From: Gemmatimonadota bacterium | Lineage (GTDB): Bacteria > Gemmatimonadota > Gemmatimonadetes > Gemmatimonadales > Gemmatimonadaceae | Direction: 5' to 3' | Assembly (NCBI GenBank): GCA_947463135.1 | Contig: CANHTA010000016.1 | Coordinates: 1 to 32,185, forward strand | Length of the DNA: 32,185 nt | Part shown: piece by piece, positions 1 through 32,185 of the stretch | Numbering within the stretch: position 1 is the stretch's first letter | Layout of the letters: each line of letters begins with the position of its first letter | Position numbers and translations under genes: made by a program | The notes under the pieces: generated by a model | The model's input: the letters and a program-made list of their open reading frames with translations, nothing else | What the model was told of the DNA's origin: nothing | Database searches by the model: none

Positions 1-301
1 ACATTCCTGCCTGGGTGGGGTTGGCGCCGACGCGCGAGCCGATCAGATCGCCAAAGGTGGTGGCGGTCGCGAGAAAGGCCACCCCTATCCATCCCGCACG
101 CTCATCGCGCGAGCGACCGCGAACAAGGACCGCCCCCGTTATCCCGAAGGCTGCGACAAAACACAGGTTGAGCCACGGCGCGTCCGTGCCACGTTGCACG
201 GCGATAAACAGGAACGCCGTCAACACCACGGCGATGCGCGCGAGCGCGATCGCCGTGGCAACGTAGTGCAAGAGCGAGCTGAACGGTGGTCGTGCCGTCA
301 C
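1..301 (-). CDS. Membrane protein, N-terminal part only (clipped by window edge)
   Basis: Reading leftward from a GTG at 301, the frame stays open for 100 codons to the window edge. It begins VTARPPFSSLLHYVATAIAL and shows two or three hydrophobic stretches (about residues 10-36, 45-62 and 72-88), the middle two separated by a polar RGRSRDERA loop. This looks like the membrane-embedded front end of a larger protein. A sensor kinase or small integral membrane protein is possible, but nothing visible decides. The GTG start overlaps the stop of the upstream gene as GTGA, which suggests translational coupling. Function not recognised. Confidence 0.6.
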   Translation of the reverse strand, partial: MTARPPFSSLLHYVATAIALARIAVVLTAFLFIAVQRGTDAPWLNLCFVAAFGITGAVLVRGRSRDERAGWIGVAFLATATTFGDLIGSRVGANPTQAGM

Positions 302-735
302 ACCTGCACGTCAATGACCTCGTAGAAGTTCCCTCTGCACGCGGAACCCAAGATCCCCTTGAGCCCTTCATCCTGCTTCTCCGCGTTGATCGCCTTGATC
401 ACGGCGTGGCAATCGGATTCGCGGGCGGCGACAATCACCTGCGCTGCGTCCCGCACATGGATGGCTTCCACCTTGCAGTTACTCCCCCGTCCCGCATGAT
501 CAGCAAGGGCCTGCGCTCCTCGGCCGATCTGCGCAGCGCATTCGAGAAAGAGCGACTTGCAACGTGGGTCGTCCCAATGTTGGTCGCCGTTTTCATGGAA
601 GAAGCGGTGGAGGGTGTGTGCAAACACGGCCTCAAACGCCTTCTCACCTCTCGGTGAAACGGTCATCTTCGGCATCGCCTTACGCAGCTCGGCCTTGATC
701 TTCTCGTGTCTCTGGTGCGGGATATCGCCGGACAT
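298..735 (-). CDS. Hypothetical protein, 145 aa
   Basis: A soluble protein starting MSGDIPHQRHEKIKAELRKA. It is rich in His, Cys and charged residues, with four cysteines in the C-terminal two thirds (KSLFLEC, SNCKVEA, SDCHAVI, SACRGNF). There is no signal peptide or membrane segment. I do not recognise the family; the Cys/His content could mean metal binding, but there is no clear CxxC motif. The frame remains open up to 834, but I chose the ATG at 735 because the upstream codons contain the promoter. No good Shine-Dalgarno precedes it. Its TGA overlaps the GTG of the next membrane gene (GTGA), so the two form an operon. Confidence 0.6.
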   Translation of the reverse strand: MSGDIPHQRHEKIKAELRKAMPKMTVSPRGEKAFEAVFAHTLHRFFHENGDQHWDDPRCKSLFLECAAQIGRGAQALADHAGRGSNCKVEAIHVRDAAQVIVAARESDCHAVIKAINAEKQDEGLKGILGSACRGNFYEVIDVQV

Positions 736-804
736 GGAACGGAGGGCTGGAGCGCCACCAACGCAGGTGGCGATGCACGCGGACCGATGAGCGCCGCGTG
801 CCAG

Positions 805-834
805 ATGATAGCACGGTCCGCCCGTGTACAGCAA
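805..834 (-). promoter_or_regulatory. Sigma70-type promoter for the 298-735 gene
   Basis: On the minus strand TTGCTG (834-829) is followed after 18 bp by TATCAT (810-805). This predicts a start near 797 and a 5' leader of about 60 nt before the ATG at 735. The same TTGCnG-N18-TAnnnT arrangement precedes the tRNA gene and the sugar transferase at 21605. Predicted by eye. Confidence 0.45.
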
Positions 835-864
835 TCATCCGAGCGGGGCAGGGCTGCGCCGATG

Positions 865-870
865 TAAGTT
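865..870 (+). promoter_or_regulatory. -10-like TAAGTT immediately before ddl
   Basis: TAAGTT is followed by six bases (GTGCGC) and the ATG at 877. No Shine-Dalgarno is present and no convincing -35 element is seen. The spacing would put the transcription start at or next to the ATG, giving a leaderless mRNA. This also argues for the ATG at 877 rather than the GTG at 871. Confidence 0.4.
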
Positions 871-876
871 GTGCGC

Positions 877-1905
877 ATGCGAATCACTGTGCTACTCGGC
901 GGCGTATCGGCCGAACGTGAGGTGTCCCTGTCGTCCGGGCTCCGCATTGCTGCGGCGCTGCGGGAAAAGGGGCATGCGGTGGTCTGTCTCGATCCAGCCG
1001 AAGGGGTGCTGACGCGCGAGACCGAACGGGCGCTGCTGGCGGCAGGCGTGGGGAGCGCCCCTCCCTCGCTGGACGCGTTGGCCGGGTTGGCGTCCCAGTC
1101 GCTGTCGCCGGTGCTGGGCACGAGCCCCGAGGTAACCGACACCGATTGTGTGTTTCTGGCGCTGCATGGCGGTCAGGGCGAGGATGGCACGGTGCAGGCC
1201 CTGCTCGACCTGGTGGGGGTGCCCTACACCGGGAGCGGCCATCTCGCGAGCGCGCTGGCCATGGATAAGCACCTGAGCAAAGTGGTGCTCCGGGCCGCCG
1301 GCGTGGCCACGGCCGATTGGCTTATGGCACCCCGAAACGAGCCGATGGATGCCGCCCACGTGGGTGAGCAGCTTGGGTGGCCGGTGGTGGTAAAGCCGTC
1401 CAAGCAGGGGAGCACAGTGGGGTTGTCCATTGTGCGTGCCCCTGACGAGTTGGCGGCGGCGGTGGCCGAGGCGTTTCGGTACGACGACGAGGTGATGGTG
1501 GAGCAGTTTGTGCCGGGGCGAGAGCTCACGGTGGGCATTTTGGGGGAGGCGGTGCTGCCCACCATTGAGATTGTTCCGGCGAAGGAGCTGTACGACTACG
1601 AGTGCAAGTACACGCCGGGGATGGCCCAGGAGTTCGTAGCCGAACTATCGGGCGTACTGTCGCAGACGTTGGCGGAGCAGGCGCGGACGGCCTTTGCGGC
1701 GCTCAAGCTGAGCGGGTACGCGCGCATTGACTTCCGGTTGGACCCGGCGGGGCGGCCCTGGTGTTTAGAAGCCAACACGTTGCCCGGGATGACGCCAACC
1801 AGTCTGATCCCACAAGCGGCGGCGGCAGCTGGCGTCTTGTTTCCCGATCTCTGTGAGCGCATCGTGCAGTTAGCGTGTGCGCAGCGCGATCGGCCGTTGC
1901 GTTAG
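877..1905 (+). CDS. ddl: D-alanine--D-alanine ligase
   Basis: ATP-dependent joining of two D-Ala to make the dipeptide for the peptidoglycan stem; cytoplasmic. At 342 aa it is the normal length for the family. The N-terminal GGVSAEREVSLSSG motif is present, then LALHGGQGEDGTVQ, the ATP-grasp lid segment VVVKPSKQGSTVGLS and the YDYECKY segment. The C-terminal metal-binding motif RIDFRLDPAG...LEANTLPGMTPTSL is also intact. All key segments are intact, so the enzyme should be active. An in-frame GTG at 871 would add two residues. The rhomboid gene follows 46 nt later on the same strand, probably cotranscribed. Confidence 0.95.
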   Translation: MRITVLLGGVSAEREVSLSSGLRIAAALREKGHAVVCLDPAEGVLTRETERALLAAGVGSAPPSLDALAGLASQSLSPVLGTSPEVTDTDCVFLALHGGQGEDGTVQALLDLVGVPYTGSGHLASALAMDKHLSKVVLRAAGVATADWLMAPRNEPMDAAHVGEQLGWPVVVKPSKQGSTVGLSIVRAPDELAAAVAEAFRYDDEVMVEQFVPGRELTVGILGEAVLPTIEIVPAKELYDYECKYTPGMAQEFVAELSGVLSQTLAEQARTAFAALKLSGYARIDFRLDPAGRPWCLEANTLPGMTPTSLIPQAAAAAGVLFPDLCERIVQLACAQRDRPLR

Positions 1906-1951
1906 CTGTCCTGTTCCGGTTGCGTGTTCCGCGTTTTCCCGGTGTGCTGCC

Positions 1952-2881
1952 ATGGCCTACCTCTCGTACGACGAATTTGACGCGCCACGTTCCCCGACGG
2001 CTGTGTATTGGCTGATCGGGGTGTGTGTGGCGGTGTACTTTGTGCAGGCGACATTGGTGGGTGACGCGAACATGGCGAACTGGCTTGGCTATTCGCCGGG
2101 TGAGCGCGCGTCGCGAGCGCCGTGGACCATTGGGACGTACATGTTTGTGCATGGCGGCCTGATGCATCTGCTGCTGAACATGTGGACGTTGTGGCTCTTT
2201 GGCCCCCGGGTGGAGAGTGTGTGGGGGCCTCGCACGTTGGTGTGGTATTACCTGTGGTGCGGCGTTGGGGGCTGGGCGTTTCACTACATGTTTCAGCGGG
2301 AGGGGGGCACGCTGGTGGGTGCGTCGGCGGCCATCCTGGGGATTGCGGTGGCGTACGCGTCGCGCTGGCCGGATGACGAGGTGTTGTTTTTCGGTGTGGT
2401 GCCCATGAAGGTGAAGTGGCTGGTGGTGTTCATGGCGCTGATCAACATCACCATGGCGGTGGTTGATGCGGGGAGCCTTGGCGGCACGGCGTATGCGGCG
2501 CATCTGGGCGGGATGTTTGCGGGGTGGGTGTACCTCCGTGCGCCGTCAGCGGATCGTCTGAGTCACTACCGCGACCAGATTGCGTCGGCCCCGGACTACG
2601 GCGACGACGTGCCGCGGGCGGTGCCCAAGTCGTCGCGCCCGCGTGAGCGCGATGTCGACGACATTGTGGCGCAGAGTAAGGCGGCCGTATCGCGGTCGCG
2701 TCCGGAGCCGCGTCCCGAGCCTCGTGCGGAGCCACGGGCGGCGCGGTCGGCGGTGGCACCGCCGGCGACGGCGTTGGACGCCGTGCTGGACAAGATCGCG
2801 TCGCAGGGGATGTCGAGTGTGACCCCGGCCGAGCGGCGGTTGCTGGACGAGTGGTCGCAGCGTTTGCGCGATCTCACCTGA
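1952..2881 (+). CDS. Rhomboid-family intramembrane serine protease
   Basis: 309 aa with an N-terminal membrane domain of about six helices and a disordered tail. The second helix region carries HGGLMHLLLNMWTLWLFG, the classic rhomboid HxxxHLxxN signature. The catalytic serine is in GASAAILG (Ser125) and the catalytic histidine in AAHLGGMFAG (His184), so the Ser-His dyad is complete. Residues about 205-270 are low complexity with repeated RPEP/AEPR units. The last 45 residues (LDAVLDKIASQGMSSVTPAERR) resemble the small C-terminal domain often seen in Bacteroidetes-type rhomboids. I chose the ATG at 1952 because MAYLSYDEF leads directly into the first helix. Substrates are unknown. Confidence 0.9.
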   Translation: MAYLSYDEFDAPRSPTAVYWLIGVCVAVYFVQATLVGDANMANWLGYSPGERASRAPWTIGTYMFVHGGLMHLLLNMWTLWLFGPRVESVWGPRTLVWYYLWCGVGGWAFHYMFQREGGTLVGASAAILGIAVAYASRWPDDEVLFFGVVPMKVKWLVVFMALINITMAVVDAGSLGGTAYAAHLGGMFAGWVYLRAPSADRLSHYRDQIASAPDYGDDVPRAVPKSSRPRERDVDDIVAQSKAAVSRSRPEPRPEPRAEPRAARSAVAPPATALDAVLDKIASQGMSSVTPAERRLLDEWSQRLRDLT

Positions 2882-2906
2882 CATCGCGGTTCACATCGTC
2901 TACATT
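2878..2906 (+). promoter_or_regulatory. Promoter of queF, apparently leaderless
   Basis: CTGACA (2878-2883) and TACATT (2901-2906) are separated by 17 bp, close to sigma70 consensus. The ATG of queF comes only five bases after the -10 box, so transcription should start at about the A of the ATG. The -35 element lies across the stop codon of the rhomboid gene. Confidence 0.5.
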
Positions 2907-2911
2907 CGGGG

Positions 2912-3307
2912 ATGCCCAAGCCCGAACTGCTGGAGACGTTTCCCAATCCCTACGGGGATCGGACGTACGAGATTTACATGGAGACGACGGAGTTTACGTC
3001 GCTCTGTCCCCTTGGCGGCATTGAGACCGACGCGGCGGAATTGCGGCTGTTGGAAGGGGGGGCGCCGGATTTCGCGACGATCCGGATTACCTACCAGCCG
3101 GCCGAGCTGTGTCTGGAGCTCAAGAGCCTGAAGCTGTATTTCTGGAGTTTCCGGAACGACGGCATTTTTTACGAGCGGGCGGTGAACCGGATTTTGGATG
3201 ATCTGGTGGCGGCGTGCCGTCCTCGCACGATGACGGTGGTGGGGGATTTCAATGTGCGTGGCGGGCTCAAAAGCATCATCACAGCCACGGCGACCACGCC
3301 GGCGTAA
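2912..3307 (+). CDS. queF: NADPH-dependent 7-cyano-7-deazaguanine reductase (QueF), insertion variant
   Basis: Reduces the nitrile preQ0 to preQ1 in queuosine synthesis; a 131-aa unimodular QueF. The thioimide-forming cysteine is Cys32 in FTSLCP and the general acid is Asp53 in PDFAT. The NADPH-binding motif is ELKSLKLYFWSFRN, and the end VVGDFNVRGG is typical. Two things are odd. The usual CPxTGQPD block has Cys and Asp seven residues apart, but here they are 21 apart because about 14 residues (GIETDAAELRLLEG) are inserted. The conserved His-Glu pair after the NADPH motif reads Tyr87-Glu88. The insertion point lies next to the active site, so activity is likely but not certain. No other queuosine gene is in the window. 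Confidence 0.88.
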   Translation: MPKPELLETFPNPYGDRTYEIYMETTEFTSLCPLGGIETDAAELRLLEGGAPDFATIRITYQPAELCLELKSLKLYFWSFRNDGIFYERAVNRILDDLVAACRPRTMTVVGDFNVRGGLKSIITATATTPA

Positions 3308-3350
3308 GGCGGGACATTGGTTGGCGGGATGCGTTGGGCTCCGCAGGTGA

Positions 3351-3380
3351 TTGCGGAAAGCCCTATCGGGTTGTTATGCT
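3351..3380 (+). promoter_or_regulatory. Promoter of tRNA-Phe
   Basis: TTGCGG (3351-3356), an 18-bp spacer and TATGCT (3375-3380) predict a start near 3387, just ahead of the mature 5' end at 3400. The arrangement matches the TTGCTG-N18 promoters at 805-834 and 21570-21599. Confidence 0.5.
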
Positions 3381-3399
3381 GGGAGTCTGTTGTGGGAAC

Positions 3400-3472
<73 letters not shown>

Positions 3473-3523
3473 CTGGAAGAAAACGGCTGACGCGATTTTG
3501 CGTTGGGTAAAACCGTACGACAT

Positions 3524-3559
3524 GAGGGGAGACGAGACATCGTCTCCCCTCTGTTTTTT
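3524..3559 (+). terminator. Rho-independent terminator after tRNA-Phe
   Basis: A perfect 12-bp stem (3524-3535 with 3540-3551, core GGGGAGACGA/TCGTCTCCCC) closes on a GACA tetraloop. It is followed two bases later by six T residues at 3554-3559. This is the only canonical intrinsic terminator I see in the window. Confidence 0.92.
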
Positions 3560-3690
3560 GTCCCCTGGGGTCGATGTAGTACGGGGTGTACTTCTGGTCT
3601 GCCCCCCGAATCCTGATCCAACGGGACTCACAACCTGTGGGAAGCGCCACGGCCCGGTGTCCGGTCTCGCCATCCTGCCGGGGCCCGTCA

Positions 3691-3696
3691 TATCAT
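3691..3696 (+). promoter_or_regulatory. -10-like TATCAT before the DUF6528-like pseudogene
   Basis: TATCAT is followed by seven bases and the ATG at 3704, again the leaderless-type spacing. No clear -35 is visible. It suggests the broken gene may still be transcribed. Confidence 0.35.
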
Positions 3697-3703
3697 GTCC
3701 CGT

Positions 3704-4240
3704 ATGCGAATACTCCGTTCCCTTGCGGCGCTCGCGCTCTTCACCTCGACGCCCATCGTCCGACCGTTGGCGGCACAGGAGGTGCTCGTGTGCGGCGCCG
3801 ATGAATTGTTCATTCTCGACCTCGGGTCCGCTACACCCGAAAAGCACTGGAGCTGGCGGGCCCGTGATCGAACGGCGCACGCCGTCGTGTGGGATGCGGA
3901 GCGGCAGCTGCTGTGGGCGGATTCCCAGCGCGATGTGGTGGTCCCGCTTCCGGACATCAATGGGCATGACATGATGCCCGTGCCCGGATCATCGCAGCTG
4001 ATTCTGGCCACCGCAGCACATACCTGGCTCTTTGACCGCACCACGCACCAGTTCACCAAGCATCCGCGGTTGGGGGATGTGCCCCGAGTGAAGTCGGTGC
4101 ACATCGATACGGTGACTTAGCGGCTGCTGTGGATTCAGGGGGATGGCACGACGTGGTGGAGCGACGTGCTGCGTTTCGCTCACCCGGAGACGACGATCGC
4201 TGTACCGGGAGAGAACGTGTACAAGGCGCGATGGATGCCC
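3704..4240 (+). pseudogene. Decayed DUF6528-like secreted beta-propeller protein
   Basis: The start MRILRSLAALALFTSTPIVR with a following LAAQ is a signal peptide. After it come VLVCGADELFILDLG, HAVVWDAERQLLWA, GHDMMPVPGSSQLILAT, TWLFDRTTHQFT and VKSVHI, WD40/YVTN-like strands that fit the DUF6528 family as I remember it. An in-frame TAG stands at 4118-4120. Past it the same frame continues with convincing family sequence (RLLWIQGDGTTWWSDVLRF... ending VYKARWMP near 4240). The protein is also about 100 residues shorter than I expect, because WSWRARDRT joins directly to HAVVWD, which suggests an internal deletion. The family name and deletion are from memory; the stop codon is seen directly. 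If transcribed, the first 138 codons would make a short secreted fragment. Confidence 0.7.
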
Positions 4241-4446
4241 AGAAGGGACACGACACGCCCCCCCCGCGTAACAGCTCCCCCCGTCCCCCTTGACGAGTGC
4301 TCAGGGAAGCTGCCTCTTACCAACGGCCTTACGCGCGCTTTCGTTGCATGGACGGGCACCGTTGCCGCTGTAGCCATGATCTTGGATGGCTCGCGGCCGT
4401 TATGGCCCTCAGTGAAATTTGATGTGGTTGTAGCAACTCGGTGTCT
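4241..4446. other. Non-coding stretch between the pseudogene and the SHOCT gene
   Basis: The frame stays open across this stretch, but the residues (RDTTRPPRVTAPPVPLDECS and onward) look random and codon choice is poor. It contains C-runs at 4257-4290. I see no tRNA, terminator or clear promoter. It is probably the eroded remnant of pseudogene flank plus the promoter region of the gene at 4457. Confidence 0.4.
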
Positions 4447-4450
4447 GGAG
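4447..4450 (+). promoter_or_regulatory. Shine-Dalgarno GGAG for the gene at 4457
   Basis: GGAG lies six bases before the ATG at 4457. This is one of the few clear ribosome binding sites in the window, and it decides the start inside a frame that is open much further upstream. Confidence 0.6.
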
Positions 4451-4456
4451 TGTGCA

Positions 4457-5017
4457 ATGCAGCGATTTGATTTCAAACGGGCCTCCTTTGTGGAGCGTCG
4501 GCGTGAATGCGCCCGCTTGGCACGGGACATCGGCGACGAGCAGCTGCTCTCCAAGGTTGAACTTGGGGAGCTGCCGGAGCTGTTGCTTCACGGCGAGCAG
4601 GTGGTGGCGCTGTCGGCCGGTATCATGGAGGGCGCGTTGTGGCTGATTACGGTAACCGATCAGCGCATCCTGTTCATTGACAACACCATGCTCACGGGGC
4701 TCTCGCAAACCAGCATTGACCTGGACCACGTGAATACGGTGTCCTGTGAAATCGGCCTCATCTTCGGCACCGTCATCATTGAAGATGGGGCCTCGATGCG
4801 GGTCATTGACAACGTCTGGAAGATGTCGGCCGAAAAGGTGGCCCAGATCATCCGTGATGCGGTACTGCTGAAGCGCTCGGTGTCCAAGCTGGCCCGCGCC
4901 ATCGAGGAATCGGAGAAAGACGCGGGCAAACGGCTGGAGAAGATCAACGCCCTTCTACAGAAGGGCGTGATCCGTTTCGACGAATTTCAAATGCTCAAAT
5001 CCCGACTTACGGGATAA
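4457..5017 (+). CDS. PH-like domain protein with C-terminal SHOCT domain
   Basis: A cytoplasmic protein of 186 aa with no signal peptide or membrane segment. Residues about 45-125 contain LHGEQVVALSAGIMEGALWL, TDQRILFIDNTML and a strand-rich stretch up to MRVIDNVWKMSAEKVAQIIR. This is the layout of bacterial PH-like domains of the YokE/bPH type. The last 30 residues (KRLEKINALLQKGVIRFDEF followed by QMLKSRLTG) are a SHOCT motif, a short helical oligomerisation module. Such proteins often respond to stress or bind membranes, but no specific role can be read here. The gene is convergent with the outer-membrane gene at 5021, with a 3-bp gap. Confidence 0.75.
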   Translation: MQRFDFKRASFVERRRECARLARDIGDEQLLSKVELGELPELLLHGEQVVALSAGIMEGALWLITVTDQRILFIDNTMLTGLSQTSIDLDHVNTVSCEIGLIFGTVIIEDGASMRVIDNVWKMSAEKVAQIIRDAVLLKRSVSKLARAIEESEKDAGKRLEKINALLQKGVIRFDEFQMLKSRLTG

Positions 5018-5020
5018 ACG

Positions 5021-6346
5021 TCAGCGCCCGAGTGCGCCAAAGGCCACGGTGATGCTGTGCACGGTTTGCGCGCCGAACTGTGAGTCGCTGCGTGAGGCCA
5101 GTGACCACTGCAACCGCACGTGACTCCCTTCCAGCCCAAGGCCGCCACCAATCTGTACCCCACGATCGAGCGCGGCGACGCCACCGCGTAGTGGCAACCA
5201 GCTCACGGGCCGCACTTCCACGCCGGTGCCGATGCTGCGACGCACCGACCAGGGCATGCCATCGCCGAACTGCTGTTTGGCGTCCACGTTCACTTGCAGC
5301 CGTGGCGAGGAGCTCCACGCCACGCCGAGCGCCAGGGTAGGGGGGATGGTGGCGTTGGTCACCCAGTCGCGGAGCTCGGCCGGCGCACTGGCGTAGGCCG
5401 CCTCCTCGAAGTTCGAGGCGCGCGTGGCGTTCGAAAACTCCGCCGTGATGGGCCGGAAGGCCAGAGCGCTTTCGTTCCACCGAAAGCTGTTGATCGCGTT
5501 GCGCACGGCCACGCCGGCCCGCCACGCACCGCCTTCCCACGCCGCGCCGAGGTCCACACCGAAGCCGCGACCGGCCGAGCCGATGTTCCCCGATGCGGGC
5601 AGGATGGCGGGAAAGTTCACCTTCACCGCGAGAGGCTGATTATCCAGCACGGTGCCGTTGTCCTCGGCACGCACCAGCGCCACCCCGGTGGTGCTGTGCA
5701 CGGTGATGCCCAAGGCCGACGATTGGTTTGACGCGCCACCGAAGCGCACGCCGATGGGGAAGGCGTAGCTCATCCCCACCGTGGCGAGTGCGCCACCGGA
5801 CACCGAGGAACCGTTCAACGACAACCGTTCGGCGCTCCCCGTGCGACCGGCATTGCCGTACAGCAGCGCTGTGAGCGCGTCGCGCGACAGCTGCCCGTTG
5901 GCCCCGCCGTTCACGCTCAGTTGGAAGCCGAACCGACCGAGGTTGGAGGCCAGCAGGGTGACCTCCCCCAACCCGTTGACCGACTGCGGGGTGTCACCGG
6001 AGAGGCGGGAGAGCCACGCGCTCTTGGTGGCGTCGGAGAGAACCTGGCCACCCGCGGCGGCGAGATCCGCAAAGCTGATCGGTGATGCGCCGGCCCCGAT
6101 CACGGTGGGGAGGAGCGCCATGGACCAGCCTTTGGTACCGGGCATAGCCAGTCCGGCGGGATTCCAATACACCGCATCGTAGCCGCGCGCACTGGCCGTG
6201 CCGGTGTTCCCCATGGCCGTGGCCGCGGCAGAGGCGTTGGTTAACTGCGCGTGCAGCGGTGAGGCCATGGTGGCCGCGGCCACGAGCGCCAGGCGCGTCA
6301 GCAGCCGGTGGGCGGGCACGCCGAACGTGGAGATGGTGGGGATCAT
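5021..6346 (-). CDS. PorV/FadL-like outer-membrane beta-barrel protein
   Basis: 441 aa with a signal peptide (RLLTRLALVAAATMASPLHA, cut before QLTN). The sequence right after it, ATAMGNTGTASARGYDAVYW with NPAGLA, is the conserved N-terminus of the PorV/FadL/TraF-like group, where a hatch-like segment enters the barrel. The rest alternates polar and hydrophobic residues in about 14 strands, and the protein ends in a strand (SITVAFGALGR). The role may be hydrophobic-solute uptake or assisting secretion; neither can be chosen from sequence. It is the second gene of an operon. GGAGG at 6356-6360 sits inside the end of the preceding lipoprotein gene, nine bases before the ATG, and the two genes are 2 nt apart. 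Confidence 0.8.
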   Translation of the reverse strand: MIPTISTFGVPAHRLLTRLALVAAATMASPLHAQLTNASAAATAMGNTGTASARGYDAVYWNPAGLAMPGTKGWSMALLPTVIGAGASPISFADLAAAGGQVLSDATKSAWLSRLSGDTPQSVNGLGEVTLLASNLGRFGFQLSVNGGANGQLSRDALTALLYGNAGRTGSAERLSLNGSSVSGGALATVGMSYAFPIGVRFGGASNQSSALGITVHSTTGVALVRAEDNGTVLDNQPLAVKVNFPAILPASGNIGSAGRGFGVDLGAAWEGGAWRAGVAVRNAINSFRWNESALAFRPITAEFSNATRASNFEEAAYASAPAELRDWVTNATIPPTLALGVAWSSSPRLQVNVDAKQQFGDGMPWSVRRSIGTGVEVRPVSWLPLRGGVAALDRGVQIGGGLGLEGSHVRLQWSLASRSDSQFGAQTVHSITVAFGALGR

Positions 6347-6348
6347 GG

Positions 6349-7419
6349 TCAGTTTCCTCCAAGACGAACGGCGACTTCGAAGCGCGTGGACATCACGGCC
6401 TGCATCCCGGGGAGCACGTCAACCGCGCCGCCTGTGCCGGTGCCCGACACAGGGCCGGACACGGTCAGTGACAGGTTGTCGCGACCAAACAGCGAGCGGA
6501 TCTCGTCGCGTGTGAACTCGAGGCGTTGGGGGGTGGTACCCGGTGACGCGGCGTCCAACCGGAGCGCTTTCACCACGGGGGCAATGCCCGGCGCCGACAG
6601 CGTAAGGGTGAGATTGCCGCGTAAGGCAAAGGGGTTGGCGATGAACACCAGCAGCGCCCCGCCTTCGGTCCGGTCACGGATTCCATTATCCACGTCCGAG
6701 AGATCCACCGTGGTGGCCGCCGTGGACACCGTGCGATTGGTGAGCAGCACGGTGGCGCGCGAGACCCGGATGTTGGAGGGCACGCCCTGCACGCTGATGT
6801 TCTGCGTCGCGGCGAACTGTACCGGGTCACCTTCGGGCGACACGACACGCACCTGCACCTCAAGAGGGCCGCTGAGCACGGTGCCGGCGCGCAGGGTAAT
6901 GGTGCGATCCACCCGCGTGTTGGGCGGCATGCTGCTGCTGTTCCCGGCAATGGTGTCGGTGCCGATCAGGGCGCCGTTGTTGCTGATGGCAATGGTGACC
7001 ACCCCGCGGGCGGTGGCCGACGGGCGGATGATATCGAAGGGAAGACCGTTGGTGATGCCTACCACCACCGTACCACTCACCAGCGTGGCGGCCGCCACAT
7101 CGCTCGGCAGCGCGGCGCTTGCCGCGATGTTCGCAGTGAACGCCGGTTTGGGAATGGCGCCCACGCTCACGGTGCACTGACTGCAAAACTGGGCCAGCAG
7201 CTGTGACGTGTTTACGGTTGGCACGGCCACCTGAAAGCTGTTGCCAACCACGGTGACGGAGCTGGGGAGGACCCGGTCCACAGCGAGAGTGGTGCTATCG
7301 CTTGGGACCACCCATCGCTGATCGATGATGGGCGTATCGGTGGGGAGCTCTACACATCCCGTGGTGAGCACGAGGGCGCCGGCCAGCGCGCGCAGAGGCC
7401 ACACGAGGGACCGGACCAT
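6349..7419 (-). CDS. Putative lipoprotein of unknown function, 356 aa
   Basis: The start MVRSLVWPLRALAGALVLTT leads to a GC pair, giving a signal peptide with a lipobox-like TTGC; the T at -3 is unusual. The mature part is strand-rich and Thr/Val-rich (TTLAVDRVLPSSVTVVGNSF, VDRTITLRAGTVLSGPLEVQ) and may be made of Ig-like repeats. There is no catalytic motif. It probably works with the barrel protein encoded next (2-nt gap). In frame, the reading continues to a TTG at 7545, but the residues there look non-coding and the ATG at 7419 fits the signal peptide. No Shine-Dalgarno is seen. Three GTTACCGGAT repeats lie upstream. Confidence 0.7.
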   Translation of the reverse strand: MVRSLVWPLRALAGALVLTTGCVELPTDTPIIDQRWVVPSDSTTLAVDRVLPSSVTVVGNSFQVAVPTVNTSQLLAQFCSQCTVSVGAIPKPAFTANIAASAALPSDVAAATLVSGTVVVGITNGLPFDIIRPSATARGVVTIAISNNGALIGTDTIAGNSSSMPPNTRVDRTITLRAGTVLSGPLEVQVRVVSPEGDPVQFAATQNISVQGVPSNIRVSRATVLLTNRTVSTAATTVDLSDVDNGIRDRTEGGALLVFIANPFALRGNLTLTLSAPGIAPVVKALRLDAASPGTTPQRLEFTRDEIRSLFGRDNLSLTVSGPVSGTGTGGAVDVLPGMQAVMSTRFEVAVRLGGN

Positions 7420-7524
7420 CGCCGCGCGACGGGCGCGTGCGCTCCAGGCCGGTGGCCGAAGGGCAGGTGAGGTAAGGGGCACGGGGGCTATGGCTGAAGG
7501 GAGATCCGTGATGGTGACGCGCTT

Positions 7525-7598
7525 CCGGTAATGGACGACGGGCAAGCGTGACGGTTACCGGATTCCGTTACCGGATTCCGGAGATTGTTACCGGATCT
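7525..7598. repeat. GTTACCGGATTCC repeat cluster upstream of the 6349-7419 operon
   Basis: GTTACCGGATTCC occurs twice head to tail at 7554-7566 and 7567-7579. A third, partial copy (GTTACCGGAT) is at 7587-7596, and an inverted core CCGGTAA is at 7525-7531. The cluster lies between the stop of the GT2 gene (7611) and the start of the lipoprotein gene (7419), so it could be an operator for that minus-strand operon or a simple local duplication. Confidence 0.7.
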
Positions 7599-7610
7599 CT
7601 GCTGCCGGCC

Positions 7611-8615
7611 TCAGCGGCCGAACCATCCGCGCCACACCGCCATGGCGCGTGCGCCGTCGGCTTTCAGCGCATACTGCACCAGGCGTAGAAGCCGGCTGGG
7701 CGCAAAGAAGAGCCAGAAACCGGCGCGCCGCCACACGCCGTAGTGCAGCGACGCCACGCGTCGGCGATTCCGGTCCCGGTAGCGTATGGCAAAGGGTGAC
7801 GGGGCACCGGCGTGGCGCGGCACGTGATGACGCGCCAGCGCCGCCGGCACCCAATACAGCTGCCACCCGTCCCGCTGCCAGCGATAGCTGAGCTCCGCGT
7901 CTTCCACATACGCAAAGAACTCGGCCCGCAGTGAGCCGCTCTGGCGAATGGCGTGGCTTCGCAGCAACAGCACGCACCCGCTGAGAAAGGTGACCGGCTG
8001 CGGTGCGCGCCCCGACAGCCCGAGGGCGGCTACGGATTCACCGTCATGCCAGTGTACTCCAAGCCCTTTCCACCAGACAAAGGCCCCACCCGCCCACCAG
8101 ACGCGGTCGGTGTGTGGCGGCCCGAAGGTGACGGTGGGGGCACAGGCCCCAGCGGTGGGGTTGGCGGCCATGGTCTCCAGCAGTTGCTCAACGCACCCGG
8201 CCATGATTTCCGCATCATCATTCACGATCAGCACGAAGTCGTAGCAGCGCGCTAACGCCCAACCAATGGCCTGTTCGTTTCCCCCGGCGTAGCCAAGGTT
8301 GGCCGTGAGCGCGAGGTAGGGTACGGCTGGAAAACGCGCGGCAAGGCGGGCACCACTGCCATCGGGGGAGGCGCTGTCCACCAGCAGCAGGTCAAGGGTG
8401 GGCACGCGCTCGCACTCGTGCAGCAGGGAGGCAAGGCAGCGCTCGGTGTCCTCTTCTGCACACCAGTTGAGCACCACAGCCAGCGTACGCCCCGCGCCCG
8501 TGTGGCCCGCCCTGTCCATGACCGTGTGTGCGGCGGTGTGTCCCGCGCTCCTTCCGGCAGTCGTACCGGCGGCGTCTTGCCTGTACCGCTCGGCCTCTCC
8601 TGCCTCAGCATACAT
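7611..8615 (-). CDS. Family 2 glycosyltransferase, rhamnosyltransferase-like
   Basis: Transfers a nucleotide-activated sugar in polysaccharide assembly at the cytoplasmic face. The GT-A core shows TLAVVLNWCAEEDTERCLAS, LLLVDSASPDGS, LTANLGYAGGNEQAI, the metal-binding NDDAEI and the acceptor-side FAYVEDAELSYRWQRDG. NLGYAGGN and the ED-ELSYR motif are typical of WbbL-like rhamnosyltransferases. The 3' part (FWLFFAPSRLLRLVQYAL) is amphipathic and may touch the membrane. Start is ambiguous. The ATG at 8615 (334 aa) has a plausible leaderless promoter, but its first 32 residues look weakly coding. An ATG at 8519 would give a compact 302-aa enzyme. Confidence 0.88.
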   Translation of the reverse strand: MYAEAGEAERYRQDAAGTTAGRSAGHTAAHTVMDRAGHTGAGRTLAVVLNWCAEEDTERCLASLLHECERVPTLDLLLVDSASPDGSGARLAARFPAVPYLALTANLGYAGGNEQAIGWALARCYDFVLIVNDDAEIMAGCVEQLLETMAANPTAGACAPTVTFGPPHTDRVWWAGGAFVWWKGLGVHWHDGESVAALGLSGRAPQPVTFLSGCVLLLRSHAIRQSGSLRAEFFAYVEDAELSYRWQRDGWQLYWVPAALARHHVPRHAGAPSPFAIRYRDRNRRRVASLHYGVWRRAGFWLFFAPSRLLRLVQYALKADGARAMAVWRGWFGR

Positions 8616-8661
8616 AGCGCGATAGGTTGCACCGGCAGAGCGGGATAGTCAACTTGCCCTC
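8616..8661. promoter_or_regulatory. Divergent promoter region with interlocked -35/-10 boxes
   Basis: Plus strand: TTGCAC (8627-8632), 17 bp, CAACTT (8650-8655), then six bases to the GTG at 8662. Minus strand: TTGACT (8652-8647), 17 bp, CAACCT (8629-8624), then eight bases to the ATG at 8615. Each -35 overlaps the other's -10, and AGGTTGCAC/AGTCAACTT form an imperfect inverted repeat. The -10 boxes are non-consensus at the first base. Confidence 0.4.
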
Positions 8662-9975
8662 GTGTCTGTCCCATTACTCCCGGCCATGGCGCCGCGGTCT
8701 GCTTCCAATGCACTTGGCAATTTTGGGGTGCTGCTGTGGAGCCACCTCGCAGGGCTCGCCGCAGCGTTCGCGATGGTGCCGTATCTGGCCCGTGTGCTCC
8801 GCCCCGAGGGGTGGGGGCCGGTATTGGTGGCGCAGGCGCTCGCCGCGTGGTTGGTGCTGCTTATTGAGTATGCGTTTGATCTGTCGGTGACGCGGCAGCT
8901 GGCTGTGGTGCGCGCACGCGACGGCGCCGGCAGCGACAGCTTGCATGAGCTGGTGAGCGATGCGCTGTCGGCGCGTGTGCTGCTGGCCGCCGGTGCGGTG
9001 GTGGTGTGGGCGGGCAGCTGCCTGCTTGTTCCCGTGTTGCGTGAGAACGCCCTGCTGGCGGGCGGGGTGCTGTTGCTGGCGCTGGCGCGTGGGCTCACGC
9101 CGCTCTGGTTTTACTTGGGTATGGAACGGGTGCGGGGCGCGGTGATGTTGGAAAGTGTGGCGCGCGTGGTTGGGCTGCTGGCGCCGTTTGTGCTGGTGCA
9201 GCAACCCTCGCATGGGTGGCGTGTGGTGGCCGCTCAGGCCGTGACGGCAACGGTGGTGATGGTGGTGCTCACGTACCGGCTGCGCGCGGCGCTGTTGTGG
9301 CGGCCGGTGGTGTGGTCGTGGAGTGGGGCACGGCGGGTGCTCGCGCAGGGGGGCACCCTGTTTGCCGCGCGGGCCTCAGGGGCGCTGTATATGCAGCTCA
9401 ATGCGGTGCTGATCGGTGTGGTGGCTTCTCCGGCGGCCGTGGCCCTGTTCGGCGGATCCGAGCGGCTGGTGCGGGCGGCTGTTGGGCTGTTGGAGCCGCT
9501 CACCCGTGCGCTGGTGCCGAGGCTGGCCTACGTGCGTGGTCACCACCCTGCCGAAGCAAACCGGCTGGCCCAACGGCTGATGATCGGGCTTACCGCGGCG
9601 GCCACATTGGCCGCGGCCGTGTGTGCGGCGGCAGCGCCGGCGGTGATTGCGCTGCTGTTGGGGCCCGGCTACGAAGCGGCGGTGCCGGTGTTTCGCGTGC
9701 TGCTGTTGCTGCTGCCTCTCATCACCCTCGCCACCACGATTGGCATTTTCGCCGCCGTACCCCGTGGTCGGGATCGGGTGGTGCTGCTGGGCACGGTGGT
9801 GGCCGGTGTGACGAACCTGCTGTTGGGCGTGCCGCTCACGCGCCGAACGGGGGTCACGGGCATGGCAACCAGTGTGGTGATCGCTGAGGGATTGGTGGCG
9901 GTGATCTTGCTGGTGTGGTACCTGCGCGAAGGACCGCTGGTGGGGGAAGGGGCAGGGGTGGAGGTCACGCCATGA
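8662..9975 (+). CDS. Wzx-like polysaccharide flippase (MOP superfamily)
   Basis: A 437-aa integral membrane protein with 12 or more hydrophobic helices. The opening NALGNFGVLLWSHLAGLAAA and FAMVPYLARVLRPEGWGPVL are typical of polysaccharide-biosynthesis flippases. A short cytoplasmic stretch with LVRAAVGLLEPLTRALVPRL is in the usual place for the family. It should move polyprenyl-pyrophosphate-linked repeat units across the inner membrane. The GTG start was chosen because a -10-like box lies six bases upstream; an ATG at 8686 is the alternative. It starts the operon flippase-GT2-lipoprotein-ligase and overlaps the next gene by ATGA. Confidence 0.88.
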   Translation: MSVPLLPAMAPRSASNALGNFGVLLWSHLAGLAAAFAMVPYLARVLRPEGWGPVLVAQALAAWLVLLIEYAFDLSVTRQLAVVRARDGAGSDSLHELVSDALSARVLLAAGAVVVWAGSCLLVPVLRENALLAGGVLLLALARGLTPLWFYLGMERVRGAVMLESVARVVGLLAPFVLVQQPSHGWRVVAAQAVTATVVMVVLTYRLRAALLWRPVVWSWSGARRVLAQGGTLFAARASGALYMQLNAVLIGVVASPAAVALFGGSERLVRAAVGLLEPLTRALVPRLAYVRGHHPAEANRLAQRLMIGLTAAATLAAAVCAAAAPAVIALLLGPGYEAAVPVFRVLLLLLPLITLATTIGIFAAVPRGRDRVVLLGTVVAGVTNLLLGVPLTRRTGVTGMATSVVIAEGLVAVILLVWYLREGPLVGEGAGVEVTP

Positions 9976-10949
9976 CGCCATTGGCCCACGGCGCCGGCAC
10001 GGTGCACCTGCTCTGTGCCGTGCACAACGGGGAGCGGTACCTGTTGGACTTCTTGGACAGTGTGCAGGCCCAGACCTATACCGACTGGCAGCTGTGGCTG
10101 TTCAACGACGCCTCACGCGACGGCAGTGCGGCCCTGCTGGCGGCGGCTCAGGCCGACGCGCGCGTGACGGTGCTGCCCGAGTGTGACCAACCGCTCGGGG
10201 TGGTGGGGGCCTTTGCGCAGTTGTGGGCGCACGTGCCGGCCACGGCGCCGTATATCGGGTTTGCCGATCAGGACGACGTGTGGCACCCCGAAAAGCTGGC
10301 CCGGTCGCTGGCCGCGCTGCGTGCCGCGGAGGCGGCGCAGGCGGAGGCGGGCCCGCTGTTGGTCCATACGGATCTCGAGGTGGTTGGCGCCGCGCTGGAG
10401 CCATGGGCCCCCTCGTTCTGGCGTTCGGCCGGTATCGTGCCGGAGCCGGCGACCCTGCGCCGGGTGGTGGCGCAAAACGTGGTCACGGGGTGCACGACGC
10501 TGATGAACCGGGCGCTGTACGACCTGGCTGGGCCGATCCCGCTGGGCGTGCCCATGCATGACGCGTGGGTGGCGGGTGTGGCGGCGTTGGGGGGTCGGAT
10601 TGTGGCGGTGCCGGAGGCGACGGTGCGCTATCGTCAGCATGGCGCGAATACGTTGGGTGCCCGCGAACGGGTGACGGCGGCGCCGCTCTGGGCGCAGCTG
10701 CGTCGGGGATGGCGGGCGCTGACCACCCATGGTGCGGTGCGGCAGCAGGTGGCGGGTGCGGGGGTGCTGGCGGCCACGCTGCTGGCGCGTTTCGAGCGCC
10801 GGTGCACTCCCGACCAACGGGATTTCCTCACGGCCTGTGCGGCCATGCCCACCTTGCCGTGGCTGGCCCGGAAGCGGGCGGTGGCACGTCTCTACTGCCA
10901 CCCCGAGCATGGGTGGCTTCGCAACGCGGGGGTGGTATGGCGCGCCTGA
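9972..10949 (+). CDS. Family 2 glycosyltransferase with DQDDVW motif
   Basis: 325 aa. The GT-A fold is recognisable from VHLLCAVHNGERYLLDFLDS, FNDASRDGSAALL and the metal-binding block YIGFADQDDVWHPEKLARSL, a hallmark of the rhamnosyl/galactosyltransferase branch of GT2. MHDAWVAGVAALGGRIV and VRYRQHGANTLG complete the acceptor side. It works on the repeat unit of the polymer together with the flippase encoded upstream. The ATG at 9972 overlaps the flippase stop (ATGA), and the 3' end overlaps the following lipoprotein gene by 13 nt, so translation of the three is tightly coupled. Confidence 0.9.
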   Translation: MTPLAHGAGTVHLLCAVHNGERYLLDFLDSVQAQTYTDWQLWLFNDASRDGSAALLAAAQADARVTVLPECDQPLGVVGAFAQLWAHVPATAPYIGFADQDDVWHPEKLARSLAALRAAEAAQAEAGPLLVHTDLEVVGAALEPWAPSFWRSAGIVPEPATLRRVVAQNVVTGCTTLMNRALYDLAGPIPLGVPMHDAWVAGVAALGGRIVAVPEATVRYRQHGANTLGARERVTAAPLWAQLRRGWRALTTHGAVRQQVAGAGVLAATLLARFERRCTPDQRDFLTACAAMPTLPWLARKRAVARLYCHPEHGWLRNAGVVWRA

Positions 10950-12430
10950 TGCTGATGCTGGCGGTGGTGTTTTTGTCGTTCGGGTGCGAACGACTGATCA
11001 CGCGCCCTTCGTTGTATGGGAGCGTCACGGCGGTGGTCACGCGGCGGGATAGTACGCCGATTCCGGGGGCTGGGTTGCTGCTGTATACCGGGCAGCGCCC
11101 GATGGGGTACGGCAGCACCGATGCCGCCGGGCGCTATCGGTTTGAGGAGGTGCCCGAGGGGTCGTATGGGGTGCTCGCCACGCCACCGGCGGGGTACGTG
11201 CGACTGGAGACGTTGTTGGCCACCGACCGCCCCAGCGAGTTTGTGGATGGGTTGACGGTGGTGGGAGAGCAGCCCCTGTTGGTACGCCTGCAATTTCTGC
11301 AGGTGGGGCCGGGCACGGTCACCGCGCAGGTGCGCGAGCCCGACGGGCGGGCCGTTACCGGTGTTACGGCGGTGCTGTACTCCCCACGGGGAGAGGTGCG
11401 GCGGGGGAACACCGATAGCGCGGGGCGTGTGCAGTTTCGTGAGGTGCCGTTTGGGTTGTACGGTGTAGCCATGGAGCGACCGGCGTTGTATCGGGACAGC
11501 GGGGAGGTGGCCTTTCCGTATCGTGACGGGCTGATTGTGGAGGCCGGGGCCAGCGAGCTGGCCCCCTTCACCTTCGAACGCTGCCTTGGCACGCTCGTGG
11601 CGCAGGTGGTGGATCAAGGACGGCGCCCGGTCCCCGGGGCCGAGGTGGTGCTTTACCGCGCCGACTCCACCTTGTCGCGCGATATGGTGCAGGCCGACGG
11701 CACCCGCCGCTACAGCGCGCTTGGCTGCGGCGACTTCGGGGTGCGCGTGGTGGTGCCGCGGGGCTATGTGGCGGTAGAGCAGCGCGGCAGCGCGTTTGTG
11801 GACGGCTTGCGTCTGCGGCGCAATGGTGAGGCCCGTGCGCTGCTGACGGTGCAGCGGTTGCCGCGCGCCACGGTGCGGGTGGTGGCGCTGGATCAGGATA
11901 GCCGCGCCGTGGCCGACGCCCGGGTGGTGCTGTACACGGGGCAGGGGGTGGCGCGCGACCTCCGCACCGGGGCTGATGGGGTGGTGACGCTGGATACGAT
12001 TCTCATGACGACGCCCTATGGCGTGCGGTTGGTGCCGCCGCGGGGGTACAGCTTAGGCGAAGGGCGCGGCATTTCGTTTTTCGACGATGTGCTACTGGGG
12101 GATGGCGATACGCGCACGCTCACCTTTCGCCCGCAGCGTACGGGGCGGGGGCTGTTGCTGGTGCGCGTGATTGATGACGCAGACCAGCCGGTGCGCCTGG
12201 CGCGGGTCACGCTGTACACCGCCACGGGTATTGAGCGAGAGCAAGTGACCGGTGCCGACGGACAGGCCACGATGGGCGATGTGATTACCGAGGGGGAGTA
12301 CGGGGTGCGGGTGCTGGCGCCGGCGGGGTATAGCATGGCCAACGGACCCGGCCAGTCGTATGTGGACGGCGTGCGCCTGAGCAACGGCGAAACGCGTACC
12401 CTGACCTTCCGTGCGCGGCGCGTGCCGTGA
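10937..12430 (+). CDS. Lipoprotein made of five tandem Ig-like (SpaA/carboxypeptidase-regulatory-like) repeats
   Basis: 497 aa. MARLMLMLAVVFLSFGCERL is a lipoprotein signal with Cys at 17, though Phe at -2 is unusual. The mature protein is five tandem repeats of about 90 residues (roughly 27-122, 123-215, 216-307, 308-401 and 402-497). Each runs as a strand, a P-x-P-GA-VVLY motif, a T-ADG- turn, a YGVRV-PP-GY strand and a closing F-DGL-L--GE-RTL-F segment. This is the prealbumin-like fold of SpaA/CarboxypepD_reg repeats. The protein is likely anchored in the outer membrane and could bind or guide the polymer, or act as a surface stalk. It sits inside a polysaccharide operon between a GT2 and the polymerase. 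Confidence 0.8.
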   Translation: MARLMLMLAVVFLSFGCERLITRPSLYGSVTAVVTRRDSTPIPGAGLLLYTGQRPMGYGSTDAAGRYRFEEVPEGSYGVLATPPAGYVRLETLLATDRPSEFVDGLTVVGEQPLLVRLQFLQVGPGTVTAQVREPDGRAVTGVTAVLYSPRGEVRRGNTDSAGRVQFREVPFGLYGVAMERPALYRDSGEVAFPYRDGLIVEAGASELAPFTFERCLGTLVAQVVDQGRRPVPGAEVVLYRADSTLSRDMVQADGTRRYSALGCGDFGVRVVVPRGYVAVEQRGSAFVDGLRLRRNGEARALLTVQRLPRATVRVVALDQDSRAVADARVVLYTGQGVARDLRTGADGVVTLDTILMTTPYGVRLVPPRGYSLGEGRGISFFDDVLLGDGDTRTLTFRPQRTGRGLLLVRVIDDADQPVRLARVTLYTATGIEREQVTGADGQATMGDVITEGEYGVRVLAPAGYSMANGPGQSYVDGVRLSNGETRTLTFRARRVP

Positions 12431-12437
12431 GGGCGAA

Positions 12438-13793
12438 GTGAACACGCTGGTTGCGCTGTGGTGCATGCTGCTGGCCGCCGATCGCGTGGATGTCTTCGCG
12501 GGGGCGGGACCGTTTGTGCTCACGCCATTCTTGCTGCTTACGCCGTTGGTGGTGCTGTCCGCCATATGGGCACGGGCGCGGGCGGGGGAGCCTCTCGCGC
12601 AGCTGCAACTGGAAGGGCGCGCGCCGCTGTTGCGATGGCTGCTGCTGGCGCTCATCGCTGTGGTGACGTTGTCGGTGTTTGTGAGCATGGACGTGTCCCG
12701 GTCGGCTATGCGCGCCATGCAGCTGGTGGTCGTGGCCTTTGGAGCCTTTGCGGTACGCGCACTGGTGCCCCACGAGCGGTTGCGTGAGGCGCTGGTGCGG
12801 GGCGCGCGCTGGGGCATGGTGTTTTACGCCGTGATGGCGCTGTTCCAGATGGCGGCCTTACTGGGCGTGATACCCGATCGGCTCCCCAGTGCGGCGCTGC
12901 CCATGGTCAATCTGATGCCGAGTTTACACGGCGGGTTGGTGCCGCGATTGAGTGGTCCCGTGGTGGACTCAAACCGCTCTGGGCTGCTGCTTGTGCTGTA
13001 CGGCGCCCTCTTACTGCGGCATGACTGGCGCCGTCATGTTGGTATGCTGGCCTTAACAGCGCTGTTTTTGCTCATCACGTTGTCGCGATCGGCGGTGATG
13101 GCGGCCTGCGTGGCGTTGTGCTGGGAGGTGCTGGTGCATGGTCGCGCGCGTGGGCAGGCGGCGTTACGGCATGGCCTGTTGCGCGCGCCCTCGCGCGCGG
13201 TGCTGGGGGTTGGCGCTGTCACCTCCTTGTTTGTTGGCGGGGTGGCCGCGTCGCTGTTGCTGTCCCCTCGGTTGCGCGCCGAGGCCTCGCGTGTGCTCAC
13301 CCCCGTGACCGAACGGTTTACCATCGACCGCGGGTCGGGGGAGGATCATCTACGACTCTTGGCGCGCGGAGTGGAGACAGGTACCCGCTCGGTCCCGCTG
13401 GCGCTTCACGGCATGGGCTACGGCAGCGCGCATTTGGCGTTGCAGGATTTCTTCCCCGGCGATCGGTATGGAAATTTCCATTCCGTGTACGTCGGGATTT
13501 TCGCCGAATCGGGGATGGTGGCGCTGCTGGTGGTGCTGCTGCTCATCGGCGTGCCGATTGCGGGGGGCACGTCGCAGGGGGCGCTGGCCGTGGTGGTGGC
13601 GGTGTTCGGGGTGTTTTACGGCGCGCTGGCGGAGCCCACCTTTTGGGTGTCACTCGTGCTGGCCTGGCTACCACTTGAGGTGGCGGTGCTGGCGGTGAGC
13701 GGGGTGGCGCCGAATCCGGGTTGGAGGAGCGCGCGGCCGAAGGCGAGCAGCAACGCCACCGCGGTGCCCAGCACGGCCCCCAGCACGAGCTGA
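12438..13793 (+). CDS. O-antigen ligase / Wzy-type polymerase family membrane protein
   Basis: 451 aa with about 11 hydrophobic helices. The large periplasmic region contains LSGPVVDSNRSGLLLVLYGA in the middle, and later the family-typical GMGYGSAHLALQDFF, then YGNFHSVYVGIFAESGMVAL. The H-S-Y-V-G-I-F-A-E-S-G stretch is the conserved loop of the Wzy_C/O-antigen ligase superfamily. It either polymerises repeat units or ligates them; in a cluster with a flippase and Wzz, polymerase is the better guess. The GTG at 12438, seven bases after the preceding stop, starts the first helix; another GTG at 12411 is possible. The last 58 codons are antisense to the end of the Wzz gene. Confidence 0.85.
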   Translation: MNTLVALWCMLLAADRVDVFAGAGPFVLTPFLLLTPLVVLSAIWARARAGEPLAQLQLEGRAPLLRWLLLALIAVVTLSVFVSMDVSRSAMRAMQLVVVAFGAFAVRALVPHERLREALVRGARWGMVFYAVMALFQMAALLGVIPDRLPSAALPMVNLMPSLHGGLVPRLSGPVVDSNRSGLLLVLYGALLLRHDWRRHVGMLALTALFLLITLSRSAVMAACVALCWEVLVHGRARGQAALRHGLLRAPSRAVLGVGAVTSLFVGGVAASLLLSPRLRAEASRVLTPVTERFTIDRGSGEDHLRLLARGVETGTRSVPLALHGMGYGSAHLALQDFFPGDRYGNFHSVYVGIFAESGMVALLVVLLLIGVPIAGGTSQGALAVVVAVFGVFYGALAEPTFWVSLVLAWLPLEVAVLAVSGVAPNPGWRSARPKASSNATAVPSTAPSTS

Positions 13794-15232
13794 ACGAGTA
13801 CACGGGGAAAGGCCGGGTCGTCGGCGTCGGCCACGCGTGGCGCATCAATCACCCGCACGCGCTCACTGCGCATGGCTGTTTGCAGCTCGAGCTGTTTGAG
13901 CTGCTTCTGCAGCATGGCGAAGCCTTCAGACAACAGCGTCCGCTCGCGGAACAGGCGGACGAACTCCATTTCCTGCTGCGGGAATGCGTCCAGGTCAGCG
14001 GTCATGGTTTTCAAGGCCGTACGTGCCACGCCAAGCTGCCCGTCGAGTGACTCGAGATACTGGCTGCCGGTGCGTTGCAGCTGCACCTCCAGCTCGCCGA
14101 TGCGTCGGGTGATTTCCACCACTTCGTCATTGCTGGCGGTGCGTCGCACCAACAGCTCCGAGCGTTTCGACTCCAGCTCAATCATGGCCATTAAAACGTC
14201 CTGGATGGCGCGATTGGTAATGAGCGACGGGAAGGTGGCCAGCTGCCGATAGGCTTCGGGGGTTCGTCCGCCGGCGGCGCGTCGGTTGACGAGGTCAAGC
14301 AGCGAGGCGAGGGCGGACCGTTCCACTTCGAGTTCGTCGATGCCGCCCTGTGCCACGCTGACGCGCTTGAGCTGCGCGGTGGCCTGTTCGTCGGGCACCA
14401 CCAGCCGCCGCTGTTCTTTAAATCGCCGCAGCGCTTCTTCCGTCGCTGCGAGCCGCTGTGCTGACGAGGTGACTTCGCGCTGCAGCTCGGCGAGTCGCTT
14501 GGTGTCCTCGCTGTTGATGGTGCCGAGGGTGTATCCCAGGTAGGAGTCGATCAGGCGGCGCACCACGGCGGCCGCCAGTTCGCGGTCGGGATCTTCGTAG
14601 GTGACTTCCACGAGCCGCGAGCCACCTTCCTGCGTACGAATGTCGAGGCGATCCTCAAGCAGTTGCTGGGCCTTAAAGCGCGGCAGCACGCGCGCGGTGA
14701 AGCGGGCCGGCGTACTGTCGCCGGTGGCGACAAGCCGCAGGCGTACCCCACCAACACGTATGGTGTCGCCGGTGCGCACCGTGGCGGGGAGGGTCACTCC
14801 CCCTTCAAGCTTTTCGCCAGCCAGCGAGAAGCCGGCCCCTTCCCGTGTAAAGGTGAGGGTGCCACTGGCGGCGGCGGAGTCGACCACGGAAACCTCCAGC
14901 AACGTGCGGCGTGGCACGTTGCTGGGGGTGACCTGCACCATGAGTCCCAGTGAATCCAGGGCGTCATCGGCAATGCGGCGACTCTTGAGGACGCCGATTT
15001 CCGTTTCCACCTCATCGGCGCCGAATCCCATGAGGCTGGCCCCGGGCACGGATTTCAGTTCGTCGAGAAAGGGGGTGGACGACGACTTCCCCTCAATGCG
15101 GAGCAGCGCGGTGCTGCGGTAGCGCGGCGTAGCGGCCACGGTCCAGAGCGCCACGGCCCCGAACACCAGCGCTCCTGCGGCCACCGGGAGCAGAGGGGAA
15201 CGACGGCGCACCATGTGGGGGGACTCGGCCAT
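13616..15232 (-). CDS. Wzz-like chain-length determinant / polysaccharide co-polymerase without kinase domain
   Basis: 538 aa. A first membrane helix at about 13-34 (LLPVAAGALVFGAVALWTVA) is followed by the Wzz motif RYRSTALLRIEG. A large periplasmic domain comes next, with long heptad-rich coiled coil from about 245 to 460 (SAQRLAATEEALRRFKEQRR). The conserved proline-rich P-R-V-A-D-A-D-D-P-A-F-P then leads into a second helix at about 478-503. After that there is only a 33-residue Ser/Thr-rich tail, with no Walker motifs or tyrosine cluster. It should set chain length of the polymer in the inner membrane. It follows the Wzi-like gene by 3 nt. Its 3' end overlaps the ligase gene by 178 nt. 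Confidence 0.88.
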   Translation of the reverse strand: MAESPHMVRRRSPLLPVAAGALVFGAVALWTVAATPRYRSTALLRIEGKSSSTPFLDELKSVPGASLMGFGADEVETEIGVLKSRRIADDALDSLGLMVQVTPSNVPRRTLLEVSVVDSAAASGTLTFTREGAGFSLAGEKLEGGVTLPATVRTGDTIRVGGVRLRLVATGDSTPARFTARVLPRFKAQQLLEDRLDIRTQEGGSRLVEVTYEDPDRELAAAVVRRLIDSYLGYTLGTINSEDTKRLAELQREVTSSAQRLAATEEALRRFKEQRRLVVPDEQATAQLKRVSVAQGGIDELEVERSALASLLDLVNRRAAGGRTPEAYRQLATFPSLITNRAIQDVLMAMIELESKRSELLVRRTASNDEVVEITRRIGELEVQLQRTGSQYLESLDGQLGVARTALKTMTADLDAFPQQEMEFVRLFRERTLLSEGFAMLQKQLKQLELQTAMRSERVRVIDAPRVADADDPAFPRVLVQLVLGAVLGTAVALLLAFGRALLQPGFGATPLTASTATSSGSQASTSDTQKVGSASAP

Positions 15233-15235
15233 GCG

Positions 15236-16888
15236 TTATCGGAAAGCGGCGGTGGACCAGCTCACGCTGAGTGTGCGATTGGGCAGGTCGACCCCCCCGT
15301 TCGTGCCAGTTGCCCAGTCGAGCAGCTTGCTTTGGTAGAGATAGCTGAGACGTACGGCGGAAGTGTACTCCACCGCGAGGCGCGAGGCGAGGCGATCGGA
15401 GCCGATGCGAACGCTGGCCCGTACGCCGCCCAGGAGGCTCACGTCTTCGAGTTTGAGTTGCGGGACGACGGGCTCCCAGAGGGTGGCATTGTCCCAGCGG
15501 ATGCGGCCGCCCATGAGCCCCACGCGAACGCGCTCGCCAAAGTAATCGGCGCTGAGCCACTGACCGGACGCGCCGGGTCCCAACGGGTTGGCCATGGTGC
15601 GCCCTTGATGGGTGAAGCCTTGCGGCACGGCACGGCTGGTGTAGCTGGTGGCCACTGGTCGCACACGAATTGAGGCATCCGGCTCCGTGTTCGTGGCCTC
15701 GGCGGCCACACGCAGCCGCCCACTGCGAACGGGGCGCGACCACTGCAGCCCCACCGTATACCCGTGGGAGTAGCCCGGATACTGCAAAAGGTCGGCCCCC
15801 GAGGTAGGCTCGGCGAACCGGGCCCACTCCATCCACGATTCGAAACCGGCGGCGGGGAGCGCGTAGTGCGCAAAGAGCGCGGTGATTTGATCGCGCTGCA
15901 CACCGGTGGGGAGCGCCAGGGGATTCAGGCGGATGGGCTGCCCGACCCGCCGGAATACGTCCACGGCGCGGCTTAGCGGTGGGACGCCCCCCGAGGCGGT
16001 GCTCATCACCACGCGCATGATGCCCAGCGTGAGGGCGGAATCCAGCCGTGGCGAAAGGGCGATCAGGAGACCGTTCAGCGCCCGGTGGTTGTTGGTGGGA
16101 TCGTCGTCGAAGAAGGCGGATTCGCGCAGGGTGCCCAGCAGCCACTGCCCGCGGACGCGTCCAAGGGGAGTGTGCACCCCGTCGGCGATGTCTACGAAGG
16201 CGTGCGGGAAGCCCGCGCTATTGGCACCGAGCACCAGCGGATGCCGGAGCGTTGGTCCCCACCATCGCTGCTCGGTGGAGACGCCTACGCGAACGCCGGA
16301 GTGCGTCAGCGCCAGGTGGCTTTGCCCCGGTCCCGTCTGCGAGAGCGGGCGGTTGCCCATGCGGAGCGGCAGATCGATGGAGGAGGCCGGCGGATGAAAG
16401 GGGTTGGCCCAGACACTCCGGGCGGGGGTGGTGGTCCCTTGTGGAAAGGGGATGGTTTGAAAGCGTCGATTCTCGCTGTGGGCGAATTGCGGAGCCAGCT
16501 GCAGTGAGAAGGGGCCACGTTGCAGGTGGAGGCCGGCCGTGACGAGGGTGTTCGCCCCACGTCCGGCCCAGAGCGGCCCTTCGTTGATGGAAAACGCGAG
16601 CCCGCTGTTGTGCACGGTGCGCAGTTCGGGGGCGATGAGCGTGAGCTGCCATGACGCGCGGGCGCCGCCGGTGGCGGGTGCGAGCAGCTCGGCGCTGTGC
16701 ACGGCGCTGAAGCGCGTTGGGCTAACGAGCCGCCGCCGCTCCTCCGCTTCGCTGCCGGGAAGGGCCAGCGCCCCAACCACCACATGGCTCGGCGGGCGCG
16801 GGGCTGCTTGTGACTGCGCTTGTGCTACCGCCGGGGTGAGCGACGCGAGGGCAAGCAGTGGCAGCGCACGTATGGGTCGGGCGTCCAA
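15236..16888 (-). CDS. Capsule-assembly Wzi-like outer-membrane protein (copy 1)
   Basis: About 550 aa. The signal peptide MDARPIRALPLLALASLTPA with a following VAQA fits a TTG start at 16888. An ATG at 16996 would give 586 aa and a 40-residue lead-in with poor codons. Visible Wzi-type features are FSINEGPLWAGRGANTLVTA, IDLPLRMGNRPLSQTGPGQS, the TEQRWWGP motif, ANSAGFPHAFV, and late barrel strands such as GLQWSRPVRSGRLRVAAEAT. Wzi-type barrels bind capsular polymer at the cell surface. This copy is cotranscribed with Wzz and is divergent from a second, related gene. Confidence 0.75.
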   Translation of the reverse strand: MDARPIRALPLLALASLTPAVAQAQSQAAPRPPSHVVVGALALPGSEAEERRRLVSPTRFSAVHSAELLAPATGGARASWQLTLIAPELRTVHNSGLAFSINEGPLWAGRGANTLVTAGLHLQRGPFSLQLAPQFAHSENRRFQTIPFPQGTTTPARSVWANPFHPPASSIDLPLRMGNRPLSQTGPGQSHLALTHSGVRVGVSTEQRWWGPTLRHPLVLGANSAGFPHAFVDIADGVHTPLGRVRGQWLLGTLRESAFFDDDPTNNHRALNGLLIALSPRLDSALTLGIMRVVMSTASGGVPPLSRAVDVFRRVGQPIRLNPLALPTGVQRDQITALFAHYALPAAGFESWMEWARFAEPTSGADLLQYPGYSHGYTVGLQWSRPVRSGRLRVAAEATNTEPDASIRVRPVATSYTSRAVPQGFTHQGRTMANPLGPGASGQWLSADYFGERVRVGLMGGRIRWDNATLWEPVVPQLKLEDVSLLGGVRASVRIGSDRLASRLAVEYTSAVRLSYLYQSKLLDWATGTNGGVDLPNRTLSVSWSTAAFR

Positions 16889-17010
16889 CAGGCGCGCGCC
16901 GCCGAACCGGACGGCGTGTGCGCGGTATATTGACCACCATGACCATTGGGTTCGCGGTAATTCGAACGGATTGCGTTCATGTGCTGCACCGGGCATGGCG
17001 CGAATATAGC
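16889..17010. promoter_or_regulatory. Divergent promoter region between the two Wzi-like genes
   Basis: This is the most AT-rich piece of the area. TATATT occurs on the plus strand at 16925-16930, eight bases before an ATG (16939). It also occurs on the minus strand at 17008-17003, six bases before an ATG (16996). Both ATGs are in frame with the Wzi-like genes. Either these are leaderless starts, with the two genes overlapping head to head by 58 nt, or the region is purely regulatory and translation begins at 17011 and 16888. Confidence 0.45.
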
Positions 17011-18753
17011 GTGCGCCGCCAGCTGATGTGGTGGGCGTTGCCGATGTGTGTGGTGGGGGTGGCGTTGCCGGCGCAGGGGCAACCACGCGCACCGGCGCCG
17101 GCGCCGGTGCCATTGGTGCCAAGGTCTTCAGCCTCCGGGCCGTCTGGGCAGGGGCCAACGACGTTGGACGCCGGGGGATTGCTGGAGGTGGGGGGGGAGG
17201 CGGAGGGGTATTGGCGGGCGCTGCAGGTGAGCGGTGTGTTGCCGTTTGCCCCTATGGGGATCCGTCCTTTTGACGGGTTGTCGATGGGCACTGGGGTGTC
17301 GGGGGCGCACCCGTGGGCTTCGCGTTGGCGGGCCGGTGCGCGCCCTACGCCGTCGGCTCCCGACTCCGCATTGGCACCGGCTGGGGCCGAGTCCACGCCG
17401 TGGTGGCGGTGGCGGTTGTTGCGTCCGGGGATGCGGATAACCGCAAATTCCGCCCTACCAGCCGGTCGTGAGGTGGGCCCCGCGTGGACGGGGCGTGGCC
17501 TGACGGGGGAGGTGCGCTTCGGTGCCCAGCTGTCGCTGTGGCGATTCCACCTGCAGTTGGAGCCGGTGGCGTGGTATGCGCAGAACGCCGCCTTCACGCC
17601 GGTGGCCGAGGGCGTGGTGGGGCTGCGCGATCCGCGCTTTGCGGGCAACATCGATTTGCCGCAACGGTTCGGCACCGAATCATTTGGCCGGATTGACCCC
17701 GGGAACAGTGCGTTGTGGGTGGAGCTTCCGCTGGTGAACGCGGGGGTAACCACGCGGGCGCAGGCCTGGGGGCCGGGGCGTGAGTATCCCTTGCAGGTGA
17801 GTGCCAACGCGGGCGGGTTTCCGCAGCTGTATGTGAGCACCCGCCGCGGAGTGCCGATCGGGGTGGGACGGCTGCATCTGCGTACGATTGGCGGTCCGTT
17901 GGCGGCATCGGCGCTGTCTCCGCTGCCGGACAGTGTGCCGCGGTGGGGGGTGGGGTTGGCGGTGCTGTTCACCCCGCGGGGGCTTCCCGGCCTTGAAGTT
18001 GGGGCCACGCGGTTTATCCATGGCCTCACCGGTACCCGGTGGCCCACGGCCGGTAATTTCCGCGTGCTGGTGACCAGTGGATTGAGTGGCACGGGGGCGC
18101 TCAACAGGGCCGATGAAAACCAGCTGGCATCGGCGTTTTTCCGCTGGCAGGTGGCACCGGGTCGTGTGGCGGTGTACGGCGAGCTGCTGCGCGACGACTA
18201 TTCGCTGGATTTGCGCCGTGGGGTGCAGTACCCCGACGATCTCCGCACGTACACGCTGGGGGTGGAGCGGGTGCTTGAGGTGGGGGCGGGCAGGTTACGG
18301 CAGCTGCACGCGGAGCTGGTGAATAGCGAGCTACCGTCGTCCAACCGCGGCGAGCGGGGGGTGGGGGACGCGCGGCAACTTGCTGGCCCATTGCCTCCCT
18401 ATTTGCACAGCGGGGTGGTGGCCGGTCATACGGTGCGTGGACAGCTGTTGGGCGCGCCGGCCGCGTACGGTGGTGCCGGGTGGCGTGTGGGGTATACGGT
18501 GTTCACCCCAGCCGGGCGGCGCACGGTTCGTGTGGAACGCCAGATGCGCCTTGATGCGCGCGTTGGCGTGCGAGGAGACTCGCTGGTGTCGCGCGAGATC
18601 CGTTATGGCGTGGTGGCGGAACAGCTGCGCTTTCGGGGCCGCCAGGAGTGGCTGGTGACGCTGGCCCCCAGTGTTGACCTCAATCGGGGGCTTGAACCGG
18701 GCCGGCACGTGGTCAATGTGCGGGCGGGGCTGTCGGTGCGCGGGGTGCGCTAA
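17011..18753 (+). CDS. Capsule-assembly Wzi-like outer-membrane protein (copy 2)
   Basis: 580 aa from a GTG that gives a clean signal peptide (VRRQLMWWALPMCVVGVALP, then AQGQ). An ATG at 16939 would add 24 residues. A Pro/Ala-rich linker follows (PRAPAPAPVPLVP). The body matches copy 1 block by block: NSALPAGREVGPAWTGRGL, GNIDLPQRFGTESFGRIDPG, VNAGVTTRAQAWGPGREYPL, SANAGGFPQLYVST, and terminal barrel strands. The two are therefore diverged paralogues. Role inferred: surface attachment or organisation of the polymer. Its TAA shares bases with the TAG of the convergent Wza-like gene (CTAA at 18750-18753). Confidence 0.75.
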   Translation: MRRQLMWWALPMCVVGVALPAQGQPRAPAPAPVPLVPRSSASGPSGQGPTTLDAGGLLEVGGEAEGYWRALQVSGVLPFAPMGIRPFDGLSMGTGVSGAHPWASRWRAGARPTPSAPDSALAPAGAESTPWWRWRLLRPGMRITANSALPAGREVGPAWTGRGLTGEVRFGAQLSLWRFHLQLEPVAWYAQNAAFTPVAEGVVGLRDPRFAGNIDLPQRFGTESFGRIDPGNSALWVELPLVNAGVTTRAQAWGPGREYPLQVSANAGGFPQLYVSTRRGVPIGVGRLHLRTIGGPLAASALSPLPDSVPRWGVGLAVLFTPRGLPGLEVGATRFIHGLTGTRWPTAGNFRVLVTSGLSGTGALNRADENQLASAFFRWQVAPGRVAVYGELLRDDYSLDLRRGVQYPDDLRTYTLGVERVLEVGAGRLRQLHAELVNSELPSSNRGERGVGDARQLAGPLPPYLHSGVVAGHTVRGQLLGAPAAYGGAGWRVGYTVFTPAGRRTVRVERQMRLDARVGVRGDSLVSREIRYGVVAEQLRFRGRQEWLVTLAPSVDLNRGLEPGRHVVNVRAGLSVRGVR

Positions 18754-19409
18754 TTGCGAATGAGTACGGCGATTACGCCAGCCAGCGACACAAACGACGA
18801 GAGCAACAAGGCGCTGTTCCGGTCCACCCAGTGGCGTCGGTCAACAAACAGCTGATCGCCCGAGGCGAGGGAGAAGGCGCCCGCTGACCGTGTGATGGAC
18901 AGATTTCGGGCCAACGTTTGTCCCTCACGGATAATGCGGATTCGATCGAGGGTGCCGTCTTGCGCCGCGCCTCCGGCGAGGGCCACCGCGCCCTCCACCC
19001 CAACGGAAGGTTCGAGCATATAAATGCCCGGTTTGAGCACGGCGCCAAGCACAAAGATGCGCCGGAGTGGTGTGATGTTCACCGATTCGTTGTTCAGGCT
19101 GCTACGGAATTGCGTAAAGAGCGAATCACGCAAAAGTCCCCACGGGGTGCGGGTAACCACGCGACGCCCAACCAAAGGGAGCACCGCATATCCACCTTCG
19201 TCCACGGGGAAATCGCCGGTGAGGGTGGGTTCGCGCCAAGCCTGCAGGCGAATCACGTCGCCCGGTTTCAGGCGCAAGGTGTCGCTGGCGATGGCCGCGG
19301 GGCGCGCGGGCGCGCCGCCGGCACTTTGCGCAGCGGCCGGTACGGCGGCCAACGGCGCGGCCATCAGCAGCAGTGCACTGATGGGGTGAACGATCCGACG
19401 GATTCGCAT
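18750..19409 (-). CDS. Wza-like polysaccharide export protein, short form
   Basis: 219 aa. The signal peptide is RIVHPISALLLMAAPLAAVP with AAAQ at the end. The Poly_export domain starts DTLRLKPGDVIRLQAWREPT, with FPVDEGGYAVLPLVGRRVV, and continues into one SLBB-like unit (RIFVLGAVLKPGIYMLEPSV with GAAQDGTLDRIRII). The C-terminus is a hydrophobic helix (SALLLSSFVSLAGVIAVLIR). There is no lipobox cysteine, and with a single SLBB unit it is much shorter than E. coli Wza, matching minimal export proteins. It should form the outer-membrane or periplasmic ring of the export channel. The ATG at 19409 follows a TAAGTT box by six bases. Confidence 0.88.
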   Translation of the reverse strand: MRIRRIVHPISALLLMAAPLAAVPAAAQSAGGAPARPAAIASDTLRLKPGDVIRLQAWREPTLTGDFPVDEGGYAVLPLVGRRVVTRTPWGLLRDSLFTQFRSSLNNESVNITPLRRIFVLGAVLKPGIYMLEPSVGVEGAVALAGGAAQDGTLDRIRIIREGQTLARNLSITRSAGAFSLASGDQLFVDRRHWVDRNSALLLSSFVSLAGVIAVLIRN

Positions 19410-19414
19410 GGTGA

Positions 19415-19421
19415 TAACTTA
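19415..19421. promoter_or_regulatory. Shared bidirectional -10 element TAACTTA
   Basis: On the plus strand TAACTT (19415-19420) is followed by five bases and the ATG at 19426. On the minus strand TAAGTT (19421-19416) is followed by six bases and the ATG at 19409. Both genes are therefore served by one overlapping seven-base element in a 16-bp intergenic gap, with room for neither a Shine-Dalgarno nor a leader. No good -35 is seen on either side. Confidence 0.5.
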
Positions 19422-19425
19422 TGCC

Positions 19426-20349
19426 ATGCCCACGGCCCTTGCATCTGGATCGTCAGCCGATCCCGTGGCGCCCCTACGGCGCCCTGTGGTGTGTGACCTC
19501 CGCGATGCGCGCACCGGTATCGGGCGGGTGGCGTTGGAGACGGTGCGGGCGTGGCAGCGGCTGTTTCCGGATGATCAGGTCACCGCACTCACATCGGGCG
19601 GCGGTCGGTATTCGTGGCGCGCGCAACGTGAGTGGCCGACGCTCCGGCGGGCGCACCCCAACGCCACCTGGGTCTGGTTTCACTGGGATATTCCGTGGTT
19701 CGGGGTGCCGCGTCGCAGTGTGGTGTATGTGCACGACCGCATTCACCGGCAGGAAGCCGGTTGGGGGAAGCGATGGGTGGCCGGTGCGTGGATGGCGCAT
19801 GCCTTCAGACGCGCCGGCTCCGTCGTCACCGTGAGTGAGGCCACCGCTCGTGAGCTGCCGGTTCCCGCCGTGGTGATTCCGAACGGTGTCTCAACCCGCT
19901 GGCAAAGTGGCTGGAGCCCTGCTGACTACCTGCTCACCGTTGGAGAACCCCGCCCGTACAAGAACATCGCGTTGGCGGAACAGGTGGCGCGCACGCTCGG
20001 GGTGCCGCACCGGCATGCCTGGCGTGTTGACGACGATGCGCTGCGGGCGCTGTACACGGGGGCGCGGGTGGTACTGATGCCGTCGCGCGCGGAGGGCTTC
20101 GGGTTGCCGCTACTGGAGGCGTTTTCCGCGGGGGCACCGGTGGTGGCCAGTGACATCCCCGCCCTGCGCGAAGTGGGCGGCGCACTGGCCACGTATGTGC
20201 CGGTTGACGACGTGGCCGGGTGGTGTGCGGCCGTGCAGGCCGCGTGGAGCAACGGGGGCGACCCGGTGCCGCGTATGCAGTGGGCGGCCGGTTTTACCTG
20301 GGATCGCGCGGCGACGCAGCTGCGGGCGGTGGTTGCCGCTCTGGGCTGA
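19426..20349 (+). CDS. Family 4 glycosyltransferase
   Basis: 307 aa. The N-terminal Rossmann half has VVCDLRDARTGIGRVALETV and a VVYVHDRIHRQEAGW segment. The C-terminal half shows LTVGEPRPYKNIALAEQVAR and the donor-binding block LMPSRAEGFGLPLLEAFSAG, then APVVASDIPALREV. The E-GFGLPLLEA motif is the GT4 EX7E signature. It likely adds a hexose or deoxyhexose to the repeat unit. I took the ATG at 19426 over the ATG at 19408 because the latter would place its codons across the -10 box. The 3' end overlaps the convergent GT4 gene by 56 nt. Confidence 0.88.
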   Translation: MPTALASGSSADPVAPLRRPVVCDLRDARTGIGRVALETVRAWQRLFPDDQVTALTSGGGRYSWRAQREWPTLRRAHPNATWVWFHWDIPWFGVPRRSVVYVHDRIHRQEAGWGKRWVAGAWMAHAFRRAGSVVTVSEATARELPVPAVVIPNGVSTRWQSGWSPADYLLTVGEPRPYKNIALAEQVARTLGVPHRHAWRVDDDALRALYTGARVVLMPSRAEGFGLPLLEAFSAGAPVVASDIPALREVGGALATYVPVDDVAGWCAAVQAAWSNGGDPVPRMQWAAGFTWDRAATQLRAVVAALG

Positions 20350-21457
20350 CGCCGGTCTCGCGCGACGCCCATGTCTCCTGCACCACCCGCGCGAGTGCGT
20401 GGTGGAATTGTTCGTCCGCGAACCGTTCGGCGTTTGCGCGGCAGTCGGCCGCTGTGGGGGCGACGCCGGCCTCAAAGGTTCGTATCGCCTGTGCGATGTG
20501 CTCCGCGGTGGGTTCGGCGAAGAAGGTGCCGGTATGGGCGCGCACCGTTTCCAGCGCGCCCCCCCGTCCGAGTGCGATCACCGGGGTACCGCACGCCTGC
20601 GCTTCTACGGGGAGAATGCCGAAGTCCTCTTCCGCGGCGAAGAGAAAGGCGCGCGCTGATTGCAGCGCGTGCCGCAGCTGCTCGTTGTTCACCCGCCCCA
20701 GCCACGTGACATTCGGGCCGGCGGCCGCCAGCACGCGCTTGCGGTCGGGGCCGTCGCCCACCACGACCAGCTGACGGTCGGGCAGGTGGCGAAACGCCTC
20801 GACAATGCGGTGCACCCGCTTGTAGCCCACCAAGCGAGAGGCCGTCACGTAGTGCGTGCCACGTGGCGTGCTCTCATCTACGTGAAAGAACGACGTATTC
20901 ACCGGCGGGTACACCACGGTGCTGTCCCGCTGGTACACTCGGCCGATGCGTTCGGCGATAAAGGCGGAGTTGGCAATGAACTGCGTGACCCGTTCAGCGC
21001 TCTGCCGGTCCCAGTTCCGCAGTCGGGCCAGCAGCGCGCGGGTGATGCGGCCGCTGATCCCACGCCCAAGCCCTGCTTCGTCGAGGTAGGTGGTTTCCAG
21101 ATCCCATGCATAGCGCATGGGAGAGTGGCAGTAGCACACGTGGACGGCTCCGGCCCGGGTGTGCACCCCTTTGGCCACCGCGTGAGAGCTGGAAATCACG
21201 AGGTCGAACGACGACAGGTCCAGGGCGCGCATTGCCCCGGGCATCAGGGGCAGGAGGCCACGATAGTAGTGCTGTACAAAGGGCAGGCGATTCAGCCACG
21301 AGCCGCGCGTGACGCCGAGGCCGAGGCGCGAACGGTCGCCGGGGGAGAGCCGGTCGAGGACACAGAACACCGGCGCGTCAGGAAAGGCGCGCACCAGCTG
21401 TTGCAGCACCATTTCGGAGCCGGCGATGGTGGTGAGCCACTCGTGCACCAGCGCCAC
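20294..21457 (-). CDS. Family 4 glycosyltransferase, mannosyl/rhamnosyltransferase-like
   Basis: 387 aa. It begins VALVHEWLTTIAGSEMVLQQ, the standard opening of the WbaZ/RfaB-like branch. AVHVCYCHSPMRYAWDLETT follows, then QFIANSAFIAERIGRVYQRD, VVYPPVNTSFF and YVTASRLVGYKRVHRIVEAF. The EX7E block is FLFAAEEDFGILPVEAQACG TPVIA. CHSPMRYAWD is common in capsule and O-antigen mannosyltransferases. The GTG at 21457 is the first start in frame. Residues after about 365 (SRETGVSPERQPPPAAASPR) are a disordered tail that is antisense to the end of the plus-strand GT4 gene. Confidence 0.88.
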   Translation of the reverse strand: MALVHEWLTTIAGSEMVLQQLVRAFPDAPVFCVLDRLSPGDRSRLGLGVTRGSWLNRLPFVQHYYRGLLPLMPGAMRALDLSSFDLVISSSHAVAKGVHTRAGAVHVCYCHSPMRYAWDLETTYLDEAGLGRGISGRITRALLARLRNWDRQSAERVTQFIANSAFIAERIGRVYQRDSTVVYPPVNTSFFHVDESTPRGTHYVTASRLVGYKRVHRIVEAFRHLPDRQLVVVGDGPDRKRVLAAAGPNVTWLGRVNNEQLRHALQSARAFLFAAEEDFGILPVEAQACGTPVIALGRGGALETVRAHTGTFFAEPTAEHIAQAIRTFEAGVAPTAADCRANAERFADEQFHHALARVVQETWASRETGVSPERQPPPAAASPRDPR

Positions 21458-21569
21458 CCGCGGCGAACCCGGGAGCGTGATCGGTGAGACCGTCAGGGAA
21501 ACCTCGAACGCAAAACGTGTTGGTAAACGGTGCGATCTGTCACAAGCTGATAGCTATGCTCCACTTTGC

Positions 21570-21599
21570 TTGCTGCTGCCGCCGGTGATGGAGTAGCTT
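21570..21599 (+). promoter_or_regulatory. Promoter of the sugar transferase operon
   Basis: TTGCTG (21570-21575), 18 bp and TAGCTT (21594-21599) are followed by only five bases and the GTG at 21605. This combines the TTGCnG-N18 promoter layout with leaderless spacing. The remaining 147-bp divergent gap (21458-21604) is comparatively AT-rich and contains the palindrome ATAGCTAT at 21550-21557. It probably also holds the promoter of the minus-strand GT4. Confidence 0.45.
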
Positions 21600-21604
21600 G
21601 CGCC

Positions 21605-22741
21605 GTGCCTGATTCTTCCAAAACCGACGGCGCGTCGAATGTACCGATCGACCGTCGCTCCAATGTGATGCATCGAAATCGGCGGGCGCTCTTGGTGGGG
21701 GAAAGCTACCATATCGCCCACGCGCTGACGCAGTCGGCGCAGTTCGCGAGCGCCGGGCTTTCGGTGGTGGACACGGTGCCGGTGAGCCGCGGCGAGGGTG
21801 GGTTTCCCCATGCGCGTATCCGGCAATCGGTGTTGCAGCATGGTGCCGACACGATTCTGGTGGCGGGTGATCTTACGCCGTCATCGCTCTCGCTGTTTGG
21901 GGAGTTGGCGGTGGTGCTGGGGTGCCGCCTGTGCACGCTTCCGGCGCAGGGGCAGGAGGAGACGCCCCGGTTCTTACCGGTGTGGGATATCGACGCCATC
22001 ACGGGGCGGATGCCATCGGCCAGCAGGAATGGTTTCCGCTTCCATGCGATGAAGCGCGGCGTGGACGTGCTGGGGGCGCTGGTGGGTTTGCTGGTGGCGT
22101 GGCCGGTGATCGTGCTGGCGGCGGTGGCGGTACGCCTTGATTCGCCGGGGCGCGCCTTTTTCGGGCATCTGCGCATTGGTCGTGGCGGGAAGCGTTTTCG
22201 CTGCTGGAAGTTGCGCACGATGCACACCGATGCCGAGCGGCGGCTGGAGTTGGAGGAGGCGTTGCGGGTGGATTATTTCGCCAACGACTTCAAGCTTCCC
22301 GAGGCGCAGGATCCACGGATTACGCGGGTAGGGCGGCTGTTGCGCAAAACCAGCCTTGACGAATTGCCACAGCTGCTGAATGTGCTGATGGGTGACATGT
22401 CGTTGGTGGGACCGCGTCCGGTGGTGGCGGAGGAGCTGTTGCGTTACCGCGGGGAGATTCTCACGCTGTTGTCGGTGCGTCCGGGGCTTACGGGTGCCTG
22501 GGCGGTCAACGGGCGGCACGATCTGGCGTATCCCGAGCGGGTGCAGGTGGAGTTGGGGTATGTCCACTCCCAGTCACTCTTCACGGATCTGTGCATTTTG
22601 GTGCGTACCGTCGGTGCGGTGCTTCACCCGGGTGCCGGTCGCCGGCTGGCGGCGGGGCAGAGCGCGGCCAATGTCGCCGAGCCGGCGCCGGCTCAGCGGC
22701 ACGAGGTTCCCGCGCCGTCGGGGCATAACGCGCTTGGCTGA
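21605..22741 (+). CDS. Polyprenyl-phosphate sugar-1-phosphate transferase (initiating enzyme)
   Basis: 378 aa. The enzyme loads the first sugar-1-phosphate onto the lipid carrier. One strong membrane hairpin ([20 protein letters not shown]) precedes the catalytic domain with [55 protein letters not shown] and [13 protein letters not shown], the full WbaP/PglC signature. The N-terminal 150 residues look like the nucleotide-binding-like domain of the larger members, but the four extra N-terminal helices of WcaJ/WbaP are absent. I chose the GTG at 21605 because a -10 box lies directly upstream. First gene of a four-gene operon. Confidence 0.92.
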
Positions 22742-22756
22742 TTCGCGGTAATCGTC

Positions 22757-23614
22757 ATGTCCTCTTCGCGTGATGTGCCCTCGGTGCGAGAGTGCTACGA
22801 GGCATCGCCGTACCTCTCGATCAAACACGCCAGCTACTTCGCGGTGTACGACGAGCTGCTGGCACCATACCGGGGTCGCCCCGTCACCTTTGTTGAAGTG
22901 GGCGTGCTTAACGGTGGCTCGTTGCACATGTGGCGTCGCTACTTCGGCGCACAGGCCCGCATTATCGGCGTGGATCTCAATCCGGCGGCGCGGCGCTGGG
23001 AAGCTGACGGCTTTGAGATTGTGATCGGCGATCAAGGGGAGCCGGCGTTCTGGGAGGCGTTCTTCGAACGGGTTGGCCCGGTGGACATTGTGCTGGATGA
23101 CGGCGGGCACACCAATCGCCAACAGCTGGTTACGGTGGTGCACAGTTTGCCCCACATCGCCGACGGCGGCCTGCTCATGGTGGAGGATGTGCACGCCAGC
23201 TATCTCCCGGAGTTCGGCAATCCCTCGCGCTGGTCGTTTCTGTCGTTCGCGCTGCAGGCGGTGCATGTGGTGAATGCACGCTTTCCCGGCGTTCCGGCAC
23301 CAACCACGGCCACGGGTAGGTTGCTGCGCGATACGGTGCGGGCGGTCACCTTTCACGAATCAATGGTCACCTTCCGCGTGGACCGCGCGCAGTGCGGCAT
23401 GAACACCCCGACCTCCAATGGCGGGGAAAGCTTAGCCGCCGCCGACTTCCGGTTGAAAGACGCGCGCAGTGCCACCTGGCGCCGTGTGGCAGGCGAGGGC
23501 AGTGTGTTGCGCACGCTGCCGCTGGTTGGGGGGCTGGTGCGCCAGCTGGCGCCGGCGGTGCACCGCTGGCGCCAACGCCGTGAAGCGGCGGCGTTAGCGC
23601 GCTACTTCGGCTAA
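22757..23614 (+). CDS. SAM-dependent sugar O-methyltransferase, MycE-like
   Basis: 285 aa. YLSIKHASYFAVYDELLAPY is followed by the SAM-binding motif FVEVGVLNGGSLHMWRRYFG, then ARIIGVDLNP, IVIGDQGEP, DIVLDDGGHTNRQQLVTVVH and GGLLMVEDVHASY. This arrangement, with acidic residues positioned for a metal ion, is that of macrocin/mycinamicin sugar O-methyltransferases and related cephalosporin-hydroxylase-like proteins. In this setting it most likely methylates a sugar of the repeat unit, possibly rhamnose; the position cannot be read. It lies 15 nt after the transferase gene and 7 nt before rmlD. Confidence 0.85.
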   Translation: MSSSRDVPSVRECYEASPYLSIKHASYFAVYDELLAPYRGRPVTFVEVGVLNGGSLHMWRRYFGAQARIIGVDLNPAARRWEADGFEIVIGDQGEPAFWEAFFERVGPVDIVLDDGGHTNRQQLVTVVHSLPHIADGGLLMVEDVHASYLPEFGNPSRWSFLSFALQAVHVVNARFPGVPAPTTATGRLLRDTVRAVTFHESMVTFRVDRAQCGMNTPTSNGGESLAAADFRLKDARSATWRRVAGEGSVLRTLPLVGGLVRQLAPAVHRWRQRREAAALARYFG

Positions 23615-23621
23615 CAGCCAG

Positions 23622-24503
23622 ATGATCTTTCTCCTTGGCGCCCAGGGGCAGGTGGGTTACGAACTGCAGCGGACCCTGGCCACTCTGGGGCCGCTGCACG
23701 CCACGAGTCGTGCCACGCTTGACTTAACAAACGAGGCGGCGATCCGGGCTGCGGTGCGCGAGATGGCGCCGCGCTGGATTGTGAATGCGGCGGCGTATAC
23801 TGCCGTGGATGCGGCCGAGTCCGATCCGGCCGCGGCGCACTGGTTGAATGCGGAGGTTCCGCGGATCTTGGCCGAGGAGGCGGTGCGGACGGGTGCGTGG
23901 CTGGTGCACTATTCCACCGACTACGTGTTTGATGGGACCGGCACGCGAGGCTACGTAGAGACCGACCCGGTGGCGCCGCAGAGTGTGTACGGGCGCACGA
24001 AGGCGCTGGGCGAGGCGGCGGTGCGGGCGGTGTGTGCGCAGCACCTGATTTTTCGTGTGGCGTGGGTGTACGGGGTGCGGGGGCGGAATTTTCTGCTCAC
24101 CGTGCGACGTCTTGCCGGCGGCGGTGGCCCGTTGCGGATTGTGGACGATCAGGTGGGCGTGCCGACGTGGTCGCGCGCGATTGCCGAGGCCACAGCGCAG
24201 GTGATGGCGCAGCGACCGGGGGATGCGTTGGCGGGCACGTACCACATGGCCGGCGGTGGGTCCTGCTCATGGCATGGCTTTGCCCAAGCTATTCTGGCGG
24301 CCGATGCCAGCGCGGCGGGTACCGCGCCGGTGGCGGTGCTTCCGATTGCCACCAGTGCGTATCCCACGCCCGCCACGCGACCGGCCTGGTCGGTGCTCAA
24401 CGCCAGCAAGTTACACGACACGTTCGGCGTGGTGCTTCCGGCGTGGGATCGGCAACTCGCCCTCTGTCTCGACGCCCCGGTGGCGGTGGGGAGCGTGGCC
24501 TGA
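23622..24503 (+). CDS. rmlD: dTDP-4-dehydrorhamnose reductase
   Basis: Last step of dTDP-L-rhamnose synthesis. At 293 aa it is the normal length. The nucleotide-binding loop is LLGAQGQVGYEL, followed by IVNAAAYTAVDAAESDP, the catalytic STDYVFDGT and YGRTKALGE (Tyr/Lys pair), then RVAWVYG, DDQVGVPTWSRAIAE and YHMAGGGSCSWHGFAQAI. The C-terminal YPTPATRPAWSVLNASKL is diagnostic for RmlD. The other rml genes (A, B, C) are not in the window and must lie elsewhere. The end of the gene overlaps or abuts the following epimerase. Confidence 0.94.
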   Translation: MIFLLGAQGQVGYELQRTLATLGPLHATSRATLDLTNEAAIRAAVREMAPRWIVNAAAYTAVDAAESDPAAAHWLNAEVPRILAEEAVRTGAWLVHYSTDYVFDGTGTRGYVETDPVAPQSVYGRTKALGEAAVRAVCAQHLIFRVAWVYGVRGRNFLLTVRRLAGGGGPLRIVDDQVGVPTWSRAIAEATAQVMAQRPGDALAGTYHMAGGGSCSWHGFAQAILAADASAAGTAPVAVLPIATSAYPTPATRPAWSVLNASKLHDTFGVVLPAWDRQLALCLDAPVAVGSVA

Positions 24504-25459
24504 TCGCGCTGGTGTCGGGCGCGAATGGCTTTATTGGCCGTCACCTCGTTGACCGTCTGCAGAGGGACGGTGTGGAGGTGCGCCGCGTGGTGCGTCCGTT
24601 GCCCTCGGCCGATGTATACGCGCGGGACGCGATCTGGGCGGGGGTGACGCATGTGTTTCACCTCGCGGCGCGGACGCGTGCCCCGCGGGCCGCCGCGCTG
24701 ATTGAGGCCAACGTGCAGTTTACCGAGCGTCTGGCGCAGGCGGCATGCGCGCAGGCGGCGGTGCCGCGGTTTGTGTTTGTGTCCTCCTTGGCGGCGATGG
24801 GACCCGCGCCCAATGCCGATACGCCGGTAACGCCGCAGCAGGAGCCGTGTCCCGTGGAGGCGTACGGGGCGAGCAAGCGGGCCGCAGAGCAGTTGCTGCA
24901 GGGGATGGCGGCGCTTCCGCTGGTGATTGTGCGACCGGCGGCGGTGTACGGTGCGCATGACCGTGACCTGCTGGCGGTGTTCCGGCAGGTGCGGCACCCG
25001 CTGCAGTTGCGCCCCACCCCGGGGTGGTACCGATTCACGCTGAATTCCGTGCACGACGTGGTGGATGCCCTCGTGGCGGCGGCAACGGTACCGGCGGCTT
25101 ATGCCGCCAGCGCGCGGGCGGGGTACCTGCTGAGCGGGGAGGATGTGAGCTGGGACGCGTTGTACCAGCGGATTGACCGCGCGGTGGCTACGGCGCGCGG
25201 TGTGGGGATGCGGCATGCCCCATCGGTGCGTGTGCCGGCGCCGTTGCTGGCGCTGGCGGGGCGTGTTGGTGCCAAGTGGGGGGAATGGACGGGGCGCACA
25301 CCGCTTGCCACCCCCGACAAGATTGTGCTGGGCGCGCAAGCGGGGTGGACCTGTCGCGACGACCGGTTCCTTCGTGAAGCGGGGTGGGCGCCGCGTGTGC
25401 CGCTTGATGCGGGATTGCTTGAGGTGGCGCGGTGGTACCGCGCACAGGGGTGGATCTGA
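24500..25459 (+). CDS. NAD-dependent epimerase/dehydratase (extended SDR)
   Basis: About 319 aa. The NAD-binding strand and loop IALVSGANGFIGRHLVDRL are followed by THVFHLAARTRAP, FVFVSSLAAMGPAP, the catalytic YGASKRAAE (Tyr/Lys) and LVIVRPAAVYGAHDRDLLAV. The substrate is probably a nucleotide sugar but cannot be specified. Start is unusual. A CTG at 24500 lies six bases after GGGGAG and keeps the first beta strand. The first conventional start, GTG at 24512, would delete half of that strand and is 18 bases from the same Shine-Dalgarno. With CTG the gene overlaps rmlD by 4 nt. Confidence 0.85.
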   Translation: MIALVSGANGFIGRHLVDRLQRDGVEVRRVVRPLPSADVYARDAIWAGVTHVFHLAARTRAPRAAALIEANVQFTERLAQAACAQAAVPRFVFVSSLAAMGPAPNADTPVTPQQEPCPVEAYGASKRAAEQLLQGMAALPLVIVRPAAVYGAHDRDLLAVFRQVRHPLQLRPTPGWYRFTLNSVHDVVDALVAAATVPAAYAASARAGYLLSGEDVSWDALYQRIDRAVATARGVGMRHAPSVRVPAPLLALAGRVGAKWGEWTGRTPLATPDKIVLGAQAGWTCRDDRFLREAGWAPRVPLDAGLLEVARWYRAQGWI

Positions 25460-25470
25460 CGCCGCGTCAG
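25456..25470. terminator. Small palindrome spanning two convergent stop codons
   Basis: CTGACG (25456-25461) and CGTCAG (25465-25470) pair around a CCG loop. The TGA of the plus-strand epimerase and the TGA of the minus-strand lipoprotein are located in the two arms. There is no T-tract, so it would be at best a weak bidirectional terminator. Confidence 0.3.
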
Positions 25471-26618
25471 TAGCGCACCGCAGTGGGGGTGGCATACGCG
25501 GCCCCCAGCCCGAGCGGCGCCACGAGTCCAATGCGCACGCCGCCGCGGCGCAGCGCCCCCACGTAGAGTCCGGCGGGAAGGGTACGGCCGGCTACGCGGA
25601 GCCCCGGGTAGAGATTGAGCGCGGCCACGGTTTCGTAATCCAGCCGTACGAGCAGCGACGCGAGCAGCGAGCCGTTACGGTCGAGGAAGAGGCCGGCGTT
25701 GGGGCGGAGTTCCACCGTGCGCAGGTCCACGGTGGAATCGAGCACCACCACCCGCACGGCATCGGCGCCGAGGCCCACGGTAACGGCATGTTGCGCGCCC
25801 ACGTTGCGCGAGAGCCCCAGGAGGGTGGAGACACCGAACAGGTAGGCCGCGCGCCAGCGTTGCGTGCGGGGAATCGGGGCGCGGATCAGGTACTGCTGTC
25901 CGGCGTTCTCCAAGGTCTGTCCGGGGATGGTGAACACCGGTTGTTGCGCCCAGCTGGTGAGCTCGAGCTGCTCGCTGAAGAGGCGCTGCAGGCGCTGGTT
26001 ACGCGCGAGCAGATGGCCCAGTGGGTCGAAGATCAGCAGGTCGGCCACGGCGTCGATGCTGCGCGGGGAGGCGCGCTCGGTCATTTCGTTCAGCACGTGC
26101 GAGGCGGTCATGACGCCAAACGAGGCCCACGCGGGGTGCGGCACACCGTGCGCCTCAAACCATTCGGTCATCCGCACGCTGACCATGCCGCTGCCGAGTA
26201 GGTGAAACTGGTAGTTCGGCACCCAACCACCACCACCGCTGCCTTTGGTGCTCAGCGGCAGCAGTTCGTGCTTCACGAAGCGCGCCCAGCCGTATTGGCG
26301 CACCACCTGGTCGGCGTGACGGAGGGAGCTCGCGACGTTGCGCGCGGTCACGCCGTATGGCAATTGCAGCACGCGCCGGTCGGCATCGGTGCCGCGCAGC
26401 AGGTCAAAGCCCTCATTCACGATCTGGGTGAGGGGGTTGAACTGTTGCTCGCTTCCGTAGTGCCGGCCCTTGTAAAATCGCCCCGGCGGCGGGGCGTGTG
26501 CTGTATCGGGTACAGCGCTTTGCGCCGGGCGCAGACGCCCCGTGCTGCACCCCGAGGCGCCCACCAGCACCAGGCTCAAGAGCAGCCGGTGGGACGCGCG
26601 GGGCCACGACCGTGACAC
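25467..26618 (-). CDS. Putative lipoprotein of unknown function, partner of the desaturase gene
   Basis: 383 aa from a GTG. SHRLLLSLVLVGASGC is a good type II signal (ASGC), giving a lipid-anchored Cys. The first half of the mature protein is helical, with FYKGRHYGSEQQFNPLTQIV, WARFVKHELLPL, a Gly-rich GSGGGGWVPNYQFHLLGSG, WFEAHGVPHPAWASFGVMTA, and FDPLGHLLARNQRLQRLFSE. The second half alternates like a small barrel or beta sheet. I do not recognise the family. It follows the desaturase by 17 nt, with AGGA upstream of its start, so they are cotranscribed. A role in handling or exporting the lipid product is only a guess. Confidence 0.7.
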   Translation of the reverse strand: MSRSWPRASHRLLLSLVLVGASGCSTGRLRPAQSAVPDTAHAPPPGRFYKGRHYGSEQQFNPLTQIVNEGFDLLRGTDADRRVLQLPYGVTARNVASSLRHADQVVRQYGWARFVKHELLPLSTKGSGGGGWVPNYQFHLLGSGMVSVRMTEWFEAHGVPHPAWASFGVMTASHVLNEMTERASPRSIDAVADLLIFDPLGHLLARNQRLQRLFSEQLELTSWAQQPVFTIPGQTLENAGQQYLIRAPIPRTQRWRAAYLFGVSTLLGLSRNVGAQHAVTVGLGADAVRVVVLDSTVDLRTVELRPNAGLFLDRNGSLLASLLVRLDYETVAALNLYPGLRVAGRTLPAGLYVGALRRGGVRIGLVAPLGLGAAYATPTAVRY

Positions 26619-26635
26619 GGAGTCCTGCGATGCGT

Positions 26636-27595
26636 TCAGGGCGTCCCCGACGAGACAGGCGGCCGGCGCACCATTCGCGAAAAGAGCGTGAGTTCGCGAT
26701 CACACAAAAAGCGCAGCAGCAACAGTGACCAGGAGCGATGTGCCGCTAAGGCGTTGTAGGCGGAGGGCACCATGGCGCGCAGCGCCGGAAGCCGGTTCCA
26801 GGGAATGGAGGGGAAATCATGGTGCTCGTTGTGGTACCCCACATTCAGCGCGAGCCGGTTGAACGGGCCGTAGTAGCTGAACGTCTCCTGCTGGCCGGCG
26901 GTGAGGAAATGCTCTTGAATCCACCGGGCACCCAAGGGGTGCAGCCCCACCGAAAACAGGAACGACAGCAGCAGAAACCCCGTGCCCCGGGGACCCAGCG
27001 CGACCCAGATGAGCGCGTTTGCCGCCAGCTGCACGATCCAGTTGAGCACCACCCATCGATCCACCAGCGGCATGGCGCGTACCCGCGACAGCCGAAGCAC
27101 CTGAAAGAGCGGGAACAACAGCAACCACAGCGCCTTCCCCGGAAACCAGCCGTGCATCAGACGGGCTTCCCATCGACTCGGCACATCGAGATCCTGTGCG
27201 TAGTCCCCCTGATGCGTGTGGTGCTTGCGATGAAAGCGACGAAATGACATGGCGCTTGGCAGCAGCTGCGGGACATTCGCCACGATCGCGGCCACCTTGT
27301 TCCATCGTGTGCGGGCAAAGACGAGGTTATGCGTACACTCGTGAATCACGACGAACAGCGCGTGACTGATGATCGCGCCCACCGTGTAGGCTATCACGCC
27401 AATCACCCACCACGGCGCGTGCTGCAGGAGCGCTGCCACGATGAGCTGGGCCACTACGAGGGTGAGCAGGATGGCGGCCGTGGCCGGCGTGCGACCGATC
27501 AGCGACCGGATCTCCGGATGGGTTCGCAACAGGGCGCCCGCACGCGCCGCATGCGGCTCGCGCGCGTCTCGATATTGGAAGTCCGGTGCCGCCAT
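26636..27595 (-). CDS. Fatty-acid desaturase, sphingolipid delta-4 desaturase (DES/DEGS)-like
   Basis: 319 aa, the size of animal and fungal DES proteins. Its layout follows them closely. The N-terminal FQYRDAREPHAARAGALLRT leads to HPEIRSLIG, two helix pairs, and three His boxes: HECTH (85-89), HRKHH (122-126) and HNEHH (255-259). The stretch FSYYGPFNRLALNVGYHNEH with HDFPSIPWNRLP is nearly diagnostic of the sphingolipid delta-4 group. The enzyme would introduce a 4,5-trans double bond into a long-chain base or ceramide. It is divergent from the acyl-AMP ligase/ACP/oxoamine synthase operon, which could supply that substrate. The ATG follows TAGAAT by five bases (leaderless type). Confidence 0.88.
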   Translation of the reverse strand: MAAPDFQYRDAREPHAARAGALLRTHPEIRSLIGRTPATAAILLTLVVAQLIVAALLQHAPWWVIGVIAYTVGAIISHALFVVIHECTHNLVFARTRWNKVAAIVANVPQLLPSAMSFRRFHRKHHTHQGDYAQDLDVPSRWEARLMHGWFPGKALWLLLFPLFQVLRLSRVRAMPLVDRWVVLNWIVQLAANALIWVALGPRGTGFLLLSFLFSVGLHPLGARWIQEHFLTAGQQETFSYYGPFNRLALNVGYHNEHHDFPSIPWNRLPALRAMVPSAYNALAAHRSWSLLLLRFLCDRELTLFSRMVRRPPVSSGTP

Positions 27596-27659
27596 GCGGA
27601 ATTCTACTACAACGGTTATACTCTGCGCTTATGCAAATGTCGTGGGCGGTCATTTCAAG
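27596..27659. promoter_or_regulatory. Divergent promoter region of the lipid locus
   Basis: Minus strand: TAGAAT (27606-27601) lies five bases before the desaturase ATG. Plus strand: TATACT (27617-27622) lies eight bases before an ATG at 27631 that opens a 10-codon frame. No strong -35 boxes are evident. The two -10 boxes are only 10 bp apart, so expression of the two arms is likely linked or mutually exclusive. Confidence 0.45.
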
Positions 27660-27663
27660 ATGA
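27631..27663 (+). CDS. Possible leader peptide MQMSWAVISR before the ketosynthase
   Basis: A 10-codon frame starts eight bases after the TATACT box. Its TGA (27661-27663) overlaps the ATG of the ketosynthase gene as ATGA. The ketosynthase start has no Shine-Dalgarno, so coupled re-initiation from this leader would explain how it is translated. Too short to prove as coding; an alternative is a direct ketosynthase start at GTG 27642. Confidence 0.3.
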   Translation: MQMSWAVISR

Positions 27664-28901
27664 GTGGTCGTCGCGCCGTCGTGACCGGTGTAGGCCTCAT
27701 TACTCCCTGCGGGATTGGCACTGAGGCCACGTGGGACCAGCTGGTGGCCGGGCGGAGCGGTGTTGCTCCCATCACGCTCTTTGATGCCTCGGCGCTCGCC
27801 ACGCGCTTCGCGGCGGAGGTGCCCAACTGGGCCCCCGAGCAGCACATGGACCGCAAGCAGGCTCGGCGTCTCGATCGCTACCAGCAATTCGCGCTGGTTG
27901 CGGCTTCCATGGCCATGCAGGATGCCGCGTTGGATATGACGCGCACGGATGCCACCCGCGCGGCGGTGATTGTGGGCTCGTGCGTTGGTGGACTGGCTGG
28001 TGCCGAGGTCGCCTCGCAGGAGGCGCATACACGTGGGCCTGGCGCGGTGTCGCCGTTTTTCATTTTGAATGTGTTGATCAACATGGCGGCCAGTCACCTC
28101 TCTATCCATTTCGGATTTAAGGGGCCGGCGTGGTCGCTGAGCAGTGCCTGTGCCACCAGCGCCCATGCCATTGGCGAAGCCAAGCGACTGATTGAGCGTG
28201 ACGAGGCCGATGTGGTGCTGGCGGGCGGCGCGGAAGCACCGATTGGCTTCATGTGCATGGCCGGCTTTAATGCCATGCGCGCCCTGTCCACGCGCAATGA
28301 CGATCCGGCAGCGGCGAGTCGACCGTTTGACGTGGCGCGCGATGGATTTGTGCTGGGTGAAGGGGCGGGGATTCTGGTGATCGAGTCGGAGGCGCATGCG
28401 CGTGCGCGTGGCGCACGGATTCATGCCGATCTCGTGGGGTATGGGGCCACCGCCGATGCCCATCATGTCACGGCGCCGCCGGCTGATCATGAAGGGGCAC
28501 AGCGCTGTATGCGTGCGGCGCTCGCCGACGCACGGCTTTCCCCCGCTGATGTTGGCTATGTGAACGCGCACGGTACGGGCACTCCGCTTGGTGATCCGGC
28601 CGAAGCGCGCGCCATCGCGGCGGTGTTCGGCGACCACGCGCGTCGCGTTGCGGTGTCGTCCACGAAGTCGATGACCGGGCACCTCACCGGTGCCGCAGGA
28701 GCGATGGAAGCGGTCGCCAGTATCCTCACGCTCACGCGTGAGATTGCCCCGCCCACCATCAACCTCACGGCGTTGGACCCCGAGGTCACCCTCGATTGCA
28801 TTCCGAACCACGCCCGTGCGCTACGCACCGACGCCGTGATGAGCAATGCCTTCGGATTTGGCGGCACCAATGCCTGTCTGGTGTTCGCCCGGCATGGGTA
28901 A
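27660..28901 (+). CDS. Beta-ketoacyl-ACP synthase, FabF-like
   Basis: 413 aa, normal FabF size. MSGRRAVVTGVGLITPCGIG opens the thiolase fold. The nucleophile is Cys164 in SSACATSAHAIGEA, with His304 in VNAHGTGTPLGD, Lys336 in STKSMTG and His341 completing the catalytic set, so condensing activity should be intact. Its neighbours suggest a dedicated role in making or extending the acyl chain for the lipid locus, rather than being the housekeeping FabF, though the latter cannot be excluded. It overlaps the next gene by 8 nt. Confidence 0.88.
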   Translation: MSGRRAVVTGVGLITPCGIGTEATWDQLVAGRSGVAPITLFDASALATRFAAEVPNWAPEQHMDRKQARRLDRYQQFALVAASMAMQDAALDMTRTDATRAAVIVGSCVGGLAGAEVASQEAHTRGPGAVSPFFILNVLINMAASHLSIHFGFKGPAWSLSSACATSAHAIGEAKRLIERDEADVVLAGGAEAPIGFMCMAGFNAMRALSTRNDDPAAASRPFDVARDGFVLGEGAGILVIESEAHARARGARIHADLVGYGATADAHHVTAPPADHEGAQRCMRAALADARLSPADVGYVNAHGTGTPLGDPAEARAIAAVFGDHARRVAVSSTKSMTGHLTGAAGAMEAVASILTLTREIAPPTINLTALDPEVTLDCIPNHARALRTDAVMSNAFGFGGTNACLVFARHG

Positions 28902-31900
28902 CGCCGCGCCCGTCGCGTCACCGGAGGTCGTGCCCACTCCCGCGCCCACCACGTTCGCGCAGCTGCTGGTGCATCGGGCGGCCACGATGGGGGATCGTGT
29001 GGCCTATCGGATGTTCGATGCCCGCGGTGAGGAACGCGGGCAGCGCAGCTATGGGGCGCTGTACGGCGACGCGCTGGCGCTCGCCACGCAGCTACGGACC
29101 TTCACCTCGCCCGGTGACCGCGTGGCGCTGTTGCTGCCGCCCGGTTTGGCCTACGTCACCGCCCTCTTCGCCTGCCTCTTGGCGCAGGTGGTGGCGGTGC
29201 CCGCCCCGCCGCTGCGAGGACGTCGTGACAGCACACGGGTGCCGCGTCTGTTGACCGACGCGGCGGCGACGGCCGCGTTGGTGGCGGTCGGCGAGCGCGC
29301 TCGGCTTGCCGCCCTGCCGTGGTGGTCCCCGGCGGTCGCGCTGCTGGAAGTGGACGAGGACGGCGTACCGGCAGCGACAGCGGATCGTTCGGTGGCACAC
29401 GAATGGCCGGAGCCCGAGCCGGATGATCTCGCGATTTTGCAGTACACTTCCGGTTCCACACGCGCCCCGCGTGGTGTCATGCTGACGCATCGCCAGCTGC
29501 TGGCGAATGCGCGAGCCATCGACCAGGCGAACGGCTTGCGCGAGGGCGAGGTGGTGGTGTTCTGGCTGCCGCCCTATCACGACATGGGGCTCATTGGCGG
29601 GATTCTGCAGCCGTTGTATATAGGGGCGACCACGGTGCTGATGACACCTGCCGCCTTCCTGCAACGGCCACTCACGTGGCTGGAACTGCTGCATCGTTAC
29701 CGCGCGGTCTCCACGGCAGCGCCTGACTTTGCCTGGAAACTGTGTGTGGAGCGCACCACGGCAGCGGAACGTGCGGCACTCGACCTGTCGGCGATGCGGG
29801 TGGCGTTCAACGGCGCAGAGCCGATTCACTACGCAACGCAGCAGCGCTTCGTGGAGGCGTTCGCCTGTGCGGGGCTTGATCCTCGGGTGTTTGTCCCCTG
29901 TTACGGCTTGGCCGAGGCTACGCTGCTGGTGACCAGTGCGGCGAAGGGCACCGCCACGCGTACGGCGCGCGTTGATGCCGTCGCGCTGCGTGAGGGGCGG
30001 CTGGTCATCGCCGCTCCGCGCTCCACCGAACCCACGGTCACGCTGGTCAGCTGCGGTGCACCGCCCGATGGTGGTGAGGTGATCATTGTGCAACCGGACA
30101 GTGCCACCCGCTGTCCGGATGGCATGGAAGGGGAGATCTGGGTACGCGGGGACATGGTCGCCCGCGGCTACTGGGGCCATCCAACGGAAACCGCTGCCGT
30201 CTTCGGGGCGCGTTGTGTTGGCGACAGCGCGAACAGCGCCCCGTGGCTCCGCACCGGGGACCTCGGTGTTTGGCACGAGGGACAGTTGTTCGTTACCGGT
30301 CGCCGGTCGGATGTGATCATCCTGCAGGGACGCAACATTCATCCGCAGGACGTGGAATGGGTTGCCGCTGAGGCACACCCCGCGCTCACGCTGGGTGGTT
30401 GTGTGGCGTTCGGCATGGCGGACGGCGCTCACCCTACGGCCCCCGGTGAGGCCGGCATCATGGTGTTGGTGGAGGTGGCGCGCAGCAGTCACGCCAGCAA
30501 CGGTGAGATCATGTCCGCGGTGCGGACTGCGGTGGCTGAGGTGGTTGGTTTGGCGGTGGAGGTGACGTGCGTGCGTGAGCACAGCCTGCCGCGCACCACG
30601 AGTGGCAAACGTCAGCGCCGTGCGGCACAGGGGGCGTGGTGTGATGGTACGCTCACCGCGCGTGAGGAACCGCGTGGTGAGCCGCGTGACGAGCGGGCGC
30701 GTGGTGTTTCTCCCATGGAGACGCTGTCCGCTGAGCCCGCGGGAGGTGGCGAGCGGTCTCTTCAGGACTGGGCACTCCGCTGGATTGCCACCGACACCGG
30801 CCAGCGCGTCCCCTTGGATGCGGCGCGCCCTCTGGCCGATCTCGGGCTCGATTCCATGGCCATTTTGCGCTTCCATCTGGCGCTTGAGGGGCGGTTGCAG
30901 CGACGGTTGCCGGAGCGCCTGTGCGTGGAGGCGCCGTCGGTGGCGGCGTTGTGTGCCGGGCTTGCGTGGCCCCTGGTGCCCGCGCTGAGCGAGACGGTGA
31001 TGTCGGACCCGGCGGCTCCTGCAGCGGATGCCACGGCGGCTGAGGTGGCGTCGTGGGCCGATGTGGCCGCGTGGCCTGAGGTGCGGGCCACCCTGGAGCG
31101 GGTGGAGCAGTTGCAGGGTGCGTTTTTTCCGCTGATTGAAGGGCAGGACGGCATGGTGGTGCAGCACGACGGCCAGCGTTTACTGCACTTTGCCGGCTAT
31201 GACTACCTTGGCTTCGCCGGTGATCCGCGGGTCCGCGCGGCGGCGGCTGCTGCGGCTACCACGTGGGGCACCTCGGCGTCAGCGAGCCGGCTGGTCTCGG
31301 GCGAGCGGCCGGTGCACGGCGCACTGGAGGCAGCCCTCGCGTCGCTCCTTGGCACGGCCGATGCCCTCACGTTTGTCAGTGGCCATGCCACGGCGGTGTC
31401 GGTGATTGCGCACTTGTGCGGCCCGGGCGACTTGGTGTGTTGTGACGAGCGGCTGCATAACAGCGGCTGGCTTGGCGCGCGGTCCTCTGGTGCCCGGGTA
31501 CTGGTGTTTCCGCATAACGATGCGGCGGCGTTGGATCGCCTGCTGGGCGCCGAGCGTCGGCACGCCCGTCGGGTGGTGGTGGCGATGGAGAGCCTGTACA
31601 GCACCGATGGCGACGTGCCTGATCTGGCGGCGTTTGTTGCGGTGAAGCGCCGTCATGGTGCGTTGCTGTTTGTGGATGAGGCGCACGGCACGGGGGTGTT
31701 GGGGGCAACCGGTCGTGGGATCGCCGAGGCGAGTGGTGTGGATCCTCTGGCGGTGGATATCTGGATGGGTACGCTGAGTAAGGCGTTGGCCAGCTGTGGG
31801 GGCTTCATTGCCGGTTCCGCGGCACTGGTGCAATACCTGCGCGCCACCTGTCCGGCTTTTGTCTTCAGTGTGGGGATGCCCCCCGCCACCGCGGCGGCGG

Positions 31901-32185
31901 CGCTGGAGGCGGTGCGTTTGTTGCGGGCGGAGCCGGAGCGGGTGCGCAGGTTGTGGGCACGGGCGGCCAGCTTCCGCACCGCGGCGGCCGCGGCCGGGCT
32001 CCCTGTGCGCACCGACGCGGCCGCGCGGCATATCCCCATTGTGCCGCTGGTAACCGGTTCGTCATCGCGGGCGCTGGCGCTGGCGGCGGCGTTGGAGCGT
32101 GACGGCGTGTTGGCGGCGCCCATGATTCCGCCCTCGGTACCCGAACGGGGGGCGCTGGTGCGTTTCTTCCTGTCGGCTGCCCATA
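28894..32185 (+). CDS. Trifunctional fatty acyl-AMP ligase / acyl carrier protein / alpha-oxoamine synthase (3' end beyond window)
   Basis: Open for 1,097 codons to the window edge. Residues 1-580 are a fatty acyl-AMP ligase: YTSGSTRAPRGVMLTH, FWLPPYHDMGLIGGILQPLY, FNGAEPIHYATQQRF, YGLAEATLLV and LRTGDLGVWHEGQLFVTGRR. After a charged linker, about 620-690 is an ACP with the phosphopantetheine serine Ser654 in LGLDSMA. From about 730 it is a PLP enzyme of the oxoamine synthase family: YDYLGFAGDPRVR, TSASASRLVSGERPVHGALE, FVDEAHGTGVLGATGRG, and Lys963 in TLSKALASCGGFIAG. Predicted chemistry: free fatty acid to acyl-AMP, then acyl-ACP, then decarboxylative condensation with an amino acid (serine in sphingolipid synthesis) to a 3-keto amino lipid. 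About 50 C-terminal residues appear to be missing. Confidence 0.9.
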   Translation, partial: MGNAAPVASPEVVPTPAPTTFAQLLVHRAATMGDRVAYRMFDARGEERGQRSYGALYGDALALATQLRTFTSPGDRVALLLPPGLAYVTALFACLLAQVVAVPAPPLRGRRDSTRVPRLLTDAAATAALVAVGERARLAALPWWSPAVALLEVDEDGVPAATADRSVAHEWPEPEPDDLAILQYTSGSTRAPRGVMLTHRQLLANARAIDQANGLREGEVVVFWLPPYHDMGLIGGILQPLYIGATTVLMTPAAFLQRPLTWLELLHRYRAVSTAAPDFAWKLCVERTTAAERAALDLSAMRVAFNGAEPIHYATQQRFVEAFACAGLDPRVFVPCYGLAEATLLVTSAAKGTATRTARVDAVALREGRLVIAAPRSTEPTVTLVSCGAPPDGGEVIIVQPDSATRCPDGMEGEIWVRGDMVARGYWGHPTETAAVFGARCVGDSANSAPWLRTGDLGVWHEGQLFVTGRRSDVIILQGRNIHPQDVEWVAAEAHPALTLGGCVAFGMADGAHPTAPGEAGIMVLVEVARSSHASNGEIMSAVRTAVAEVVGLAVEVTCVREHSLPRTTSGKRQRRAAQGAWCDGTLTAREEPRGEPRDERARGVSPMETLSAEPAGGGERSLQDWALRWIATDTGQRVPLDAARPLADLGLDSMAILRFHLALEGRLQRRLPERLCVEAPSVAALCAGLAWPLVPALSETVMSDPAAPAADATAAEVASWADVAAWPEVRATLERVEQLQGAFFPLIEGQDGMVVQHDGQRLLHFAGYDYLGFAGDPRVRAAAAAAATTWGTSASASRLVSGERPVHGALEAALASLLGTADALTFVSGHATAVSVIAHLCGPGDLVCCDERLHNSGWLGARSSGARVLVFPHNDAAALDRLLGAERRHARRVVVAMESLYSTDGDVPDLAAFVAVKRRHGALLFVDEAHGTGVLGATGRGIAEASGVDPLAVDIWMGTLSKALASCGGFIAGSAALVQYLRATCPAFVFSVGMPPATAAAALEAVRLLRAEPERVRRLWARAASFRTAAAAAGLPVRTDAAARHIPIVPLVTGSSSRALALAAALERDGVLAAPMIPPSVPERGALVRFFLSAAH

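What the first reader, a model, noticed from the sequence alone, without database searches (positions are those of the whole stretch)
26636..27595. Eukaryote-like sphingolipid delta-4 desaturase in a bacterial operon
The protein shares with animal DEGS1/fungal DES its length, the PH-AR...HPEIR-L N-terminus, the spacing of three His boxes, and the SYYGP-N-L--NVGYHNEHHDFP block. Most bacterial desaturases of similar size lack that block. Bacterial sphingolipids are usually reported as saturated (sphinganine type), so a true delta-4 activity would be notable and raises the question of inter-domain transfer.
Basis: partly seen in the sequence, partly recalled or inferred. Interest (0 to 1): 0.72.

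Follow-up and report, generated by a model that had tools for sequence, protein, structure and literature searches.

The report
Bacterial sphingolipid (dihydroceramide-type) desaturase gene
A soil-type bacterium carries a gene closely related to the human enzyme that turns dihydroceramide into ceramide, next to a set of genes for making bacterial sphingolipids, which suggests that some bacteria make the unsaturated backbone usually thought of as eukaryotic.

Summary
The 319-aa ORF at 26636-27595 (-) matches Pfam Lipid_DES (PF08557) above its cut-off and FA_desaturase, with all three His boxes intact. It is not in the same operon as its neighbours: 64 bp separate it from a divergent KS, FAAL-ACP-SPT-like fusion. 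On contig C168, which very probably follows the window contig, comes a GNAT-type ceramide-synthase-like gene. A CerR-like dehydrogenase lies nearby. A Saprospiraceae MAG has FA-hydroxylase, SPT, GNAT, DES and SDR in one tight operon. DES co-occurs with ceramide genes: within the window's genus 2/2 versus 0/28; in Gemmatimonadota 13/14 versus 156/284; in Bacteroidota 20/22 versus 90/176 (SPT). The gene is not a recent eukaryotic acquisition: it belongs to a large bacterial clade (at least 536 relatives), split 100/100 from eukaryotic DES (sequences recalled from memory). Three Bacteroidota genomes carry a second, eukaryote-like type. Best reading: a dihydroceramide/sphinganine desaturase, probably Delta4. 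The double-bond position is inferred, not shown. Some DES-bearing genomes lack a recognisable SPT, and one histidine conserved in eukaryotic DES is arginine here. No report of bacterial Delta4 activity turned up in the open-access library searched.

The parts
26636..27595 (-). DES-family desaturase, 319 aa; Lipid_DES N-terminal domain (residues 4-37), membrane FA_desaturase domain (61-281), His boxes at residues 85-89, 122-126, 255-259
   Evidence: Pfam PF08557 32.8 bits (cut-off 23) and PF00487 101 bits; His boxes; model mean pLDDT 86.3
27596..27659 (.). 64-bp divergent intergenic region between the desaturase and the KS gene; likely site of the two promoters (inferred)
   Evidence: sequence
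27660..28901 (+). FabF-type beta-ketoacyl-ACP synthase, 413 aa, conserved in the sphingolipid clusters of family members
   Evidence: NCBIfam TIGR03150 574 bits, above cut-off (run on the frame from 27519); homologues at 67-68% next to FAAL-ACP-AOS and the GNAT gene in L101 and L146
28894..32184 (+). FAAL-ACP-AOS fusion (fatty acyl-AMP ligase, acyl carrier protein with LGLDSM site, serine-palmitoyltransferase-like alpha-oxoamine synthase); cut by the contig end, C-terminus on contig C168
   Evidence: Pfam AMP-binding, PP-binding, Aminotran_1_2; AOS best PDB hits are SPT 3a2b/8guh; contig ends at 32185; continuation on C168
24488..25459 (+). extended SDR (epimerase family), candidate CerR-type 3-oxo-sphinganine / oxidised-ceramide reductase
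   Evidence: PF01370; homologues adjacent to or near DES/SPT genes in L101, L084, L109, L035
25467..26618 (-). 383-aa putative lipoprotein immediately downstream of the desaturase (17-bp gap); function unknown, two homologues lie near DES in G013 (L114)
   Evidence: ORF, no Pfam or NCBIfam match, homologues in L114 at 33-35%

Best explanation
The protein is a bacterial member of the sphingolipid desaturase (DES) family. It is a membrane enzyme with three histidine boxes that should hold two irons and use O2 plus electrons from an unidentified carrier (inferred from the fold family). The neighbouring genes make its substrate: the FAAL domain adenylates a fatty acid and loads it on the fused ACP; the fused SPT-like domain condenses it with an amino acid, most likely serine; the CerR-like SDR and the GNAT-type ceramide synthase reduce and N-acylate it to dihydroceramide. 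The desaturase then most likely introduces a 4E double bond into the sphingoid base, giving a ceramide (sphingosine-type) backbone. Shown here: family membership, intact His boxes, gene linkage, co-occurrence and phylogeny. Inferred: each enzymatic activity, the serine and dihydroceramide substrates, and the Delta4 position.
For: Lipid_DES domain above its cut-off. Intact His boxes and 50 positions invariant with recalled eukaryotic DES. Divergent SPT-like fusion and KS beside it, with the ceramide-synthase-like gene on C168, which begins with the AOS C-terminus. L084: FA-hydroxylase - SPT (NCBIfam equivalog 647 bits, cut-off 640) - GNAT - DES - SDR, consecutive on one strand. L101: DES divergent from FAAL-ACP-AOS - GNAT - KS - SDR. 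G013: DES directly divergent from a truncated GNAT gene. G124: SDR next to DES. Co-occurrence: genus 2/2 vs 0/28 (p=0.0023), Gemmatimonadota 13/14 vs 156/284 (p=0.0035), Bacteroidota SPT 20/22 vs 90/176 (p=0.0002). The SPT-like gene adjoins the GNAT gene in eight further DES-bearing Gemmatimonadota.
Against: No activity data. Six of 22 DES-bearing genomes examined lack a strong SPT, and G264 and G335 lack the ceramide-synthase-like gene. In most Bacteroidota DES is not linked to sphingolipid genes. A histidine invariant in eukaryotic DES (...GHF...EH) is Arg224 in the whole bacterial clade, which could mean altered chemistry or position. The window's AOS falls below the NCBIfam cut-offs for both SPT and BioF, so its amino-acid substrate is uncertain. 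Fisher tests ignore shared ancestry of genomes.
Confidence: 0.62

Rival explanations
1. The enzyme acts on sphingolipids but hydroxylates C4 (phytoceramide-type product) or does both, as animal DEGS2 does.
For: Recalled DEGS2 belongs to the same family and is about as close to the window protein as DEGS1 is (37% vs 36%). Arg224-Trp225 replaces His-Phe in the bacterial clade. Phytoceramides occur in soil lipidomes (PMC9969633).
Against: The basis is family resemblance only; no residue tested here separates the two activities. A separate FA_hydroxylase gene sits in the L084 operon, so hydroxylation there may have its own enzyme.
Confidence: 0.14
2. The enzyme desaturates another position or chain, for example the N-acyl chain of ceramide, another carbon of the base, or a related 1-deoxy or sulfonated base.
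For: DES occurs in some genomes without a recognisable SPT. The AOS amino-acid specificity is unproven. Class-specific residues differ from eukaryotes. In Caulobacter a DesA-family protein acts on the sphingolipid acyl chain (PMC11324152).
Against: The Lipid_DES N-terminal domain and the full signature block are retained. The AOS matches SPT (196 bits) far better than cysteate acyltransferase (131 bits).
Confidence: 0.17
3. It is an ordinary acyl-lipid desaturase unrelated to sphingolipids that happens to lie beside these genes.
For: In most Bacteroidota it stands alone, and some carriers lack SPT.
Against: Recurrent linkage in two phyla and co-occurrence at three taxonomic scales. Other desaturases of the same genomes are very distant from this clade.
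Confidence: 0.06
4. The window gene is a recent acquisition from a eukaryote.
For: It shares the eukaryotic signature block; carriage in the genus is patchy (2 of 30 genomes).
Against: It lies in a bacterial clade split 100/100 from eukaryotic DES, 36% identical to recalled DEGS1 and nearest to a genus-mate and a family member (97/93). GC and GC3 are like those of neighbouring genes.
Confidence: 0.02

Closest known systems
Eukaryotic sphingolipid Delta4-desaturase / dihydroceramide desaturase (DES; human DEGS1, DEGS2, Drosophila ifc, Arabidopsis DES)
   Same: Lipid_DES plus FA_desaturase domains, similar length, His-box spacing, SYYGP...NVGYHNEHHDFP block, 50 shared invariant positions with recalled sequences
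   Different: About 36% identity to recalled DEGS1; separate bacterial clade; Arg224-Trp225 for His-Phe and Trp266 for Gly; N-terminus MAAPDF lacks the Met-Gly start of the animal enzymes; activity untested
Caulobacter ceramide genes aasR-cerR-acpR-spt plus cerS (PMC11324152)
   Same: Same set of roles: acyl-ACP synthetase, special ACP, SPT, SDR dehydrogenase, N-acyltransferase (assigned here by domain and synteny)
   Different: Here ligase, ACP and SPT-like domain are one polypeptide, a FabF-type KS is added, and a DES-family desaturase lies beside them; Caulobacter proteins were not compared directly
PKS/AOS-derived sphingolipids, PfSgaAB of Pseudomonas fluorescens MYb115 (PMC12134224)
   Same: An AOS supplied by dedicated chain-building machinery makes the sphingoid base
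   Different: There a monomodular PKS feeds the AOS; here a FAAL-ACP-AOS fusion with a discrete FabF-type KS
Bacteroidota serine palmitoyltransferase (NF047600; 3a2b)
   Same: Closest solved relative of the window's AOS
   Different: Stand-alone enzyme; the window's AOS scores 253 bits against a 640-bit cut-off

Membership tests
Sphingolipid Delta4-desaturase (DES) family | Lipid_DES N-terminal domain (PF08557) above the curated cut-off | tested here: met
   32.8 bits vs 23; recalled DEGS1 gives 74.3
Sphingolipid Delta4-desaturase (DES) family | FA_desaturase domain with three histidine boxes at DES spacing | tested here: met
   PF00487 101 bits; boxes at 85, 122, 255
Sphingolipid Delta4-desaturase (DES) family | Groups with eukaryotic DES apart from other desaturases | tested here: met
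   Compact clade against ten distant desaturases from the same genomes; rooting branch weak (74/67), long outgroup branches; eukaryotic rows recalled from memory
Sphingolipid Delta4-desaturase (DES) family | All histidines conserved in eukaryotic DES are kept (not treated as defining: whether the odd one is needed for activity is not known to me) | tested here: not met
   Three boxes, H219 and H229 kept; the His of GHF is Arg224 in the bacterial clade
Sphingolipid Delta4-desaturase (DES) family | Introduces a 4E double bond into sphinganine or dihydroceramide | not testable with these tools
   Needs biochemistry or lipidomics
Eukaryotic DES clade proper | Lies inside or next to eukaryotic sequences in a tree | tested here: not met
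   Window clade split 100/100 from eukaryotes plus three Bacteroidota sequences
Bacterial ceramide (SPT-bCerS-CerR) gene cluster | SPT or SPT-like AOS adjoining a GNAT-type N-acyltransferase | tested here: met
   C16 to C168 junction; L101, L084, L146, L147
Bacterial ceramide (SPT-bCerS-CerR) gene cluster | Direct homology of the GNAT and SDR proteins to Caulobacter CC_1154 and CC_1164 | not tested
   Caulobacter sequences were not fetched; assignment rests on synteny with SPT, a weak GNAT Pfam hit in L084 and L035 and none in the L101 protein, and the epimerase family

The most novel reading that the evidence does not exclude
Many bacteria of the Bacteroidota/Gemmatimonadota group make true 4E-unsaturated (sphingosine-type) ceramides with a DES clade of their own, and eukaryotic dihydroceramide desaturase shares a common, possibly bacterial, ancestor with it; a small eukaryote-like branch in Bacteroidota records a further transfer between the domains.
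Probability: 0.35. Interest if true: 0.82.

Novelty: new variant of a known kind. Interest (0 to 1): 0.58.

Why it matters
A review states that bacteria make dihydroceramide, as distinct from the ceramide of eukaryotes (PMC10191378). The 4E double bond is commonly taken as a mark of eukaryotic sphingolipids. A DES-family enzyme wired into bacterial ceramide operons would undercut that rule, offer a possible source for mono-unsaturated sphingoid bases seen in microbial settings (about half of the Black Sea ceramide structures have one double-bond equivalent in the base, though that zone is anoxic and DES should need O2; PMC11334938), supply prokaryotic models of a human disease enzyme (DEGS1) for whose family no PDB sequence match was found here, and bear on the origin of the eukaryotic pathway.

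Tried and rejected
1) Transfer from a virus: no relative in viral contigs by alignment, pattern or recalled DEGS1; BFVD gives only generic desaturase folds. 2) Solved-structure match by sequence: none at E<=1; by fold only generic membrane desaturase/AlkB-type matches, so the model supports the fold class, not the substrate. 3) Carotenoid ketolase/hydroxylase or DesA: NCBIfam scores far below cut-offs. 4) Reading the neighbouring SDR as hopanoid HpnA: 106 vs 368 bits, and it tracks DES/SPT loci. 5) Reading the AOS as BioF: below cut-off; best PDB hits are SPT and it is fused to FAAL-ACP. 6) Literature for bacterial Delta4-desaturases or Gemmatimonadota sphingolipids: nothing found in ten searches of the open-access library; subscription papers were not covered.

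Full report
Observation. The ORF is real: 26636-27595 on the minus strand, 319 aa. Pfam finds FA_desaturase (9.1e-29) and, at residues 4-37, Lipid_DES PF08557 (4.8e-8, 32.8 bits, cut-off 23), the domain that marks the sphingolipid Delta4-desaturase family. His boxes are HECTH (85), HRKHH (122) and HNEHH (255).

Anatomy. The gene is divergent, 64 bp away, from a FabF-type KS (27660-28901) that overlaps a fusion gene starting at 28894: fatty acyl-AMP ligase, acyl carrier protein (LGLDSM site) and alpha-oxoamine synthase with the SKALA lysine motif. The window contig C16 ends exactly at 32185, inside the AOS. Contig C168 of the same genome starts with a peptide that fits the missing AOS C-terminus (HTEEQIATAVAVLARAWHTTTGEPL, stop), shares 5 nt (CCATA) with the window's end, and continues with a GNAT-type protein; I infer that C168 follows C16. 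A similar order is found in a family member (L101): DES divergent from FAAL-ACP-AOS, GNAT, KS, SDR, and FAAL-ACP-AOS plus GNAT recur in G256 (with KS) and G124. In the window a homologous SDR lies at 24488-25459. A 383-aa putative lipoprotein of unknown function follows the desaturase.

What the neighbours are. The AOS is nearest to Bacteroidota-type SPT in the PDB (3a2b, 196 bits), then BioF/Kbl enzymes (182-190), with cysteate acyltransferase far behind (131), yet it is below NCBIfam's cut-offs for both SPT and BioF. The GNAT protein has no strong Pfam match, but it lies directly beside SPT in Bacteroidota (G317, G319, G427, G525, G529) and beside the SPT-like AOS in eight further DES-bearing Gemmatimonadota. 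In Caulobacter the ceramide genes are an acyl-ACP synthetase, a special ACP, SPT, a dehydrogenase (CerR) and an N-acyltransferase (CerS) (PMC11324152), and Spt, bCerS and CerR often cluster (PMC11334938). Hence the assignment here, by synteny and fold family, not by direct comparison with Caulobacter proteins.

Link of DES to sphingolipid genes. L084 (Saprospiraceae MAG) carries FA-hydroxylase, SPT (NCBIfam equivalog above cut-off), GNAT, DES and SDR on one strand, end to end or overlapping. In L035 SDR, GNAT and SPT lie 7-11 kb from DES; in G124 the SDR adjoins DES; in G013 DES is directly divergent from a GNAT gene cut by the contig end. Among 30 genomes of the window's genus only G000 and G013 have DES, and only these have the GNAT gene (Fisher 0.0023). 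In a phylum sample 13 of 14 DES genomes have it against 156 of 284 others (0.0035); in a Bacteroidota sample 20 of 22 DES genomes have a strong SPT against 90 of 176 (0.0002). These tests do not correct for relatedness. Against a strict link: most Bacteroidota DES genes stand alone, six of 22 selected DES genomes lack a strong SPT, and G264 and G335 lack the GNAT gene.

Phylogeny. Genome contigs holds at least 536 relatives; the best 80 are 49-58% identical and come from Bacteroidota, Ignavibacteria, Gemmatimonadota, Acidobacteriota, KSB1 and Dadabacteria. The window groups with G013 and G262 (97/93) inside this clade, which is split 100/100 from recalled eukaryotic DES plus three Bacteroidota sequences (L150-L152) that are 43-49% identical to DEGS1. 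Other desaturases from the same genomes are very distant; the root is weak (74/67). A recent eukaryotic source for the window gene is thus disfavoured, and the direction of any ancient transfer is open. Class differences include Arg224-Trp225 for eukaryotic His-Phe and Trp266 for Gly.

Structure. AlphaFold2 on 30 relatives gives mean pLDDT 86.3, pTM 0.86. The best PDB folds are chains of chloroplast Ycf2/Orf2971-FtsHi complexes (TM 0.66; chain identity not stated in the output) and AlkB alkane monooxygenase. This supports a di-iron membrane desaturase/hydroxylase fold and does not discriminate substrate.

Verdict. Most likely a bacterial sphingolipid desaturase, probably Delta4, acting on the product of its neighbour genes; the C4 position is an inference from family. 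What is notable is the context: a review says bacteria make dihydroceramide rather than ceramide (PMC10191378), and no bacterial Delta4-desaturase was found in the open-access library (ten searches), though subscription papers were not searched.

Noticed in passing
L150:9813-10763, L151:9112-10212, L152:5082-6065 (G529, G427, G525): Three Bacteroidota genomes carry a second, eukaryote-like DES, 43-49% identical to recalled human DEGS1 and grouped with eukaryotes at 100/100; candidates for transfer between the domains, in either direction.
   Followed up: partly
28894-32184 and L145 (contig C168): FAAL, ACP and SPT-like domain fused in one polypeptide, a compact version of Caulobacter AasR-AcpR-Spt, with a FabF-type KS nearby in most; seen in four genomes of the family.
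   Followed up: partly
25467-26618 and L114:3419-5505: Putative lipoprotein family without any Pfam match downstream of DES in the window and, in two copies, near DES in G013; possibly linked to lipid transport.
   Followed up: no
window 9000-25500 and L145: The sphingolipid genes sit inside a polysaccharide locus (glycosyltransferases, Bac_transf, Wzi, SLBB export, RmlA/B/C/D-like genes); 28 of 30 genomes of the genus lack DES and the GNAT gene, which suggests a variable island.
   Followed up: partly
L163, L164, L167, L168: A deep-branching subgroup of bacterial DES (100/99) in Bacteroidota, 46-48% identical to the window protein.
   Followed up: no
G320, G323, G326 (Puia, Flaviaesturariibacter, Sediminibacterium): Genomes with DES but no strong SPT match and only weak GNAT paralogues; the substrate there is unexplained.
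   Followed up: partly
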